NCBI GenBank assembly: GCA_903906365.1
Contig: CAIVKC010000019.1
Span: forward strand, 1-64,000
DNA from: an uncultured Bacteroidota bacterium
Lineage (GTDB): Bacteria; Bacteroidota; Bacteroidia; Chitinophagales; Chitinophagaceae
Length of the DNA stretch: 64,000 nucleotides
Direction of reading: 5' to 3'
Shown here: positions 1-64,000 of the stretch, one piece after another
Layout: each line of letters begins with the position of its first letter
Position numbering within the stretch: position 1 is the first letter of the stretch
Made by a program: the position numbers and the translations under genes
The notes under the pieces: generated by a model
Seen by the model: only the letters and a program-made list of their open reading frames with translations
What the model was told of the DNA's origin: nothing
The model's database searches: none

Positions 1-105
1 ATATTTATATTATATTACATATAATTGATTGATTATATCAACCCTGCCTCTTTAACGTCTACCCTTCCCTGTTGTCACCTATTTTTTAACATAAAACCGC
101 TGTTT

Positions 106-894
106 ATGAAATTTGTTCCTGCCGTCATTTTATTACTGATCGCTGGTTGCGCCGCTCCGGGGAAAAAGGAGCCGGTCAGCATGCAAGGGGCTTACAAGAT
201 GCGCTCTGTCGGGTTCAAAACAGACAAATCCGACACGACTTATACGAACTCAACCCAGATGAAGATTTACACAGAGGGGTTCATGATGTATGCTTCGGTC
301 AATGCCCCCGATTCGGTGGGTGGTTTTGGCGTTGCGGCTTACAGCACTGACCAGGACAGTGTTACAGAAAATTCCCTGTTCACGGCCTATGATTCCAGCA
401 GCAGTGACAAACCCCAGACCTTCCGCCTGGGCATCGAAAAAAAAGCCAATGGCTATAAGCAGGTCATTGCGGGTATGCAGGGCCGTGGAGGGGGAACCTT
501 CGATCTTACCGAGGTATACGAAAATGCAGGAACTGCCGTAACGACCCCCCTGGATGGTGCCTGGAAAATGACCAAGCGCTATTATTTCAAAGGAAAGGAC
601 ACAACCCCTACAACCGCCATTCAGTACAAGACCTATTTTGCCGGCAACTGCATTTGGGGATCCTTCTGGAAGGACTCCCTGCAGAAGGGACATACCGCCA
701 TGGGTTTTGGGAAATTCGCCATGAACGGGGACCATAAAATCAAGGAATCCATGACCGCCTCCACCTTTAGGGCGGTGAGGGGCCATGAATTCGATATTGA
801 TCTGGACATGATGGGGAAGGACGCCTACCGGCAGACCATGGACGTAGGTGGTGGTTACAAGAGTGTGGAGGAATATGAAAGGCTCAAAAAATAG
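106..894 (+). CDS. Putative lipoprotein of unknown function
   Basis: A 262-residue protein if translation starts at the ATG at 106. An in-frame ATG at 25 would add 27 residues that look like untranslated leader. The 106 start gives a textbook lipoprotein signal: MKF, then a hydrophobic stretch ending LLIAGC with the lipidated cysteine at residue 15. The mature part is polar and beta-rich, with two similar halves (GAYKM near the start and GAWKM near the middle, each followed by a Tyr/Thr-rich strand). This may be an internal duplication of a lipocalin-like or DUF4488-type fold, but I do not recognise the family with confidence. It is monocistronic as far as the window shows, and the next gene has its own candidate promoter. 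Function unknown; probably anchored in the outer membrane or periplasm. Confidence 0.75.
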   Translation: MKFVPAVILLLIAGCAAPGKKEPVSMQGAYKMRSVGFKTDKSDTTYTNSTQMKIYTEGFMMYASVNAPDSVGGFGVAAYSTDQDSVTENSLFTAYDSSSSDKPQTFRLGIEKKANGYKQVIAGMQGRGGGTFDLTEVYENAGTAVTTPLDGAWKMTKRYYFKGKDTTPTTAIQYKTYFAGNCIWGSFWKDSLQKGHTAMGFGKFAMNGDHKIKESMTASTFRAVRGHEFDIDLDMMGKDAYRQTMDVGGGYKSVEEYERLKK

Positions 895-921
895 CCGGTC
901 GTTTTTTTCCCCGCTTAAATA

Positions 922-929
922 TATATTTG
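922..929 (+). promoter_or_regulatory. Candidate Bacteroidota -7 promoter element
   Basis: TATATTTG at this position matches the Bacteroidota -7 consensus TAnnTTTG. It lies between the stop of the lipoprotein gene at 894 and the chosen start of the amidohydrolase at 1104. No clear TTG -33 partner is visible, so this is a weak call. Confidence 0.35.
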
Positions 930-1103
930 ACAGCCACGAAGTATCGGATTTTTTTCAACCAGGAATCCGGTTTTCGTGGCTGTCCCTGTAAAAGGGATGC
1001 CCGGTTTCTCCGGCGCCAGGTCATCCCGCCCGGCATGACCGCGGCAATTACCCCCCTATGCCATGCGGATTGTCCTACCTTCGCTTTTCACTCAGCAGCA
1101 TCC

Positions 1104-2261
1104 ATGATGAGCATCGTCCTGTATTTGGGTATGGCCTTATTTTGCGCGCTTTGGGGAACGGATCAGCATCCGGCCGCAGCCCCCGGACAGCCAAAGGACT
1201 CCCTGTATTATACCATGGAGGATTTTTTACAGGTGGAAAAGACCGATGCCCATGTACATATCAATACCAGCCGGCCTGATTTCATGGAGCAGGCTGCCAG
1301 GGACCATTTTCGGGCCATGACTGTCAACTATGACGATCCCAGTGATTCCTCCGACACCCGCGAGCAGGAGGCTTTTGCCCTGGACCAGATCAGGACCTTC
1401 CCGGGCCGGGTTGGCTACGCATGCAGTTTTTCAACCCGAAATTTCAACGACCCGGGCTGGGTCCCGGAAACCATCAACTCTTTGTCAAATTCATTTTCAC
1501 GGGGAGCGGCCGCCGTAAAAATATACAAGGTCATAGGCATGAGCCTGCGCGATGGTTCCGGCAGGCTGGTCATGATCGATGATCCCCGCCTGGCCCCGGT
1601 GCTGGACTTCATAGCGGCCCGCCATATGCCCGTGCTGGGGCACCTGGGCGAACCCAGGAACTGCTGGCTGCCAGCGGAGGAAATGACCATTGCCGGAGAC
1701 AGAAATTATTTTACCCAGCATCCTGAATACCATATGTACCTGCACCCGGAATTCCCCGGTTACCAGGCCCAGATAGCCTCCAGGGATCATATGCTGGAAA
1801 TGCACCCCAACCTCCGCTTCGTCGGCGCCCACCTGGGCAGCCTGGAGTGGAATGTAGATGAACTGGCCCGGCGGCTGGACCGCTTTCCCAATATGGCGGT
1901 CGACCTGGCGGCCAGGATCACCCACCTTCAGTACCAGGCGGTTCGCAACAGAAGCCGGGTCAGGGATTTTATGATCCGCTACCAGGACCGCCTGATCTAT
2001 GCCACCGACATGGGCGCCGGCCCCCTCTCCGGAGGGCTGGCTTTGGGCAGGGACCTGCATGCCACCTGGCTGAGCGACTGGAAATTCTTCGTGACGCAGG
2101 ACAACATGCAGGTGCCGGATGTGGACAGCGCCTTTAGCGGACTGCATCTGCCACGCAGCGTGATTGATAAAATCTATCGCCTCAATGCCCGGGCATGGTA
2201 TCCCCGTTTGTTCAGGGAAGCCCCCGAACCGCGCAGGGGAGGCGGAGCATCAAGGCCCTGA
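1104..2261 (+). CDS. Secreted amidohydrolase-2 family metal-dependent hydrolase
   Basis: Amidohydrolase superfamily (Amidohydro_2) TIM-barrel protein, 385 residues from the ATG at 1104. The open frame reaches back to 927, but the upstream part is Cys/Arg-rich and does not look coding, while 1104 begins a hydrophobic signal-like segment (IVLYLGMALFCALWG). Metal-binding motifs of the superfamily are visible: the HxH of DAHVHI (His50, His52), HLGEP in the middle, GAHLGSLEWN, and the late Asp in YATDMG. Family members hydrolyse or decarboxylate small ring compounds or lactones; the substrate here cannot be read. The 3' end overlaps the convergent GH92 gene by 50 bp, so the last 16 codons are shared with its tail on the other strand. 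Confidence 0.8.
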   Translation: MMSIVLYLGMALFCALWGTDQHPAAAPGQPKDSLYYTMEDFLQVEKTDAHVHINTSRPDFMEQAARDHFRAMTVNYDDPSDSSDTREQEAFALDQIRTFPGRVGYACSFSTRNFNDPGWVPETINSLSNSFSRGAAAVKIYKVIGMSLRDGSGRLVMIDDPRLAPVLDFIAARHMPVLGHLGEPRNCWLPAEEMTIAGDRNYFTQHPEYHMYLHPEFPGYQAQIASRDHMLEMHPNLRFVGAHLGSLEWNVDELARRLDRFPNMAVDLAARITHLQYQAVRNRSRVRDFMIRYQDRLIYATDMGAGPLSGGLALGRDLHATWLSDWKFFVTQDNMQVPDVDSAFSGLHLPRSVIDKIYRLNARAWYPRLFREAPEPRRGGGASRP

Positions 2262-5200
2262 TATCTTCCGGACCGAGGGCCCGGGTAAAGACCATGACAT
2301 CTTCTATGAGTCCCTTGAAAATTCTTTCGGGATTGGATTCATTGCTGCCGATGCGCCAGTTTCCGGAAGCATAATCCAGGAGCCCGGTTTCGCCGCGCTC
2401 ATCCCTGGCCTCCATGGTTTTGACAGCGGCCAGCCGCCCGTCTATATAAAGTTTCTGGCAGGGACCCTCGGTGACTCCCGCGATATGATGCCAGTGCCTG
2501 TTCCATGAGTCCGGCACGGCGCAGCTGACCTCATGGCCTTCCCATCCCCCGCTGAAAAAATTTATGACCGTGTTGCCCCCTTTAATTTCAAGGTCGTTCC
2601 AGTCCCCACGGGAAAGGATATCTGAAAAATTCTCCTCTTCCCTCGGATACACCCAGGCCATCATCGTCATGGTCCCGCTCCTGGAAAGGCTGTCCAGTCC
2701 CACATCGCCTGCGACGAATACATAATCCCCCGCCGGGCCGTTGGCCTGCAACGCCCTGCCGAATAGACCGGCCTGCCACCCGGGATGGCCCCGGATTATA
2801 CCCCGGCGCCCGCTGCCTGAACGGTCCCTGACCAGGCTGTCGGAAACCTGGTCGAAGTCCAGCGCCAGGGCAGCCCCGCAACGGCTCAGCAGCCCGCTGT
2901 CGATGGCGGGCTGCGGCAGGCTCCCCACAACGCGGATCAGGGTGGGAGCCAAGCGGCCTATTCCGGCCCGGCAGAGGGTTTCCCCGGACAGGGCAAAGCG
3001 GAAAGAAACCACCCTGTCCTCTCCCGGTGCCAGGAGCCACCGGCTGGAATCTTTTGGCAGGCCGTTTATGTAGAGTATCGCCGGGCACCATCCCGGGGAA
3101 CTGCCCAGGTTTTGCACCCGGGCCCGGATGGTGACCCAATCCCCGGCCCTGCCAACCGGGGGCAGGGGGGAAGGGAGATCGGAGAACCGAAATACCGGGG
3201 CCACCTTGTCCAGCCGCAGCTGCTGGCCGGGGAGTCCCCGGATGCGGATGGTATGAACGCCGGCACGGTACAGGACCAGCGGGGTGGTAACCCTTTTTGA
3301 GTGGCCCGCCTCCAGCAACAGGGCCGGTTGCGACCCTGTTTTTCCATCATCGAGGATCCTGAAGCGGGCGCAGCCGGCCGCCGTTCCCCTGTTTTCCACC
3401 CGCACCGATACCAGCACGGTATCGCCGGCTTTGTGGTGGTGACCCCCAAGCCGCATGTCATGATAGACAAAGCGGGGCATTCCCTTGGTCAGGGAAGGCG
3501 GGGCCATGACCGGATCGCTGCCCCAGGAGCGTTCGGGCACAGGCCCCATGTCCAGGTCCAGGGTCTTTCCCTGTAGCATATCCCCGTGGGTAATCCAGGG
3601 ATGGTTCAGGGGCCTGCCCCCCAGGCGGGCACTCCGGATGTATTTGTTGCCTGCCGAAGTATGGCGGGCGAGGATGACAAAGTCCCTGCCCGCTTCCCTA
3701 TGCAGGATGACTTTTTCAAAAAGGGGGCTGCCGATCTCATATACCGGCCGGCCCGGGTTTACCGGGTAAATGCCCAGGGCACTGAAGACATACCAGCTGG
3801 ACAAGGCCCCCAGGTCGTCGTTGCCAGGCAGACCGCCCGGGTCGTTGGAATAACTCCCGGCCATGATCTTACGGACAAGGGCCTGTGTTTTCCAGGGCTG
3901 GCCTGCAAAATCATAGAGGTAGGCATAGTGCAGGGGAGGCTCGTTGTCATGCACGTAATGTCCTCCCTCAAAACAACTGTCCAGTTTGCGGCAGAATCGC
4001 TGTCTTCCTCCCATGAGCCGGATCAGGCCCCCTACATCGTGTGGCACTGACCAGCTGTAGGTCCATTCGGTCCCTTCCGCATAACCCCCGGGTGCCCAGT
4101 CCCCTTTTTGGGTTCGGGCGCGCATAAAGGAAGTGCTGGGGTCAAAGAGGTTTCGGTAAAAAAAGGCACGCTTCATGAGCCGCTCCGCGTCCTGCCTGAA
4201 TGACCCTCCCTTTCCGGCTGCCCGCAGGAAGGCTGCCGCGGCCCAGTCGTTATAGGCAAAATCAAGGGTATGGGTGACACTGCTGGTAATGGAAGCGGGG
4301 ACATACCCGTATTGGAGGTAAGGCCCCATCTGCCTTCGGCCATAAGGGGGCTCCAGGGCCGTCTTACGGATGGCTTCCACCGCCTTGTCCGTGTCAAAGC
4401 CGCGCAGCCCCTTGACGTAGGCATCCAGGATGAGCTGGAATCCGTGGTTACCCATCATATTGCCGGTCGGAAGCCACCCCGTGCGGTCGTATTCATCCAG
4501 GCTGGAAGCGATCATATCGCTTTCCCTGGAAGGTTCCAGGATGGTCAGCAACGGATGAAGACAGCGGTAGGTATCCCAGGGGTACAGCGACGTGTAGCGG
4601 GTCCGCTTTTCGGTGGCATCGCTGGTGACCGATGGCATGAAAAAACTATGGTACATCGCCGTATAAAACCGTTCCAGGTCTGCACGCTCTATAGACCGCC
4701 CGGGCTCCGGGAAGATTTCAATTTTTCCCAGCTGCCGGTTCCATATTTGATGGTGATTCCTGCAGGCCCCGGCAAAATCCCAGTCCGGCAGCTCTAGGAG
4801 CCGGTTATTGGCTGCCGCCTGGCAGGAGGTCGCTGAAAAGCCAATTTGCATTTCAATGACCTGGCTGTCGGTAGTGGGGTAGCGGAGCCTGATGCCGCCT
4901 GAAAAACTGTCCGCCGAGTAAAACGGGCGGCTAAGCCGGGCAGAAAAATAAGTGCCGCCGCTTTTTCCCTCCAGCTGGTCCCCGCCGCTTACCCGGGCCG
5001 TCGAGAGGTCCGAGAGGATAATCTGGCTGGAAGCGGAAGCGGGAAAAACAAACCGGAAGTAGGCAGAGCGGGTGCCGGCCGTGTAGGATACCAGGATGCC
5101 GTAATCCTGCAGGAGCACCTGGTAATAGTAGGGGTGCGACTCTTCACGCAGATGGCTAAACGCTGAAACCGGCTCAGTCCCCCCGGAATCCGGCCTGCCC

Positions 5201-5508
5201 GAAGCCGCCATCACAAAAAACCTTCCCAGCGAATTCCATCCGCTGGTATGATCCAGTAAACTGAAGCGATGGATGGCCTTATCCGAATAGGCGTAATTGT
5301 CGGGGCTGATCTGGACCATGCCAAAGGGCAGCAGCACACCGGGGAAAGTGCCTCCCAGGGAGGCCCAGACGGCGTGATGACTGGTCGTATCGGTCCCAAT
5401 GAAGGGATTGACCAGATCGGAGAGGTCCCGGGAAGCGCTGCGCTGCGCAGGGGCTGCCATGCACAGACAGATCATCGGCAAAAGCAAAGTTGAAAATCTT
5501 CCTTTCAT
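2212..5508 (-). CDS. GH92 alpha-mannosidase-like enzyme with C-terminal Ig-like and LamG-type modules
   Basis: Secreted 1098-residue protein with an N-terminal signal peptide (MKGRFSTLLLPMICLCMAAPAQ). Residues of about 30 to 735 carry the hallmarks of GH92 exo-acting, calcium-dependent alpha-mannosidases: VNPFIGT, PFGMVQISPDN, YPWDTYR, the EGTEWTYSWSVPHDV segment (general-acid region), HDNEPPLHYAYLY and GNDDLGALSSWYVFSALGIY, which holds the catalytic-base aspartates. Known GH92 enzymes trim mannose from N-glycans or yeast mannan. Unlike typical GH92 proteins of about 750 residues, this one adds some 350 residues: two CARDB-like beta sandwiches (about 740-920) and a LamG/concanavalin-like lectin module (about 930-1090). 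The extra modules probably bind carbohydrate. Its 3' end overlaps the convergent amidohydrolase gene. Confidence 0.92.
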   Translation of the reverse strand: MKGRFSTLLLPMICLCMAAPAQRSASRDLSDLVNPFIGTDTTSHHAVWASLGGTFPGVLLPFGMVQISPDNYAYSDKAIHRFSLLDHTSGWNSLGRFFVMAASGRPDSGGTEPVSAFSHLREESHPYYYQVLLQDYGILVSYTAGTRSAYFRFVFPASASSQIILSDLSTARVSGGDQLEGKSGGTYFSARLSRPFYSADSFSGGIRLRYPTTDSQVIEMQIGFSATSCQAAANNRLLELPDWDFAGACRNHHQIWNRQLGKIEIFPEPGRSIERADLERFYTAMYHSFFMPSVTSDATEKRTRYTSLYPWDTYRCLHPLLTILEPSRESDMIASSLDEYDRTGWLPTGNMMGNHGFQLILDAYVKGLRGFDTDKAVEAIRKTALEPPYGRRQMGPYLQYGYVPASITSSVTHTLDFAYNDWAAAAFLRAAGKGGSFRQDAERLMKRAFFYRNLFDPSTSFMRARTQKGDWAPGGYAEGTEWTYSWSVPHDVGGLIRLMGGRQRFCRKLDSCFEGGHYVHDNEPPLHYAYLYDFAGQPWKTQALVRKIMAGSYSNDPGGLPGNDDLGALSSWYVFSALGIYPVNPGRPVYEIGSPLFEKVILHREAGRDFVILARHTSAGNKYIRSARLGGRPLNHPWITHGDMLQGKTLDLDMGPVPERSWGSDPVMAPPSLTKGMPRFVYHDMRLGGHHHKAGDTVLVSVRVENRGTAAGCARFRILDDGKTGSQPALLLEAGHSKRVTTPLVLYRAGVHTIRIRGLPGQQLRLDKVAPVFRFSDLPSPLPPVGRAGDWVTIRARVQNLGSSPGWCPAILYINGLPKDSSRWLLAPGEDRVVSFRFALSGETLCRAGIGRLAPTLIRVVGSLPQPAIDSGLLSRCGAALALDFDQVSDSLVRDRSGSGRRGIIRGHPGWQAGLFGRALQANGPAGDYVFVAGDVGLDSLSRSGTMTMMAWVYPREEENFSDILSRGDWNDLEIKGGNTVINFFSGGWEGHEVSCAVPDSWNRHWHHIAGVTEGPCQKLYIDGRLAAVKTMEARDERGETGLLDYASGNWRIGSNESNPERIFKGLIEDVMVFTRALGPEDIRALMLRLPCAVRGLP

Positions 5509-5925
5509 GGTTAAATCGGATTAGGGCTGCACCTGCTAGGCTGGCTTATACCAAATTGCCTCTTTGTAAAAGGGGGGGAAGTTAGTATTAAATTATTTCC
5601 CCCAAGGACCGGTCTCCCCAGCCCTGATTTTTTTGAGATCCCGTCAGCAGGACCGGATGGACCAAATGCAGGCCAGAGAGGCAAAGCGCGGGAGTCCGGC
5701 TGCCAACAGGCTGGCCCGGAGGAAAAAAAACCGATTGTATTAAAAAGTAAAAAACAGTATTTTTCAAATTATTTATCACAATAATATGTTACTTTGACAG
5801 CCCTAAACCGGGCCCGGGCGACTAAGATGCGGATATCCGGCATCGTTAGTAACCTCCGGGCCTAGCCCGGCCTTGCCGGGCAAAGACGAGCGATAAACTG
5901 ACGGACAACCACTTTAACCAAGTAT
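5509..5925. other. Divergent intergenic region between GH92 and the sugar-acid operon
   Basis: A 417-bp non-coding stretch separating divergent genes, so it should hold both promoters. It contains a hairpin (GGGGGAA at 5574-5580 pairing with TTCCCCC at 5597-5603), an AT-rich block around 5735-5797, and an imperfect palindrome at 5821-5850 listed separately. The small open frames inside it show no coding character. Confidence 0.6.
5821..5850. promoter_or_regulatory. Imperfect palindrome, candidate operator
   Basis: Nested inverted repeat upstream of the seven-gene operon. Arms ACTAA (5821-5825) and TTAGT (5846-5850) enclose GATGC (5826-5830) and GCATC (5840-5844) around the self-complementary centre GGATATCC (5831-5838), with single unpaired G residues at 5839 and 5845. 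The position about 75 bp before the first start codon suits a repressor or activator site. The binding protein is unknown. Confidence 0.4.
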
Positions 5926-6633
5926 ATGAAACCCATTGTTCAGATTTCCCTGGATCTTACCGATATTGACGAAGCCCTTGCCACGGCCGCCATGGCCATC
6001 CGGGCCGGGGTGGACTGGCTGGAAGCCGGTACGCCGCTGTTGCTCGCCGAAGGACTGCACGGGGTTAAAAAACTGCGGGAGGCTTTCCCGGGCATACCCA
6101 TTGTGGCTGACCTGAAAACCATGGACGGGGGATACCTGGAAGCCGAGATGATGGCCAAGGCCGGCGCCACCCATGTGGTGGTTATGGCCCGTGCGCATGC
6201 CGAGACCATCCGATGCGTGGTAAAAGCCGGTCGTGATTTTGGTGCCAAAGTGATGGGGGATAACCTGGCCTGCCCTGATATGGTGGAGGGGGCCAGGTGG
6301 CTGCAGGACCTGGGATGCGATTATATTGTTCACCATATCGGTTACGATGAGCGCAGGGGCATTGCAGCCCGCGGCCTGCGCATGCCCAGTCCGCTGGATC
6401 AGCTAAAGGAGGTGGTGGCCGCGGTGACCGTCCCGGTACAGGCGGTGGGCGGACTTTCCCTGGAGCAGGCCATCGCCTGCCCGGCTTATGGAGCCCCCCT
6501 GGTGGTATTGGGCGCGCCGCTGACCATTGATGCCGACGCATTTAAAACAGCCGACGGCAACCTGGAGGCTTCCCTCCGGATGATCTGTGAGAAGGTTCAC
6601 TCTTACGGTGATGTATCCGTTCATGGCCACTGA
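5926..6633 (+). CDS. Hexulose-6-phosphate synthase / 3-keto-L-gulonate-6-phosphate decarboxylase family protein
   Basis: 235 residues, the usual length of the HPS/KGPDC branch of the OMP-decarboxylase superfamily (beta/alpha barrels). Visible signatures are the opening MKPIVQISLDL, the metal and catalytic DxKxxD motif in VADLKTMDGG, and VHHIGYDERRG followed by VPVQAVGGLS, where the phosphate-binding GG loop sits. Family members either fuse or split formaldehyde and pentulose phosphate, or decarboxylate 3-keto-L-gulonate 6-phosphate, using a magnesium-stabilised enediolate. The HxGxD-like segment leans towards HPS, but no hexuloisomerase partner is present, so ordinary formaldehyde fixation is unlikely. 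It is the first gene of a co-directional operon of seven; the next start is 30 bp downstream. Confidence 0.82.
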   Translation: MKPIVQISLDLTDIDEALATAAMAIRAGVDWLEAGTPLLLAEGLHGVKKLREAFPGIPIVADLKTMDGGYLEAEMMAKAGATHVVVMARAHAETIRCVVKAGRDFGAKVMGDNLACPDMVEGARWLQDLGCDYIVHHIGYDERRGIAARGLRMPSPLDQLKEVVAAVTVPVQAVGGLSLEQAIACPAYGAPLVVLGAPLTIDADAFKTADGNLEASLRMICEKVHSYGDVSVHGH

Positions 6634-6663
6634 TGTTGAAATAAACCATCCATTAGATATTAT

Positions 6664-7698
6664 ATGAGTACAAAAACAGGATCGGCCGCCGTAGTCAATT
6701 TTGCACCCCAGAAGGGATCCGTGGAAATCCGGGAAATTGCCAGGCCTGAAATTGGTGAAGAGGATGTGCTGCTGGAAGTGGTCAATGTAGGGGTCTGCGG
6801 CAGTGATCTCCACCAGTGGACAGCAGACCACAGCTGGCCGGTGAATTACCCGGTCGTATTGGGGCATGAATTCGGCGGACACATCGTTGCCCTGGGAAGC
6901 CGGGTGAAAGGATGGAAAGAAGGCGACCGCGTGGTTTCTGAAACAGCGGCCGTGATCAACCCCGACAGCCCGCTTACCCGCACCGGATTATACAACCTCG
7001 ATCCCGACCGCAAAGGATTCGGGTACGGGGTGAATGGGGCCATGACCAAATACGTTCGTGTGCCGGCCAGGTGTCTTCACCATGTTCCCGATGCCCTGCC
7101 TTTTGAACAGGCATGCCTGACCGAACCCTGCTGCGTGGCCTACAATGCCGTGGCTGTAAACACCCATATACGCCCCGGAGACCGCGTGATTGTGCTGGGT
7201 CCGGGCACCATCGGCATCCTCTGCGCGGCTGTGGCCAGGCTTTGCGGTGCAGAGGTGGCTGTCGTCGGGCTGGAATCCGACCGGCACCGGCTGGAAATTG
7301 CCAGGCGTTACGGATGCGAGGCCATCGCCGGCGATGCCACCGAGTGGGCCCGCAAAAAGGACGGCCTGGGAGCCGATTTCATCATCGATGCGGCGGGCGC
7401 CAGCATCACGCTCAAAATAGCCCTGCAACTCGTCAGGCCCAACGGCCACATCACCAAAGTGGGATGGGGACCACAGCCCCTGGGATTTTCACTGGATCCG
7501 CTGGTGCAGAAGAATGTCACCCTGCAGGGCAGCTTCAGCCACAACTGGCCCGTTTGGGAAAAAGTGATTGGTCTGCTGGCCTCCGGCCAGCTGGATGTAA
7601 AACCCATCATTGGCGGTGTATGGCCCCTCTCCGGCTGGCAGGAGGCCTTTGAGAAAATGCACCATGGAGAGGTGGTAAAAAGTGTATTAAAACCATGA
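6664..7698 (+). CDS. Zinc-type medium-chain alcohol/polyol dehydrogenase lacking structural-zinc cysteines
   Basis: MDR-superfamily dehydrogenase of 344 residues, similar to sorbitol and threonine dehydrogenases. The catalytic zinc ligands are present: Cys45 in GVCGSDLH, and His68 and Glu69 in GHEFGG. The NAD-binding glycine motif is LGPGTIG near 178-184. The structural-zinc lobe is odd: the four positions expected to be Cys with C-x2-C-x2-C-x7-C spacing are Asn99, Ser102, Thr105 and Asp113, while the residues between them still resemble the family (RTGLYNLDPDRKGFGYG). The enzyme probably folds without the second zinc. In the operon it would oxidise a sugar alcohol, sugar or hydroxy acid. Its stop overlaps the next gene's start (ATGA), which suggests translational coupling. 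Confidence 0.87.
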   Translation: MSTKTGSAAVVNFAPQKGSVEIREIARPEIGEEDVLLEVVNVGVCGSDLHQWTADHSWPVNYPVVLGHEFGGHIVALGSRVKGWKEGDRVVSETAAVINPDSPLTRTGLYNLDPDRKGFGYGVNGAMTKYVRVPARCLHHVPDALPFEQACLTEPCCVAYNAVAVNTHIRPGDRVIVLGPGTIGILCAAVARLCGAEVAVVGLESDRHRLEIARRYGCEAIAGDATEWARKKDGLGADFIIDAAGASITLKIALQLVRPNGHITKVGWGPQPLGFSLDPLVQKNVTLQGSFSHNWPVWEKVIGLLASGQLDVKPIIGGVWPLSGWQEAFEKMHHGEVVKSVLKP

Positions 7699-8510
7699 GC
7701 CCGATGCGCTTAGCAGATAAAGTTTTCATTGTTACCGGCAGCACCACCGGCATTGGCAAGGCCATCGCCCTGCGCGCCGTCGCAGAAGGAGCCCGGGTAG
7801 TCATCCATGGCCTGGAAGAAAACTGGGGCCTGGACGTGGTGGCGGCCGCCGGACCAGGAAATGCCGTCCTCCATATCGGAGACATGGCGCAGGAACAAAC
7901 CCCGCAGCAACTCGTGGAACTGGCCACCCGCACCTTTGGAAGGCTCGACGGGGTGATCAACAACGCGGCCATTGTGGCCTCTTCCAACCTGCAGAGTACC
8001 GACAAAGCCTTCCTGCTGCGGCTGCTCGAAGTAAACACCATTGCCCCCTTCCTACTGATCAAGGCCGCCCTGGCCGAGCTGACGATCCGCCGGGGATGCG
8101 TACTCAATATCGGTTCGGTCAACGCCTACAGCGGGGAGCCCAACCTGCTGGCCTACAGTGTCTCCAAAGGGGCCCTGATGACCCTGACACGCAACCTGGG
8201 AGACACCCTCCACCGGGAAAACGGCGTGCGGGTCAACCAGATCAACCCCGGCTGGGTGCTCACCGAAACAGAAATGGAACGCAAAAAATCCCATGGCCTC
8301 TCCCCGGACTGGTACAGGGACCTGCCGTCCGTTTATGCCCCGGCAGGCCGCATATTGGCGCCGGCGGAAATCGCTGCGGCCGCAGTATACTGGCTCTCCG
8401 ATGAAAGCGGCCCGGTATCCGGGCAGGTCGTCGACCTGGAGCAGTATCCCTTTATCGGCCGCAATCCGCCCAAAGACACCAGCACCATCCACTCATCCCC
8501 ATCAAAATAA
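7695..8510 (+). CDS. SDR-family NAD(P)-dependent oxidoreductase
   Basis: Classical short-chain dehydrogenase of 271 residues with all expected motifs: cofactor glycine motif TGSTTGIG (14-21), NNAA (89-92), active-site Asn114, Ser141, Tyr154 and Lys158 (YSVSK), and NPGWVLTE after the catalytic centre. Such enzymes oxidise sugars to lactones or interconvert keto and hydroxy sugars. It overlaps the preceding dehydrogenase by four bases and precedes an isomerase/epimerase by eight. Together with the lactonase two genes downstream it could form an oxidation and lactone-opening pair. The substrate cannot be told from sequence. Confidence 0.9.
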   Translation: MSPMRLADKVFIVTGSTTGIGKAIALRAVAEGARVVIHGLEENWGLDVVAAAGPGNAVLHIGDMAQEQTPQQLVELATRTFGRLDGVINNAAIVASSNLQSTDKAFLLRLLEVNTIAPFLLIKAALAELTIRRGCVLNIGSVNAYSGEPNLLAYSVSKGALMTLTRNLGDTLHRENGVRVNQINPGWVLTETEMERKKSHGLSPDWYRDLPSVYAPAGRILAPAEIAAAAVYWLSDESGPVSGQVVDLEQYPFIGRNPPKDTSTIHSSPSK

Positions 8511-8518
8511 ATAACGCT

Positions 8519-9406
8519 ATGCCCAAACTGGCCGTATTTCCCAAAGCATTCATGCAGGCCCTTTGCAAGGACGGCACCATGCGACTTTCCGAGTGGATTG
8601 AGCTGGCAACTGAGCTGGACATCGAGGGACTGGAATGGTATGCCGGTTTCCTGGAGATGGCAGATGAAAGCCGCTGGCCGGGTTTTCGCAAACAGGTGGA
8701 AGACCGCGGCAAAACAATCCCCATGATGTGCTGCTCGCCGGATTTCACCCATCCTGACAAAGCCTTTCGGGATAACGAGATTGCCAAGCAGAAGCGCTGG
8801 ATCGATATGACCGAAGCCCTCGGCGGCTCCTACTGCCGAGTGCTGTCCGGCCAGCGCAGACCGGAGCTTTCCACCGAAGAAGGGATTACCCTGGCCGCAG
8901 CCTGCATAGAGGCCTGCCTGCCCTATGCCAGCCAAAGAAACATTACCCTGATTATAGAGAATCATTATAAGGACGATTTCTGGACCTATCCCGAATTCGC
9001 GCAGAAAATGGAGGTTTTCTGCGAACTGGTCAGCCGGATCCACGACCCCCATTTTGGCGTCAACTATGACCCCAGCAACACCTACCTGGCAGGGGAGGAC
9101 CCCCTTGAACTGCTGCGCCGTGTCTCCGACAGGGTGGTCACCATGCACGCCAGCGACCGCTATCTCAAAGAAGGCACCATCGAGGACCTTCGCAGGGAAG
9201 AAGGCGGCGCGGCCGGTTATGCCAGGCGGCTGAGCCATGGGGAAATAGGAAAAGGGCTCAATGATTATGACGCCATTTTCACCGAGCTCAAACGGGTGGG
9301 CTTCAACAACTGGATTAGCATCGAAGATGGTGTGGACGGCATGGACCAGCTGGAGCGCAGCGTTGCCTTCCTGCGAAAAAAAATGCAGCAGTACTGGCCC
9401 GGCTGA
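8519..9406 (+). CDS. Sugar phosphate isomerase/epimerase (xylose-isomerase-like TIM barrel)
   Basis: 295-residue AP-endonuclease-2 type TIM barrel. The four metal ligands typical of the family (IolE, IolI, tagatose epimerase) are recognisable: Glu in LIIENHYKD, Asp in VNYDPSNT, His in TMHASD and Glu in SIEDGVDG. Members isomerise or epimerise ketoses or dehydrate inosose; some relatives act on 3-keto sugars. There is no signal peptide, so it is cytoplasmic. It sits in the middle of the operon between the SDR and the SMP-30 lactonase and probably rearranges a keto intermediate. Confidence 0.85.
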   Translation: MPKLAVFPKAFMQALCKDGTMRLSEWIELATELDIEGLEWYAGFLEMADESRWPGFRKQVEDRGKTIPMMCCSPDFTHPDKAFRDNEIAKQKRWIDMTEALGGSYCRVLSGQRRPELSTEEGITLAAACIEACLPYASQRNITLIIENHYKDDFWTYPEFAQKMEVFCELVSRIHDPHFGVNYDPSNTYLAGEDPLELLRRVSDRVVTMHASDRYLKEGTIEDLRREEGGAAGYARRLSHGEIGKGLNDYDAIFTELKRVGFNNWISIEDGVDGMDQLERSVAFLRKKMQQYWPG

Positions 9407-9443
9407 TCATCAAACCCCCGCAAGGGAATAAAATTGTTCTGAC

Positions 9444-10316
9444 ATGGTGGCTTCCCTGTTATATCCCGCACAGTGTTTTTTAGGCGAAGGCCCTTTCTGG
9501 CATCCCCATAGAGGGAGCCTGTTTTGGGTGGACATAGAGGGAAAGACCTTCTATGAATACCACTGGGCAGACCAACAGGTCACCGTGCGCCGGCTCGATT
9601 ACCGGGTTACCCTGCTGGTTCATGGACAGGATAACCAGCTTATACTGGGACTGGAAGGAGGCATCGGGCGCTATGACCTGGTAAATGAAACCTTCACCTG
9701 GCTGGCCGACCTGGAAAAGGACAGGGCCTCCCACCGCTGTAATGACGGCAAGGTGGACAGCCGGGGCAGGCTCTGGCTGGGGACCATGCACATGGATTTT
9801 CATACCGGGGCGGGCTCCCTGTACAGCGTGGAGCAGGACCTGCTGCCACGCAAAAAACAGGGGGGACTCACTATTTCCAACGGAATGGCCTGGTCTGCGG
9901 ACAACAGCCGGCTGTATTTTATCGACAGCCCGACGGGACGCGTGCAGTCCTTTTTTTATGATGAAGCCGGCGGAGGCATTGCCTTTGAAAAGGATGTGAT
10001 CCTTATCCCCCCCCACCTGGGAGCCCCCGACGGGATGGCCATTGACCAGGAAGGCATGCTTTGGATCGCACACTGGGGTGGTTTTGGGGTATACCGGTGG
10101 AATCCAAACAACGGCCAGCTCATGGAAAGCGTCAGCCTTCCGGTGCCCAACGTAACCTCCTGTGTGTTCGGAGGTGAGTCGATGGATTACCTTATGATCA
10201 CCACGGCCCGGCAGGGCTTAAGTCCCGAAGACCTGCAAAAATACCCCCACAGCGGGGATGTTTTTGTGCAGCAGGTGGCAGTAAAGGGAACCCTTCCCAA
10301 CCGGTGCGCTTTCTAA
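9444..10316 (+). CDS. SMP-30/gluconolactonase family lactonase
   Basis: Six-bladed beta-propeller hydrolase of 290 residues, without signal peptide. The divalent-metal ligands of SMP-30 type lactonases are visible: Glu15 in FLGEGPFW, Asn in TISNGMAW and Asp in APDGMAID, with the substrate-side Asn in HRCNDGK. The reaction is opening of an aldono-lactone to the free acid. Next to two dehydrogenases this fits oxidation of a sugar to its lactone followed by hydrolysis. It is the fifth gene of the operon, with 37 bp to the preceding gene and 94 bp to the following aldolase. Confidence 0.9.
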   Translation: MVASLLYPAQCFLGEGPFWHPHRGSLFWVDIEGKTFYEYHWADQQVTVRRLDYRVTLLVHGQDNQLILGLEGGIGRYDLVNETFTWLADLEKDRASHRCNDGKVDSRGRLWLGTMHMDFHTGAGSLYSVEQDLLPRKKQGGLTISNGMAWSADNSRLYFIDSPTGRVQSFFYDEAGGGIAFEKDVILIPPHLGAPDGMAIDQEGMLWIAHWGGFGVYRWNPNNGQLMESVSLPVPNVTSCVFGGESMDYLMITTARQGLSPEDLQKYPHSGDVFVQQVAVKGTLPNRCAF

Positions 10317-10410
10317 AACCAGGACGGGCACCCGGCAGCCGTGCGTCTCCCTGTAAAGCAGATAATGCGTATTTTTCCAGTAATCAAGCAGCAACCTTTT
10401 ATTTTAGGAT

Positions 10411-11358
10411 ATGACACAGCCTCCCCCCAAAAAATTTGTACCGGTGATGATCACCCCCTTTACTTCCCAGTCGGCCATTGACCTGTATGCCCTCTCGGAG
10501 CTGACCGATTTTTACCGCTCGGCCGGAGTGGATGGGTTTTTTGCCAACTGCCTGAGCTCGGAAATGTTTTCCATCTCGGAAACCGAGCGGCTGGAGCTCA
10601 CCAGGCACGTCGTGGACCAGGTCAATGGCGCCCTGCCGGTGGTCGCCACCGGTTCTTTCGGGGTGACCCTGGAGGAAAGGGCCGAATCCACCCGCAGGGT
10701 CTATGATACGGGGGTGGATGCCGTCATCATGATCTCCAGCCATTTTGCCCTGGCCCAGGAGAGCGACCAGGTCCTGACCGACCAGCTCCAAACGCTTTTA
10801 GGGCTTACGGGCAGCATTCCGCTGGGGATATATGAATGCCCTGCTCCCTATAAAAGAATTCTTTCACCCCAGGTTTTTTCCACCCTGCTGGCCTCCGGCC
10901 GTATGGTATATCATAAGGACACTTCGCTGGTGCCCGCCCTGGTCAAAGCCAAGCTGGACCTGCTGAAGGCCTCCGGCAACCAGAACCTCGAATTCTACGA
11001 TGCCCACACCCCCAATACCCTGTTTTCACTGGGGGCCGGCGCCCGGGGCATGTCCTCCATATCCGGGAATTTTTACCCGGAGATCATGTCCTGGATCTGC
11101 CACCATTTGGGCGACCCATCCCGTGAAGAGGACCTGCAGTGGATACAGTCTGAGATATCCCGCGTGGATCCCATCATACACCAGGGATACCCGGTGAGTG
11201 CCAAATATTTTTTACAAAAAAGGGGACTCTCGCTGCAAAGCCTGTCCCGGAGCCAGGTTTATTCACTTTCCCCCGATCAGCAAAGGGACCTCGATCAGGT
11301 CTATGTGGATTTCCTGGGCTGGTGCGACCGCCTGGGCATACCCGTTGTGAGGCCATGA
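10411..11358 (+). CDS. DHDPS/N-acetylneuraminate lyase family aldolase, cytoplasmic copy
   Basis: Class I aldolase of 315 residues. The Schiff-base lysine is Lys169 in VYHKDTS and the catalytic tyrosine is Tyr141 in GIYECPAPYKR. The usual GTTGE carboxylate-binding loop is replaced by the sequence FANCLSSEM (45-52), so the acid end of the substrate may be held differently from that in DapA or NanA. No signal peptide. Family members split 2-keto-3-deoxy sugar acids or sialic acid, or the reverse. A close paralogue with a Tat signal lies at 37066-38145; the two share KKFVPVM, TRHVV, VVATGSFG, SGNFYP and other blocks. In the operon it would carry out the carbon-carbon cleavage. Confidence 0.88.
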   Translation: MTQPPPKKFVPVMITPFTSQSAIDLYALSELTDFYRSAGVDGFFANCLSSEMFSISETERLELTRHVVDQVNGALPVVATGSFGVTLEERAESTRRVYDTGVDAVIMISSHFALAQESDQVLTDQLQTLLGLTGSIPLGIYECPAPYKRILSPQVFSTLLASGRMVYHKDTSLVPALVKAKLDLLKASGNQNLEFYDAHTPNTLFSLGAGARGMSSISGNFYPEIMSWICHHLGDPSREEDLQWIQSEISRVDPIIHQGYPVSAKYFLQKRGLSLQSLSRSQVYSLSPDQQRDLDQVYVDFLGWCDRLGIPVVRP

Positions 11359-11383
11359 TATCTTAAATCGATTGCCCATTACA

Positions 11384-12985
11384 ATGATCCAACATTTACC
11401 CCTGACCGACCTTTTGATCATCGCACTGTACATGCTGGCCATGATCGGCACGGGGGTCTGGTTTTCGCGCTCCAACCGCAACACCGATCAGTTCACCCGC
11501 GCCTCCGGCCGTATTCCCCAGTGGGCGCTGGGCATTTCATTGTATGCGACCTTCCTGAGCTCCAATACTTTCCTGGGCGTACCCGGCAAAGCCTTCGGGG
11601 CCAACTGGAATTCATTTGTCTTCAGTCTGTCCATGCCGTTGGCTGCCTGGATTGCGGCCAGGTATTTCATACCCTTTTACCGCAGCAGTGGCGAGGTTTC
11701 GGCCTATACGCACCTGGAGCGGCGTTTCGGTCCCTGGGCGCGTACCTATGCGGTGGTTTGTTTTTTGCTGACCCAGCTGGCCAGGATGGGTTCGGTGTTT
11801 TTTGGGATCGCCCTGAGCCTGCAGGCCATGACCGGCTATTCCATGCAGTCCATCATCGTGGTGATGGGCGTCATCATCGTGGTCTATACGGTACTGGGGG
11901 GGATGGAAGCGGTCATCTGGACCGAAGTGGTGCAGGGGATCATCAAAACGGCCGGGGCCCTGATCATCCTGTTTTTCATCATAACCAATATGCCGGGAGG
12001 CATCACAGACATCATCGCCATTGGCAAAGCAAATGGCAAGTTCAGCCTGGGCAGCCTGCGGCCCGATTTTTCCATTTCCAGTTTCTGGGTGGTGCTCCTC
12101 TACGGGCTGTTCAGCAACCTCAATAATTTCGGGACAGACCAAAATTATATCCAGCGCTACCAGGCAACCGGATCTTCCGGCCAAGCCGGCCGCTCACTGT
12201 GGCTCTGTGTTAAACTATACTTTCCCGTTTCCCTGCTGTTCTTTATTATCGGATCCTCCCTGTACGCTTTTTACCAGGTGCACCCACAGATGCTCGACGC
12301 GGTCCGGATGCGCGCAGCGGCAGAGCGACTGCCCCTGGGCGTTAGTAAAGAGGCAATAGCCGGGCTGGCCTCCCGGCTGCAGCCCTCCGATTATGGGGAT
12401 AAGATCCTGCCGGATTTCATGGTGCGGGTGCTTCCCGTCGGAGTGGTGGGAATCATAGTATCGGCCATACTGTCTGCCGCCATGAGCACCATCAGTTCCG
12501 GCCTCAATGCCTCGGCCACGGTTTTTACTTTCGATATCTATAAGCGCTACGTGAAAAAAGACCTCAGTGACGCCCGGCTCCTGCGCCTGCTGCTGCTGTC
12601 CACCTTTGTGATTGGCATCCTGTCCATCCTCTCAGGCATCGCCATGATCGGGGTAAAAAGTATCCTGGACCTCTGGTGGCTGCTCTCTGGAATTTTTGCG
12701 GCAGGCATGCTGGGCCTTTTTTTGCTGGGATTCATCAGCAGGCGGGCGGGCAATGCCCAGGCCCTGCTGGCGGTCATCATCGGGATGCTGGTCATCGCCT
12801 GGATGACCTTTCCTTCCCTGATACCCGTTCGTTATGCTGCCCTGCGCAGCACTTTCCACATCAATATGGTGATCGTCGTGGGCACCCTGACCATCCTGCT
12901 GACGGGCATCCTTTTTTCCCGGGGAAATCATCCGGATACCGGTCATGGGCAGCCGCCGGACTCAGGAGGAGGCCTCAGCGACTGA
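11384..12985 (+). CDS. Sodium:solute symporter (SSS family)
   Basis: Integral membrane transporter of 533 residues with about 13 hydrophobic helices. I start it at the ATG at 11384 rather than the TTG four codons earlier. Typical SSS features are the opening helix followed by GTGVWFSRSNRNTDQFTRASGRIP, the LGGMEAVIWTEVVQG segment and the SAAMSTISSGLNASATVFTFDIYKR motif that contributes to the sodium site. Family members import sugars, sialic acids, carboxylates and other solutes with sodium. As the last gene of the operon (25 bp after the aldolase) it probably imports the operon's substrate. Its 3' end overlaps the convergent kinase gene by 24 bp. Confidence 0.92.
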   Translation: MIQHLPLTDLLIIALYMLAMIGTGVWFSRSNRNTDQFTRASGRIPQWALGISLYATFLSSNTFLGVPGKAFGANWNSFVFSLSMPLAAWIAARYFIPFYRSSGEVSAYTHLERRFGPWARTYAVVCFLLTQLARMGSVFFGIALSLQAMTGYSMQSIIVVMGVIIVVYTVLGGMEAVIWTEVVQGIIKTAGALIILFFIITNMPGGITDIIAIGKANGKFSLGSLRPDFSISSFWVVLLYGLFSNLNNFGTDQNYIQRYQATGSSGQAGRSLWLCVKLYFPVSLLFFIIGSSLYAFYQVHPQMLDAVRMRAAAERLPLGVSKEAIAGLASRLQPSDYGDKILPDFMVRVLPVGVVGIIVSAILSAAMSTISSGLNASATVFTFDIYKRYVKKDLSDARLLRLLLLSTFVIGILSILSGIAMIGVKSILDLWWLLSGIFAAGMLGLFLLGFISRRAGNAQALLAVIIGMLVIAWMTFPSLIPVRYAALRSTFHINMVIVVGTLTILLTGILFSRGNHPDTGHGQPPDSGGGLSD

Positions 12986-13819
12986 GCGGTGGTAGGCTGC
13001 CAGTCCTTCGATGGGCGTTTTTAATATCAGGCCCACCTCCATATCATAGCGGGAGGCGGTCTTTGCCAGGATGTCCCGGAAGGTGAATCCCACCGAGCCC
13101 GTGCAGTTGAAGGTGTAGTCCCTGTAATGCTCATAGCGGGTGACCAGGGCTTCAAAAAAATCCCGGAAGGAGGTTTCCACCAGGCCCAGGGTATAGGCTT
13201 GGTCCGAGACGCTCGAAGACAGAAAACGCGTAAACCCGGCGACAAAGCGGTTGGGGAGTTTTTCGGAATACACCCGCTCCATGATGGTCTCCCGGTCCAG
13301 CCCATAGGCAGCGAAGAACTCATTTCGGACGGAGGGGGGCATGTTTCCGCGAATGTAATCTCCCAGCAGTTTGCGGCCAATATAAAAGCCGCTGCCTTCG
13401 TCCCCGAGCAGGTAACCCAGTGAATCGATATTAGCCGTGATCCGGCTTCCGTCAAAGAGGCAACTGTTGGTGCCGGTTCCCAGGATGGCAGAAAATCCGG
13501 GACGATCTCCCAGTACCGCCCGGGCAGATCCCAGCAGGTCCAGCCCGACAAAAGTGGCGGCTCCGGCAAAAACCCGGCCCATGGCATCTTCGATGATGGC
13601 GGCCTTGTCTTCAAAACAGCCGGCACCGTAGAAAAAAACCGCCGTCACCCCGGCAGGGTCTGCCTCCGGGGGAAGCTGCTGGGCCAGCGAGTGAACGATG
13701 TAATCGCTGCTGACAAAATAAGGATTGTATCCCTCGGTATCAAAATAGCAGGTCTCCCTGCCCGGTTGTAACAGGCACCAGTTGGTGTTGGTAGAACCGC
13801 TGTCAGCTACAAGGATCAT
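12962..13819 (-). CDS. BadF/BadG-type amino-sugar kinase (MurK/NagK-like)
   Basis: 285-residue ASKHA-fold kinase of the BadF/BadG/BcrA/BcrD group, which includes N-acetylglucosamine and N-acetylmuramate kinases. The phosphate-1 loop is DSGSTNTNW near the N-terminus, a second nucleotide loop is AILGTGTNS, and LGDEGSGFYIGR is characteristic of the family. It begins directly after the stop of the MFS gene upstream, so the two are almost certainly co-transcribed and coupled. With murQ in the same unit, the likely substrate is N-acetylmuramate and perhaps GlcNAc, giving the 6-phosphate that MurQ consumes. The specificity is inference from context. Confidence 0.8.
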   Translation of the reverse strand: MILVADSGSTNTNWCLLQPGRETCYFDTEGYNPYFVSSDYIVHSLAQQLPPEADPAGVTAVFFYGAGCFEDKAAIIEDAMGRVFAGAATFVGLDLLGSARAVLGDRPGFSAILGTGTNSCLFDGSRITANIDSLGYLLGDEGSGFYIGRKLLGDYIRGNMPPSVRNEFFAAYGLDRETIMERVYSEKLPNRFVAGFTRFLSSSVSDQAYTLGLVETSFRDFFEALVTRYEHYRDYTFNCTGSVGFTFRDILAKTASRYDMEVGLILKTPIEGLAAYHRSVAEASS

Positions 13820-15103
13820 TCAGGTATTTTTTAAAGATAAACCGGTTTTATGCCCGAACTGGGCATAGTATCCAATACACAGGTAGCAGGGAATCACCAG
13901 CCAGTAAGCCTGCTGCGGGGAATAATGGTGCGCCAGCCAGCCATAGACCAGGGGCAGGATCGCTCCGCCGCCGATGGCTACTATGAGCAGGGAAGAGCCG
14001 ATTTTGGTGAACCGCCCCAGGCCCCGTATGGCCAGCGGCCAGATGGAAGGGTAGACCATGGAATTGGCCAGCCCGAGCAGGGCAATGAAGGTGACCGACA
14101 GGTATCCCGTGGTGCAAAGCGCCGCGCCGGTAAAAACAAGCCCCAGCAGCGAAGATATCTTCAGCACACTGACCTGGGAAACGTATTTTGGAATGAGGAG
14201 GATTCCCAGCACGTAGCCTGCCAGCATACAGGTGAGCGTAAAGCTGGTAAAGAATTTGGCGTCGACCAGCGGTATGCCCTGGGAGGAACCATAGTTGATG
14301 ATGGTATCCCCGGCAATGACTTCCACCCCCACATACAAAAACAGGGTCATCACACCCAGCAGCAGGTGGGGAAACTGCAGGATGCTGGTTTTATTGGTAT
14401 TGGCCAGGGCCACCGTATCGCTTTCCGCATCCGCATCCAGTTCCGGGATCCCCGAAAAACCCACCAGCGGGGCCAGCAGCAGCAAAACAACGCCCATGAT
14501 CGCATAGGGCGTAATGACCCGGTGGGCCAGGCTGTCTAGCAGCAGGGTCTTTTCGGCCAGCGGCATATGGATCACCCGGGCCTTGATGTCATCGGCCCCG
14601 CGCAGGGTCACGGCCCCCAAAATCAGGGGTCCCATCACGCCTGCCACGTTATTGCAGATGCCCATCACCGAAATCCGTCTGGCCGCAGTTTCCAGGGGAC
14701 CCAGTATGGTGATATAGGGATTGGAGGCTGTCTGCAAAATGGCCAGCCCGGTCCCCTGGACAAACAGGCCGGACAGGAACAGCGGGTAGGAGCGAACCAG
14801 GGCCGCCGGAATGAACAAGAAGGCTCCTGCGGCCATGATCACCAGACCCAGGGACATCCCGTTTTTGTATCCCGTTCTTTTAAGCAGGGAAGCGGCCGGT
14901 ATGGCCATGACCATATAGGAGATATAAAAGGAAAAGGCCACCAGATAGGCTGAAATATCGTTGAGCTCGCAGGCGATCCTTAAATAGGGAATCAGGACCG
15001 ACCCCAGCCAGGTAAAAAAACCGAACACGAAAAAAAGGATCCCTATGATGAAAATGGGCCGGCTCAGCGATAGGCGGCCGCCGGGTTTTGGTTCAATGGG
15101 CAT
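13820..15103 (-). CDS. MFS sugar porter (FucP/GluP type), candidate MurNAc/GlcNAc importer
   Basis: 427-residue major facilitator with about 12 predicted helices. It resembles the FucP/GluP/NagP branch: FFVFGFFTWLGSVLIPYLRIACEL at the first helix loop, and GLAILQTASNPYITILGP in helix 4, whose QTASNPY is a group hallmark. It lies three bases from the MurQ gene and abuts the kinase gene, an etherase-porter-kinase arrangement that matches the N-acetylmuramate uptake operon described in Tannerella forsythia (MurT, MurK, MurQ). It therefore probably imports MurNAc or GlcNAc across the inner membrane; sequence alone cannot distinguish which. Confidence 0.85.
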   Translation of the reverse strand: MPIEPKPGGRLSLSRPIFIIGILFFVFGFFTWLGSVLIPYLRIACELNDISAYLVAFSFYISYMVMAIPAASLLKRTGYKNGMSLGLVIMAAGAFLFIPAALVRSYPLFLSGLFVQGTGLAILQTASNPYITILGPLETAARRISVMGICNNVAGVMGPLILGAVTLRGADDIKARVIHMPLAEKTLLLDSLAHRVITPYAIMGVVLLLLAPLVGFSGIPELDADAESDTVALANTNKTSILQFPHLLLGVMTLFLYVGVEVIAGDTIINYGSSQGIPLVDAKFFTSFTLTCMLAGYVLGILLIPKYVSQVSVLKISSLLGLVFTGAALCTTGYLSVTFIALLGLANSMVYPSIWPLAIRGLGRFTKIGSSLLIVAIGGGAILPLVYGWLAHHYSPQQAYWLVIPCYLCIGYYAQFGHKTGLSLKNT

Positions 15104-15106
15104 GTC

Positions 15107-15916
15107 TTATGGTTTCAGGTGATCCAGTGCGTTTCTGACGCTGCCGAATTCCAGCAGCAGGCGCTTGGCCTCTTCATAGCGGGCGATGGAGGACCTGGCC
15201 ATCAGCATTTTTACGGCGCGGTCCGTGATCTTTTCATTGATCAGCATGACATGTACCATCTGGTTATCCTCCACCCTGCCCAGCCTGATCATGACCGTGG
15301 TGGAGATCATATCAAAAAGCATTTTCTGGGCCGTACCGCATTTCATGCGCGTACTGCCGGTGATGAATTCCGGACCGGTGATGACTTCCACGGGGTAATC
15401 TGCCTGCGCGGCAATGGGAGACTCCGGATTGCTTACAATGCATCCGGTGGGAATGCCCCTGCTGCGACAGCCTTCCAGGGCGCCCAGTACAAAGGGGGTG
15501 GTGCCGCTGGCGGAGATGCCGACCACTATGTCTTTGGGGGAAATTTGATTTTCCTGGAGCTTTTCCCAGCCTTCCTGGTAATTGTCCTCCATTTCCTCCC
15601 GGGCCAGCGCCAGCTGATCGATGCCCCCAGCCAAAATGGTGTTGACCCTTCCTTTTTCGATCCCGAAAGTGGTGGGCAGTTCGATGACGTCCAGCACAGA
15701 GAGCCTTCCCCCGCTGCCGGCCCCTACATAGAACATCCTTCCGCCTGCTTCGAGTCGTTCCACGATGGCCCCGATCAGGCGGTTGACCTGGGGAAGGGCT
15801 TTGTGCACGGCACCTGCCACGGAGGCATCCTCCCCGTTGATCAGGGCGGTGATTTCTGCTATGCTCTTAGTTTCCAGGTTTCTGTGTACAGAGGGTTGCT
15901 CCGTGATACGTGTCAT
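15107..15916 (-). CDS. murQ: N-acetylmuramic acid 6-phosphate etherase
   Basis: 269-residue SIS-domain protein with MurQ landmarks: TEQ opening, INGEDASVAGAV, GGRMFYVGAGSGGRLSVLD, PTTFG, the ISASGTTPFVLGAL SIS loop and GPEFITGSTRMKCGTAQK. Glu79 and Glu110 match the two catalytic glutamates of E. coli MurQ (83 and 114). The enzyme eliminates D-lactate from MurNAc-6-phosphate to leave GlcNAc-6-phosphate. It is slightly shorter than E. coli MurQ, which is about 298 residues. First gene of a three-gene minus-strand unit with the porter and kinase, transcribed away from a DeoR-type regulator that probably controls it. Confidence 0.92.
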   Translation of the reverse strand: MTRITEQPSVHRNLETKSIAEITALINGEDASVAGAVHKALPQVNRLIGAIVERLEAGGRMFYVGAGSGGRLSVLDVIELPTTFGIEKGRVNTILAGGIDQLALAREEMEDNYQEGWEKLQENQISPKDIVVGISASGTTPFVLGALEGCRSRGIPTGCIVSNPESPIAAQADYPVEVITGPEFITGSTRMKCGTAQKMLFDMISTTVMIRLGRVEDNQMVHVMLINEKITDRAVKMLMARSSIARYEEAKRLLLEFGSVRNALDHLKP

Positions 15917-15922
15917 AAATAT

Positions 15923-15930
15923 TATGTTTG
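15923..15930 (+). promoter_or_regulatory. Candidate -7 element for the DeoR-family gene
   Basis: TATGTTTG matches the Bacteroidota TAnnTTTG consensus in the divergent region, about 85 bp before the regulator start. A TTG at 15896-15898 could serve as the -33 element, although the spacing of 24 bp is somewhat long. Confidence 0.4.
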
Positions 15931-15960
15931 CGTTTTTCTTCAGTTATTTCTAGTAAAAAT

Positions 15961-15979
15961 ATGCAAATTCATGCAAATT
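15961..15979. promoter_or_regulatory. Direct repeat ATGCAAATT x2, candidate operator
   Basis: ATGCAAATT occurs at 15961-15969 and again at 15971-15979, a 10-bp period that puts both copies on the same face of the helix. It lies between murQ and the divergent DeoR-family gene, downstream of the regulator's candidate -7 box, where a bound repressor would block its transcription. DeoR proteins commonly bind repeated half-sites, so autoregulation and control of the mur operon are plausible. Confidence 0.45.
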
Positions 15980-16016
15980 ATTCTTAGTTTCAATTTCTAA
16001 CAGAGAGAAGGCCCAT

Positions 16017-16769
16017 ATGCTTAAGGAAGAAAGGCATAAGATAATTCTGAAAGAAATCAACCTGCACAATAAGGTGCTTTCCACCGATCTGAGTGAGCAA
16101 CTGGTTGTTTCTGAAGATACTATACGCAGGGATTTAAATGAACTTTCTGAACAGGGACTGATAGTCAAAGTGCACGGCGGGGCAATGGGTAAGACTTTTC
16201 ATTACCCTTTCAACGGACAGAACCAGGTTTATGCCCAGGAAGCCAAGCAGGTTATTGCGGATAAAGCCATCGGCCTATTCCAAAAAGATATGCTGATCCT
16301 GGTAGAAGGGGGGACCACCATCATGGAGATTGCCAAGAAGATACCCCCCGATTTGAAAGCGACTTTCATGACCATCAGCCCCCAGGTGGCCCTGACGCTC
16401 GCAGAACATGAGCAAATCGATGTGATCACCATCGGGGGCCGGCTCGCCAAAAATGCCTATGTGCATACCGGCGCCAGCGTGATCTATGAACTGGCCAATA
16501 TCCGGCCCGACCTCTGCATCATCGGAACCAACGGCATCTCCCCGGAAGGAGGCCTGACCGATACGGACTGGGAGGTGGTGCAGGTGATCAAAGCCATGAT
16601 CCGGTCGGCCAAAAAAACAGCCGTGGTCAGTATAGCCGAAAAATTTAATACAGTACAAAAGATCAAAATAAGCGATTGGACAGCCATTGATTACATCATT
16701 ACCGAATTGCCACCCGATAGCCCTGTCCTGTCTGCTTATTCCGGAAAAGAAAAACCCGTACTGCTTTAA
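16017..16769 (+). CDS. DeoR/GlpR-family transcriptional repressor
   Basis: 250 residues, the standard size. The N-terminal winged helix-turn-helix is clear (LSTDLSEQLVVSEDTIRRDLNEL, residues about 21-43, then GLIVKVHGGAM). The C-terminal half is the DeoR sensor domain with a phosphosugar-isomerase-like fold (LVEGGTTIMEIAK, TISPQVALTLAEH, IGTNGISPEGGLTDTD). Such regulators release DNA when a sugar phosphate binds. Divergent from the murQ-porter-kinase unit and about 200 bp upstream of the SusC gene, it is well placed to regulate both in response to an amino-sugar phosphate. The start at 16017 follows a purine-rich AGAGAGAAGG ribosome-binding region. Confidence 0.92.
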   Translation: MLKEERHKIILKEINLHNKVLSTDLSEQLVVSEDTIRRDLNELSEQGLIVKVHGGAMGKTFHYPFNGQNQVYAQEAKQVIADKAIGLFQKDMLILVEGGTTIMEIAKKIPPDLKATFMTISPQVALTLAEHEQIDVITIGGRLAKNAYVHTGASVIYELANIRPDLCIIGTNGISPEGGLTDTDWEVVQVIKAMIRSAKKTAVVSIAEKFNTVQKIKISDWTAIDYIITELPPDSPVLSAYSGKEKPVLL

Positions 16770-16974
16770 TACCCTAACCTTTCTTAAAAATAAGACGATC
16801 CGTCCCTGAAGGCCGGTACATGCCAGCCATGACCTGCTGACTGGGCTGTTGCTGTGAACGGATGCCCGCGGTCCGCAGGGTAATCAGGCAGCAAGGGGGG
16901 GCATCAAAAAGGGCACAGATATTCATTTTTATACAAGTAAAACTTTCGATTCTCTAACTGCTAATTCATCCACC

Positions 16975-19900
16975 ATGTGTAAAAAATTTTTGAACGCCCC
17001 CTTGTTACAATGGCCCATGCTGTTGTTAGGCTTCCTGCTTGTTTTCTCCGGCCCCTCCATGGCCCAGAACAGCAATGCCCCCAAGGGACAAATCATTGTA
17101 AAAGGAAGGGTATCCGATGCCAGCGGCCCGCTGGCAGGGGCCAATGTGATGGAAAAAGGCGGCTCCAGGGGGGCTACCACCGATTCTTCCGGGAATTTTA
17201 CAATTCCGGTCTCGGGGCCTGATGCCATCCTGGTCTTCTCCTTCATCGGCTATGAGAACCTGGAAATGCCTGTAAGGGGAAAGAACTTCCTGCAGGCCAA
17301 ACTGCAGCCGGGCAGGGGTGAGAACCTCTCCGGTGTAGTAGTCACCGCCCTGGGCATCACCCGCAACAAAAAATCACTCGGATACGATGTAGGCCAGGTG
17401 AGCGGGGAAGAAATGAACCGGGTAGCCCAGACCAATGTACTCAATGCCATGGCCGGAAAGGTCTCCGGCGTGACCATCAGCTCCACCGGGGCTTCACCCA
17501 CCTCTTCGGTCAGCGTGGTCATCCGCGGCACCCGGTCACTGAACAGCGACAACCAGCCGCTCTTTGTGATTGACGGGGTACCAGTCAAAAACAGCCTGAG
17601 CAATATTGGCACCAATACCGGCAGCGGCAATGATGTGGATTATGGAAATGTGATTTCCGATCTCAACCCCAATGACATTGAAAGTGTTTCCATCCTCAAA
17701 GGGCCGAGCGCCGCTGCCCTGTACGGTTCCAGGGCCGGAAACGGCGTGGTACTGATCACCACCAAGAGCGGAAAGAAAAGCAAAGGCCTGGGTGTTACCT
17801 TCAATTCCAATACCGAGGCGGCGATCCCTTACCACTACCTCCCCAACAATATGGATTATACCGTGGGTACTGACCCCTACACCACGCCCAATGGCTTTAA
17901 CAGCTGGAATGGCGTACTGGTGGATCTGGCCGGTACCAACACCTACCGCTTTGGCACCCCGCTCAACAAGGGACTCAGCGCCATCCAGTGGAACAGCCCG
18001 CAGGACGCCAGCGGCAATTACCTGCCCCTGCCGATGGTCAGCCATCCGAACCTGAAGAATTTTGTGCAGACCGGCATTACTTCCACCAACAGCGTGGCGG
18101 TGGAGAATTCAACCGACAGGGACAATTACCGGTTCTCCTATACCAATATGGCCAACCAGGGAATTATCCCCACGACCGGTCTGAGCAGGCATAACCTGGC
18201 TCTTAACATAGAACATAAACTAAACAGCGCCCTCAAACTGACTTCCGTGATCAATTACAGCCGTTCCAACTCCGACAATGTGGTGGGCGGCAATGACGGG
18301 GTACTCAAATATGTAGCTTATCTGTCCCCCAGTGTGGACATTCGCCAGATGAAGAACTACTGGCTGACCCCCGGCATCCAGCAGCGCAAGGCGCTGCCAC
18401 CGGTTGGTGTGGACCAGAGTCCCGGGGCGCCTGACCAGGCATCCAACGGGGACGACAACCCCTGGTTTGTACTCAATCAGGTAAAAAACAGCTTTTTGAG
18501 AAACCATCTATTCGGGAACCTGAAATTAAATTACCAGATCAGCCCGCATGTAAGCGCCTTTATGCGTTATTCACAGGACCTGTTCTATGAAAACAGGGAA
18601 ACCAAGATCTCCAAGAGTTTTGACGGGGAACTCAACGGTTATTATGGCCTGACCAACATTCACAATTCGGAGAGCAACACGGACTTTTTGGTCACCTATC
18701 AGAATTCCTTCCTGGAGAAATTCGACCTCTCCGCCTCTGCCGGGGGTAACCTCCAGTATGTGTACGGTGCCTCCAACCAGGTCTATTCAGCCTCAGGTGG
18801 CGGAATCATCGCCCCTGAATTCTTCAATGTCTCCAACATATCCCGGGACAATATCCGCAATAACTCCGGATGGAACCAAAAGGCGGTCTACAGCTTGTAC
18901 GGCACGGCCTCCCTGGGTTACCAGGGCATGGCCTACCTGGACCTGACCGGAAGGAATGACTGGTCAAGCACCCTGCCTGTCGGTCAGAACTCCTATTTCT
19001 ATCCTTCTGCTTCCTTAAGCCTGCTGATCAACAAGATGCTGAACCTGGGTCACAACATCAGCCTGCTGAAACTGCGTGGCGGATGGGCCAGTGTGGGTAA
19101 GGATACCGACCCCTACAATCTTTATGGCACGGTAGGCGTGGGCAGCTTCGGGGGCATCATCACCCAATCCACTTCTTCTACCCTGAAGAACCCCAATCTG
19201 AAACCGGAGCAGGCCGTTTCCACCGAACTGGGAGTCGAGCTGGCTATGTTCAAAAGCAGGCTTCGTTTTGAAGGGACCATTTACCGGTCCGATAACAAAA
19301 ACCAGATATTGTCGATCAGCACCCCCGGCTCCTCCGGGTATACAGGCCGCCAGATCAATGCAGGTCTGGTGCGCAGCCAGGGCATCGAACTGAGAATTGG
19401 CGGAACCCTTATTTCCAACAAGGACTGGACATGGGATATGAGTGTAAATTATACCCATAACGATGCTTATATTATGTCCCTCGCCCCCGGGGTGAACTAT
19501 TTCTCCTTCTGGCAGGACGGACGCAGTGGTTCCTGGACCTATGCCAAAGGCCAGCCCATTCCCAATAATTTCGATGCCAACGGCAAGCAGGTCATCAGCG
19601 ACGGGAAACTGGGGCAGCTCTGGGATAACCAGATTGCCACCGTTACCGATAAGAGCTCACCTTATTACGGGTATCCCCTGCTGGACAACGGCGGCTTCCT
19701 GCAGACCGTGGGAAATGGCGACTTCCAGCATAAAGTGGTGGTTGGCAACTATAACCCCCGCCTGCTCATGGGCATGCAGACCTCCGTTTCCTGGAAGATG
19801 CTGACCCTCAATGCCAGCTTTGACATGCGCCTGGGAGGCACCTTCTTTTCACAGACCTACCGTTATATGCAGTCCGATGCGGCCATGGAGCGGCAGACCA

Positions 19901-20493
19901 ATGTGGGCATCCCCATACCTGCGGCCCATCAAAATGACATCCCCGGTTATCTCAAAACCAATCCCAATGCCTTCATCAAGATCCAGGGTAGACTGGCCCA
20001 GTTCCACCTGGTGGGCGGACCTACCAAAGAGACCGGCGGCTTTCCCTATACGGATAATGGCAACATCACCATCAACGATGGCGCCTTTTATCCCGGCGTC
20101 TATGACGATGGCAATGGCGGATATGTGGAGAACCTGGGCGATCCCAGCGTGACCAAACTGGATAATTACGAGGATGCCGTAACCGCCAGCTGGCCTTTTG
20201 CCAGAATGAGCATGTTCGACGCCTCCTATATCAAATTGCGTGAACTGACACTGACCGCGCAGCTGCCCAAAAGGTGGTCCGATGCGCTGCACCTGCAGGG
20301 AATTTCCTTTGGGGTATATACCCGCAATATCATCATCTGGACCAAGGCCAAGGCGGGCATTGATCCGGAACTGGCTTTCCAGTACCAGACCGGACCCCAG
20401 GGCAATGGCTCCCAGTTCAGGCAGGGTATCGAACGCTACAACATCACCCCCTGGACGATTCCGGCCGGTGTAAAACTCAATGTTCATTTCTAA
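16975..20493 (+). CDS. SusC/RagA-type TonB-dependent outer-membrane transporter
   Basis: 1172-residue outer-membrane porin. In order: signal peptide ending SMAQ, a carboxypeptidase-D-like domain (IIVKGRVSDASGPLAGANV to about residue 100), the plug domain with GVVVTALGITRNKKSLGYDVG, SVVIRGTRSLNSDNQPLFVIDGVPV and PNDIESVSILKGPSAAALYGSRAGNGVVLITTK, then a large beta barrel ending in aromatic-terminated strands (GVKLNVHF). It pairs with the SusD gene directly downstream and takes up oligosaccharides with energy from TonB. No sigma/anti-sigma pair is adjacent; the DeoR-type gene upstream is the nearest regulator. The GH20 gene downstream suggests amino-sugar glycans or peptidoglycan fragments as cargo. 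Confidence 0.96.
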   Translation: MCKKFLNAPLLQWPMLLLGFLLVFSGPSMAQNSNAPKGQIIVKGRVSDASGPLAGANVMEKGGSRGATTDSSGNFTIPVSGPDAILVFSFIGYENLEMPVRGKNFLQAKLQPGRGENLSGVVVTALGITRNKKSLGYDVGQVSGEEMNRVAQTNVLNAMAGKVSGVTISSTGASPTSSVSVVIRGTRSLNSDNQPLFVIDGVPVKNSLSNIGTNTGSGNDVDYGNVISDLNPNDIESVSILKGPSAAALYGSRAGNGVVLITTKSGKKSKGLGVTFNSNTEAAIPYHYLPNNMDYTVGTDPYTTPNGFNSWNGVLVDLAGTNTYRFGTPLNKGLSAIQWNSPQDASGNYLPLPMVSHPNLKNFVQTGITSTNSVAVENSTDRDNYRFSYTNMANQGIIPTTGLSRHNLALNIEHKLNSALKLTSVINYSRSNSDNVVGGNDGVLKYVAYLSPSVDIRQMKNYWLTPGIQQRKALPPVGVDQSPGAPDQASNGDDNPWFVLNQVKNSFLRNHLFGNLKLNYQISPHVSAFMRYSQDLFYENRETKISKSFDGELNGYYGLTNIHNSESNTDFLVTYQNSFLEKFDLSASAGGNLQYVYGASNQVYSASGGGIIAPEFFNVSNISRDNIRNNSGWNQKAVYSLYGTASLGYQGMAYLDLTGRNDWSSTLPVGQNSYFYPSASLSLLINKMLNLGHNISLLKLRGGWASVGKDTDPYNLYGTVGVGSFGGIITQSTSSTLKNPNLKPEQAVSTELGVELAMFKSRLRFEGTIYRSDNKNQILSISTPGSSGYTGRQINAGLVRSQGIELRIGGTLISNKDWTWDMSVNYTHNDAYIMSLAPGVNYFSFWQDGRSGSWTYAKGQPIPNNFDANGKQVISDGKLGQLWDNQIATVTDKSSPYYGYPLLDNGGFLQTVGNGDFQHKVVVGNYNPRLLMGMQTSVSWKMLTLNASFDMRLGGTFFSQTYRYMQSDAAMERQTNVGIPIPAAHQNDIPGYLKTNPNAFIKIQGRLAQFHLVGGPTKETGGFPYTDNGNITINDGAFYPGVYDDGNGGYVENLGDPSVTKLDNYEDAVTASWPFARMSMFDASYIKLRELTLTAQLPKRWSDALHLQGISFGVYTRNIIIWTKAKAGIDPELAFQYQTGPQGNGSQFRQGIERYNITPWTIPAGVKLNVHF

Positions 20494-20527
20494 GACCTAC
20501 ATTCAGTCAAATCTAAAAATACTCAAA

Positions 20528-22300
20528 ATGAAAAGCGCAAAGAAAATAGGAACAGTAATATGCGTTTTCTTTATAATAGTTACCCTGGGGGACTCGTGCA
20601 AGAAATTCACGGTGTTAAACAGTGATCCCAACTCGATCACCCCGGACCTGGCTTCCCCCGATTACCTGATGGCCAATGTGCTGACCCAGTCGGCGATGTG
20701 GTATGGCAACCTGGGTTCGGGCATGATGTCGGGCGCGGTACAGCAAACCTACCAGGATGCCTTCGGTAACGGCTTCAGCGGCTACCAGTGGGATCCAACT
20801 CCCTGGAATACCAACTACTCCATCCTGCGCGATAACAAACTGCTCAACCAGAAGGCTGTAGCCAACGGCTGGCGCTTTCACCAGGGCGTTTCCCTGGTCA
20901 TGCGGGCCTTTAACTTTGGCAACATCGCTGATTTCTGGGGTGATGCGCCGGATTCTTCGGCCCTCAACGGCGACAAAGCCGGAAGCCAGAACCAGTTTCC
21001 GGTTTTCGATGCCCAGGACCAGGTCTATGCCCGTGTAATCTCCACCTTACAGCAGGCCATTCCGCTGCTGCAGGGTACCATGGACGAACACAAGGAAATC
21101 ACCCCGGTGACCATTTCCTCCGACGTGTATTACGGCGGAAATCCGGTGGCCTGGAAAAAGTTCGCCTTTTCCCTGATGCTGCGCTATTACATGCGCCTTT
21201 CCTCCAAAATGAACGTTCAGTCAGCCGTGGAAGCCGTGGCCGACAGTGTATTTCAGTCAAATGACGATGACGCTCAGATGGTACTGCCCGGCGCTGACCA
21301 GGGAACTTCCTACCAGTTCTGCTCCAAGTTCAACGGAGCTTCCGGTTACGACAGGAACAAGATGTGCGGTACGCTGACCATGAAACTAAAAGCACTCAAA
21401 GATCCCCGTGTGGTCATCATGGCCCAGCCGGTGGTCACCCCTTCGATAGTTGACGCCAGCCAGTTTGCGCCCGGGGATAACACGACCCTGGTCAACCTGG
21501 TCAATGGCATACGCTATATCAACCCTGCCGCTGCCACCGCTTCCAAATTCAAGCAGTTTGACCCGGCCACCTACCTGCAGGACCGCCCCTATGGCGCCGT
21601 ACTGTCCAATATCTACAGCCTCTACGATACCTCCTCCTATTATGTGGGTATCCCTCCCAGTTATGGCAACAATGATTTCCAGTATAACATCAACGGAGCA
21701 GGCAACCAGGCCTATTCGCTCAATGACTACGTATCCTACCTGAGAAGGGATATCTATGACAATCCCAGCGGCCCACTGCTGGTGCAGAAGCTGGCTTCCT
21801 ACAGTGAAATGTGTTTTGACCTGGCGGAGGCTTCCCTGAACGGCTGGACTATTAAAGGATCCGCTGCCCAGTGGTACAACGCAGGAATACAGGCTTCCTT
21901 TGACAAGTGGCAGGTCTTCAGCAGCTACCAGTCTGACGTCAATAATTATTATGGCTGCGTCAAGGATGCTGCCAGTTACCTGGCCCAGCCGGCGGTAGCC
22001 TATAACGGCACGCTGCAGCAGATCATCGAACAGAAATGGATCGCTTCCTGGCAGGCCTGCAATGAAGCCTATATGGACTGGAGAAGGACAGGGTTTCCTT
22101 CCCTGACCATCGGATGGGCTTCCTACCGGGGAGCCATACCCGTAAGGTTCGCCTACGATAACACAGAACTGCAGAACAATTCGGCCAACGGGGATGCCGC
22201 CATTGCCAAACTCCAGACAAGCCCTTATGTGGGTCCGGACGGCAACAACAGTTCCTGGTCGAAATTCTGGTTATTGCAGGGAACCGGCAAGCCCTGGTAA
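20528..22300 (+). CDS. SusD/RagB-like outer-membrane glycan-binding lipoprotein
   Basis: 590 residues from the ATG at 20528; the upstream in-frame ATG at 20480 overlaps the SusC stop and lacks a signal. The N-terminus (MKSAKKIGTVICVFFIIVTLGDSC) ends in a lipobox cysteine followed by KK. The body resembles the SusD-like_2 group (LNSDPNSITPDLASPDYLMANVLTQSAMWYG, DKWQVFSSY, IEQKWIASWQACNEAYMDWRRTGFPSL). It forms the lid over the SusC channel and binds the incoming glycan at the cell surface. It follows SusC by 34 bp and precedes GH20 by 17 bp, so the three are one transcription unit. Confidence 0.95.
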   Translation: MKSAKKIGTVICVFFIIVTLGDSCKKFTVLNSDPNSITPDLASPDYLMANVLTQSAMWYGNLGSGMMSGAVQQTYQDAFGNGFSGYQWDPTPWNTNYSILRDNKLLNQKAVANGWRFHQGVSLVMRAFNFGNIADFWGDAPDSSALNGDKAGSQNQFPVFDAQDQVYARVISTLQQAIPLLQGTMDEHKEITPVTISSDVYYGGNPVAWKKFAFSLMLRYYMRLSSKMNVQSAVEAVADSVFQSNDDDAQMVLPGADQGTSYQFCSKFNGASGYDRNKMCGTLTMKLKALKDPRVVIMAQPVVTPSIVDASQFAPGDNTTLVNLVNGIRYINPAAATASKFKQFDPATYLQDRPYGAVLSNIYSLYDTSSYYVGIPPSYGNNDFQYNINGAGNQAYSLNDYVSYLRRDIYDNPSGPLLVQKLASYSEMCFDLAEASLNGWTIKGSAAQWYNAGIQASFDKWQVFSSYQSDVNNYYGCVKDAASYLAQPAVAYNGTLQQIIEQKWIASWQACNEAYMDWRRTGFPSLTIGWASYRGAIPVRFAYDNTELQNNSANGDAAIAKLQTSPYVGPDGNNSSWSKFWLLQGTGKPW

Positions 22301-22317
22301 CAGGCTGCCAAGAAAGC

Positions 22318-24357
22318 ATGATGGCTCAAAAGTTTATATTAATATGCTGTGCGCTGCTGGCAGGCCTGCTGGCCAGGACCCAGGAAAACAACAGCCTGAA
22401 CCTGATGCCGGTGCCGGTTTTGCTGACAGCCCACCCGGGCAGGGTGGATATTGGCGAAGGCTTCCGGGTATCCGTGCGCGGCAAACCGGACCGGCGCATC
22501 TTTGCGGAAGCCAGCCGGTTTGTCCGCCGCCTCTCCGAGCGCACGGGTATCTTCTTGGACCACCAGGGCTTCGTGAGCCCCTCGGACAGCAGCCCCTCAG
22601 CGGCCCTGCTGATACAGATCAGGCGTCCGGGTTCCCTGAAACTGGGGGAGGACGAAAGCTACTCGCTGGAAAGCGGCGGCGGCCAGGTGATCCTTTCCGC
22701 CGTGACCGATATCGGGGCCATCCGCGGACTGGAGACCCTGTTGCAATTGGTCAGCGCCGATGAAAAGGGCTATTTTTTCCCGGGACTCAGTATACGAGAC
22801 TACCCCCGCTTTGCCTGGAGGGGTCTGCTGCTGGACGTGGCGCTTCATTTCATGCCCGTCGACCAGATCAAAAGAACCCTGGACGGCATGGCCTGCGTCA
22901 AAATGAACGTGCTTCACCTGCACCTCTGCAATGACCAGGGTTTCCGGGTGGAGTCCAGGCGTTTCCCCCGGCTGCAGCAGGTGGCCTCCGACGGCGTCTA
23001 TTACACGCAGCAGGAGATTCGCGAACTGGTGGCCTACGCATCGCAGCGCGGCATTCGCATCGTACCCGAATTTGTCGTGCCGGCCCATACCACGGCCATC
23101 CTGACTGCCTACCCCCAGTGGGCCAGTGTAAAAAGAAAGTACTCCCTGCAGCGATATTTTGGGGTGTTCGACCCCGTGATGGATCCCACCAATGAACGGC
23201 TCTACCCCTTTTTGGACACCCTTTTTTCGGAGATGGCCTCCCTTTTTCCCGATGCCTATTTCCACATCGGCGGGGATGAAAATACCGGTAAGGACTGGCA
23301 AAGTGAGCCGCATATCCGCCGGTTCATGGCTGAACGGGGCATGAAATCCTTTATGGACCTGCAGACCTATTTCAACCGCCGCCTGCTGCCCATCATTGAA
23401 AAAAACGGAAAGACCATGATGGGCTGGGATGAGATCCTGCAGCCGGGCGTTCCAAAACAGATCGTCATCCAGTCCTGGCGGGGCAATGCCTCTTTTTACG
23501 GATCCCTGCGCCAGGGATACAGGGCCATCCTTTCCTATGGATATTATATTGACCTGATACAACCGGCTTCCTACCATTACCAGAATGATCCGATTCCCGA
23601 CTCGGCGGCCCTGTCGGCCCAGGAGCAGCAGCGTGTACTGGGTGGTGAAGCCACCATGTGGAGTGAACTGGTCTCACCCCTCACGGTCGATTCCAGGATA
23701 TGGCCGCGTACCGCGGCCATTGCAGAGCGGCTTTGGTCCCCCCGATCTGTAACCGATACGGAGGATATGTATCGCCGGCTGGATATAATAAGCCTTGGGC
23801 TGGAAGCCCTCGGGCTGCGCCACAGGACCTATAAACAGGTGCTGCTGCGACAGCTGGCCCACGGAGACGACACCCGCTCACTGGAAGTACTTTCCGACCT
23901 GATTGAACCGCTGAAGATCTATGAAAGAAACCAGGGGGATACGATGTATACCGTCTTTTCCCCGCTGACCAAGCTCGCTGATCTGGCCTCTCCCGACCAG
24001 CCGCAGCCCAGGATCTTCAGCCGTGAAGTGGATTCCTTCCTGTTGCACCCCTCCCCGGCTCTGAGACAGCTGTTGTGGGACAAATTAAACTGCTGGAAAC
24101 AAAATGACGCCCTTTTCCAAAGACTGCTGCTGGGCGCCCCGGTGCTTCGGGAGGCCGCCGGATTGTCCCGGAACCTGTCGCTGCTGGCGGGAGCGGGACT
24201 GGATGCCATGGAGGCCCTGGATGCCGGAAGGAAAATGGACGGGGCCTGGCTGGAGCAGCAACTGCTGGTTGCCGCCCGCGCCCGCCAGCAGGGCGGAAGA
24301 TGCGAATTGCAGGTAGTCGACGCCGTTCAAAGACTGATCGAGCGGGCTGCCCGTTAA
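22318..24357 (+). CDS. GH20 beta-N-acetylhexosaminidase
   Basis: 679-residue secreted enzyme with signal peptide, a GH20b-type N-terminal domain (about 30-160) and the GH20 barrel: RGLLLDVALHFMPVDQIK, VLHLHLCNDQGFR, then HIGGDENTG with the catalytic Asp320-Glu321 pair. The C-terminal 200 residues are helical and unassigned. GH20 enzymes remove terminal GlcNAc or GalNAc by substrate-assisted catalysis. Two usual motifs are altered: PEIDMPGH is PEFVVPAH, and the DDQG motif is NDQG, so specificity may differ from standard hexosaminidases. Directly downstream of SusCD and near murQ and the kinase, it probably supplies amino sugars for that pathway. Confidence 0.9.
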   Translation: MMAQKFILICCALLAGLLARTQENNSLNLMPVPVLLTAHPGRVDIGEGFRVSVRGKPDRRIFAEASRFVRRLSERTGIFLDHQGFVSPSDSSPSAALLIQIRRPGSLKLGEDESYSLESGGGQVILSAVTDIGAIRGLETLLQLVSADEKGYFFPGLSIRDYPRFAWRGLLLDVALHFMPVDQIKRTLDGMACVKMNVLHLHLCNDQGFRVESRRFPRLQQVASDGVYYTQQEIRELVAYASQRGIRIVPEFVVPAHTTAILTAYPQWASVKRKYSLQRYFGVFDPVMDPTNERLYPFLDTLFSEMASLFPDAYFHIGGDENTGKDWQSEPHIRRFMAERGMKSFMDLQTYFNRRLLPIIEKNGKTMMGWDEILQPGVPKQIVIQSWRGNASFYGSLRQGYRAILSYGYYIDLIQPASYHYQNDPIPDSAALSAQEQQRVLGGEATMWSELVSPLTVDSRIWPRTAAIAERLWSPRSVTDTEDMYRRLDIISLGLEALGLRHRTYKQVLLRQLAHGDDTRSLEVLSDLIEPLKIYERNQGDTMYTVFSPLTKLADLASPDQPQPRIFSREVDSFLLHPSPALRQLLWDKLNCWKQNDALFQRLLLGAPVLREAAGLSRNLSLLAGAGLDAMEALDAGRKMDGAWLEQQLLVAARARQQGGRCELQVVDAVQRLIERAAR

Positions 24358-24390
24358 TATAGCGGCTATGCCGCCATGACTTTCATGCTC

Positions 24391-24474
24391 CCCTGGGGGC
24401 TGAGCCCAGGGATGCCTGCCATCTTACCATCTTCAAAAAAAACCCGCCCATGCCCGGCAAGCCGGACGGGGCGG
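24391..24474. other. Two intergenic stem-loops between GH20 and the propeller genes
   Basis: First hairpin: CCCTGGG (24391-24397) with CCCAGGG (24405-24411). Second, stronger: outer stem CCGCCC (24444-24449) with GGGCGG (24469-24474), inner stem CCGGC (24454-24458) with GCCGG (24461-24465). An A-tract (24435-24442) precedes the second, so it would act as a classic terminator only on the minus strand. On the plus strand it may attenuate read-through or protect the upstream mRNA. Confidence 0.45.
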
Positions 24475-24492
24475 CAACCATAGGACAAGCAC

Positions 24493-26742
24493 ATGAGAAA
24501 ATTATTCATCCTGGCTGTTTGGCTGTTTTGTGTTACCGGCATCTTTGCCCGGCAGTCCCCTGCGGCCCCGCCGGTGGCCCATCGCGGCCATGATCCGCGG
24601 GGGTTTTACCAGGAATACCAGGAAGTCTATCCACTGGCCGGTGCGATTGCCCAAAGCAATGTGCGCTGCATCCTGGCTGACAAAGCCGGTAGCATCTTCA
24701 TCACCACGGAGGCCGGTGTGTACAGGAAACTACCCGGCGACAGGCTTTTTTCCCCGCTTCCCATGGCCGACTCTGACCAGGGGCCGGCCTATGCCCTGGC
24801 CCTGGACACAGCGGGCGGGGTCTGGATCGGAAACTGGAAAGGCGTATACAGATATTTCAGGGACAGCCTGAAGCGGATACCCGGCACCGTTGGACCCATG
24901 TCGGTGCTCTGCACGGCGCGGGAAGGCATCTACGGCATCGGCCCGGGGGGCGTTTTTTGGATGACCCCCGAAAATGGCCGGCGTATAAACTATCCCCTCC
25001 CAAGGTCCGTGCGCAGCGCGGTCTCTGACGGCAAAGGGGGAATCTGGGCCGCCAGTGATGTGGGGCTCTACCATGCCAGCCCGACAGGCACGCAGCATTA
25101 TTATAATACCCGCTGGCTGCTCAGCGCTGCCCTCAAGGGGCTGGCAACCGGCCCGCGGGGTGAACTCTGGGCGGCGGGACTGGGCGGCGTGTCGGTTCTG
25201 GAGGGCAACAAGCACCCCCGATTTATAGGACCCTCACAGGGATGCCCTTCCATCCATACCAGCTGCGTAAAACGCTCACCCGAGGGCGTGATGTGGGTAG
25301 GATCCCGGGTCGGGGTGGTGCGATTCAACCCGGATGGGACCCATTCTTTACTGTTCAGCCGTCGCTGGCTGGCAGATGACCAGGTCAACGACCTGTGCTT
25401 CGACGACCAGGGCGATGCCTGGGTAGCCACCCAGCAGGGCGTCAGCGTCATCCGGAAAAAATGGATGACCCTGGAGGAGAAGCAGGACTATTTTTATAGG
25501 GTACTGATGGCAAGACATATGCGGGCGCCCTGGACAGCCGGCCAGTGCCACCTGCCCGTTGCAGGGGATACTACCCGCTGGGAGCCGCAGGATGATGACA
25601 ATGACGGGGAATATACGGGCAACTACCTGGCCATGGAATCCTTTCGCTATGCTGCCACCAAAAATCCGGATGCCCGGGAAAAGGCCAGGAAGGCCTTCCA
25701 TTTTTTGATGCAGCTCCAGGAAATCACCGGCGGGGACGGCTATTTTGCACGCAGTATGGTACCCCTGTCCTGGGCCGGCCGGGTGCATGATCCCAACCGC
25801 CGCTATACCGCCCAGGAGCTGGCCGATGAACTGGTGGGGGAGCCCCGTTTCAAGCCGGTGGAAGTCCGCTGGCACAAATCCGCGGATGGTCAGTGGCTCT
25901 GGAAAGGTGATGCCAGCTCCGATGAATGGTGCGGCCATATGATGGGATATTTTTTTTATTACCGGCTGGCCGCGGACGAAGCGGAAAAAATCCTGGTGCG
26001 CCGCCATATAACCTCACTGGCTGACCACCTGATCGCCCATGAATTTAATATGACTGATCCCGACGGTCAGCATACGCGCTGGTCTGTATGGTCGCCCGCT
26101 TCCCTGAACCGGGATCCGGAATGGGCCCCCGACCGTGCCCAGAACTCCCTGGAACTGCTGGGGTTTTTGAAACTCGCCTATTATTGCAGCGGTGACAATA
26201 AGTATCAGCAGCATTACCTGCACCTCATAAAGGCAGAGCATTACCTGGACAATGCCGCGCAGATAGTCCGTCAGAACCCGGCCTGGTTCATTTATTTTGA
26301 CGCCACGCTGCAGGCTTATATCTATCCCATCCTGCTGCAGTGCGAAAAGGATCCCCGGCTGCTGGCCGTGTACCGGCAGCTGGCAGACCGGTGGATACAA
26401 GTCCGCAAAAAAGACCAGAACCCGCTGATCAGTTACCTGTACAGCTATGGCCGTGGCAGAAAAATCACACCAAAAGCATCCCTGGATTTTTTGCGGGATA
26501 CGCCCCTTGACCTGGTGGACTGGGATATCGACCACTCCAAGCGGGAGGATATCCGGCTGACCCATGCCCCCGTACTCAATGAATGGCAACTGGAAACCGT
26601 ACCGCCTCCTGCCATCCGGAGCATCGTGCGCTGGGATAAGAATCCCTGGGGCCTGGTCAGGGGTGCGCCGGACTCAGAAATGGAACCGGTCTTCTGGCTT
26701 TTACCTTACTGGATGGGCCGCACCCTCCGGATGATACCCTAA
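24493..26742 (+). CDS. Secreted beta-propeller plus helical-barrel protein, copy 1
   Basis: 749 residues with a signal peptide (MRKLFILAVWLFCVTGIFARQ). Residues about 50 to 335 are Reg_prop-like propeller repeats (GSIFITTEAGVYR, GGVWIGNWKGVYRY, GGIWAASDVGLYH, GVMWVGSRVGVVRF, GDAWVATQQGVSVI), as in the sensor part of hybrid two-component proteins, but no membrane or kinase segment follows. Instead residues about 340 to 740 form an alpha-rich domain with DDDNDGEYTGNYLAMESFRYAA and SSDEWCGHMMGYFFYY, resembling the alpha/alpha barrels of glycosidases, lyases or epimerases. The tandem neighbour has the same architecture. A catalytic role is likely but the family is not recognised. It follows the GH20 gene by 135 bp. 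Confidence 0.75.
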   Translation: MRKLFILAVWLFCVTGIFARQSPAAPPVAHRGHDPRGFYQEYQEVYPLAGAIAQSNVRCILADKAGSIFITTEAGVYRKLPGDRLFSPLPMADSDQGPAYALALDTAGGVWIGNWKGVYRYFRDSLKRIPGTVGPMSVLCTAREGIYGIGPGGVFWMTPENGRRINYPLPRSVRSAVSDGKGGIWAASDVGLYHASPTGTQHYYNTRWLLSAALKGLATGPRGELWAAGLGGVSVLEGNKHPRFIGPSQGCPSIHTSCVKRSPEGVMWVGSRVGVVRFNPDGTHSLLFSRRWLADDQVNDLCFDDQGDAWVATQQGVSVIRKKWMTLEEKQDYFYRVLMARHMRAPWTAGQCHLPVAGDTTRWEPQDDDNDGEYTGNYLAMESFRYAATKNPDAREKARKAFHFLMQLQEITGGDGYFARSMVPLSWAGRVHDPNRRYTAQELADELVGEPRFKPVEVRWHKSADGQWLWKGDASSDEWCGHMMGYFFYYRLAADEAEKILVRRHITSLADHLIAHEFNMTDPDGQHTRWSVWSPASLNRDPEWAPDRAQNSLELLGFLKLAYYCSGDNKYQQHYLHLIKAEHYLDNAAQIVRQNPAWFIYFDATLQAYIYPILLQCEKDPRLLAVYRQLADRWIQVRKKDQNPLISYLYSYGRGRKITPKASLDFLRDTPLDLVDWDIDHSKREDIRLTHAPVLNEWQLETVPPPAIRSIVRWDKNPWGLVRGAPDSEMEPVFWLLPYWMGRTLRMIP

Positions 26743-26758
26743 AAATGAGCATCCTATT

Positions 26759-29056
26759 ATGACAATGAACCAGTTTAATTACCGTCTTGCCATCTGGTTA
26801 TCGATGATCTTTTCCCACCATGACCTGATGGCAGCGCCGCCCGCTTACCCGCCCCGCAGAGCGCATACCCATTACCGGGACAGCGCCTTTATGCAGCCTG
26901 TCAGCATCCAGTACGGGGTGGAAGGACTGCCCCCTGCAGGCAGCCTCGGGCTCAGCCAGCTGGCATGCGACCGCAACCAGGTGGTGCAGGTCTTCTCTTC
27001 CGCCGGCCTGCTGATCCCTTCGGGGGGCCGGTTCCTTCACCCGGGCAGGCTGGTGCCATACCGGGCTTACGCACCGCTGCTGGACAGACCCCTGAAATGC
27101 CTCGGGCTTTACCGCAGCCAGTTTGTATATGCCGATGACCGGGTACTGCTGAGCAATGCCTGGGCGGGAAAGCTCTATACGCCCCATTCCCTGGCTGAGG
27201 CCAAACTGTTTTGCGGAGGGGAGGATTTTGATTTCCTGGTATCTGACGGAATATCCTGCCGCTACCTGAGGGATTCCACCCTGCTCTGGGAAGGCCGGGC
27301 CCTGGACAGCCTGAAGGCCATGGTATTTGACCATACACTAAACTGTTTCTGGCTCCTGGGCAGCCGGGGGATTTCACGCTACCGGAGGGGCGACCCCGCC
27401 CCTCGCCTCGTTTATGAAAAGCAGGGACTGACCTGTTTTGCCTTGTCGGGGGACGAACGGCAGCTGGCGGTGGGCACCCATGAAGGCTATTTCAGGCTGG
27501 ATACCAAGACCCTGCTTCCGCTGGGCGATTTCAGCCGCCGCCTGCCCTGCCCGGACATCACTGTCATCCGGGAAATCGGCACTGACTGGTGGTTTGGCAC
27601 TATGTCAGGGGTTTTCAGGATATCGCCGGCCGGAGAGGTTTCCTATTATGCTTCCAGGCGCTGGCTTCCCTCGGACTCCGTGATCGATATGACGGAGGGC
27701 CCGGACCACTCGGTATACGTACTTACCCGCCGGGGCCTGGCCGCCATCCTTTTTCGCGCCATGACCCTGGAGGAAAAGGCCCTTTATTATGAATACCAGG
27801 TACGCAGCCGCCATATCCGCCTTGGTCTGAATGCTTCACTGTACCACCTCAAAAACGGGGACCCGGATACCGGCTCACTGGTGGATTCCGACAATGACGG
27901 CCTGTGGACTTCGATGTACCTGGGGGCGGAAGTATTCCGCTATGCGGCCACCAGGTCCCGGGAGGCGCTGGAAAACTGCCGGGAGTCCCTGGATGCGCTG
28001 GAGCGGTTATATACCCTCAATTCCCTGAAGGGATTTCCCTCCCGTTCCATGGAAAGAAGGGGCTATGCGGTCTCCGATACCAGGGAATGGCAGCACGCTT
28101 CCCATCCCCAATGGGACTGGAAATCCACGACCAGCAGCGACGAGGCCATTGGCCATATGTTTGCCTTCGGGGTCATTGCCGAACTCATCGATGAGCCATC
28201 CATCCGGGGCAAGGCCATTTCCCTCATGGATGCCCTGATGCAGCATATCGTGGACAACGACCTGTATATGATCGACTGGAATGGCAAACCCACCCTGTGG
28301 GGAAAATGGAATCCCGCTTATGTCAATGCCAGGCCCAAAAATGTAGGCGACCGGAAAATAAATTCCTCCAATATCATCTCCATGCTGCAGACGGCCTATC
28401 ATTTCACCGGCAGGGAGATCTACCGGAAAAAAGCAGTTGAACTGCTCAATAAATATGGCTACCTGGAAAACCTGATGCGTCCCATGAAGGAGATCGGCTA
28501 TGCCGCCGACAGCGCAGACCTGCTCAGCCGACAGCTCTCCGAGGGATGGAACCATTCCGATGATGAAATGTATTTCTTGGGCTACTGGGGTTTATACCGA
28601 TATGCCTTCAGCGATACCCTGAAAAATAAGTACCGGTGGGCCATCCTGGATCACTGGCAGGCGGAGCGGCCTGAAAAGGAAGCTGCCTGGAACCTGTTTA
28701 CGGCCATCACCGGCCCGGGGGACTTCGACCTGGAAGCGTCCGTCTGGTATTTGAAAAAGTATCCCCTGGACCTGGTGGACTGGAAGGTATCCAACAGCCA
28801 CCGGAAAGACATTGATTTTTTACCCCCAAACTTTCGTGGACAGACGATCTCCGAGGTGCTGCCCCCCGATGAACTGCCGGTCAACCGGCACAATTCCAAC
28901 CGCTTCGACCTGGACGGAGGGGATGAAAAAGGCGGTTCCGAGTACAGCGCAGGCGATATATGGCTGCTGCCTTACTGGATGGGGCGTTACCTCAGGGTGA
29001 TCAGCGCCGGTGCCGGCAGGGTGCCGGCCCAATTACCGGATCTGCTCCTGCCCTGA
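26759..29056 (+). CDS. Secreted beta-propeller plus helical-barrel protein, copy 2
   Basis: 765 residues, a diverged tandem paralogue of the preceding gene, starting 16 bp after its stop. Propeller repeats fill the N-terminal half and are more eroded. The C-terminal half keeps the shared blocks MTLEEKALYYEYQVRSRHIR, DSDNDGLWTSMYLGAEVFRYAATRS, SSDEAIGHMFAFG, KYPLDLVDWKVSNSHRKDI and a terminal LLPYWMGRYLR. Conserved acidic pairs (DSDNDG, SSDE) are candidate catalytic or calcium-binding residues. The N-terminus (ATG at 26759 or 26765) has a short hydrophobic signal-like region. Most likely an enzyme acting on a glycan imported through the SusCD system; no function is established. Confidence 0.75.
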   Translation: MTMNQFNYRLAIWLSMIFSHHDLMAAPPAYPPRRAHTHYRDSAFMQPVSIQYGVEGLPPAGSLGLSQLACDRNQVVQVFSSAGLLIPSGGRFLHPGRLVPYRAYAPLLDRPLKCLGLYRSQFVYADDRVLLSNAWAGKLYTPHSLAEAKLFCGGEDFDFLVSDGISCRYLRDSTLLWEGRALDSLKAMVFDHTLNCFWLLGSRGISRYRRGDPAPRLVYEKQGLTCFALSGDERQLAVGTHEGYFRLDTKTLLPLGDFSRRLPCPDITVIREIGTDWWFGTMSGVFRISPAGEVSYYASRRWLPSDSVIDMTEGPDHSVYVLTRRGLAAILFRAMTLEEKALYYEYQVRSRHIRLGLNASLYHLKNGDPDTGSLVDSDNDGLWTSMYLGAEVFRYAATRSREALENCRESLDALERLYTLNSLKGFPSRSMERRGYAVSDTREWQHASHPQWDWKSTTSSDEAIGHMFAFGVIAELIDEPSIRGKAISLMDALMQHIVDNDLYMIDWNGKPTLWGKWNPAYVNARPKNVGDRKINSSNIISMLQTAYHFTGREIYRKKAVELLNKYGYLENLMRPMKEIGYAADSADLLSRQLSEGWNHSDDEMYFLGYWGLYRYAFSDTLKNKYRWAILDHWQAERPEKEAAWNLFTAITGPGDFDLEASVWYLKKYPLDLVDWKVSNSHRKDIDFLPPNFRGQTISEVLPPDELPVNRHNSNRFDLDGGDEKGGSEYSAGDIWLLPYWMGRYLRVISAGAGRVPAQLPDLLLP

Positions 29057-29091
29057 AGACTGCTGCATTGTTCAAACTTAAATAAACTGTC

Positions 29092-30189
29092 ATGACCCGC
29101 CCCATCAAACGTCTTGTTTCCCTGGATGCACTCAGGGGATTTACCATGGCCGCCATGATCGTGGTGAACTACCCCGGCAGTGAGCAGTCCGTCTATTTCA
29201 CCCTGCGCCATACCCTCTGGAATGGCTTGTCTTTTACCGACCAGGTGGCCCCTTTTTTCCTTTTTTTTGTCGGGGCTTCCATTGCCTTTGCCTACACCAA
29301 AAGACTGGCGGAAGGCACTTCCCGCCGGTCCATGTATCAAAAGATACTGGTGCGTTCTTTGAAGATTTATGCCGTGGGCATGTTCCTCAACCTGATGCCA
29401 CAGTTTGACTTCCACCAGATCCGCTGGACGGGCACCCTACAGCGCATCGCCGTGGTATTTCTGATATCGGCCTTTCTTTATCTCAATACGACCTTCAGAC
29501 AGCAGGCCTGGCTGGCGGCCATCCTGTTGGTGGGTTACTGGCTGGCGCTGACCTGCATTCCCACCCAGGGGGTTGGAAAAGTGATGCTGGAGCCGGGTGT
29601 AAACATCGTGGCCTGGGTGGACAGCCGTTTTCTGCCCGGCAGGATGTGGCGGGGCAACTGGGATCCGGAGAGCATCCTGACCACGATTACCTCGGTGGTC
29701 ACCTGCATCACCGGCATGCTGGCCGGACAGCTCATGCTGGGTAACAAGAGCCCGCAGGAAAAGGTCAATTACCTGATGACGGCAGGCGTGTTTGCTGCCA
29801 TAGCGGGCTATTTCTGGGGTCTGGCATTCCCGGTCAACGAGAATCTCTGGACCAGCTCCTTTGTACTGGTGACTTCCGGTTTTGCGGCCCTGCTGTTCGG
29901 CGCTTTTTATTTCCTGGTGGATATCAGGGGACATACAGCCGGCACGCTGCCCGGCATCATATTCGGCGCCAATGCCATCACCGTTTATTTCCTGGCCGAT
30001 GTGTGGGCCCTGTTTTTCTATGAAGCCAAGTTCGGGGGTCATTCCTTAAACGAACAATTCGTCGACCAGCTGAGTGCGCTCGGGGCCGACCCCCGGCTGG
30101 CAAGCCTGCTCTATGCCCTGCTGTTTGTCGCCGTCAATTTCATACCGGCCTGGTGGCTCTACCGCAAACGAATTTTTATCAAACTCTAG
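29092..30189 (+). CDS. HGSNAT-like transmembrane acetyltransferase (DUF5009 type)
   Basis: 365-residue polytopic membrane protein of the heparan-alpha-glucosaminide N-acetyltransferase group. Marker sequences are RLVSLDALRGFTMAAMIVVNYPG, then TLRHTLWNGLSFTDQVAPFFLFFVGASIAF, whose His40 in the HxxWNG motif corresponds to the region of the human acetyl-accepting histidine, and WTGTLQRIAVVFL. The human enzyme moves acetyl from cytosolic acetyl-CoA to glucosamine on the far side of the membrane. In this locus it could re-acetylate free amino groups of glucosaminyl residues in the periplasm before hydrolysis or uptake. It starts 35 bp after the propeller gene, so the same transcript is likely. Confidence 0.85.
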   Translation: MTRPIKRLVSLDALRGFTMAAMIVVNYPGSEQSVYFTLRHTLWNGLSFTDQVAPFFLFFVGASIAFAYTKRLAEGTSRRSMYQKILVRSLKIYAVGMFLNLMPQFDFHQIRWTGTLQRIAVVFLISAFLYLNTTFRQQAWLAAILLVGYWLALTCIPTQGVGKVMLEPGVNIVAWVDSRFLPGRMWRGNWDPESILTTITSVVTCITGMLAGQLMLGNKSPQEKVNYLMTAGVFAAIAGYFWGLAFPVNENLWTSSFVLVTSGFAALLFGAFYFLVDIRGHTAGTLPGIIFGANAITVYFLADVWALFFYEAKFGGHSLNEQFVDQLSALGADPRLASLLYALLFVAVNFIPAWWLYRKRIFIKL

Positions 30190-30274
30190 GAGGGCCAAAC
30201 ATAACAATTTACTCATCATGGCCTGCCTGCGGCGACCCATGCGTGTTGTACCTTGAACCTAAAAAAATGTGTGT

Positions 30275-31099
30275 ATGAATAAAATAATTGCGAGCATACT
30301 GGTATCGATGAGTCTTTCGGGCCTCCGGGGCCAGCCCGCACCCCTTCCGGTTCCCCGGCATACTTTTATGGTGATCGCCCACCGGGGAGACCATACCGAG
30401 GCCCCTGAGAATACCCTCGCTGCCTACCGCAACGGGATCAAAAACGGGGTGGACTACGTGGAGATAGACCTGCGCACCACCCGGGACAGCGTGCTGGTCA
30501 TCATGCATGATGCCACCGTGGACCGGATGACCAACGGACACGGGAAGGTCAGCGAACTCACCTATGAGCAGCTGCGCCGGCTGCGCGTGGTAGACAAAAG
30601 GGACAGTACGGTCAGCTGCCAGGTGCCCAGTTTTGAGGAAGTGCTGCAGACCTGCCGGGACAAGGTCTATATTTACCTTGACTTTAAGGATGCCAGCGTG
30701 CAGCAGTCCTTTGACCTGATCCGCAAATATGGCATGGAGCGTCAGTTTATCGTATACATCAACAGCGAACAGCAGTTTGTCCAATGGCGAACACTTTTCC
30801 CGCAGGTGCCCCTGATGCTGAGCCTGCCCGATGAGGTAAAAACCACCCCACAGTTGCAGGCCTTCCTTTCCTCAGCGCCCGTTGCCCTGCTGGATGGCGA
30901 TTACAGCGATTATACACCGGAAATGATCAAAGCGGCCGCTTCCCGTGGAATCCCCGCCTGGCCCGACATTCAGAGCGCGGGGGAGGCAGCTAACTGGGAC
31001 AGGGCCATTTCCATGGGCTTTCGGGGGCTGCAGACAGACCATCCCGCCCTTTTAATCAGCTACCTGAAAAAAAGGGGACTGAGGCACGAAGCAAAATAA
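30275..31099 (+). CDS. Secreted glycerophosphodiester phosphodiesterase family protein
   Basis: 274 residues from the ATG at 30275 (a GTG two codons earlier is less likely). Signal peptide, then the GDPD barrel: AHRGDHTEAPENTLAAY (His36, Arg37, Glu45), VEIDLRTTRD (Glu63, Asp65) and the second catalytic histidine, His78, in IMHDATVDR. The family hydrolyses glycerophosphodiesters to glycerol phosphate and an alcohol with a divalent metal. Some relatives in glycan loci cleave phosphodiester-linked sugars, which would suit teichoic-acid-like or phosphorylated glycan debris. It lies between the acetyltransferase and an HpcH/HpaI aldolase, all in the same direction. Confidence 0.88.
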   Translation: MNKIIASILVSMSLSGLRGQPAPLPVPRHTFMVIAHRGDHTEAPENTLAAYRNGIKNGVDYVEIDLRTTRDSVLVIMHDATVDRMTNGHGKVSELTYEQLRRLRVVDKRDSTVSCQVPSFEEVLQTCRDKVYIYLDFKDASVQQSFDLIRKYGMERQFIVYINSEQQFVQWRTLFPQVPLMLSLPDEVKTTPQLQAFLSSAPVALLDGDYSDYTPEMIKAAASRGIPAWPDIQSAGEAANWDRAISMGFRGLQTDHPALLISYLKKRGLRHEAK

Positions 31100-31133
31100 C
31101 TGCTGATATTTGAACCACCAATAACCTGAAAAC

Positions 31134-31958
31134 ATGATGGGCAATACAAACAACATACTGCTGGAAAAACTGGAAAGGGGCCAACAAGTGTATGGCACCT
31201 GTATCACGGCCACGGGCCCCCTGTGGCCGGCGGCCACCGCCCGGGCGGGACTGGATTTTGTATTTATTGATACCGAACATATTCCGCTCAGCCGCCAGGA
31301 ATTGTCTGCACTCTGCCAGTCCTACCGGGCCCGCGGGGTGGTTCCCATCGTGCGTATTCCGTCCCCGGATCCCTTCAGCGCCTGCCAGGCCCTGGACGGG
31401 GGCGCCCAGGGTATTGTCATGCCATATGTGGAATCCGTCGGGCAGCTTACTGAATTGGTGGCAGCCGTCAAATACCGCCCCCTCAAAGGGGAACTGCTGC
31501 AGGACTATCTGGCCGGACGGCGCGAAATGCCCGGGCCGCTGCGCGATTATATCCGTTCCTTCAATGCGCCCAACCTCTGCATAGCCAATATAGAAAGTGT
31601 GCCCGCCTTGGAACGGCTGGAGGAGCTCCTGGCCGTGGCCGGCCTGGATGCCGTATTCATCGGACCCCATGACCTGTCGGTCAGCCTGGGGCTGCCCGAA
31701 CAATATGACCACCCCGAATTTGAAAAAGCCGTCCGGACCATTATACATGCCTGCCGTGCCCGCGGTATCCACGTGGGTATTCATTTTTCCCTCGAACCCT
31801 CCCGGCAGGTGCAGTGGATCAGGGAGGGGGCCAATATGGTGGTGCACAGCTTTGACATTGCCCTGTTTACCCAGCGGCTCTGCCAGGATATGGACTTTAT
31901 CAAAAAAGCGGCAGGCGACCAGCCGGGGGATTCAGCACCAGGCTCCCTGGTCGTATGA
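31134..31958 (+). CDS. HpcH/HpaI-family class II aldolase
   Basis: 274-residue cytoplasmic aldolase of the HpaI/GarL/RhmA group. Expected residues are visible: His in DTEHIPLS, Arg in VRIPSPDPF, the metal-binding Glu in NIESVPALERL and Asp in FIGPHDLSVSLG, and the late conserved block GIHFSLEPSRQVQWIREGANMV. These enzymes split 2-keto-3-deoxy sugar acids or 4-hydroxy-2-ketoacids into pyruvate and an aldehyde. It is the last gene of the plus-strand block that began with SusC, and is followed by a convergent gene 48 bp away. It may handle a keto-acid derived from the same glycan; the substrate is unknown. Confidence 0.85.
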   Translation: MMGNTNNILLEKLERGQQVYGTCITATGPLWPAATARAGLDFVFIDTEHIPLSRQELSALCQSYRARGVVPIVRIPSPDPFSACQALDGGAQGIVMPYVESVGQLTELVAAVKYRPLKGELLQDYLAGRREMPGPLRDYIRSFNAPNLCIANIESVPALERLEELLAVAGLDAVFIGPHDLSVSLGLPEQYDHPEFEKAVRTIIHACRARGIHVGIHFSLEPSRQVQWIREGANMVVHSFDIALFTQRLCQDMDFIKKAAGDQPGDSAPGSLVV

Positions 31959-32006
31959 GTGGGGCCGGCCCACTAAAAAACAGGCTGCCGCCAAGGCAGA
32001 TCAACG

Positions 32007-34436
32007 TCATTTACGTGGATTTTTTATCAGCCAGACTTCGGTTACCCGGGACTGTTGCCTCCAGTTGATGCTGTCTTCATTGATCTCATCGAAGCCTACC
32101 GAGAGCCTTCCGTTACGGATCAGTTCCCCCGGAACGGGGAATTCCTTGATTTCCCCGATGCCCTTTCCATAGCGGGTGTGTTCCAGCCTTTTGCCATTGG
32201 CCTTCAGCAGGCATTCCCCAAAACCGGTTACCCGGACCGTATAGGAAGCCGAGGAATCCAGTCCGTTGTACTCCAGGCTGATGGGCCAGCGCATGGAAGA
32301 CATCCAGGAGAGGCGCTGGCGGCTGAAGCCATCCTCCCACCAGTCGAAGCTGGGGCTGTCCTGCCTTCTGATCAGCGGGTCTGTCGTCCAGGGTTCACCC
32401 CGCAGCACATGGGCGGATTTACCCACATTACCAATATCATCATAGTAACTGCCCGGACCCGGGTGTTCCCAGCAGGCGATCTGTTCCAGCGCGGCCACCT
32501 GGCCGGCCCGGTCCGTCCTGCTGATGGCACTGAAGCGGTCTTCCAGCCACCACCGGTTATTGAGGGGATGGTCCAGGAAATCCAGCACGGCACCCCGCTC
32601 CTCGCCGGAGGCCCGGTATTTTTTTACGCTGGTCTGCAGGCCGATGGAATGAAACAGGGTATCGCATAAGGTGACAACCCGTTGATGCAGGTATCCCAGG
32701 AAGGGGTCCGGGCTGACCTGGTTTAACAGGTGGCGGGCAGCCCCGATGGCCCAATCCGGTCCTTTTAGACCGGCCTGCGCCAGGATGGCATTGGCCTTTT
32801 CTTCCTGGCCGGCTTCATAGAGGCCCCTTAAGCGCACATAGGCATCGTAGTTGGCCCGCAGCAGGTACATCTGCCACCTCCAGCCCTCACGCAGGGCAGG
32901 GTGCCGCAGTTCCATCTGCCGCCAGGCGGTCCAGGTACCCTGGATGCTCCCATTGGAGGCAGCCGGGCCCTGCCAGTTGGTTTCCAGGGCCAGCAGGCCG
33001 TCGGCAGCGGTCTCCCTGACGGCAGAATTGAAAAAGAAATTGGCATATTCACACAGGATCTGCCGCTCGCTGGCGGAAGGATCCCATGCCAGGCGCGTCC
33101 AGGTGATCTTGTTGACATCGTCGTGGACGCCATCGGAATAGGAAATGAAGCCGTCCATAAAGGGCTCCACGAAATGATACAGGGCCGCATAATGCATGGG
33201 ACGGGGATTGACGCTCTCCCTGCCCAGGGTGAAATTGAACGCAGGATCCCACCAGGGCACCGGCCAGTCACAGCGCACGTTGTGGGTCAGGTCCGGATAA
33301 TACCGCAGGGGGTACTGCGGCGGTAGGGCTGCCCTGCTTTCTTCCACCGGGGGGCTGGAAGGCCCGGTTACCAGCCCGCCCAGCCAGCCGGGATGCTGGT
33401 CCTGAATATAATGATATACGGTCTGGCTCTGAGCGGGGGTATATCCCTGCAGGGAGAGCCAGACTTTTGAGGAAGGATGGTATTTTTTCAGCACCTGCGC
33501 CACCTCACTGAGCAGCGGCCAGACCGTCTCGGGTGGATTGTCGCCCGGGTCGCCTCCCGGAAAGAAGACCCCGTTCAGCCTTACGGAACTGACACATATC
33601 CTGCGTATCCTGTCCAGGTAACGGGCACGCAGGGCGGTATCCTTCAGGTCAAACTGGGCCGGCACCCAGATCCAGTAATCCAGGTCATAGCGGTCGCAGA
33701 TGGCGCTGATGGAGGCATTCATGGAATCGGGGGAAAGCTTGAAATGCGGGCTTTTCTCCTCCTCAAAAATGGGGATGCTTTCTATGGAGTTGGTGCCAAA
33801 GATGGCCAGTTCCCGGATGTACTGGTCAAACTGGGCTACCGTCCAGGCATCGTAGGAATTGGCCGTATTGCGGTAGCCCAGCTGGTGGCCGCGCATCGGT
33901 TTGGAAGGAGCGGATGAAACGGGCAGGTCATTGGGAATACGGACAGCCCCCCTGGCATAGCCAAAGCGGCGCAGCAGCTCCCCTGCGCCATAAAAAATAC
34001 CCCTGCCGTCATAGCCTTCCACGACCAGTATGGTCCGGTGATTCTGCTCCAGGCTGAGCAGGCGGTAGGATTCGGGTTTTAACAGCCGGGCAGGTTGCTG
34101 TGGCAGGACAAAGGGCAGTTTAGGGTCTTCTCCGGCCCGGAGCAGCAGGATCACATTGCCTGCGGCAGGCAGGGAACTGGAGAGGGTAACCGGTATTCCG
34201 GTCCTTTTGGTGATTTCCTCCCGGAGTACAACGGCCGCCGATTGCCCCGCATGGCCCGGGGTACCCGTCCCCGTTACCACCTGCAGGTTGCGCAGGTAAG
34301 CCTGCTGCCCTTTTGCAGCCGGTAGTACCAGGAGGAACAGGAAAACCAGGAGCAGCCTGTTTAATTTGATACGGCCCGCCTGTAAAATAGCATATCGGTA
34401 AATGGGGGCCCCTGCGGCCACGGATGGGTGGTTCAT
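32007..34436 (-). CDS. Secreted GH67/GH20-like glycoside hydrolase of unassigned family
   Basis: 809 residues. The only ATG that fits gives a long N-terminal tail before the hydrophobic segment LLLVFLFLLVLPAAKG, so a signal anchor or a non-ATG start nearer 34365 is possible. Residues about 50-160 resemble the small alpha/beta domain that precedes GH20, GH67 and GH84 barrels (AAVVLREEITKRTGIPV, YDGRGIFYGAGELLRRFGY). A barrel follows, starting at RGHQLGYRNTANSYDAW, with an acidic loop GVFFPGGDPGDNPPE near the expected active site, then HFVEPFMDGFISYSDGVHDDV. The C-terminal part includes a beta-sandwich. It could be an exo-acting glycosidase; the sequence does not match a GH family that I can name with confidence. 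Confidence 0.65.
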   Translation of the reverse strand: MNHPSVAAGAPIYRYAILQAGRIKLNRLLLVFLFLLVLPAAKGQQAYLRNLQVVTGTGTPGHAGQSAAVVLREEITKRTGIPVTLSSSLPAAGNVILLLRAGEDPKLPFVLPQQPARLLKPESYRLLSLEQNHRTILVVEGYDGRGIFYGAGELLRRFGYARGAVRIPNDLPVSSAPSKPMRGHQLGYRNTANSYDAWTVAQFDQYIRELAIFGTNSIESIPIFEEEKSPHFKLSPDSMNASISAICDRYDLDYWIWVPAQFDLKDTALRARYLDRIRRICVSSVRLNGVFFPGGDPGDNPPETVWPLLSEVAQVLKKYHPSSKVWLSLQGYTPAQSQTVYHYIQDQHPGWLGGLVTGPSSPPVEESRAALPPQYPLRYYPDLTHNVRCDWPVPWWDPAFNFTLGRESVNPRPMHYAALYHFVEPFMDGFISYSDGVHDDVNKITWTRLAWDPSASERQILCEYANFFFNSAVRETAADGLLALETNWQGPAASNGSIQGTWTAWRQMELRHPALREGWRWQMYLLRANYDAYVRLRGLYEAGQEEKANAILAQAGLKGPDWAIGAARHLLNQVSPDPFLGYLHQRVVTLCDTLFHSIGLQTSVKKYRASGEERGAVLDFLDHPLNNRWWLEDRFSAISRTDRAGQVAALEQIACWEHPGPGSYYDDIGNVGKSAHVLRGEPWTTDPLIRRQDSPSFDWWEDGFSRQRLSWMSSMRWPISLEYNGLDSSASYTVRVTGFGECLLKANGKRLEHTRYGKGIGEIKEFPVPGELIRNGRLSVGFDEINEDSINWRQQSRVTEVWLIKNPRK

Positions 34437-34633
34437 TGAATTATATTTTCTGGTTGGATCAAGCCTGATTGCGCAGCAGAACCCATGGAACCGGCTGCCC
34501 TGCTGATGACAGAAACATCCCCTTTATTAAACAAGGGATGAGGGTGCTGCCGGCCCCCGTCATGGCGAATGCGAAGCAGTATATACCATATGCCGCGTTA
34601 TTTTTTTAGGGATGGGGACTAGCCCAATGAAAT

Positions 34634-34690
34634 CAGGCAGGCCCAACAACCCCGTGTACATATTCCTGATGGGGTGAAGCGGCCTGCCTG
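34634..34690. terminator. Hairpin downstream of the Gfo/Idh gene
   Basis: Perfect 10-bp arms CAGGCAGGCC (34634-34643) and GGCCTGCCTG (34681-34690), with an inner CCCC (34650-34653) to GGGG (34671-34674) pairing. It lies just after the stop of the minus-strand Gfo/Idh gene. There is only a weak T-run beyond it, so it may be a terminator or an mRNA-stabilising structure. Confidence 0.45.
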
Positions 34691-34717
34691 TATCATTGCT
34701 TTTTACCGGTCAATGGC

Positions 34718-36157
34718 TCAGGAAAGTATCTTCCAGCCTTCGCGGTAATCCCTTTTTACAAACTGGTTGGCCGGTTCAAAATTGGTGATGCGCATGTTTT
34801 TGGCATCCCAGAGCAATTTGATCCTGCCGGGATTGTCCGGGTCGGAGTCCTTGAGTTTATGGGTGTCTTCCAGGCCCCAGCTGCGAATGGCGAGGTTGCC
34901 TATCAGGATGCTTTCGGTAAAGGGCCCGGCGTATTCAAACGGAGAGCTGGTCTTGGCGTTTCCAAATCCGGCGATGCAGGCATTGACCCATTGCAGGTAA
35001 TGGCCTTCCGGAACCCGCGGGATGGTCTGGGCGGGCATGGTGGTTTCCGCCATCAGCTTGCTGGGAAGCAGACGGGGCCTTTCGCCGTAGCAATCGACCA
35101 TCATCTTGCCTTTGGTGCCGATGAAAAGAGCACCTCCGTCATCACCGCCAAACTGTTCGCCCGGAAGGAGTTCATCGGGCAGGGCAGGCAGCAGCCCGCC
35201 ATCATACCAGGAAACACGGATGGTGCCTTTTTGGTCCTTGCGGGGATATTTGAGGTGTATCATGGAAGCGGCCGGGAACCCGTCGGGGTACTTGGCTTCC
35301 TTGCCGTCGGGGGTCCAGCTGGTGGGAATGGAACATTCCACTTCGGTGGGGAAGTCAATGGGCAGCAGCCGGAATACGGGGTCCATCATATGACAGGCCA
35401 TATCACCCAGGGCGCCGGTGCCAAATGCGTTAAAGCCCCTCCAGCTCCATGGACAGTAGGCCGGGTTATAATCAACATATTTGGCCGGGCCCAGCCAGAG
35501 GTTCCAGTCGAGTTCTTTGGGCACTGCAAATTTCCCGGTTGGCGTGGGCAGTCCCTGGGGCCAGATCGGGCGGTTGGTCCAGACCTGTACGGTATGGACA
35601 TCACCGATCATGCCGGCATCATACATTTCTTTGGCCTGGCGCACGCCGTCACTGGATCCGCCCTGGTTGCCCATCTGGGTGACCACTTTGTATTTTTTGG
35701 CCGCTTCCGCCATCAGGCGGGCTTCATATATGTCGTGGGTGAGTGGTTTTTGGCAATAGACGTGTTTGCCCATGGCCATGGCCGAGAGGGCCGCTATGGC
35801 ATGGATATTGTCCGGGGTGGATACCGAGCAGGCGTCAATATTGTTCTTTTCCTTGTCGAGCAGCTCCCTGAAATCCTTGTAGAACTTGGCCTTCGGAAAA
35901 CGCTCCCTGGATTCTGCCGATCGCTTTTCATCCACATCGCAGAGGGCTACGATATTTACTTTTGGACTGCCTGAAAAATTCTTCAGGTCATCTGCGCCCT
36001 TGCCGCCTGCGCCGATGCCGGCGATGTGCAGCTTGTCGCTCGGGGCAATGAATCCACGGCCCAGCACATGTCGCGGAATGATCATCATACCGCCAGCTGC
36101 CAGGGAAGCATCCCTGACGAAATTTCTTCGGCTAATTGCCTTTTTTTCATCCTTCAT
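34718..36157 (-). CDS. Tat-exported Gfo/Idh/MocA family oxidoreductase
   Basis: 479 residues. The N-terminus has a twin-arginine signal (ISRRNFVRDASLAAGGMMI), so a folded, cofactor-loaded protein is exported. The Rossmann domain follows with GIGAGGKGADDL for NAD(P), CDVDE, and the family motif GKHVYCQKPLTHDIYEA with the conserved EKP region as QKP. The C-terminal alpha/beta domain includes WNLWLGPAKYVDYNPAY, WSWRGFNAFGTGALGDMACHMMD and DDGGALFIGTKG. Exported members oxidise sugars, often at C3 of glycosides, or use tightly bound NAD for hydrolysis as in GH109. Divergent from a DUF1080 lipoprotein gene, a partner expected for a 3-keto-glycoside route. Confidence 0.9.
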   Translation of the reverse strand: MKDEKKAISRRNFVRDASLAAGGMMIIPRHVLGRGFIAPSDKLHIAGIGAGGKGADDLKNFSGSPKVNIVALCDVDEKRSAESRERFPKAKFYKDFRELLDKEKNNIDACSVSTPDNIHAIAALSAMAMGKHVYCQKPLTHDIYEARLMAEAAKKYKVVTQMGNQGGSSDGVRQAKEMYDAGMIGDVHTVQVWTNRPIWPQGLPTPTGKFAVPKELDWNLWLGPAKYVDYNPAYCPWSWRGFNAFGTGALGDMACHMMDPVFRLLPIDFPTEVECSIPTSWTPDGKEAKYPDGFPAASMIHLKYPRKDQKGTIRVSWYDGGLLPALPDELLPGEQFGGDDGGALFIGTKGKMMVDCYGERPRLLPSKLMAETTMPAQTIPRVPEGHYLQWVNACIAGFGNAKTSSPFEYAGPFTESILIGNLAIRSWGLEDTHKLKDSDPDNPGRIKLLWDAKNMRITNFEPANQFVKRDYREGWKILS

Positions 36158-36397
36158 ATCGTATTTGTTTGGGGTTAACGAAGCTTGTTTCCGGAATTAA
36201 TGGATGTAAACAGAATCATTCATGGTAAGTAAGTCCCCTGCTAATTCTTCGGTAGGAATAAGATTTGCTAAATATATTTATCTTATATTTAATATCATTC
36301 AATTTGCTTTTACTTTTTTAAAAAATATTCCCGTTTTTGGGTTCTCGTGTAGGTTGATTTTTTTCATTCCGGATTGACCGGATAAAACCCCGATGCC
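36158..36397. promoter_or_regulatory. AT-rich divergent promoter region
   Basis: The 240 bp between the start codons of the Gfo/Idh and DUF1080 genes is conspicuously AT-rich from 36235 to 36330 in an otherwise GC-rich window, with runs such as TAAATATATTTATC. It must carry the promoters of both genes, but no exact TAnnTTTG box was found. Confidence 0.4.
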
Positions 36398-37030
36398 ATG
36401 GCTGTAAAAATTCCGCTCCCTGCCCTGACAGCTTGCTGGCTGCTGATGATAGCCTGCAGCGGATCCTCCCGGTCTGCCGGGGCGACAAGCCAGCCGCAGG
36501 GACCATGGATTTCCCTGTTCAACGGCAAGGACCTGAGTGGCTGGACCCCACACGGCAGCGCCGTATGGACGGTGCAGGAGGGGATCCTGACCGGCCAAGG
36601 CGGCCGCGGCCATATCTATGCAGACCCGCTGGTCCGTAATTTTGAAATAAAGGGCGAATTCCGCATCATCGACCTGGGAAAGGGGGCCAACAGCGGCCTG
36701 TATTTCCGGGCACATCCCCCCAAACAGGACCTCAACGGTTTTCCGCAGGGCTACGAGGCACAGATCTGCAATAACCAGGAAGCCTCTACGGGCTGGCTGT
36801 GGAAGCCGGGGACACCTACCGGTGCCGCCTCAGCGCTGCTCACAAAGGACGGTGAATGGTTTGCCATGAGAGTTCAGGCAGTGGGAACCCTGATCCGGAT
36901 TTGGGTAAAGGATTCGCTGGTGATGACCCACCGTGACGGCCAGTACCGCCAGGGTATGTTTGCCATTCAATGCCACAATGACGGCATGCAGGCCCAGGCA
37001 CGCAACCTCTACTACAGGCCGCTTCCCTGA
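36398..37030 (+). CDS. DUF1080 (3-keto-disaccharide hydrolase domain) lipoprotein
   Basis: 210 residues with a lipoprotein signal (PALTACWLLMIACSG, lipobox MIAC). The mature protein is a single DUF1080 beta-jellyroll: WISLFNGKDLSGWTPHG opening, GILTGQGGRGHIYAD, NFEIKGEFRI, the GANSGLYFRAHP block and GYEAQI. Members of this family cleave 3-keto-glycosides after C3 oxidation of the sugar. The family's usual size is about 200-250 residues, so it is complete. The Tat oxidoreductase on the other strand is the natural supplier of the keto substrate. Located in the periplasm or outer membrane by the lipid anchor. Confidence 0.88.
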   Translation: MAVKIPLPALTACWLLMIACSGSSRSAGATSQPQGPWISLFNGKDLSGWTPHGSAVWTVQEGILTGQGGRGHIYADPLVRNFEIKGEFRIIDLGKGANSGLYFRAHPPKQDLNGFPQGYEAQICNNQEASTGWLWKPGTPTGAASALLTKDGEWFAMRVQAVGTLIRIWVKDSLVMTHRDGQYRQGMFAIQCHNDGMQAQARNLYYRPLP

Positions 37031-37065
37031 TTGGTACACTCCGGTTGCCGCGTCGCACCCCCCGG

Positions 37066-38145
37066 CTAAATCCGGGCAGGCTGTATGCCGATGCGGCTGC
37101 ACCATGCCTGCAGTTTGGTATAGGTATCGTCCAGACCCTGTATCTGCTGGGGGGTCAGCGCAGAAGTGGAAGTCCTGCTGATCACTTCGATGGGCACCCC
37201 TCTTTTGCGCAGGAAATATTTGGCGCTCAGCGGGTAGTTCTGGGAGATGATGTCCTCTGTTTTTGTGAGCTGCTCCTGAATGAATTTTACGTCTTCCTGC
37301 CTGTCGGGGTTGGTGGACTGGGCGCACATCCAGGCCAGTATATCCGGGTAGAAATTCCCGGAGATCGCCGACATCCCCTTTGCGCCTGCCTGCAGGGAAT
37401 ACATTGTGTTGGCTACACAGGCATCATAGAATTCCAGCCGGTTGTTCCTGGCCATTTCTATTTTTACTTTTACCTTATCAAAATCAATGGTGGTGTCCTT
37501 ATGGTATAACATCCGGCCGCTGTTCAGCAGGTAGCCAAAGGCAGCAGGCGTCAGGATTCTCTTATAGGGTGAGGGGCATTCGTAGGTGCCCATGGGAATA
37601 TTGTCGGTTAACCGGAAGAATTTATCAAACTGGCTGATGAGTACTTCATCGGACTCATCGCTTTTTGCAAAATGGCTGGTGATCATGATCACCGCGCTGA
37701 TGCCCGTGTGGTAGATCTTTTTGGCGAACTCGGCTTTGTCAGCCAGGGTTTCTCCAAAGGAACCGGTGGCCACTACGGGAACGGCCCCGTTTACATATTT
37801 GACGACATGCCGGGTCAGGCTCAACCGTTCCTGTTCAGTGAGGTTGTACATTTCAGAACTGGCGCAGTTGGCAAAAAAGCCCCTGACACCGGAGGCCAGG
37901 TAAAAATCAATGAGCCTGGAGAGCCCGTCATAATCTATCTGACCGTTTTGCAGATAGGGAGTGACCATGACGGGCACGAATTTTTTGTGGCTTTCAAAGG
38001 GCCCATCCCCGGTTTTGCGGCCCTTGTCATTTTTGGGGGTAGCCAGGGCGGTGGCTCCCCCGGCGACCCCCAGGGTCAGGGCCAGTGAGCCGGCGGTTAT
38101 TTTACCTAAAAAATTGCGTCTGGAAGAAGCTTCGGATTCCTTCAT
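37066..38145 (-). CDS. Tat-exported DHDPS/N-acetylneuraminate lyase family aldolase
   Basis: 359 residues. The N-terminus SSRRNFLGKITAGSLALTLGVAGGATAL is a twin-arginine signal, unusual for this normally cytoplasmic class I aldolase family. The catalytic core starts at KKFVPVMVTPY. Lys216 (LYHKDTT) is the Schiff-base lysine and Tyr188 (TYECPSPYKR) the catalytic tyrosine, so activity is expected. As in the paralogue at 10411-11358, the carboxylate loop is FANCASSEM instead of GTTGE. The two share most motifs and clearly arose by duplication. Upstream on the same strand lie a YhcH/NanQ-like lipoprotein and a BNR sialidase-like gene, pointing to extracytoplasmic breakdown of a keto-acid sugar. 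Confidence 0.88.
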   Translation of the reverse strand: MKESEASSRRNFLGKITAGSLALTLGVAGGATALATPKNDKGRKTGDGPFESHKKFVPVMVTPYLQNGQIDYDGLSRLIDFYLASGVRGFFANCASSEMYNLTEQERLSLTRHVVKYVNGAVPVVATGSFGETLADKAEFAKKIYHTGISAVIMITSHFAKSDESDEVLISQFDKFFRLTDNIPMGTYECPSPYKRILTPAAFGYLLNSGRMLYHKDTTIDFDKVKVKIEMARNNRLEFYDACVANTMYSLQAGAKGMSAISGNFYPDILAWMCAQSTNPDRQEDVKFIQEQLTKTEDIISQNYPLSAKYFLRKRGVPIEVISRTSTSALTPQQIQGLDDTYTKLQAWCSRIGIQPARI

Positions 38146-38265
38146 GGCGGATGGTATTGTTGGAAGACATTAAAATTACAACTACTTTATATAATATTCA
38201 ATTAGAATCGGCTAAACCAGCGTTTTGTACTTTTTTGCGGACCCTGCCCCGGGGCGCAGGAACTG

Positions 38266-38877
38266 TCAGGGGACTTGGGCGGTTTGTATTTTGAGGACGA
38301 TTTTTTTTACCCTGTCATAGCCAGGCACTCGGATGGTAGGCCGGTGGGCATTGTTGGGGAAAAATAAAAAAAAGGTACCCGGCTGCGCCACATAATAGGT
38401 TCCTTCCGCCTGGTAGTTGATGACATCCACCGTATAGGGCTTGGTAATGGCGGCCCCTGAGGTGTCGGCCACGCCGATCTGCTCTTTTCCGCTGATGACA
38501 TACTGCAGGTCTATATAATCTTTATGGGATTCCCATTTGACGTCTTCGATCCGGTTGGAGGGGTTGTCCGTTACGTTCGCAAAGACATGCTCGCCCACAA
38601 TGGGATATTTGCCCGGCGGCAGCTGCTGTAAATCCTGGTTTTTCAGGAAGGCAAAGGCCGCATCCCAGAGGCGTTTATTGCGGTGATAAGCCACGTAAAA
38701 GGAATCCATATCGGTGGATGGGTGCAGCTGCCAGGTCAGGCCGCCGGCCCAGGTCCTTGATTGAACCCACCGGTTGATTTTGGCGCGGGACACAGCGGCC
38801 GGGTGATGGGCGGTGCTGCAGGAAAGCAGCTGTGAAACAACCAGGAACAAAGCGGTGGCGGTAAAAAGACATTTCAT
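38266..38877 (-). CDS. YhcH/YjgK/YiaL family lipoprotein (NanQ-like anomerase family)
   Basis: 203 residues from the ATG at 38877, which begins a lipoprotein signal (MKCLFTATALFLVVSQLLSC); an upstream ATG at 38916 would bury it. The mature part is the YhcH/DUF386 cupin-like fold: IVGEHVFANVTDN, the metal-site block WESHKDYIDLQYVISGKEQI and FFLFFPNNAHRPTI, containing the family's conserved His and Glu residues. E. coli YhcH (NanQ) speeds anomer conversion of N-acetylneuraminate in the cytoplasm; family members are usually about 150 residues and not exported. A lipid-anchored form between a BNR sialidase-like gene and an exported NAL-family aldolase suggests the same chemistry outside the cytoplasm. 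Confidence 0.85.
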   Translation of the reverse strand: MKCLFTATALFLVVSQLLSCSTAHHPAAVSRAKINRWVQSRTWAGGLTWQLHPSTDMDSFYVAYHRNKRLWDAAFAFLKNQDLQQLPPGKYPIVGEHVFANVTDNPSNRIEDVKWESHKDYIDLQYVISGKEQIGVADTSGAAITKPYTVDVINYQAEGTYYVAQPGTFFLFFPNNAHRPTIRVPGYDRVKKIVLKIQTAQVP

Positions 38878-39004
38878 CGGCAATGGCCTCCCTGGCTTGT
38901 TTAAATGGGGAGACAATAAAATTAGGCAAATACCCCTGAATAAGCCCCGGTTTATTCAGAGGAGGGGCCCGCCTTTGGTTTTAGTTGATTTGTAATCCGG
39001 GCAT

Positions 39005-40195
39005 TCAACGCAGCGATGCCGGATCCAGGTCCACCACCTTGATCGATTCCCCCATCTTATCGAGAGAATAGGAATAGCTGATATGCAGCAGACCATCCAG
39101 GGACTGGATCAGGCAGGGATAAGAAAAACTGCCTTTGCCGCGGATGGCATTTTCCAGGTAGCGCTTCCATTTCCAGGTCCTTCCTTCGTCCTCGGACACA
39201 TACAGGCTTAACCGGTAACGCCCGTCATCTTCGTCATCCCCTACAAAGGCCCATCGCCCGTCTTTGAGCAGGAGCAATTCCACGCTGGCTGTATTGGGAA
39301 TGGAGGTCTTCTGTGCGGCCGTCCAGCTCCGGCCGCTGTCCGGGGACTCACTGGTCTGCACCCGGCTTGGTTCATCGCCGTTATCCCGCATATAGGCGAT
39401 GATATGCCCGTTTTTTTTCTGCAGCAGGGCCGGCTGTACATTACCCCTGCCCACAATGGGCAGGCTGGCCTTCCAGGTTTGCCCGTCGTCATCGGAGATC
39501 GCAATCAGGCTCATATTGAAGCCATCTGAGTACAGGGGAAGCAGTATGCGGCCGCTGCTGAGGCGAAGGGGTTTTATTCGGGTCATCCAGCCGGTGCTTC
39601 TTTTATACTGGTCGCGGCTTGCCTCCTGGATCATCTCATCATACCGGGGGGCGTAGGTTCCCGATCCGCTGGTGTTTTCGGGGAGCTCTTTGAACCGGGC
39701 TGCCGTTTGGAGGGCAAAGCTGTCGTTGGGCTGGAGCAGGATATTGTCCTGCCAGTTCCACACAGGCGCTCCGTCTGCTGCATAATCGTTGGAAGTGCGG
39801 TACCGCAGCAGGGAGCATTCCCAGCGGTGGGCCTGCACGGCGATCCAGACCAGGAACAGGGTGCCCCGGCTGTTTAAAAACAGCACGGGGTTGCAATCCG
39901 GCAGGCCATAGGTATCTGCCATCAGGAAGGGTTCCGACCAGTTCTTTGCCCCTTTTTTGAGCCTGGAGCCCATGATGCGCACGTCATCTGCGGTACGCTC
40001 CCCGCTGCCCTGGAACCAGGCCGCCAGCAGGTCTCCCCCGGGAAGCTCCGTCAGGCTGCTGCCATGGGCATGCTGGGACTGCAGGGGAAAGATCAAAGAC
40101 TCCCGGAGCGTTGCCGCCTTTTCAGTGGCAGGCTGGCCGGTGGCCCAGGCAGCCAGGACCAGGAGGATGCCAACCAACAATAGCGCTCGTTTCAT
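39005..40195 (-). CDS. Secreted BNR-repeat sialidase-like protein
   Basis: 396 residues from the ATG at 40195, chosen because it begins the signal peptide MKRALLLVGILLVLAAWATG; a longer frame to 40381 lacks one. The protein is a BNR_2-type six-bladed propeller with Asp-box repeats: SDDDGQTWK, SPDSGRSWT and SEDEGRTWKW. Opening motif HAHGSSLTELPGGDLLAAWFQGSGE. The FRIP/YRIP arginine motif of GH33 sialidases is not seen, so true sialidase activity is doubtful; related propellers include other glycosidases and lyases. First of three minus-strand genes with the YhcH lipoprotein (127 bp gap) and the Tat aldolase (120 bp gap). Confidence 0.8.
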   Translation of the reverse strand: MKRALLLVGILLVLAAWATGQPATEKAATLRESLIFPLQSQHAHGSSLTELPGGDLLAAWFQGSGERTADDVRIMGSRLKKGAKNWSEPFLMADTYGLPDCNPVLFLNSRGTLFLVWIAVQAHRWECSLLRYRTSNDYAADGAPVWNWQDNILLQPNDSFALQTAARFKELPENTSGSGTYAPRYDEMIQEASRDQYKRSTGWMTRIKPLRLSSGRILLPLYSDGFNMSLIAISDDDGQTWKASLPIVGRGNVQPALLQKKNGHIIAYMRDNGDEPSRVQTSESPDSGRSWTAAQKTSIPNTASVELLLLKDGRWAFVGDDEDDGRYRLSLYVSEDEGRTWKWKRYLENAIRGKGSFSYPCLIQSLDGLLHISYSYSLDKMGESIKVVDLDPASLR

Positions 40196-40213
40196 ACGGT
40201 GCCGTTTAAATAT

Positions 40214-40227
40214 TATTTTTAAAAATA
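40214..40227. promoter_or_regulatory. AT palindrome in the divergent BNR/epimerase promoter region
   Basis: TATTTTTAAAAATA is a perfect 14-bp palindrome close to the start of the BNR gene at 40195, within the 220-bp region shared with the divergent epimerase gene. It could be an operator or simply an AT-rich promoter element. Confidence 0.3.
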
Positions 40228-40415
40228 TCAATACGCCCTCTACGCCAGTCACAGATCCTATGGCAGGCGGCCCGGGACCCACCGGGTAGGAAAACCTTTG
40301 CAGGCCTGGCCGCTGCAGGCCCTGATGCGCCAGGTTGGAATTTAGGGGTAAAAACAGATTCCATGATGGAAAAATAGCCAATTTATATACATTGCAGGGA
40401 ACATTCCCATTGCTT

Positions 40416-41369
40416 ATGAGATTTACTGTCAGTCACCAAACCGAAAATGAACTGAACCTGGTTGTGCTCCATGACAACCAGAGCGGCACGCAAGCGGCGA
40501 TCCTGCCTGCCTTTGGGGCACTCCTGCATTCCTTTTCGGTTCAGACTTCCCGGGGTCCGGTCAATGTAATTGAAAATTATGCCGGCCTGGGGGAACTCAG
40601 GCAGCTGTTAAATACCTCCTACAGAAGTTCCAAACTCTCCCCCTTTGTCTGCCGGATACCGGATGGCAAATACCGGTTCGCGGGCAGGGAATATGAGTTC
40701 CGTCGCAAGTTCACCGACGGGTCCGCCATCCACGGCATCCTCTTTGACAAAGCCTTCGAAGTGACAGACGAGTTGGGCAGCGATGCGTCCGCTTCGGTGA
40801 CCCTTCAGTACCACTACCTGGGCGACGATGAGGGCTATCCCTTTCATTACCGCTGCCTGGTCAGGTATATACTCAGAAAGGACGGAATGCTGTTGGTGGA
40901 AACCGCTGTTCTCAATACCGGTAAGCAACCCTTACCCATAGCCGACGGATGGCACCCTTATTTTACCCTGGGCGGCAGCTCCGACGACTGGCAATTGTCC
41001 TTTCATGCATCCAGCATGGTTGAGTTCAACGACAAACTCATCCCGACCGGAAGGCTCGTGCCCAATACCCTTTTTTCCACCCCGCAGCGGATCGGGGACA
41101 GTTTCCTGGACAACTGTTTCCATGTTGACCGGCAGCAGGGCGGGCCGGCCTGCACCCTCTCCAACCCGGCCAACGGCCTGCGCCTCCAGTTTTTCCCGGG
41201 CGACCACTATCCCTACCTGCAGATCTATACCCCCCCGCACAGGCGCAGCATCGCCATTGAAAACCTGAGCGGCACCCCGGACTGCTTCAATAACGGGATG
41301 GGACTGCTGGTACTGGAACCCAACAAATCCCAGACCTTTACGGTGGGCTACCAGCTGTCGGCGGGCTAA
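40416..41369 (+). CDS. Aldose 1-epimerase family protein
   Basis: 317 residues from the ATG at 40416; the frame extends to 40335 without coding character. GalM-like beta-supersandwich with the family landmarks: LPAFGALLHSFSV near the start, SKLSPFVCRIPDGKYRFAGREY, the first catalytic histidine region SAIHGILFDKAF, the second histidine in ADGWHPYFTLGG and a late acidic position in HRRSIAIENLSG. It interconverts alpha and beta anomers of an aldose. No signal peptide, so cytoplasmic. Divergent from the BNR, YhcH and aldolase genes, so two kinds of anomer-converting protein lie within 3 kb. Confidence 0.87.
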   Translation: MRFTVSHQTENELNLVVLHDNQSGTQAAILPAFGALLHSFSVQTSRGPVNVIENYAGLGELRQLLNTSYRSSKLSPFVCRIPDGKYRFAGREYEFRRKFTDGSAIHGILFDKAFEVTDELGSDASASVTLQYHYLGDDEGYPFHYRCLVRYILRKDGMLLVETAVLNTGKQPLPIADGWHPYFTLGGSSDDWQLSFHASSMVEFNDKLIPTGRLVPNTLFSTPQRIGDSFLDNCFHVDRQQGGPACTLSNPANGLRLQFFPGDHYPYLQIYTPPHRRSIAIENLSGTPDCFNNGMGLLVLEPNKSQTFTVGYQLSAG

Positions 41370-41643
41370 AAGGCTTAATGCCTTCCCCCGGCCAGTCCGC
41401 CTTTTCTCTGTCAGTTCATCATGCACATGACTTTAAGGGGAGATATGCCCCTGCGTCCAGCCATGCCATGAACGGCACCTGGCTGTTCCCGGGCCTGCTG
41501 CCCGGCGAGGAGCCATATCCGGCCCCGTTTTTTAAGCGAAACCCTTTTTTTTGAGCCGGCAGCTCCGCCACGCTGGGCAGTCCAGGGCCCAGACGGGGAG
41601 CAGGCATATTTAATTCAGCGGGGAGAAACCATTAAACAAAAAA

Positions 41644-42009
41644 TCAAGACATTATGGAGCCCGGAAAAGGAATCTTCAGCCATTTTACCCCGTTGTACTG
41701 CTCCAGGTAGCCCTGGTTCCCAAAATAAATGAGGCCTTTGTTGTCTTCCATAATGGCCCAGTTCTGCGGGCTGCCCTGGAAGTCCTTGGGATAGAAATTG
41801 GTCACAAAGGGAAGCCCTTTTTCAGAAGGGTCCTGGGCCAACAAAGACCCTGGAGGGATAATCATACTAGCCAGGACCATGGCAGCACCCAGGAGGATAC
41901 CGCCAAAGGGGTTGAATCGGGGCAAGCCTTTAACCACGGAATGATGTTTTTGGGTTATACAATAATGAGTTCTTAAAATGGATGGTTGGTCAAAACTCAG
42001 CGCAAGCAA
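41644..42009 (-). pseudogene. Truncated N-terminus of a hybrid two-component sensor (Reg_prop fragment)
   Basis: 121 codons. A hydrophobic signal segment (FGGILLGAAMVLASMIIPPGSLLA) is followed by one and a half propeller repeats (PQNWAIMEDNKGLIYFGNQ, YLEQYNGVKWLKIPF), the canonical start of the periplasmic sensor of hybrid two-component systems in Bacteroidota. Intact versions exceed 1000 residues. Here a stop follows almost at once, and neither strand downstream (41370-41640) encodes further propeller or kinase. It is most likely a relic left by deletion of a sensor that once controlled a neighbouring glycan locus, although a tiny secreted protein cannot be excluded. The flanks 41370-41643 and 42010-42295 hold no recognisable gene. 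Confidence 0.65.
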
Positions 42010-42295
42010 AAAAGGGTATCCAGGGGGGTACGGTATATATGCTGATGAATGGGGTTTCCAGGAGGCTGCTGGTTCAATTCATTGCGGCTTTCCATCATTT
42101 ACCCTGCCCGGTGAACAGCACCCTAAAAATTATAGGGATTATTTATTTTACTCGATCATAATTGCCTGTAGTCTTTCGGTGGGCGGGCGGTTCTGCCGGG
42201 GGAAGGGTTCCGGGCCCCTCAGCCATGCCCGGGAGGTACCCATGCTGCGCCCCGGAGGATGACAAAAAAGGGGATAGTGACTTTTGTTCGGTTAA

Positions 42296-44098
42296 TCATG
42301 GCAGTGGTAGCAGCTGCACGGACCTGAGGCAGAACAATTCCTGCCCATCGCGGACGGGGGAGAGCCGAAGGGTATACAAGCCCGCTTTGTCAAAGGACAC
42401 AATCGCCACGGGGTGGGCCAGGAATAAAATGGGCTTTTCCTCCTGCTGCCCGGAGGTCTGCAGGGTCTCAAAGCGGTATTCCTTTCCCTGTATGAACAGC
42501 GACCCTTCCTGGCCGTCGCTACCCGGCGGACAGGTGTAATCCAGCAGGATTTTATAATCGCCCGGATCGGTGACCCTGATGAGAAAGCCAACGGAATCAC
42601 CCGGCCGGCTCATCCCCCGGATGCAGTTGGCATGTTTCCAGTCGCCGTAGTAGTGGCTGAAGGTCAGCGATTCGGTCCTTGCCTTGCCGTAGAGCCGGCC
42701 AAAGGCTGCCTCCAGGTAATTGGCGGGGTAATCCGATGAGACGGTCAGCGGGGTAGTCAGGTCAAAGTCAGGCAGGGATCCCCGGTAGACCACCACCAGC
42801 ACCTGGTCGGCCTGGCCGGCCGCCTCCCTGGGCAGGAGGACCCGGACAGCGGAACCGGTTTTTTCCCATTTCAGGTCCCTGCCGGAAGCCAGTTGATAGA
42901 TCCGGCTGATGCTGCCTTTAAAGGAGGGAATCAGCAGCCTGCCATCGGAAGGGGTTTGCAGTACATGCAGGTAGAGCTTTCCGGGACGGGAGGTGGTCAC
43001 CCCCCAGGGCTGGGCGGGAATCAGGCCGTAGGTTGTTCCATAGATGCTCTCCCCGTTTTTGGCCAGCCACTTGCCCACTTCCAGCAGGTATTTGACCGAA
43101 TAGGCCGGCAGCCTGCCCCGGCCGTCGGGGCCGATATTGAGCATGAGGTTGCCTCCCTTGGAGGCGGTGGCTGCCAGCAGGCGGATGATCTCCCGGGGGG
43201 ATTTGAAATTCATGTCATGGGTAATATAACCCCAGGAATCATTGTGGGTATATACCGCTTCCCAGGGACCCGCTACCGGCAGGGGCGGAACTTCGGAGTC
43301 CCCAAAATCCGTATAATCGCCGAGTCCCTGTCCAACCCGGCTGCTGAACAGGGTTGCTGGCTGGAGCCGGTGCAGGGTGTCGATCATGTCCTGGGTCTGC
43401 CGGCGGCTCAGCCCCCCGGGCATATCAAACCACAGGATGCCCAGCGGGCCATAGCGGGTGAGCAGTTCCCTGATTTGTGGAATGGACTTGTGGAGATAAT
43501 ACTGCTGGTAGTCTTTTTTTGATTCATCAAAGTCCCAGTCGTTGCCCCCTCCGTTGGCCTCATGCCAGTCCAGGTACTGGGAATAATAGAATCCGAAATG
43601 GAGTCCCTGCCTGCGCACGGATTCCGAAAGGGCCTTCATGGGATCCTTGCGGTAGGGGCTGGCCTTTACAATATTAAAATCGGAGATTTCCGAGTCAAAC
43701 ATGCTGAAGCCTTCATGGTGCTTGGCCGTAACGACCATATACTTAAACCCGGCCTGCCGGGCAAATTTCGCCCATGCCTCCGCGTTGAAGTCAACCGGGT
43801 TGAATCCGCCGGCCAGGGCTGCATAGGTGGCAGCCGGGATCTTTGCCCGGTTCATGATCCATTCCCCGCTTCCAAAATAGTGCTTTCCATTCCAGGTCCC
43901 GGCCAGTTGGGAGTATAACCCCCAATGTACAAACATGCCGAATTTGGCATCCCGGAACCACCGGATATCGGCCTGATGCCTTACAGGGCTGTCCTGCTGG
44001 CTGGCAAGGGCCTGCCGGGCAAAGGCGGTACCGGAGAGCCAAAGCGTGGCAAACAGGACCAGGAGTCCGGCGATAGCGATCTGTTTTTTTGCAGACAT
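42296..44098 (-). CDS. GH29 alpha-L-fucosidase
   Basis: 600 residues from the ATG at 44098, where the signal peptide MSAKKQIAIAGLLVLF begins; the open frame continues 94 codons further into the esterase gene. GH29 barrel motifs: FRDAKFGMFVHWGLYS, GFKYMVVTAKHHEGFSMFDS, FNIVKASPYRKDP, and GILWFDMPGG with nucleophile Asp225. The segment THNDSWGY is typical of GH29 and lies before KGGNLMLNIGPDGRG. The C-terminal 150 residues form a beta-sandwich ending in a carbohydrate-binding-like module. Retaining enzyme releasing L-fucose from glycans. It follows the esterase gene by 32 bp, so deacetylation and defucosylation may be coupled. Confidence 0.93.
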   Translation of the reverse strand: MSAKKQIAIAGLLVLFATLWLSGTAFARQALASQQDSPVRHQADIRWFRDAKFGMFVHWGLYSQLAGTWNGKHYFGSGEWIMNRAKIPAATYAALAGGFNPVDFNAEAWAKFARQAGFKYMVVTAKHHEGFSMFDSEISDFNIVKASPYRKDPMKALSESVRRQGLHFGFYYSQYLDWHEANGGGNDWDFDESKKDYQQYYLHKSIPQIRELLTRYGPLGILWFDMPGGLSRRQTQDMIDTLHRLQPATLFSSRVGQGLGDYTDFGDSEVPPLPVAGPWEAVYTHNDSWGYITHDMNFKSPREIIRLLAATASKGGNLMLNIGPDGRGRLPAYSVKYLLEVGKWLAKNGESIYGTTYGLIPAQPWGVTTSRPGKLYLHVLQTPSDGRLLIPSFKGSISRIYQLASGRDLKWEKTGSAVRVLLPREAAGQADQVLVVVYRGSLPDFDLTTPLTVSSDYPANYLEAAFGRLYGKARTESLTFSHYYGDWKHANCIRGMSRPGDSVGFLIRVTDPGDYKILLDYTCPPGSDGQEGSLFIQGKEYRFETLQTSGQQEEKPILFLAHPVAIVSFDKAGLYTLRLSPVRDGQELFCLRSVQLLPLP

Positions 44099-44130
44099 GG
44101 AGGGTCGGTTTTTGGCAGTGAACAGGGAAA

Positions 44131-46092
44131 TTACGAAGGTATTTTCTGGTTGACTAGGAAATAAACGATCCGGCAGGCATGACCCCGGCTTCCGGGATGA
44201 TGTTCCCCCTCCATCCGCAGGCGAAGCAGGTGTCTTTTGTTTTTCAGTGACCCGCTCAGCAGGATATACCAGGGAAGGTGAAGCTGTGCGCTCCAGGGGG
44301 TAAACAGGTCCGTACGGCGGAAAGGCCCGTTGTCCACTGACCAGGACAGGATACCGGCATCGGGGCCCGAAACCAGGCAAAGCCCGATGGCCTTGCCTTC
44401 AAAAGGCAGGGTCAGGGTGGCCCCGGGATGGTCTGTCACCATCATGGGCCTGTGCACAAACCCTTCCCGGGTCGGAACCCGATCGGAGGGCAGCCAGTCG
44501 GCTGCCAGCGTCCAGCCGGGGCCGGGCCGCGCCATGCTGACCGGGTAATACCTGCCGCCTTCAAAATTATTTGGGTCCAGCGGGGCAGCGGGCATATAGG
44601 CCGCCGGTCCCCCGGGGGCGGCGGGCAGGTCACAGCGTTCCAGGAGCCTGGAAATGGCGGCAAAATAGAGCTCCTGGCCGAAAGGGGAGGGATGGAGGTC
44701 CCTGAAATCGTCCTGCCAGGAGAATTCTCCGAGCTTCATCTTTTGGTAGACCTCCCCTGCCAGGTTGATGGAGGGCAGCTGGTAATAACCGGCCACTATT
44801 TCCTGATTATGTACTTCTGCCGGTATTATTCCCCGGCTATAGTCCTGCGTTTTTTCCGGGTCGGCAAAAGCCATCATTACCACATCGGCCCGCGGATTGT
44901 TTTTTCGTATCTGCCGCACAATGCCTTCCAGGGCCCTGAGCTGGGTGAGGCTGTCTGTGCCGTTGGCCCGGTCGTTTACCGCGGCTTCCACAAAAAGCAG
45001 GTCAATTTTGCCGCTGTCCAGCAGGTCTCTTTGCAGGCGGAAGGCATGGGGGAGGCTTCCCAGGGAAGGAATACCCGCTGCCAGGAAGCGGAAGCGGGTT
45101 TGGGGAAATCGCTCTGTTAACCAGCGGCACACCTTGTCCCTCCAACCGGGATTGTAGGTGATTGAGCCGCCCAGGAAGGCAACCGTGCAGGGCTGTTTTG
45201 ACCCGAAGACCCGCCAGGCATTGGGCAAACCGTCGCGTACATTCATGAAGGAATCCGGCGGAACGGACTGCCGCAGGGGGTAGGAGGCCTTTTCCAGCAG
45301 AGAGGCCCACCACTGCGCATGCGGGATGGGAAAATGATGGCCGCCGAGTTCCTGCGGACCCTGGGTTACCGGGTAGACCAGGGCCGGGCCGCCGAGTTCC
45401 TCATAGCGGCGCACCAGTGGAAAAGTGTTTTCATCATTGGGTACGATGCTGTCCTTCGCACCGATGATATGTATCAGGGGCACCCTGAAGGAGGCCAGGC
45501 CTTCCAGGTCATCGAGGGGATTATCCTTATAGGACAGGGCCTGTTGCTCGGTCATTCCCATGACCTCCAGCAGCTGCTTCCAGGAATCAGGAGCGCCCTG
45601 GCCCCTTCCCTTTCCGCCCGGCCAGCTGCGTATATCACAGACCGGGGCCTCCCCATAGATGGCCGTTATCTTATCGGGGTGCCTCCTGGCCCAGCCGTAA
45701 GCGTATAGTCCGCCCCGGCTCACCGCTTCCAGGGCGACCCGGGGGGCCAGCGACAGGCTGTCGACGAGGTAGCGGTAAAACCGGTCCCAGATCTGCATCG
45801 CATAAGGGCTTCCGTACTGGTCATCCACGCTCACATAGCCGATGTGGAATCCCCTGGAGAGCAACAGGCTGTCCATCTCCGTATGCCAGTCGGGAAAGGA
45901 GGCCCTCCATACCCAGGGGTTGCCGGGAAGGGGTTTTGCAGGACGGACCGTATAGGCAAGGTGACCGCCTATAATATGATAGCTCCGCTCAAATCCCTTC
46001 CACCGGTCGGATGCCGGGACGGGGTCCTGCTGCTGGCATTGGCCGGCCAGACTGCAGCAGGCCAGCAACAGGGGCAGTATCAATATGCGCAT
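44131..46092 (-). CDS. Two-domain esterase: alpha/beta hydrolase fused to SGNH hydrolase
   Basis: 653 residues with signal peptide (MRILILPLLLACCSLAGQCQ), possibly lipidated. Residues about 30-290 form an alpha/beta hydrolase: nucleophile elbow AVSRGG with Ser125, acid in GAKDSIVPND (Asp214 or Asp220) and His in GGHHFP. Residues about 300-480 form an SGNH esterase: block I FLGGSIT with Ser310, AAVNDR with Asn373, and DLHPSPFG with Asp465 and His467. A C-terminal beta-sandwich (about 500-650) follows. Both triads look complete. Such fusions remove ester groups, for example acetyl, from polysaccharides. Middle gene of an operon with the aminotransferase-fold enzyme (23 bp) and GH29 (32 bp). Confidence 0.85.
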   Translation of the reverse strand: MRILILPLLLACCSLAGQCQQQDPVPASDRWKGFERSYHIIGGHLAYTVRPAKPLPGNPWVWRASFPDWHTEMDSLLLSRGFHIGYVSVDDQYGSPYAMQIWDRFYRYLVDSLSLAPRVALEAVSRGGLYAYGWARRHPDKITAIYGEAPVCDIRSWPGGKGRGQGAPDSWKQLLEVMGMTEQQALSYKDNPLDDLEGLASFRVPLIHIIGAKDSIVPNDENTFPLVRRYEELGGPALVYPVTQGPQELGGHHFPIPHAQWWASLLEKASYPLRQSVPPDSFMNVRDGLPNAWRVFGSKQPCTVAFLGGSITYNPGWRDKVCRWLTERFPQTRFRFLAAGIPSLGSLPHAFRLQRDLLDSGKIDLLFVEAAVNDRANGTDSLTQLRALEGIVRQIRKNNPRADVVMMAFADPEKTQDYSRGIIPAEVHNQEIVAGYYQLPSINLAGEVYQKMKLGEFSWQDDFRDLHPSPFGQELYFAAISRLLERCDLPAAPGGPAAYMPAAPLDPNNFEGGRYYPVSMARPGPGWTLAADWLPSDRVPTREGFVHRPMMVTDHPGATLTLPFEGKAIGLCLVSGPDAGILSWSVDNGPFRRTDLFTPWSAQLHLPWYILLSGSLKNKRHLLRLRMEGEHHPGSRGHACRIVYFLVNQKIPS

Positions 46093-46115
46093 ATTCCTTT
46101 TTTTGTGGCAGACCC

Positions 46116-47474
46116 CTAAGGGGCAATGACAGCGGTTTCCGCTGCCAGGGCGGTATCCAGTACGGATAGGGCTTTTTGAAGTTCCTCCCGGGTGATGGTG
46201 AGCGGAGGACTCAGCTGTAGCACATTTCCCTGCGATACCTTAAAACTCAGCCCGTTTTTCAGACAGCTGTACATGATCCGGCCCGCTTCCTCTATGGCTT
46301 TGACTTTGGTAGACCGGTCCCTGACCAGTTCGATGCCCCAGAGCAGCCCGATACCCCGCACATCGCCGATCAGCCGATATTTGTTCTTCAGTTCCCCGAG
46401 GGCCTCTGCCATGAAGGCACTGTCGGCTTGTACCTTTTCCAGCAGCTTATGGGATTGCAGGTATTCGATCAAAGCCAGGCCCGCCGCACAACCCAACGGG
46501 CTTTTTTCATGGGTATAATGGCCCAGGGAAACATCCCCTGCAATATTATAGCTATCTTTTGTAACCATGGCCGCAAAGGGAATGATTCCCCCGCCCAGGC
46601 CTTTTCCCAGGCAAAGTATATCGGGTGAGATGCCGTAATGCTCAAAGGCGAACATGGTGCCCGTCCTGCCAAAGGCAATGGGGATTTCATCCAGGATCAG
46701 CAGCACCCCATAGCGGTCGCAGATCTCACGGACCCGCTGCCAGAAGCCCCTGGAAGGAATCTGGACATCGGTATTGCGAATGGTTTCTGCAATAAAAGCC
46801 CCTACCTGGCTGTCCTGCTGCAGGATTTTTTCCAGTTCGTCGGCATAGGAGGTGTCATCCGCCTGCGGGGTAAATACCGACCGGTAGTGCACGGGCTGCG
46901 GGATGTTTTTGGTTTCCGGTACCAGGGTGCCCATGTATTTTTTGAACTGGTTTTCCCCGCCAACGGCAATGGCGTCCATCGATGCCCCGTGAAAGGAGTC
47001 CGACAGGGAAACCACCCGGTGGCGGCCGGTAACTACCCTGGCCAGTTTCAGGGCCATGCCGACCACGCTGGTACCGCCGGGGGCGAATAAAACGCGGTTC
47101 AGTGCCTGGGGCAGCAGGGACACCAGTTTTCCGGCAAAATCTATGGCCGTGGTATTGGTGAACCGGCGTGGACAGAAGGGCAGGGTATCCATCTGCTGCT
47201 TCACCCGCTCGATGACAAAGGGGTTTCGGTGTCGGATCTGGTGGACATTGTTGCCATGGAAGTCCATGTATCTTTTACCAAGGGTGTCGGTTAAGTAGAT
47301 CCCCTCTGCCGCGGCGATGACATCCAGGCAGGGGGTGGACAGCGATTGGTGCATAAACAGGTCTTCATCTTTTTTGAGCAGTTCCAGGGTCGCAGAATCG
47401 GCCACCTCGTACCAGGCCTGCCTGGACGGGGAGAAATTGACGTCCCCTTCAATGAGTAAACTCTCTTGGTTCAT
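46116..47474 (-). CDS. Class-III PLP aminotransferase-fold enzyme, PbfA-like
   Basis: 452 residues, full length for class-III aminotransferases. PLP lysine is Lys291 in LGKGLGGG, the pyridine-nitrogen Asp is Asp262 in LLILDEIPIAFGRTG, and FHGASMDA contributes aromatic stacking. The opening EGDVNFSPSRQAWYE, the block HQSLSTPCL, and RRFTNTTAIDFA are reminiscent of (R)-1-hydroxy-2-aminoethylphosphonate ammonia-lyase (PbfA), often mis-annotated as an aspartate aminotransferase. No other phosphonate gene is in the window, so an aminotransferase or ammonia-lyase acting on another amino compound is equally possible. Cytoplasmic; first gene of an operon with two secreted hydrolases, an unexpected combination. 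Confidence 0.8.
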   Translation of the reverse strand: MNQESLLIEGDVNFSPSRQAWYEVADSATLELLKKDEDLFMHQSLSTPCLDVIAAAEGIYLTDTLGKRYMDFHGNNVHQIRHRNPFVIERVKQQMDTLPFCPRRFTNTTAIDFAGKLVSLLPQALNRVLFAPGGTSVVGMALKLARVVTGRHRVVSLSDSFHGASMDAIAVGGENQFKKYMGTLVPETKNIPQPVHYRSVFTPQADDTSYADELEKILQQDSQVGAFIAETIRNTDVQIPSRGFWQRVREICDRYGVLLILDEIPIAFGRTGTMFAFEHYGISPDILCLGKGLGGGIIPFAAMVTKDSYNIAGDVSLGHYTHEKSPLGCAAGLALIEYLQSHKLLEKVQADSAFMAEALGELKNKYRLIGDVRGIGLLWGIELVRDRSTKVKAIEEAGRIMYSCLKNGLSFKVSQGNVLQLSPPLTITREELQKALSVLDTALAAETAVIAP

Positions 47475-47843
47475 ACCGGTTACGGGAATCTGATTCCCTT
47501 TTTTTTAAAGGATGGCAGGATCGGCTCCTGGTCCTGTTTTTCCTGCTGCGGCACCCGACTGGTGACCCGGAAAGGGTTGACCTTCCGGGTTGACCAGCCG
47601 GCGGGCTTTTGTAAGGCCCGCCGGCAGCGGCACAGGGCAGGGGCCCTGAGGCCCGGCGCTCCATTTGCCGCATGGCGGAGCCAAACCGCGCTAAAAATAA
47701 GGAACTCCCGGGTAAAAAAAGATGATTGGTATCGCGGGCCCGGTCGGGGCCCTGAGGACCTGTGCAGTATGGCAGCGCCTGATTCCCCAAAGAGGGCCTC
47801 CGCCCGCCTGCGGCATGACAAACCGGGGCCCGGATGGCAGGGG
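47475..47843. other. Non-coding gap with tandem hairpins
   Basis: A 369-bp gap between two minus-strand genes. It holds two strong stem-loops (listed as a terminator) and a repeat of GGGTTGACC, also near the hairpins. The open frames crossing it show no coding character. Confidence 0.5.
47566..47625 (-). terminator. Tandem hairpins, candidate terminator region of the T9SS gene
   Basis: CCCGGAA (47566-47572) pairs with TTCCGGG (47583-47589); next, GCCGGCGGGC (47597-47606) pairs perfectly with GCCCGCCGGC (47616-47625) around a nine-base loop. They lie downstream of the minus-strand T9SS-protein gene and upstream of the aminotransferase-fold gene. No clear U-tract follows on either strand. Confidence 0.45.
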
Positions 47844-49079
47844 CTATTCGAGTTTTTCGGCAAAGACCGTCTTTTGAAGCGGACCCGCGCTCACCCGGAT
47901 GCAGTAGCGTCCTTTTGCCCAGGCGGTAAAATCCGGCATCGGTGGGTAGTTGGAGCCCTTTTTCAGGGCCAGGGACATGCGGCAAACCACCAGGCCGCGA
48001 ATATCGGTCACCGTTATAAACACGGGGGCATCCTGCTGCAGGGTAATAACCACCTGCGGTCTTTCGCGGAAGGGATTGGGATATACGCGCAATCCCGGCT
48101 GTCCGGACTGGGAGGCGGCAAAGGGTACCACCGGGCTCATCGTATAATGGCCGTCGAGGTCCGGCATTTTAAGCCGGTAATAATACATCCCCGGGGAAAG
48201 TGCGTCCACCGCATCCCGGAACTCGTACCCCTGCCCGAAATCAGCGCTGTCCCTGGGGGCTACCCATCCAATCCTGGAAAAGATATGACCATCCGCGCTC
48301 CGCTGCACTTCAAAACCCGCCAGTTTCTCCTGCATGGAGGTCCTCCAGGTCAGCAGGAAATCCTCCCCCTGTCTGCTGCCCTGGAAATCGGTGAGGAGCA
48401 GGGGCAGTGAAATGGCATTGTTGATGCTGATATCATCCACCATTTCATAGGAGATCCTGGCCGAACTGGTGGCGGCCTGGGTAAACCTGAATTCATCCAC
48501 ATTGGCAAAAGAGGCGTTGGAACCCACGTCCATTTTGGTCCATACATTACCGGCTATTCCGGTGATGGTGAGCGTCGCCCCGGATACGGCCAATCCTTTT
48601 TTGTATCCCGTTATGATCATATCGGCGGTGCCTCCTGAAACTATGTTAAGCCGCAGGTATACATACTGCAGGGAAAAGCCGGAGGAGTCATCGGATCTAA
48701 CCCCGACGCTTTGGACATACCGGCCCCCCAGCAGGCTGTTGAGCCGTATACAGTAATCCGATACACCCCCGTTGTCTGCGCCGGCGGTCGTGGCAGACAT
48801 ACTGACCAACGAGGTAATGAAGGTGGATATGGAAAAATCCCAGCCCGAAGCCAGAATCCCGGTGGCATTGCCGGAGTTTCCGACATTGAGCGAATAGCCC
48901 GGGCCAAGGGTCGTACCCAGCAGGGAGCCTGCAGCACTGAAATTATCATTGAAATTGGTTAGGCCGGTGGCAGGGGTGGTAGCCGCCTGCAGGAGACCCG
49001 GGACCAACAGGCAGCAGCCTGCTGCCATTGCCCAGGTCCGAAGGGCCTGTTTTAAAAGAAGGGAAGAAAGGGTTTTCAT
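47844..49079 (-). CDS. Secreted protein with type IX secretion sorting domain
   Basis: 411 residues with an N-terminal signal peptide (to about QAATT) and a C-terminal Por-secretion tail: LRVYPNPFRERPQVVITL, VFITVTDIRGLVV and a final basic-rich strand, the hallmark of T9SS cargo. The middle comprises a Ser/Thr/Gly-rich beta-sandwich (residues 40-220, resembling a lectin or LamG-like fold: FNDNFSAAGSLLGTTLG) and a fibronectin-like segment (LTDFQGSRQGEDFLLTWRTSMQEKLAGFEVQRSADG), a module commonly placed just before the tail. No catalytic motif is evident. Probably a surface or released binding protein, and it shows that the organism has a type IX secretion system. Confidence 0.82.
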   Translation of the reverse strand: MKTLSSLLLKQALRTWAMAAGCCLLVPGLLQAATTPATGLTNFNDNFSAAGSLLGTTLGPGYSLNVGNSGNATGILASGWDFSISTFITSLVSMSATTAGADNGGVSDYCIRLNSLLGGRYVQSVGVRSDDSSGFSLQYVYLRLNIVSGGTADMIITGYKKGLAVSGATLTITGIAGNVWTKMDVGSNASFANVDEFRFTQAATSSARISYEMVDDISINNAISLPLLLTDFQGSRQGEDFLLTWRTSMQEKLAGFEVQRSADGHIFSRIGWVAPRDSADFGQGYEFRDAVDALSPGMYYYRLKMPDLDGHYTMSPVVPFAASQSGQPGLRVYPNPFRERPQVVITLQQDAPVFITVTDIRGLVVCRMSLALKKGSNYPPMPDFTAWAKGRYCIRVSAGPLQKTVFAEKLE

Positions 49080-49263
49080 CTAAGGGTTGGACGATCATTT
49101 TTAGTCACGAATCTCCCCGGCGCAAAGCAAAGACGCAGGCCGGCAGAACCGGCTCATACAGGGCATTCGTGTGGTCCGGCGGACAAAATAGGGAACGATC
49201 CCCGAATCTGCGGGCCTTGCTGCGGGAGAGTTTGGATTTTACCGGAATACGATTAGTATCCTT

Positions 49264-49297
49264 TACAATAAACCCCCCGAATCCGGGGGGTATTGTA
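49264..49297 (-). terminator. Bipartite hairpin downstream of the dehydrogenase-cytochrome c gene
   Basis: TACAATA (49264-49270) pairs with TATTGTA (49291-49297), and CCCCCCG (49273-49279) pairs with CGGGGGG (49284-49290), leaving a tetraloop and an AA bulge. It lies about 70 bp after the stop of the minus-strand dehydrogenase gene, as expected for a terminator, but without a clear U-tract. It may also act on the T9SS gene's 5' region. Confidence 0.5.
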
Positions 49298-49366
49298 GGC
49301 GTAATTTAGATGGTCCGCAAGCGGGTTCTGCCGCGGAGGGATTCCTTTGCCTGGCAAACAGGCTCC

Positions 49367-51622
49367 TTATTTTTTACTACCGGCCTTCTTCCAGGCATCC
49401 AGCTCTTCCAGGGTCCAGGGCGAATTCCTGTCTGCGGTTTTTTTACGCAAGTCCCGGACTTCGTCGGGGTCTACGGGATGTGCCCGGTTGCCAAAACTGT
49501 TCCGGATATAACTGACTACCGAGGCGATGTAATGGTCGTTATGTTCCTGCTGGGGTTGCATGATATCGGGGTATTGCTGATGATCCACCGGCCCTTTGAG
49601 GCCGTGAAGCACGATGTTGAGCAGGATATCCTTGTCCCCGTTCACCCGGGGGGAGCCCGCCAGCGGCGGCGCAAGCCGGGTTGCGATGCCCCGGCCGTCG
49701 ATTCCGTGACAGGTGGCGCAGAGCTGCTTGAAGTTGACCGAACCTTCGTAGACCAGGTCCCTGTCTTCCCCGTCCATGCCCATGGTGGCGGCCCGAAGGG
49801 CGGCCAGGGATTCATCTTCAGCCTGCAGGCTGCGGGTGACCGCCTTTTCCATGAATAAGTTGCCGGAGTTATCCCTGCGCAGTTCCCGGAGCAGTGCCGC
49901 CGTCGCCGGCTCCCGGCTGTACCTCATGGAGAGGGCCAGCTGGATCCTGACCCCCGGATCGGGGTCTGTTTTCAGGGCCTGCAGGGCAGTATATACCGGG
50001 TGGCTTTTAGCGCGCAGGAAGTTTTCACTGATGCGTATAGCCGCTTTTCTGACTTCTGCGTCCTCGTCCCGGAGGGCTGCTGCCAGGATGGATTCGTTGA
50101 CGGCATGCAGGCCGTCCAGGGTCCAGAGCGCGTGCAGCCGGGTGATGGGGCCGGGCCTTTTTTTCCAGAAGGCCAGTTTATCCAGAAAGGTATGGGAGGG
50201 CAATGCCAGCTCCTTAAGTGCTTCCGTTACGGACTGGTCGCCCCGGAGGACCAGCAGCCGCTGTGCATTATCCCGCCACCAGCCGTTGGGATGGGACAGG
50301 TAGTCCACCAGTTGGGAGGAGGCGGCCTTCAGGAGCTGTGGCCTGGGGCCGGGCCGAAAGCCGTCATGCACGACCCGGTAGATCCTGCCACGGCCGGTAT
50401 GGGTATCCAGCCCTTTTCGTTTTATCTGCGGATAGATATAACTGTCAGGCTGGGTCCAGGCACTCTCCTGGATGATGCCATGATACATATCCACAATATA
50501 GAGGCATCCGTCCGGCCCGGTGGCCGTATTGACGGGCCGGAAATTCATGTCCGTGGATGCCAGGAATTCCCGGTTCTCATAGGCATTTTTCAGGATGGAC
50601 TCCCCATTGCTGTCCACCAGGATGGCCCTTCTTATCAGGCGGCCGACCGGTTCGCAGATGAAGAGGTTGTCCTGCAGGGCCTGGGGCAGGCGGTCGCCCC
50701 GGAATACGGACTGACCGCAGGAAGCGGTAAAATGGTTGAGGGTACTGTCCGGCCGGAGTCTTTCTTGTCCGCCCTGCACATCGGGGGTGGCGGTGATGGG
50801 CCATACCTCGTTGAAATTGCCTGCCAGCTGGTTATCGAAATCCAGTTCGCCATACTGGGGGTTTTCCTGGAAATTCAGGGCGGCGACCTCTCCCCCGGCG
50901 GAAGAAAAAAACAGCCGGCCATAATTATTGAACGTGAGCCCCCACTGACCGTCCGGGGTCGTCTCCAGGGTATCGGCAACGAGGTTGCCCTGGCTATAAC
51001 GGTAACGCACCGGGTTTTTGGTCACGTAGATCCAGTTGTCAATATTCCAGACCAGTCCGCTTTTCTGGTGTTCCAGGTTTGCGTCATCGGGGGAGTCGTT
51101 GTGGTATACGAGCCTTTTTTCGTCCGCCTTTCCGTCCCCGTTGGTGTCCCGGTAGCTGTATAAATTGTTGCTGTAGGTCTCCGATACCACCAGCCGGTCT
51201 CCCAGGGGCAGCATCATGCGCGGGAGTACCAGGCTGTCAATGAAGACGGTATGCTTATCCATCCTGCCATCCCCGTTGGTATCTTCCAGGATGGTGATGC
51301 GGCAGATGGGCAGCCGTTCCCCGGTGCCTTTGATGTCCTGCATGTAGGAGCGCATTTCAGCCACAAACATGCGCCCGTTGGCGTCCCAGACTATGGCGAC
51401 GGGTTCCTCTATATCGGGTTCGCCCGCCACCAGTTCCAGGTGATAGCCGGCGGGCAGGTGCATGGTTTTCATGCTCTGGGCTGCGCTGAGGTAGTCCGGT
51501 GAAGGGTTCGGGTCAATTTTTTCCGGCCTTGCCGGGGCGGCTGCGTCCTGCTGGTTCTGCGAGCAGGCATGTAAAACCAGCATGCAGACAAGGGCTGCAG
51601 CCGCATTCAGCATCATCTTCAT
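49367..51622 (-). CDS. Lipoprotein beta-propeller dehydrogenase with HEAT repeats and cytochrome c
   Basis: 751 residues from the ATG at 51622, which starts a lipoprotein signal ending VLHAC. Residues about 40-420 form a PQQ-dehydrogenase-like propeller of the membrane-bound dehydrogenase type seen in Planctomycetes and Bacteroidota (MHLPAGYHLELVAGEPDIEEPVAIVWDANGRMFVAEM, DTNGDGRMDKHTVF, GPDGCLYIVDMYHGIIQ). Helical HEAT-type repeats follow (about 450-620), then a class I cytochrome c with the heme-attachment motif CATCH and a likely distal Met in DIMQPQQEH. Family members probably oxidise sugars or alcohols in the periplasm and pass electrons to the heme. The substrate is unknown. Confidence 0.85.
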   Translation of the reverse strand: MKMMLNAAAALVCMLVLHACSQNQQDAAAPARPEKIDPNPSPDYLSAAQSMKTMHLPAGYHLELVAGEPDIEEPVAIVWDANGRMFVAEMRSYMQDIKGTGERLPICRITILEDTNGDGRMDKHTVFIDSLVLPRMMLPLGDRLVVSETYSNNLYSYRDTNGDGKADEKRLVYHNDSPDDANLEHQKSGLVWNIDNWIYVTKNPVRYRYSQGNLVADTLETTPDGQWGLTFNNYGRLFFSSAGGEVAALNFQENPQYGELDFDNQLAGNFNEVWPITATPDVQGGQERLRPDSTLNHFTASCGQSVFRGDRLPQALQDNLFICEPVGRLIRRAILVDSNGESILKNAYENREFLASTDMNFRPVNTATGPDGCLYIVDMYHGIIQESAWTQPDSYIYPQIKRKGLDTHTGRGRIYRVVHDGFRPGPRPQLLKAASSQLVDYLSHPNGWWRDNAQRLLVLRGDQSVTEALKELALPSHTFLDKLAFWKKRPGPITRLHALWTLDGLHAVNESILAAALRDEDAEVRKAAIRISENFLRAKSHPVYTALQALKTDPDPGVRIQLALSMRYSREPATAALLRELRRDNSGNLFMEKAVTRSLQAEDESLAALRAATMGMDGEDRDLVYEGSVNFKQLCATCHGIDGRGIATRLAPPLAGSPRVNGDKDILLNIVLHGLKGPVDHQQYPDIMQPQQEHNDHYIASVVSYIRNSFGNRAHPVDPDEVRDLRKKTADRNSPWTLEELDAWKKAGSKK

Positions 51623-51821
51623 GGAAAATAGTATTAGTGCGCGTGTAAAAAAATTCCGTTCCCGGGTGACTCCGGGCTTTTCTGACAGGTTTCCCTGAGC
51701 CCGCATCCGTCCCGGGCCGGGTGCATATTTTTAGGAGATAAGTTTCTTTTTTCCGGCTCGTGGCCGCCCTCCGGCGGCCGGGCTCCAAAACAGCACGGCT
51801 CACCCGCCCCGGAAGGGCAAT

Positions 51822-54632
51822 TTAGTGAAAAAACAGCAAGGGGGGAATTTCCTCTCTGACCATGCCGGGTCCCTGTATATAGGCCTTCAGGGTCTGGCCC
51901 GACCCATCCTGGAAATAGACCAGCCTGAACCGGTGTCTGCCCGCCCGGAGCGCGGCTTCCCCGGAACGCTCCAGGTCCCCGTGGCATCCGTCATTGTCCA
52001 CCACCGGGGTATCGTCCACCCATAACCGAGAACCATCATCGGAGAGGGAGGAAAAGGTATATACCCCTGTCAGGGGAATATTTATGTAGCCGCTGAATTC
52101 CAGGCAATAGTAGGGTTCCTCGGGGCCGACCATCTGCAGGCCTACGGCCGCTGCCGTTCCTTCCGATGCCGCCCTGAGCCCCTTTAGATCCGGGATCTTA
52201 ACCCAGGTGCCTTTAAAGAACCGGTAATGGAGTCCCGAAGGAAGTCCCGGGTGGAGTGCAGGGGTCCCGACGGGGTCCGAGGGTGTTTTTTTCATAAATG
52301 ATTTCTGGGCCACCGCCCCCGGGATACCCGAAGGGAAAAGGACCCTGGCCCGGACGGTGGCCGACCGGCGCAGCAGGATGGGGCCGGTATAAACCGGGGA
52401 GGACTTCACCGGGACGGAGCCGTCGAGGGTATAGACGATCCGGTGGTTTCCGGGGTCTTTGATTTGAACGACCCCGCTTCCGATAAAAAGGCTGCTTGCG
52501 GGTTCAATGGAGGGTGCCGGGTAGGCCAGGAACTGGGCCACGGCCCTGGCTGTAAGGGCTGTGTCAGCCCGGAACAGGTTTGCCTTTATCAGAACAGGCC
52601 TTCCTATCTGCAGGGGCCTGGTATATAGCGGCGAACGGGGCCCGGGTTCACTCCCGTCCAGGGTATAACGGATATCCACACCCCCGGGGGCGGAACCCGC
52701 AAGGCCGGCCACCAGGGAGGCGGCTACCGGTGCGGTGAGGTAGTTTCCCCCGGGGCGGATCCAAAGGGACATCCCGGGTTTGGAGACGGCAGAAAACCGC
52801 GCCGCCCAGCCACCGTTGTTGTTCAGGCTGACCACCACGCTATCAGCCGCCGAAAAATCCGACCTTGTCATAAACAGCTGGTCGGCATTGGTCAGATCAT
52901 CCCGGGAGATCACCCCGTCAAAATGCCCGGCCCCCAGGAATTCAAGAGAAAGGGTTAGGGTGGTGGCCGGCCCGGCATGACTGATCCCCACGTACCAGTC
53001 GCGGCCCTTTCTCCTGGCAAAGGCCGCCGTTTTACCCATCTCCGAACAGGGAAGCACCCGGGTCTCATCCCATACCACCGGGATGGAACGGATCAGGCCT
53101 GCTGCCGGGCTGGCCAGGTAGGTCGCCGGGTCTTCGGCCCAGCACATCAGTTGAGAGTTATAAATAATGGTCAGGGCCAGCTGGTGGGTACGGGAGACCC
53201 CGTAGGCCAGTGAGCTCTCGAAGACACCCGGGGTATAATCGGCCGGACCGGCGAGCATCCGGGTAAAAGGAAGCAGGACGTTGTTGGCAGGCCCCAGCGG
53301 GGTAAATGTCCGCCATTCCTGCCCGTATACGGCCTCCCGGGTAAGTTCATTGGGGAAGCGACGCTGGTAGCCGGTGGGCTTATCGGCGCCGTGAAAATCG
53401 ACCATGAGATGAAAGGCGGCCGCGTCCCGGAGCGCCTGCTCATAAAACCGCACCTGCCCGATGCCTTCCCTGTCAATAAAGTCTATCTTAACGCCGGCCA
53501 CACCCAGCTCACTGAGCTGCCGGAAAAAAGGAAGGCGCACACTGTCTGCCACCAGGGAGGCATATGATTTCCAGACCCAGATACCGACTTTTCTGGCCTG
53601 GCCGTATGCAACCAGTTGCCGGAGGCTGTCCCATTTAGCGGGCCAGGCCCATTCCCATCCGGCATCGACCATGCTGTATTCAAAGCCAAGGCGGGAAGCC
53701 CGCTCCACGTATTGCTTTTCGGTGGAGAGGTCCTTGACATTATCATGCCTGAAATAGGACCATACCGCCCGGCCGGGACGGATCCATGCTGCATGGGCCA
53801 GTTCGGGTGCCGGCGGCGGATTGAGGTCGTATATAATATCTGCATTGACCAGTTCATGGAGGTTTCTGCCGGCCAGCACCACCCGCCAGGGGCTGCAGAT
53901 GCTGTCGGCAACCCGCCAGCCATGGGGGTCATGCAAAAAATCGGCATGCAGGGCTCCCCGCTCATCCAGGCGCAGGGACATGCCGCTGTAATTGTACAGG
54001 GCGGCTTCCGTGATTGCCCCATAAAACCCGTCGGGGGTTCGGAAAGTGGCCGGGGGCCCCATATGCCTGGGGCCCAGGCGGCTTACCAGGCCCGACTGGT
54101 AGAGCCCTTCATAGTAATCGGTATTTTCCTGGAACCAGAGGGTGGAATGACCCGGCAGGTTCCAGCCCGTCGCTTCTCCCTGCACCAGCAAGGAATCCCG
54201 GCCCCGGTTTCCGGGCCGGCCGGGAACCACATAGCGGAAGGCCAACCCCTGGTCAAAAGCCCGCAGCTCCAGCAGGAACACCCTGCCGGTAGGCCCATTC
54301 AGCAATTGCAGCATCAGCCCTTTGTAATGATTGACCGCCGTATCATGTACCCCTTTCCATGGGTAAGATTCATTGACTTCTTCCACCCGGGTGACCTGGC
54401 CCATTACGGGAGCCAGACCCAGGTCGGTGCCCTCCACGGTAATGCCCAAAGGGGAGGTTGCTACCAGGACCCTGCCTTCCAGCCGGATGCTATAACTGAG
54501 CCGGGAGCCTGCGTCCAAAAACACGGAGGCTTCCAGATGGCCGTCCGGGCTGCTCAGCCAGACCGGCTGGGCGGAGGCGGCATGCAGCAGGACCAGCAAT
54601 ACAGAGATACAGCAAAGACGGCATGGTAGCAT
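51822..54632 (-). CDS. GH97 retaining alpha-glycosidase with chitobiase-like and PA14 modules
   Basis: 936 residues with signal peptide. The GH97 part (about 22-640) shows the N-terminal beta-supersandwich (LSSPDGHLEASVFL) and the barrel with EYSMVDAGWEWAW, IWVWKSYASL, and GVKIDFIDREGIG, whose Asp384 occupies the nucleophile site of the retaining (alpha-galactosidase-like) branch rather than the glutamates of the inverting SusB branch. TREAVYGQEW carries the likely acid/base Glu. Added C-terminally are two chitobiase/hexosaminidase C-terminal-like domains (each with YTLDGS) and a PA14 carbohydrate-binding domain (about 800-930). Typical GH97 enzymes are 650-700 residues. Probably removes alpha-galactosyl or similar residues. 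Confidence 0.93.
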   Translation of the reverse strand: MLPCRLCCISVLLVLLHAASAQPVWLSSPDGHLEASVFLDAGSRLSYSIRLEGRVLVATSPLGITVEGTDLGLAPVMGQVTRVEEVNESYPWKGVHDTAVNHYKGLMLQLLNGPTGRVFLLELRAFDQGLAFRYVVPGRPGNRGRDSLLVQGEATGWNLPGHSTLWFQENTDYYEGLYQSGLVSRLGPRHMGPPATFRTPDGFYGAITEAALYNYSGMSLRLDERGALHADFLHDPHGWRVADSICSPWRVVLAGRNLHELVNADIIYDLNPPPAPELAHAAWIRPGRAVWSYFRHDNVKDLSTEKQYVERASRLGFEYSMVDAGWEWAWPAKWDSLRQLVAYGQARKVGIWVWKSYASLVADSVRLPFFRQLSELGVAGVKIDFIDREGIGQVRFYEQALRDAAAFHLMVDFHGADKPTGYQRRFPNELTREAVYGQEWRTFTPLGPANNVLLPFTRMLAGPADYTPGVFESSLAYGVSRTHQLALTIIYNSQLMCWAEDPATYLASPAAGLIRSIPVVWDETRVLPCSEMGKTAAFARRKGRDWYVGISHAGPATTLTLSLEFLGAGHFDGVISRDDLTNADQLFMTRSDFSAADSVVVSLNNNGGWAARFSAVSKPGMSLWIRPGGNYLTAPVAASLVAGLAGSAPGGVDIRYTLDGSEPGPRSPLYTRPLQIGRPVLIKANLFRADTALTARAVAQFLAYPAPSIEPASSLFIGSGVVQIKDPGNHRIVYTLDGSVPVKSSPVYTGPILLRRSATVRARVLFPSGIPGAVAQKSFMKKTPSDPVGTPALHPGLPSGLHYRFFKGTWVKIPDLKGLRAASEGTAAAVGLQMVGPEEPYYCLEFSGYINIPLTGVYTFSSLSDDGSRLWVDDTPVVDNDGCHGDLERSGEAALRAGRHRFRLVYFQDGSGQTLKAYIQGPGMVREEIPPLLFFH

Positions 54633-55128
54633 ATAATCAGGCGATTTCTTAATTAATGATGCACCGGAAAAAAACCTTCCGCGCAGCGCCTTAAAGATAT
54701 AGGTTAACTTCTTTGGGTGAGCCAGTATTTTGAAAGCGGACGCCTAGGTTGCCTTAGTGCCCCGGGGTCTTTTATTGACCACCCGCCCGGACTTCAGGGC
54801 AGGCGCTTGCCGGCCGGTAGCCATCCGGGCTGCACCCCGCCTTCAGGCAGCCAAAAGACCCGGGCAGGCTATACATAGGAGGCAGCCGCGGACTGACCGC
54901 GAAAAAAGGGTTGTGTAAAGCCCCCTGGTTCCAACCCGGGGTCCTTTGATTGGGTTTTCAAAGGGCGATTCCAGGTCCCCACCAGGGCGCATGCGGCAGG
55001 CAATTAAGCTTATATTTGAAACAGGTTGTGATGGTTGCCAGCTACCGGACCACTTGATGGCCGATTTATCCCGGGCAGGTTAGCCAACAACATGCCTGCA
55101 TTGAAAAAAAGAATTTACCCGCTGCTTT
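54633..55128. other. Divergent intergenic region between GH97 and GH2
   Basis: A 496-bp non-coding stretch with both promoters presumably inside it. It contains an exact Bacteroidota -7 box at 55011-55018 (listed separately). No gene fragment, tRNA or strong hairpin was noticed. Confidence 0.5.
55011..55018 (+). promoter_or_regulatory. Candidate -7 promoter element for GH2
   Basis: TATATTTG fits the TAnnTTTG consensus and lies about 110 bp before the start codon at 55129. No TTG is found at the proper distance upstream, so the -33 element is weak or absent. Confidence 0.4.
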
Positions 55129-57903
55129 ATGGCCAGACTATATAAGATCCTGCCGCTTTTTTTGCTCAGCCTGACCGGCCCAGTCACCCTGACCTACAGC
55201 CAGGAACTATCGCTGGCAGGCACCTGGATGATCAGGATGGATTCAGCCAATCTGGGTCTGCAGCAAAGATGGTTTGACTCTGTGCTGACGCAGCCTGTGA
55301 GGCTGCCCGGATCCTGTGAACAAATGGGCTACGGCCAACCAAGCCGCCTGGCCGATAAGGACCGGCTTACCCGGGCCATCCGCTATGAAGGTAAAATCTG
55401 GTATCAGCGGGCTATAGAGGTTCCCGCCTCCTGGAAAGGAAAAAGGCTGGAGTTGTTTTTGGAAAGATGCCACCTGGAGTCTTCGGTATGGCTGGATGGC
55501 AAACCACTCGGAACCCAAAACAGTCTGTCCACCCCCCACGTCTATGAACTGGGTTTGACGCCACCGGGCTTCCACCGGCTTACCATATGCATTGACAATA
55601 CCTATAAGATCGCCATTGGCCGCTGGGGCTTTGCCATTACCGACGATACCCAGGGGAACTGGAACGGGATTATCGGAAAGATTGCGCTGCGGGCCACCGA
55701 TCCCCTATGGATCCGGGAGGTACAGGTTTATGAAGATCATCTCCAGGTCAGGATTGGAAATCTAACGGGCAGGTCCCAGTCCGCGCGCCTGGATGGTATT
55801 CGGGTAAGGATCCCTGTGGCAGGACTGCTCACCGATATGGCTTACCACTCCCACGGGGCCCGGTGGGATGAGTTTGCCCCGGTAACGGCTTCCCATACCC
55901 TGCGCCTGGCAGCGGGTATCTATGCTGACAGCCTGACGGTGCACTATGGCCTGAGGGATCTGGCCACCAGGGGAGGCCAGTTTACCTTAAACGGCCGGCC
56001 TGTGCAGATGCGGGGCCCGGTCAACGAATGTGTCTATCCGCTGACCGGTTATCCGCCGATGGATAAACCTTCCTGGCTGCGGGTGCTGAATATCTGCCTC
56101 TCATACGGCTTTAATTTCATGCGCTTTAATTCCTGGTGTCCGCCTGAAGCAGCTTTTGAGGCGGCTGACCAGTTGGGCATGTTCCTGCAGGTGGAGCTGC
56201 CTTTCTGGTCCATAGACGCTCCCGTTTATGGCGAGGATCCGGCCAGGGACCAGTTCCTGCAGGAGGAACTCTATCATATCCTGGATCAATATGGCAACCA
56301 TCCTTCTTTTGCCTTCCTGGCCATGGGCAATGAATCGCCCGGGCCCCTGGATATACTGGTCAATAAAGCGCGCGCCAGGGATTGCCGGCACCTGTACCGC
56401 TGTGCCGACGGCGATACGCTGAGCCATGGTGACTATGCGGAGCGCGGCACCGAAATTGGCCAGCGCGGTTTCCCGGGTCCCCGCACCGACTGGAACCGCT
56501 GGACCCTGACAGCAGATTCCCTCACCAGCCGGTACGCCCATTCACCCATGCCCACCATGGGCCATGAAGTGGGCCAGTGGGCCAGCTACCCCGATTTCGA
56601 CCAAATCCCCAAATTCACCGGCACCCTCCGCCCCTATAATTATGAAAGGTTTCGCCAGTCACTCTCGGACCATCATATGGCTGCCATGAATAAGGCCTTT
56701 GCGCGGGCCAGCGGCGCCCTGGCCCTGGAACTCTATAAGGAAGAAATCGAAGGCTGTCTCAGGACCTTCCCCCTGGGGGGCTTTCAAATCGTGGAAGCCC
56801 GGGATTTCCCCGGCGAAGGCGGGGCGATGATCGGCTGGCTGGACGCTTTTTGGGATTCCAAGGGGCTTATCACCCCGGAGGCATTTCGCCGTTTTTGCGG
56901 ACCCGTCGTATGCCTGCTGAGGATGCCCAAAAGGATTTACACCAATGAAGAAACCTTTCAGGCCCGGGCGGAGGTGTCTAATTTTGGTCCCGCCCGCCTG
57001 CATGAAGCCGTTGACTGGAAAATGGAAGACTCCGAAGGGAAGCTATGGTACCGCGGATCCTTCCCTGCCCGACATATCCCGAGGGGAACACTCATTGCAA
57101 CCGGTGAGATCAGCGTCCCGCTGCATGATATCACCCAACCCACCCGGATGGTGGTCACGGTGAGGGCCGGAGCAAGCTCCAACAGCTGGAATATTTGGGT
57201 CTACCCTGCCAGGCTGCCTGCAGGCCCTTCCGGGGTGCGGGTGGCTTACAGCTTCGATGAAAATACCAGGCAGGCACTGCAAAAAGGAGAAAGCGTGGTC
57301 CTGTTTTCCGCGCCCGACAGCGGTCTGTTTAACATACAACCTGGCTTTATGCCCGCCGATGACCAGCGATTTTTTCACCCCGTGCAGAAAGGACAAAATG
57401 CTTTACCCGGGTCCTTCACCCCGGCGTTTTGGAACATGCGCCTCTTTAACCAGATCGGCACCCTGGGTATTTTATGCGATCCGGGGCATCCGGCACTTTC
57501 CGGTTTTCCGACCCAATCACACAGCGACTGGCAATGGGCCGATATATTGGGCAGGTTCACGGCCGCCGGCTCCTACCAGACCGCCGGGGACATGACCCCG
57601 CACGCCTGGGGCGATGTTTTTAACCGGTCAAAAGCCATTATCCTCGATGAGGCTCCGGCCGGTTACCTGCCCATCGTTCAGGTGATCGATAACTATGAGA
57701 GAAATGATAAGCTCGGTCTGATCTTTGAAACGCGGGTAGGCAGGGGCAGGCTCCTGGTTTGTGCAGCAGATCTGGATAGGGGTTCCGCCGGCCGCCCGGC
57801 CGCCCGTCAGCTAAAGGCCTCTTTATTGCGCTATGCCGCTTCCGGCCAATTTAACCCCGCCTGGGAGCTGCCCCTGACCCTGCTGGAAAAAATACTGGAG
57901 TAG
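55129..57903 (+). CDS. GH2 family beta-glycosidase (beta-galactosidase/glucuronidase type)
   Basis: 924 residues with signal peptide (to about SQE). Order: jelly-roll sugar-binding domain (about 25-190, with the typical IWYQRAIEVP and LELFLERCHLESSVWLDG), Ig-like domain, then the GH2 barrel (RGPVNECVYPLTGYPP, FNFMRFNSWCPPEAAFEAADQLGMFLQVELPFW). The acid/base is Glu402 in MGNES and the nucleophile candidate Glu480 in GHEVGQW. A further 300 residues form beta-sandwich domains. Retaining exo-beta-glycosidase; which sugar is removed is unclear, since the N-K motif of glucuronidases was not seen. It stands alone on the plus strand, divergent from GH97. Confidence 0.9.
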   Translation: MARLYKILPLFLLSLTGPVTLTYSQELSLAGTWMIRMDSANLGLQQRWFDSVLTQPVRLPGSCEQMGYGQPSRLADKDRLTRAIRYEGKIWYQRAIEVPASWKGKRLELFLERCHLESSVWLDGKPLGTQNSLSTPHVYELGLTPPGFHRLTICIDNTYKIAIGRWGFAITDDTQGNWNGIIGKIALRATDPLWIREVQVYEDHLQVRIGNLTGRSQSARLDGIRVRIPVAGLLTDMAYHSHGARWDEFAPVTASHTLRLAAGIYADSLTVHYGLRDLATRGGQFTLNGRPVQMRGPVNECVYPLTGYPPMDKPSWLRVLNICLSYGFNFMRFNSWCPPEAAFEAADQLGMFLQVELPFWSIDAPVYGEDPARDQFLQEELYHILDQYGNHPSFAFLAMGNESPGPLDILVNKARARDCRHLYRCADGDTLSHGDYAERGTEIGQRGFPGPRTDWNRWTLTADSLTSRYAHSPMPTMGHEVGQWASYPDFDQIPKFTGTLRPYNYERFRQSLSDHHMAAMNKAFARASGALALELYKEEIEGCLRTFPLGGFQIVEARDFPGEGGAMIGWLDAFWDSKGLITPEAFRRFCGPVVCLLRMPKRIYTNEETFQARAEVSNFGPARLHEAVDWKMEDSEGKLWYRGSFPARHIPRGTLIATGEISVPLHDITQPTRMVVTVRAGASSNSWNIWVYPARLPAGPSGVRVAYSFDENTRQALQKGESVVLFSAPDSGLFNIQPGFMPADDQRFFHPVQKGQNALPGSFTPAFWNMRLFNQIGTLGILCDPGHPALSGFPTQSHSDWQWADILGRFTAAGSYQTAGDMTPHAWGDVFNRSKAIILDEAPAGYLPIVQVIDNYERNDKLGLIFETRVGRGRLLVCAADLDRGSAGRPAARQLKASLLRYAASGQFNPAWELPLTLLEKILE

Positions 57904-58260
57904 TCCCGCCTCGCGGGCCCTTGTAAAGGAAGGCCAGGTGCCTTAAACAGCGGTTTTCCCCTGTATGGAGAAAGGGGTTCGGGGGATTCCACCCGGAATC
58001 TGTTCTCCCGGCGGGCGGAACACTTTATTGATCAGTTCCATGAGCTGCCGTCCATTCTCCAGGGATTTTTTTGTCATGCAGGGGGTCCTCCGGGGCGGCT
58101 CAGGTAACGGACCCGGCAGTAGCGGGCTTCCGGCAGTTCAGGTCCGGCGGTCCTTCAAAGGCGGGTTATCCCAGGCCGGCCCATTTATAATGAAAGGAAA
58201 AAGAAAATAAACCTGTTAAGAGCGGCCCCTCTATGGGCCCTCCCCCATTTTAAAAGGAGG
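57904..58260. other. Convergent intergenic gap
   Basis: A 357-bp gap between two converging genes. It holds a weak hairpin, GGCCC (58224-58228) with GGGCC (58235-58239). An 81-codon plus-strand frame at 57965-58210 and a minus-strand frame with a helix-like stretch (SLENGRQLMELINKVF) cross it; neither is supported enough to be called a gene. Confidence 0.45.
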
Positions 58261-60522
58261 TTACCGGGGGTCTGTTTTTAAAAGGTCCCTGGAAGGGAAG
58301 CAGACCATCGCGCAGCCGCGTACCAGCGGCACATCCAACACCAAGGAATGACCCTCTTTTCCCACGGGAATGGCCACCCCCTTTTTTTTGCCGGGATACC
58401 AGATTTGAGCCGAAGCAATGCGCAGCAACCGGCCCCGGCTGTCTTTCATCCTGACATGGATCCGCACCGAAGGGGACTTGCCGTACATGACGGGCATTAC
58501 AAATCCCCCCGGGACTTTAAATAAATTGACCCGGGCGGCGTCGTTTTCCGCCAGTACCGCATGGGGCTCCAGTACCCAGGTCCGTCCCCGCATCAAATCA
58601 AACAAAGGCCCGTACTCCAGGAAGTAGCCGTCTACCAGCGAGTCGGGCATGATGGAATGGTCGTTGGCGGGATAGGGACACATCGGATACAGGCCCATGT
58701 AAAGGTATTTCTGGAAAAAGGCATCCGGTCCTTCTTTACGGACGGTTGCCGCCTGGTCGGTCCAGCCCATCGCCGGCTTGTAGACGCAAAGCAGGGCCGT
58801 GAGGTTCAGGGGCGATCCGGCGTAGGTGAATTCATCGAATATGCCATCGGCCTGGCCGAGCAGGTCGATCCGCTTATCATGGTTATTGACAAAGATGCTT
58901 TTACCCCCGCGGTGCATCAGCGGCCCGAGGCTGTCCATCAGGTCCCGGAAGGAATGGACAAGGGAGCGCGCCGGCCTGTTTTCAAACCAGGTCCTGCCGT
59001 CATCAGCCTGTTCGTTGAACATCCGCAGCCAGTCCATGCGGTCAATACAGATGCCGTCGGCATCCGGTATTTCCCTGATATGCCGGCGGGCCTGGTCCAG
59101 CAGGAAATGCCGGTAGGCGCTGTCCCCGCAATCCATGACAACCCCGTCTTCCCAGGTATAGACCGGCCCGCCCGGAATGAAGTTAACGCCTTCCTGACGG
59201 GCCATCCGGGGGGACGCCTTAAAAATGGCCCGGGACAAATTGCGGTACAGGAATTCATTGCAGTCTTTCCAGGCGTCTTCGGGCCTGCCAGCCGCAGGGG
59301 CCGGTGGCGGGTATAAAACCTTTGTCCCGAATTCGGTCACATTAAAATAGTTCAGGACATGGAAGCCGTTGCTTTTCATCCGGGTGGCATAGGCTGCCAT
59401 GGCTCCTATCGTCATGGTACTGTCGCCGAACCTTTTCCAGGGCTGGTTCTTTTTGACCGGAGGCAGGAACATGCCCATATAAGGAAAGTCAAAGCTTGCC
59501 TGCCAGTTGGTGGTAAAACCCATGGCATGCATCCGGGCTGTCTGCGTGACCGCAAACGGTCCGGCGTAAGCGCCCAGGCCCCCCAGCCGGAATGCCCGCT
59601 TTTGCTTAGGCCGGAAATAGCCCGGATAGCGGGCCGCCATCCAGCCCAGTCCCGCGCGCCAGTCTGCCAAATGGGCCGTGATGTCCATGGAAAAATGCAG
59701 GGCATGGTCCCCGGAGATCCGGTTGAACAGCCTGGTGAAAACCATCTTCCCATCCCGGCCTGTTTGCAGGACCAGATCCACCAGGTCGTCGGCCGGCGAA
59801 AGGGCGAAGCTAAGCCCCAGGTCCTGTGCCGGCTCCAGCACCGTTATCATGGGAATGCATAGGATATTGCCCTGGAAAGGGCAGATGGAAATCTGCGGCT
59901 GCCGGTGACTGTAATAGGGAAGGCCATAGTAATAAGTCCTGTCACTGAAAGGGACCTCTACCAGCGGATCGGTCCACTGGTTATTGCCGGGAACGATAAA
60001 TTCAGTCAGCCCCGAACCTCCCGGCAGGGGCCTGAGACGGTCCGACAGCGCCCTGTCGGACAGGGCGGAATCATAGGAAGGGCTGCCCCAGGCAGTCCAT
60101 AAACGGGTATGGGCACCCGGAGGATAACGGAGTTCCGTATTGATCTGACCACCCCAGGGCGCACCTGTGCCGCGGATCACCAGATTCCAGCGGATACTGC
60201 CCCCGGATGGGGAAAACGTTTCTGTCACCTCGCAGGAGCGGTGCAGGGAATCGTTCACCAGTATCCTGGTGAACCCAATGGACCCGTCCCGCTTTTTGAT
60301 GACCACCGCCGGGCCGGACTGCCTGCAGCCGGAAACGGAGGCAAAGCCCGTCAGCGCAGTGGGGGGCGCATTTTTTCCCGGGCGCACCGCGATGATTTTT
60401 CCCTGGGAGGAAAGGATAAGCCGGATCCCCCGGGTGCCCACGCTATAAGTTTCCCGCTGCTGGGCGCACAGGGTCAGGGTCAATACCATTTGGGTAACCA
60501 TCCACGCGGACAGGGATCTCAT
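58261..60522 (-). CDS. Secreted TIM-barrel glycosidase-like protein, unassigned family
   Basis: 753 residues from the ATG at 60522 (60531 is an alternative); the region before it is not signal-like. The signal peptide ends LTLCAQ. An N-terminal beta-rich domain (about 20-320) resembles the supersandwich domain of GH31/GH36/GH97-like enzymes. A barrel follows, with a candidate nucleophile in DADGICIDRMDWL, upstream strand motifs GFHVLNYFNVTEFG and VVMDCGDSAYRHFLL, a second acidic strand GIFDEFTYAG, and a C-terminal beta-sandwich (VRIHVRMKDSRGRLLRIASA). The overall design is that of an alpha-glycosidase of clan GH-D or a related family, but no known family was clearly matched. Single gene, convergent with GH2. 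Confidence 0.7.
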   Translation of the reverse strand: MRSLSAWMVTQMVLTLTLCAQQRETYSVGTRGIRLILSSQGKIIAVRPGKNAPPTALTGFASVSGCRQSGPAVVIKKRDGSIGFTRILVNDSLHRSCEVTETFSPSGGSIRWNLVIRGTGAPWGGQINTELRYPPGAHTRLWTAWGSPSYDSALSDRALSDRLRPLPGGSGLTEFIVPGNNQWTDPLVEVPFSDRTYYYGLPYYSHRQPQISICPFQGNILCIPMITVLEPAQDLGLSFALSPADDLVDLVLQTGRDGKMVFTRLFNRISGDHALHFSMDITAHLADWRAGLGWMAARYPGYFRPKQKRAFRLGGLGAYAGPFAVTQTARMHAMGFTTNWQASFDFPYMGMFLPPVKKNQPWKRFGDSTMTIGAMAAYATRMKSNGFHVLNYFNVTEFGTKVLYPPPAPAAGRPEDAWKDCNEFLYRNLSRAIFKASPRMARQEGVNFIPGGPVYTWEDGVVMDCGDSAYRHFLLDQARRHIREIPDADGICIDRMDWLRMFNEQADDGRTWFENRPARSLVHSFRDLMDSLGPLMHRGGKSIFVNNHDKRIDLLGQADGIFDEFTYAGSPLNLTALLCVYKPAMGWTDQAATVRKEGPDAFFQKYLYMGLYPMCPYPANDHSIMPDSLVDGYFLEYGPLFDLMRGRTWVLEPHAVLAENDAARVNLFKVPGGFVMPVMYGKSPSVRIHVRMKDSRGRLLRIASAQIWYPGKKKGVAIPVGKEGHSLVLDVPLVRGCAMVCFPSRDLLKTDPR

Positions 60523-60722
60523 TAAAAGCATGTGAAGGGATTTGAAAGGCGTTATAAGACAGGCCGGGTATTCAAGATAGTGTAAATAACCTTTACAGGG
60601 TCCTGGCTGCCGGGCCAATATTTTATTTCGCGGATGTTAGGAAAATTTGGCAAAAAATGGGACCTTCCCGAGCCTAAGGGAATGATATTATTTAATGCCG
60701 GTGTGATAATAAGAGCAATCAT

Positions 60723-61241
60723 ATGACGCCTACTGCCCATGTCCTGAGGATAGGAAAGATTGTTGCCGTAACGGGTATCGGCCTGCTGTCTTTACTGGTG
60801 ACCCTGGGAAATATAACCGATTACTGCTCGAATTTTCTGTTTGTGGAGCATGTGATGAAAATGGATACGATCTTCCCTGCAAGCAACATACATAACCGGT
60901 CCTTCCACTCGCCGGTCGTTTTTACCTGCTGTTATGTTTGTATCATTACATTGGAAGCCTTCATGGCATTTGCCTGTCTGAGAGGTTCCTGGGACATGAC
61001 GCGCAACCTGAAATCCGGAGCGGTTGCCTTCCATGCAGCCAAAAGATGGGCCTTGTGGGGTTTGACCGGTGGCATCCTGCTTTGGTTTATCGGCTTTGAA
61101 GTGGTTGGCGGGGAATGGTTCGGGATGTGGCAAAGTACGCAGTGGAACGGACTCTACAGCGCGGACAGGATCGTAACCTTCATCATGCTGGTTTTTATTT
61201 CGCTGCAGCTAAAGGAAGAAGAAAGGCCCGAAGCCCTCTGA
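60723..61241 (+). CDS. DUF2165 family small integral membrane protein
   Basis: 172 residues with four hydrophobic helices. The family signature is complete: NITDYCSNFLFVEHVMKMDTIFP, then a histidine in RSFHSP, the GGEWFGMWQSTQWNG block and a final helix. The function of DUF2165 is unknown; the conserved acidic and aromatic loops suggest an enzyme or small-molecule binding site in the inner membrane. It is divergent from the unassigned glycosidase-like gene and about 160 bp upstream of two DUF1080 genes, possibly transcribed separately. Confidence 0.88.
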   Translation: MTPTAHVLRIGKIVAVTGIGLLSLLVTLGNITDYCSNFLFVEHVMKMDTIFPASNIHNRSFHSPVVFTCCYVCIITLEAFMAFACLRGSWDMTRNLKSGAVAFHAAKRWALWGLTGGILLWFIGFEVVGGEWFGMWQSTQWNGLYSADRIVTFIMLVFISLQLKEEERPEAL

Positions 61242-61398
61242 GAACAGGTCCCCGCCACAGGGATTGGCCGGGGGGTATTCTTTTACCTTTTACCGGGCCG
61301 GTTTTATGCAGGGGCCCGGCTTTTACCCGCCCGGGCGGCGCCGGTGGTTTAGCAGGAATACCGTCATTAATCACTCATTATACTTTTAATAACAAAAC

Positions 61399-62172
61399 AT
61401 GAAACAAAGACTCTTTTTTACCGCCCTGCTCGGCCTGAATTTCCTGAACCTGGGCGCCCAGACTCCCAAGCCCGAAGACACCGAATATTATACGCCCGTG
61501 CCAAAAGTCGTGACCCCGGGAAAGACCCTGGGGGACGCGCCCTCGGACGCGATTATTTTGTTTGGCGGCAAGAACCTGGATGAATGGAGGCTGGTGGATG
61601 ACTCCACAGCCACCCAGAAATGGAAGGTCGCAGACGGGATCATCACCGTCGATAAATCAAAAGGGGATATCCAAACCCGTCGAACCTTCACCGATTTCCA
61701 GCTGCATATAGAATACCGGATCCCTTCCAATATCACCGGTTCGGGCCAGGCCCGCGGAAACAGCGGGGTATTTCTGGCATCCCTGCCCTTTGGAGCGGGT
61801 GGATACGAACTACAGGTGCTCGATAATTACCAGAACACCACCTATGTGAACGGCCAGGCGGGAAGCATCTATAAACAATCCCCCCCGCTGGTGAATGCCT
61901 GCCGCAAGCCGGGCGAATGGCAGAGCTATGATGTGATCTGGACCGCACCGCGCTTTAATTCCGATGGTTCCCTGAAATCGGCAGCCCGGGTGACTGTCCT
62001 GCATAATGGCGTGTTGGTGCAAAATAATTTTGTGCTCCGCGGCGATACCCCTTATGTCGGTCAGCCTGCCTACATGGCCCACGGCCCGGCGCCCATCAAA
62101 CTGCAGGCCCATGGTGATAAGAGCGAGCCCATCTCCTACCGCAATATCTGGGTCAGGGAGCTGGCCGACTAG
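61399..62172 (+). CDS. Secreted DUF1080 (3-keto-disaccharide hydrolase) protein
   Basis: 257 residues with a signal peptide (MKQRLFFTALLGLNFLNLGAQ). DUF1080 jellyroll: DAIILFGGKNLDEWRLVDDS, VADGIITVDKSKGDIQTRRTF, the substrate-cleft block SGQARGNSGVFLASLP, GYELQVLDNYQNTTYVNGQAGSIYKQ and WQSYDVIWTAPRF. The GNSGVF motif and the GSIYKQ loop are typical of the enzymatically active group that opens 3-keto-glycosides. Tandem with a second DUF1080 gene 89 bp downstream, and the third copy in the window counting 36398-37030. Confidence 0.9.
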   Translation: MKQRLFFTALLGLNFLNLGAQTPKPEDTEYYTPVPKVVTPGKTLGDAPSDAIILFGGKNLDEWRLVDDSTATQKWKVADGIITVDKSKGDIQTRRTFTDFQLHIEYRIPSNITGSGQARGNSGVFLASLPFGAGGYELQVLDNYQNTTYVNGQAGSIYKQSPPLVNACRKPGEWQSYDVIWTAPRFNSDGSLKSAARVTVLHNGVLVQNNFVLRGDTPYVGQPAYMAHGPAPIKLQAHGDKSEPISYRNIWVRELAD

Positions 62173-62261
62173 GCCGCATTTCTGTTGGAGGCCATTTCGG
62201 AAAATAGCCTATTTTTAATTGGTATTCATTCATAAACCCCCCACAATTTCAATTAAGCAGT

Positions 62262-62903
62262 ATGAAGAAACTTTTGTCAGTAGCCGTCGTATTAGGTTGT
62301 ATGGTGCTGTTTACGGCAGAAAAGACCCCCTTACAGAACCAATGGTATTCCCTCTTTGATGGCAAATCACTGGATGGCTGGAAAGTGGGAAAGAATGCCT
62401 CCACTTTTTCGGTTGACAGCGGTTGCATTGTCGTCCATGGCCCTACCGCCCACCTGTTTTATGACGGGAAGGTAAAAAACCACGAGTTTAAGAATTTCGA
62501 ATTCCAGGCCCAGGTAAAGACCATGCCCGGATCCAATTCAGGCATTTACTTTCATACCGAATACCAGGAAGGCGGCTGGCCGGCCAAGGGCTATGAGGTG
62601 CAGGTAAACAATTCCCATTCCGATGACACCCGCACGGGGAGCCTCTATGATGTGGTGGATGTCAAGGAAGTGTTTGTAAAGGATTATGTATGGTTCACTG
62701 AATATGTAAAAGTCGTGGGAAAAAGGGTGATCGTGAAGATCAATAACACCATTGTGGTGGATTATACCGAACCCGAACACCCGCTGCGCACCCAGGACCA
62801 TCCCATGCGCCTGATTTCAAAGGGCACTTTTGCCCTGCAGGGCCATGATCCCAACAGCATCGTCTATTTTAAAGACATTAAAGTCAAGCCGCTGGCAGAC
62901 TAA
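62262..62903 (+). CDS. Secreted DUF1080 (3-keto-disaccharide hydrolase) protein
   Basis: 213 residues with a signal peptide (MKKLLSVAVVLGCMVLFTAE). DUF1080 jellyroll with WYSLFDGKSLDGWKVG, CIVVHGPTAHLFYDG, FEFQAQVKTMPGSNSGIYFHTEYQ, GYEVQVNNS and GSLYDVVDVKE. It is shorter than its upstream neighbour and different enough that the two are not recent duplicates. It probably works with the upstream copy on different keto-glycosides. A strong intrinsic terminator follows 105 bp after the stop. Confidence 0.9.
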   Translation: MKKLLSVAVVLGCMVLFTAEKTPLQNQWYSLFDGKSLDGWKVGKNASTFSVDSGCIVVHGPTAHLFYDGKVKNHEFKNFEFQAQVKTMPGSNSGIYFHTEYQEGGWPAKGYEVQVNNSHSDDTRTGSLYDVVDVKEVFVKDYVWFTEYVKVVGKRVIVKINNTIVVDYTEPEHPLRTQDHPMRLISKGTFALQGHDPNSIVYFKDIKVKPLAD

Positions 62904-63346
62904 TTCCTGTATTTGGGGGGCCTTTGAGCCCTGCCCATGACCATGGGGGATATCATTCCCCTATGAGGCAGGGCAGGGAGGAGGCCGGATCAAACAAAGG
63001 GCGATGGGGAGGGTATCAATAAGAAACAGTTCTTATTGATACCCTCTCTTTTTTTTGGTCGCAGCCCCTCATCCGGATCGGTTCATCCGGCACAGGGACC
63101 ATGCATACGGACAGGCAGCGGCCAAAGACCCAAAACATATTATATAAAGGTGTATAAAATGCGTATCTTGAAACTGAGGGGGATCCCTGGAGGTGCATGA
63201 AAATGGAGGTGGTAATTTCAATTCACGCCAATCCATAAGCGCCGCCGGCATACCCCGCAATCCGCATCGAGCAGGTCCTTTGGTCAGACCCTTTAATTTC
63301 CGGTGCTTTCCTCGGTCAGTTTTTTTCAATTTTAAATAGCAAGATC
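62904..63346. other. Intergenic region with terminator and promoter for the SnoaL-like gene
   Basis: A 443-bp gap. Its first part holds the intrinsic terminator listed separately. The rest includes an AT-rich patch near 63135-63170 and presumably the promoter of the SnoaL-like gene. The short minus-strand frames that cover it show no family signature. Confidence 0.5.
63009..63056 (+). terminator. Intrinsic (rho-independent) terminator
   Basis: A perfect 17-bp stem, 63009-63025 with 63030-63046, around an ACAG tetraloop, followed by a T-rich run at 63047-63056. It ends the transcript of the DUF1080 pair. This is the clearest terminator in the window. Confidence 0.9.
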
Positions 63347-63733
63347 ATGACAAATGTTGAATTGGTAAAACAGGCCTACGGGTATTTTGAAACGGGCAAT
63401 ATAGACGGGGTGATGTCTGTATTTGACCCGGCCATAGAATGGAACGAATGTAAAGGCATGCCCTTTGTACAAGATGATGGCCGGTACTTCGGCGGTGAGG
63501 CCATTGTAAAAAATGTCTTTATGCATTTGCCGGAATATTTTGACGGGTTTCAGATTGTAGTCAGCGACGTGTTTGGAGAAGGGGAGAAAGTGGCTATGGA
63601 AGGCTTTTACCAGGGCACCAACAAGGCCACCGGTCATCCATTTAAGGCAAATGTGGTCCATATTTGGACCATAAGCAATGGAAAACTCATACGTTTCTTC
63701 CAGGCGGCAGATACAGCCGTGCTTAGCCGCTAG
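63347..63733 (+). CDS. SnoaL-like / NTF2-fold protein
   Basis: 128 residues with the SnoaL-like polyketide-cyclase fold: VELVKQAYGYFETGNIDGVMSVF at the N-terminal helices, IEWNE, and a C-terminal strand VVHIWTISNGKLIRFFQAADTAV. The family includes ketosteroid-isomerase-like enzymes and many proteins with no known activity. A conserved Asp/His pair could catalyse proton transfer, but this cannot be judged here. Single gene after the terminator, convergent with a VOC-family gene. Confidence 0.82.
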   Translation: MTNVELVKQAYGYFETGNIDGVMSVFDPAIEWNECKGMPFVQDDGRYFGGEAIVKNVFMHLPEYFDGFQIVVSDVFGEGEKVAMEGFYQGTNKATGHPFKANVVHIWTISNGKLIRFFQAADTAVLSR

Positions 63734-63813
63734 CCCGTTTTATCCCCATGGGACCTGGCCGGTGTACGCCGTTTTATTGGGCCTTTGAACTTGCGGTCCG
63801 GGCAGCCGGCCTA

Positions 63814-64000
63814 TCAGTTGGCCAGCTCATCCACCTGGAAAATCCCGAATACATTGTTGTCCGGGTCTGTGAAGTAACCCTGCCAGCAGGTGTTGGGCAC
63901 GGCAAATTTGGCCATGGCAACCCGTCCGCCCTGGCTTAAGATGCTCGCAGCCGTCTGGTCGTAATCGGCTACTTGCACTGAACAGGTGAAGGCGTTGGTG
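63814..64000 (-). CDS. VOC-family (glyoxalase/bleomycin-resistance fold) protein, C-terminal part
   Basis: Only the last 61 codons are inside the window; the gene enters from the right edge. Reading the minus strand from 63999 gives a frame that ends with a TGA at 63814-63816 and contains FAVPNTCWQGYFTDPDNNVFGIFQ, the terminal motif of VOC proteins, in which the glutamate metal ligand commonly found near YFxDPxGN is replaced (NNVFGIF). It could be a glyoxalase-like or small-molecule-binding protein. Confidence 0.75.
   Translation of the reverse strand, partial: TNAFTCSVQVADYDQTAASILSQGGRVAMAKFAVPNTCWQGYFTDPDNNVFGIFQVDELAN

Follow-up and report, generated by a model that had tools for sequence, protein, structure and literature searches.

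An exported YhcH-family protein, a Tat-type NAL-family aldolase and a sialidase-fold propeller in a Chitinophagaceae genome: a candidate extracytoplasmic route for a probably non-sialate sugar acid

The window, a stretch of 64,000 nucleotides of Chitinophagaceae DNA, contains three adjacent minus-strand genes at 37066-40195 for a sialidase-fold BNR protein, a YhcH/DUF386 protein and a predicted class I aldolase of the DHDPS/NAL family (NALt), separated by 127 and 120 bp; an earlier note on this DNA gave their coordinates and strand correctly, and Pfam backs the families that it assigned. The genes considered here are:

5926..10316, plus strand: linked cytoplasmic genes for HumPS-family, Zn-ADH, SDR, xylose-isomerase-like barrel and SMP-30 proteins
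10411..11358, plus strand: cytoplasmic sister aldolase NALc, sharing 54% identity with NALt and placed by the tree within the cytoplasmic group of 54 rows
11372..12985, plus strand: SiaT-like sodium symporter (SSS) adjoining NALc; best solved relative SiaT 5nv9
12962..15916, minus strand: BadF-like kinase, NagP-like MFS transporter and MurQ-subfamily SIS protein
16017..24357, plus strand: DeoR regulator, SusC, SusD and GH20
31134..31958, plus strand: HpcH/HpaI-family aldolase, with a homologue adjoining the BNR gene in loci L040 and L042
34718..36157, minus strand: Gfo/Idh/MocA protein with a Tat-type leader, glycoside 3-dehydrogenase-like (BT_2158_fam 493 bits, below the cut-off of 750)
36398..37030, plus strand: 3-keto-disaccharide hydrolase family protein (PF06439) with a leader
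37066..38145, minus strand: NALt, Tat-type DHDPS/NAL-family class I aldolase (PF00701) with a twin-arginine leader, 359 aa
38266..38877, minus strand: YhcH/DUF386 protein, putative anomerase, with lipobox LLSC, 203 aa from the ATG at 38877
39005..40195, minus strand: sialidase-fold BNR_2 propeller with a Sec-type leader, 396 aa from the ATG at 40195
62262..62903, plus strand: 3-keto-disaccharide hydrolase family protein (PF06439) with relatives inside bigger clusters

NALt matches PF00701 with 97 bits (cut-off 22) and belongs by score and fold to the DHDPS/NAL superfamily. The YhcH protein matches PF04074 with 121 bits (cut-off 26.5) and TIGR00022 with 82 bits (cut-off 45.5), is a member of the YhcH/YjgK/YiaL (DUF386) family, and is the sole YhcH match in its own genome. 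The BNR protein matches PF13088 with 166 bits (cut-off 31.4) and has the sialidase-like β-propeller fold of GH33; nearly all of the 50 matches listed for its model are sialidases.

The earlier note ascribed an export signal to each of the three proteins, and all three signals are present: the hydrophobic Sec-type leader of BNR and the lipobox of YhcH were read by eye, and the N-terminus of NALt (SSRRNFLGK) carries the twin-arginine motif and reaches 17.3 bits against the TIGR01409 cut-off of 16.7 (E 0.0046). The genome also encodes TatC (206 bits), and NALt is predicted to be a Tat substrate on the basis of its leader motif and this TatC. The outcome that the note named as fatal to its reading, a signal prediction that leaves the proteins in the cytoplasm, did not occur, as judged by eye, by motif and by the TIGR01409 profile.

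Predicted export signals are conserved in relatives. Among 83 NAL rows, drawn from 77 loci, 32 have a Tat leader, and a further one (L119, PRRDFLQK) was recognised on inspection; a row was counted as cytoplasmic if it has no twin-arginine motif within its first 45 residues. The NAL of L089 has RQ where others have RR. In the subfamily tree a cytoplasmic group of 54 rows (support 91/98, not starred) lies apart from the Tat rows. Thirteen YhcH proteins adjoin a Tat-type NAL; 11 of them show by eye a hydrophobic leader with a Sec-type '..AQ' site and only one matches the lipobox pattern, so that export of YhcH looks conserved among relatives and its lipidation does not. Median N-terminal hydrophobicity is 2.62 for these 13 and 2.41 for nine BNR proteins, compared to 1.36 for 50 cytoplasmic NAL rows (highest 2.12), the exported and cytoplasmic sets overlapping at the edge; Tat leaders (median 1.70) are hardly distinct from cytoplasmic N-termini by this measure, and the claim of Tat export rests on the twin-arginine motif.

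For 13 of the 32 Tat-NAL genes the next gene upstream, in the same orientation and after a gap of 5-69 bp, encodes YhcH; none of 49 cytoplasmic NAL genes has this arrangement (Fisher p 9e-7, a nominal value since the rows are related). The lack of co-occurrence in relatives that would have told against the earlier note was not seen. The search for the same gene order that it proposed finds BNR-YhcH-NALt in four of the 32 Tat-NAL loci, in addition to the window. These four form part of bigger clusters, the genes of which are dispersed in the window at 5.9-16.8 kb and 34.7-40.2 kb. Among the 13 YhcH-bearing Tat-NAL loci, homologues occur of Gfo/Idh/MocA (10), HumPS (9), the PF06439 protein at 62262..62903 (7), SusC (7), DeoR (5) and GH20 (2), and several YhcH/Tat-NAL clusters also hold a SiaT-like symporter. 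Homologues of the genes at 5926..10316 lie beside BNR-YhcH-NALt in L037 and L078, and L078 also has homologues of the BadF, MFS and SIS genes in one run with NALc-SSS-BNR-YhcH-NALt. Scripted gene calls were mechanical (longest ORFs of at least 90 aa); the isomerase-like gene at 8519, where the mechanical list had the opposite ORF, was searched apart and has homologues at 80-86% in seven loci. The MurQ-like, 3-ketoglycoside-type and HumPS-family genes of the clusters are unexplained by a sialate pathway.

NALt does not need a nearby YhcH, because in 19 of the 32 Tat-NAL loci, among them those of Larkinella, Dyadobacter and Algoriphagus, none of the 15 tallied genes, YhcH and BNR included, is seen at the thresholds used in 4.6-21 kb of DNA per locus. 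A NAL of the Tat kind was judged present in only 4 of 147 genomes of the family search, in which N-termini were read in part; long YhcH occurs in 20 family genomes (22 places), and exported-type YhcH is also found in family genomes that have no NALt within the 7-20 kb taken.

The Schiff-base lysine (K216) and catalytic tyrosine (Y188) of NALt, which the earlier note had recognised, are invariant in the 46 subfamily sequences aligned and correspond to K165 and Y137 of E. coli NanA, to which NALt is 20% identical in the alignment. Three NanA residues that we take to contact sialate, D191, E192 and S208, are replaced by V244, A245 and I261; the 46 rows vary between V, S, I, T, A and M at position 244 and between A, P and V at position 245. 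NALt also falls below the NanA equivalog cut-offs (TIGR00683 28.6 vs 382 bits; NF003164 46.4 vs 281), and its profile matches include L-KDA dehydratase and KdgD. The NAL family also includes dehydratases and synthases.

The window YhcH shares E116, H118, D123 and H178, putative metal ligands, with E. coli NanQ, which is a characterised anomerase feeding the aldolase NanA according to the available text of PMC8141875. All sequences of the aligned sets keep these ligands; the protein scores below the NanQ equivalog cut-off (NF040884 80.3 vs 160 bits).

The catalytic pair of GH33 is a Tyr with a Glu partner. In the BNR family the Tyr is kept (Y359, 20/20 sequences), as are R270 and R326 (20/20), which align with arginines of NanC; the position of the NanC catalytic Glu is held by Q254, a Gln in 20/20, and the first GH33 arginine, outside the NanC alignment, seems by eye to correspond to H44, a His in 20/20. 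The active site of this family looks altered relative to GH33: Gln invariably replaces the Glu, and a His probably takes the place of the first Arg.

Among solved structures SiaT (5nv9) is closest to the symporter, with 234 bits vs 133 for the next. Equivalents of Arg135, Ser60 and Thr63, which bind the carboxylate in SiaT, are present in 56/56 symporter rows (48 distinct), and Gln82, the SiaT contact to the glycerol tail, is replaced by L or I in 56/56. Of 49 cytoplasmic NAL genes, 43 have a symporter homologue no more than 3.5 kb away.

The earlier note equated the activities of the trio with the three of cytoplasmic sialic-acid catabolism. This is not supported: NALt is without the NanA sialate contacts, the NanA and NanQ equivalog cut-offs are missed, BNR has Gln for the GH33 Glu, and NanE (PF04131) has no match in the genome. 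Other parts of the note's interpretation are supported, by the export signals conserved in relatives, the YhcH-aldolase linkage, the recurring gene order and the SiaT-like symporter with its carboxylate-binding residues. The label of a sialate-like pathway holds only in part: BNR keeps two Arg and the Tyr of GH33, and the absent sialate contacts and the invariant Gln count against it. The substrate is probably not Neu5Ac, and the module, slightly more likely than not, catabolises a 2-keto-3-deoxy (ulosonic) sugar acid, with ring opening and aldol cleavage outside the cytoplasm. From the families, residues and leaders we infer the activities, compartment, step order and substrate of such a route as follows. 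The exported BNR protein would bind a terminal acid residue by its carboxylate and release that residue; the exported, probably metal-binding YhcH would then accelerate ring opening of the released acid; and NALt would take the open form on its Schiff-base lysine to yield pyruvate and a shorter aldose. The products would enter the cell, as might uncut acid through the SiaT-like symporter, on which NALc could act. The wider proposal is tentative and rated somewhat short of an even chance: some Bacteroidota would split a non-sialate ulosonic acid extracytoplasmically, with an exported anomerase and a class I aldolase secreted by the Tat route acting on what a sialidase-fold family of altered site supplies.

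The recurrence of Gfo/Idh/MocA, PF06439 and HumPS genes in the YhcH-bearing Tat-NAL loci (10, 7 and 9 of 13) would also suit a rather unlikely alternative, in which NALt is a Schiff-base lyase or dehydratase acting on 3-keto sugars with the Tat-type Gfo/Idh/MocA protein and the PF06439 hydrolase, and YhcH serves as a mutarotase. The dehydratases within the NAL superfamily (here the L-KDA dehydratase and KdgD matches) and the exported-type YhcH of genomes with no NALt in the DNA taken are consistent with it. However, 43 of 49 cytoplasmic NAL rows have a SiaT-like symporter no more than 3.5 kb away and only 4 of 49 have Gfo, and none of 45 loci with cytoplasmic NAL only contains the PF06439 family seen in the clusters; the substrate shared by the subfamily therefore looks carboxylated and not a neutral 3-keto sugar.

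A carboxylate-binding arginine would equally fit MurNAc, and the locus might mainly serve cell-wall (MurNAc/GlcNAc) utilisation of the murTKQ kind, its likeness to sialate systems being at family level only. The window holds a MurQ-subfamily SIS protein (PRK05441, 309 vs 168 bits), GH20, a NagP-like MFS transporter (368 vs 625 bits) and a weakly BadF-like kinase, a set similar to Tannerella murTKQ, for which the available text of PMC5790795 gives a sodium-symporter-superfamily transporter, a BadF-family kinase and MurQ. This is improbable: MurNAc is not a keto acid and the anomerase-aldolase pair would have no role, of 49 cytoplasmic NAL rows only 4 have SIS within 3.5 kb, compared with 43 for the symporter, and both the SIS and the BadF-like protein fall below their cut-offs (SIS 259.8 vs 302 for TIGR00274; BadF 16 vs 31.5 for PF01869). 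Least probable, and very much so, is true extracytoplasmic Neu5Ac catabolism by a BNR sialidase, YhcH anomerase and NALt lyase, with ManNAc imported and phosphorylated; the family-level matches to nanH, nanQ and nanA, the SiaT-like symporter, NagP-like MFS and BadF-like kinase, and two PF07221 proteins in the genome point that way, but the substitutions at NanA D191, E192 and S208, at the GH33 Glu and at SiaT Gln82 oppose it, as do the missing NanE match and the missed equivalog cut-offs.

If the preferred reading, extracytoplasmic cleavage of an ulosonic acid, is true, acid sugars would be dismantled before import by an exported anomerase-aldolase pair, and pyruvate release, a piece of central carbon chemistry, would take place in the periplasm; this would change the view of uptake, pyruvate cross-feeding and substrate choice in glycan-degrading Bacteroidota. 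The exported DUF386 group, the Tat-NAL group and the BNR family with its non-canonical active site provide a testable gene set.

The nan operons of Tannerella and other Bacteroidetes comprise a sialidase, the NanOU SusCD pair and a lyase, and resemble this locus in uniting SusCD, sialidase-fold, GH20 and NAL-family genes; their lyase is taken as cytoplasmic, and we know of no Tat leader on it. NanM of E. coli belongs to another family than YhcH. It is a periplasmic sialate mutarotase, and in E. coli sialate catabolism the periplasm at most opens the ring while aldol cleavage is cytoplasmic (available text of PMC8141875); ring opening in the periplasm is likewise predicted for YhcH here, but the partner aldolase of NanM remains in the cytoplasm. 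In the literature searched, which lay mostly outside the subscription journals, no title or abstract opening named a NAL-family aldolase or a YhcH that is exported. The Bacteroidota 3-ketoglycoside pathway (BT2157/BT2158, lacABC-DUF1080), for which periplasmic PF06439 hydrolases are proposed, shares Gfo/Idh/MocA and PF06439 proteins with leaders; however, the available text of PMC9007349 does not mention YhcH or NAL members for it. E. coli keeps YhcH in the cytoplasm and NanA in the cytosol (available text of PMC8141875). Its nanATEK-yhcH genes likewise link DUF386 to a class I NAL-family aldolase, with Lys, Tyr and putative metal ligands kept, but here both counterparts bear export signals, the NanA sialate contacts are replaced, and transporter and downstream genes are not the same. 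In the E. coli yia/ula operons (YiaL, YiaQ, YiaR) a DUF386 protein is accompanied by an OMP-decarboxylase-family protein and a xylose-isomerase-like one; to our knowledge they have no NAL or BNR member. HumPS-family and xylose-isomerase-like genes accompany DUF386 here too; the HumPS-family protein differs in being closest to hexulose-phosphate synthase models, which give its best scores.

The three adjacent minus-strand genes of the earlier note are present at their coordinates with the expected Pfam families, and the export signal claimed for each was recovered. The features concerned are:

37066–38145, minus strand: NAL-like (DHDPS/NAL-family) protein with a twin-arginine leader (Tat-NAL)
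38266–38877, minus strand: YhcH, a DUF386 protein and putative anomerase, with a lipobox leader
39005–40195, minus strand: BNR, a sialidase-fold BNR_2 propeller with a Sec-type leader
10411–11358: cytoplasmic sister aldolase (NALc), 54% identical to Tat-NAL

TatC is encoded in the source genome, as found by genome search. Used as queries against this genome, the YhcH and BNR proteins each return only themselves; PF13088 gives four matches over the whole genome: two are pieces of the window BNR, a third, on a different contig, exceeds the cut-off, and the fourth falls short of it. NAL-family matches number four: Tat-NAL, NALc, and two distant proteins.

An alignment of four Tat-NAL proteins was used to scan genome contigs, and 77 loci were kept from the best 80 of 534 relatives, with 83 NAL sequences; the twin-arginine motif is present by pattern in 32 and absent in 49, with two (L089, L119) left out of both classes. 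YhcH is the immediate upstream gene in 13 of the 32 Tat-NAL sequences vs none of the 49 without the motif; the exact order BNR-YhcH-Tat-NAL occurs at four of the 32 (L078, L084, L086, L117). The 13 YhcH-bearing loci hold homologues of Gfo/Idh/MocA (10), HumPS (9), ADH (8), SDR (7), the PF06439 gene (7), BNR (6), and NALc (6), while at the remaining 19, covered over 4.6–21 kb each, not one of the 15 genes in the tally reaches threshold. Such an all-or-nothing distribution speaks for a real module, and the 19 loci show that Tat-NAL is also used elsewhere in its absence. At one of them (L098), other genes of the window (32007, 31134, 29092) do have homologues. At ten Larkinella and Dyadobacter loci (L107, L108, L110, L130, L138, L139, L140, L142, L146, L149) Tat-NAL faces a SusC/SusD pair that is more divergent than the tally threshold allows; neither YhcH nor BNR lies in the stretch covered there.

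One contig, present in two collections (L037, L078), carries a single run: MurQ-like SIS, NagP-like MFS, BadF-like kinase, NALc, SiaT-like symporter, BNR, YhcH, Tat-NAL, Gfo, PF06439, HumPS, ADH, SDR, an isomerase-like barrel, and SMP-30, with DeoR on the opposite strand. Every gene has a window homologue, in blocks at 5.9–16.8 kb, 34.7–40.2 kb, and 62.3 kb; Tat-NAL, YhcH, and BNR are accordingly considered parts of one pathway. An 809-aa protein (32007–34436), whose sole domain match is a weak GH20b, has relatives in larger clusters (L080, L084, L117) and is a possible unclassified glycosidase; a 765-aa protein (26759–29056), for which Pfam gives no match, has relatives close to SusCD and the BNR gene in both L038 and L041. 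HpcH/HpaI is another pyruvate-aldolase family, and in two genomes a gene of this family adjoins one of the BNR family seen in the window (L040:9038–11422, L042:9595–11618).

The proposal of an exported sialate-like pathway stands in part: residues suggest a carboxylated substrate, ring opening, and Schiff-base chemistry, and indicate that the substrate is probably other than Neu5Ac. PMC8141875 reports that NanA receives the open form from E. coli YhcH, that help from the anomerase NanM is greatest at pH 6, and that KDN benefits whereas the largely open 2-keto-3-deoxyxylonate does not; placing an exported anomerase beside an exported aldolase would thus make chemical sense if the substrate is a cyclic ulosonic acid. 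YhcH, as putative exported anomerase, and Tat-NAL, as putative exported aldolase, would act together on such an acid. The pairing of anomerase with NAL-family aldolase is known; the predicted placement outside the cytoplasm would be new.

YhcH matches occur in 76 of 147 genomes of the family, divided by eye into a long form (20 genomes, 22 places; E 1e-34 or better, alignment starting at the leader region) and a short form whose alignments mostly begin at residues 56–85. BNR of the window kind occurs in 8 of the 147 and NAL (E 1e-30 or better) in 26, of which four (G000, G013, G074, G059) were taken to be of the Tat type, N-termini having been read for only part of the other matches. Across 395 phylum genomes, the window's own included, BNR is found in only four and NAL in nine (E 1e-60), so the system is rare. 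At L056–L072, exported-type YhcH also occurs where no NAL gene lies in the sequence covered; this DUF386 group is found in more than one context, and GH29-like genes lie near two of these YhcH proteins (L057, L063).

In a NAL tree of 89 sequences plus two distant ones, 54 motif-less sequences form one side (support 91/98, below the starred level), and the 33 Tat sequences require four label changes in total; the Tat-bearing type may have a single origin. The two motif-less sequences outside that side are L089, which reads RQ at the RR position, and L075, whose branch is very long.

A SiaT-like symporter lies within 3.5 kb of cytoplasmic NAL in 43 of 49 sequences (window pair, 10411–12985). In several Chitinophagaceae, NALc is accompanied variously by Fe-ADH, a DUF1537-type kinase, PdxA, a second DHDPS-family gene, or GH78, GH2, and GH141 genes; the neighbourhoods noted (window 10411–12985; L048, L049, L100, L115, L122, L124) suggest a candidate pathway for an acid sugar, whose end product may be a four-carbon acid. 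One 1265-aa protein (L100:4519–8313) fuses a GH78-type rhamnosidase to a BNR_2 propeller, and GH141 proteins at L048:15790–18300 and L122:14190–16703 carry a C-terminal L-rhamnose mutarotase domain.
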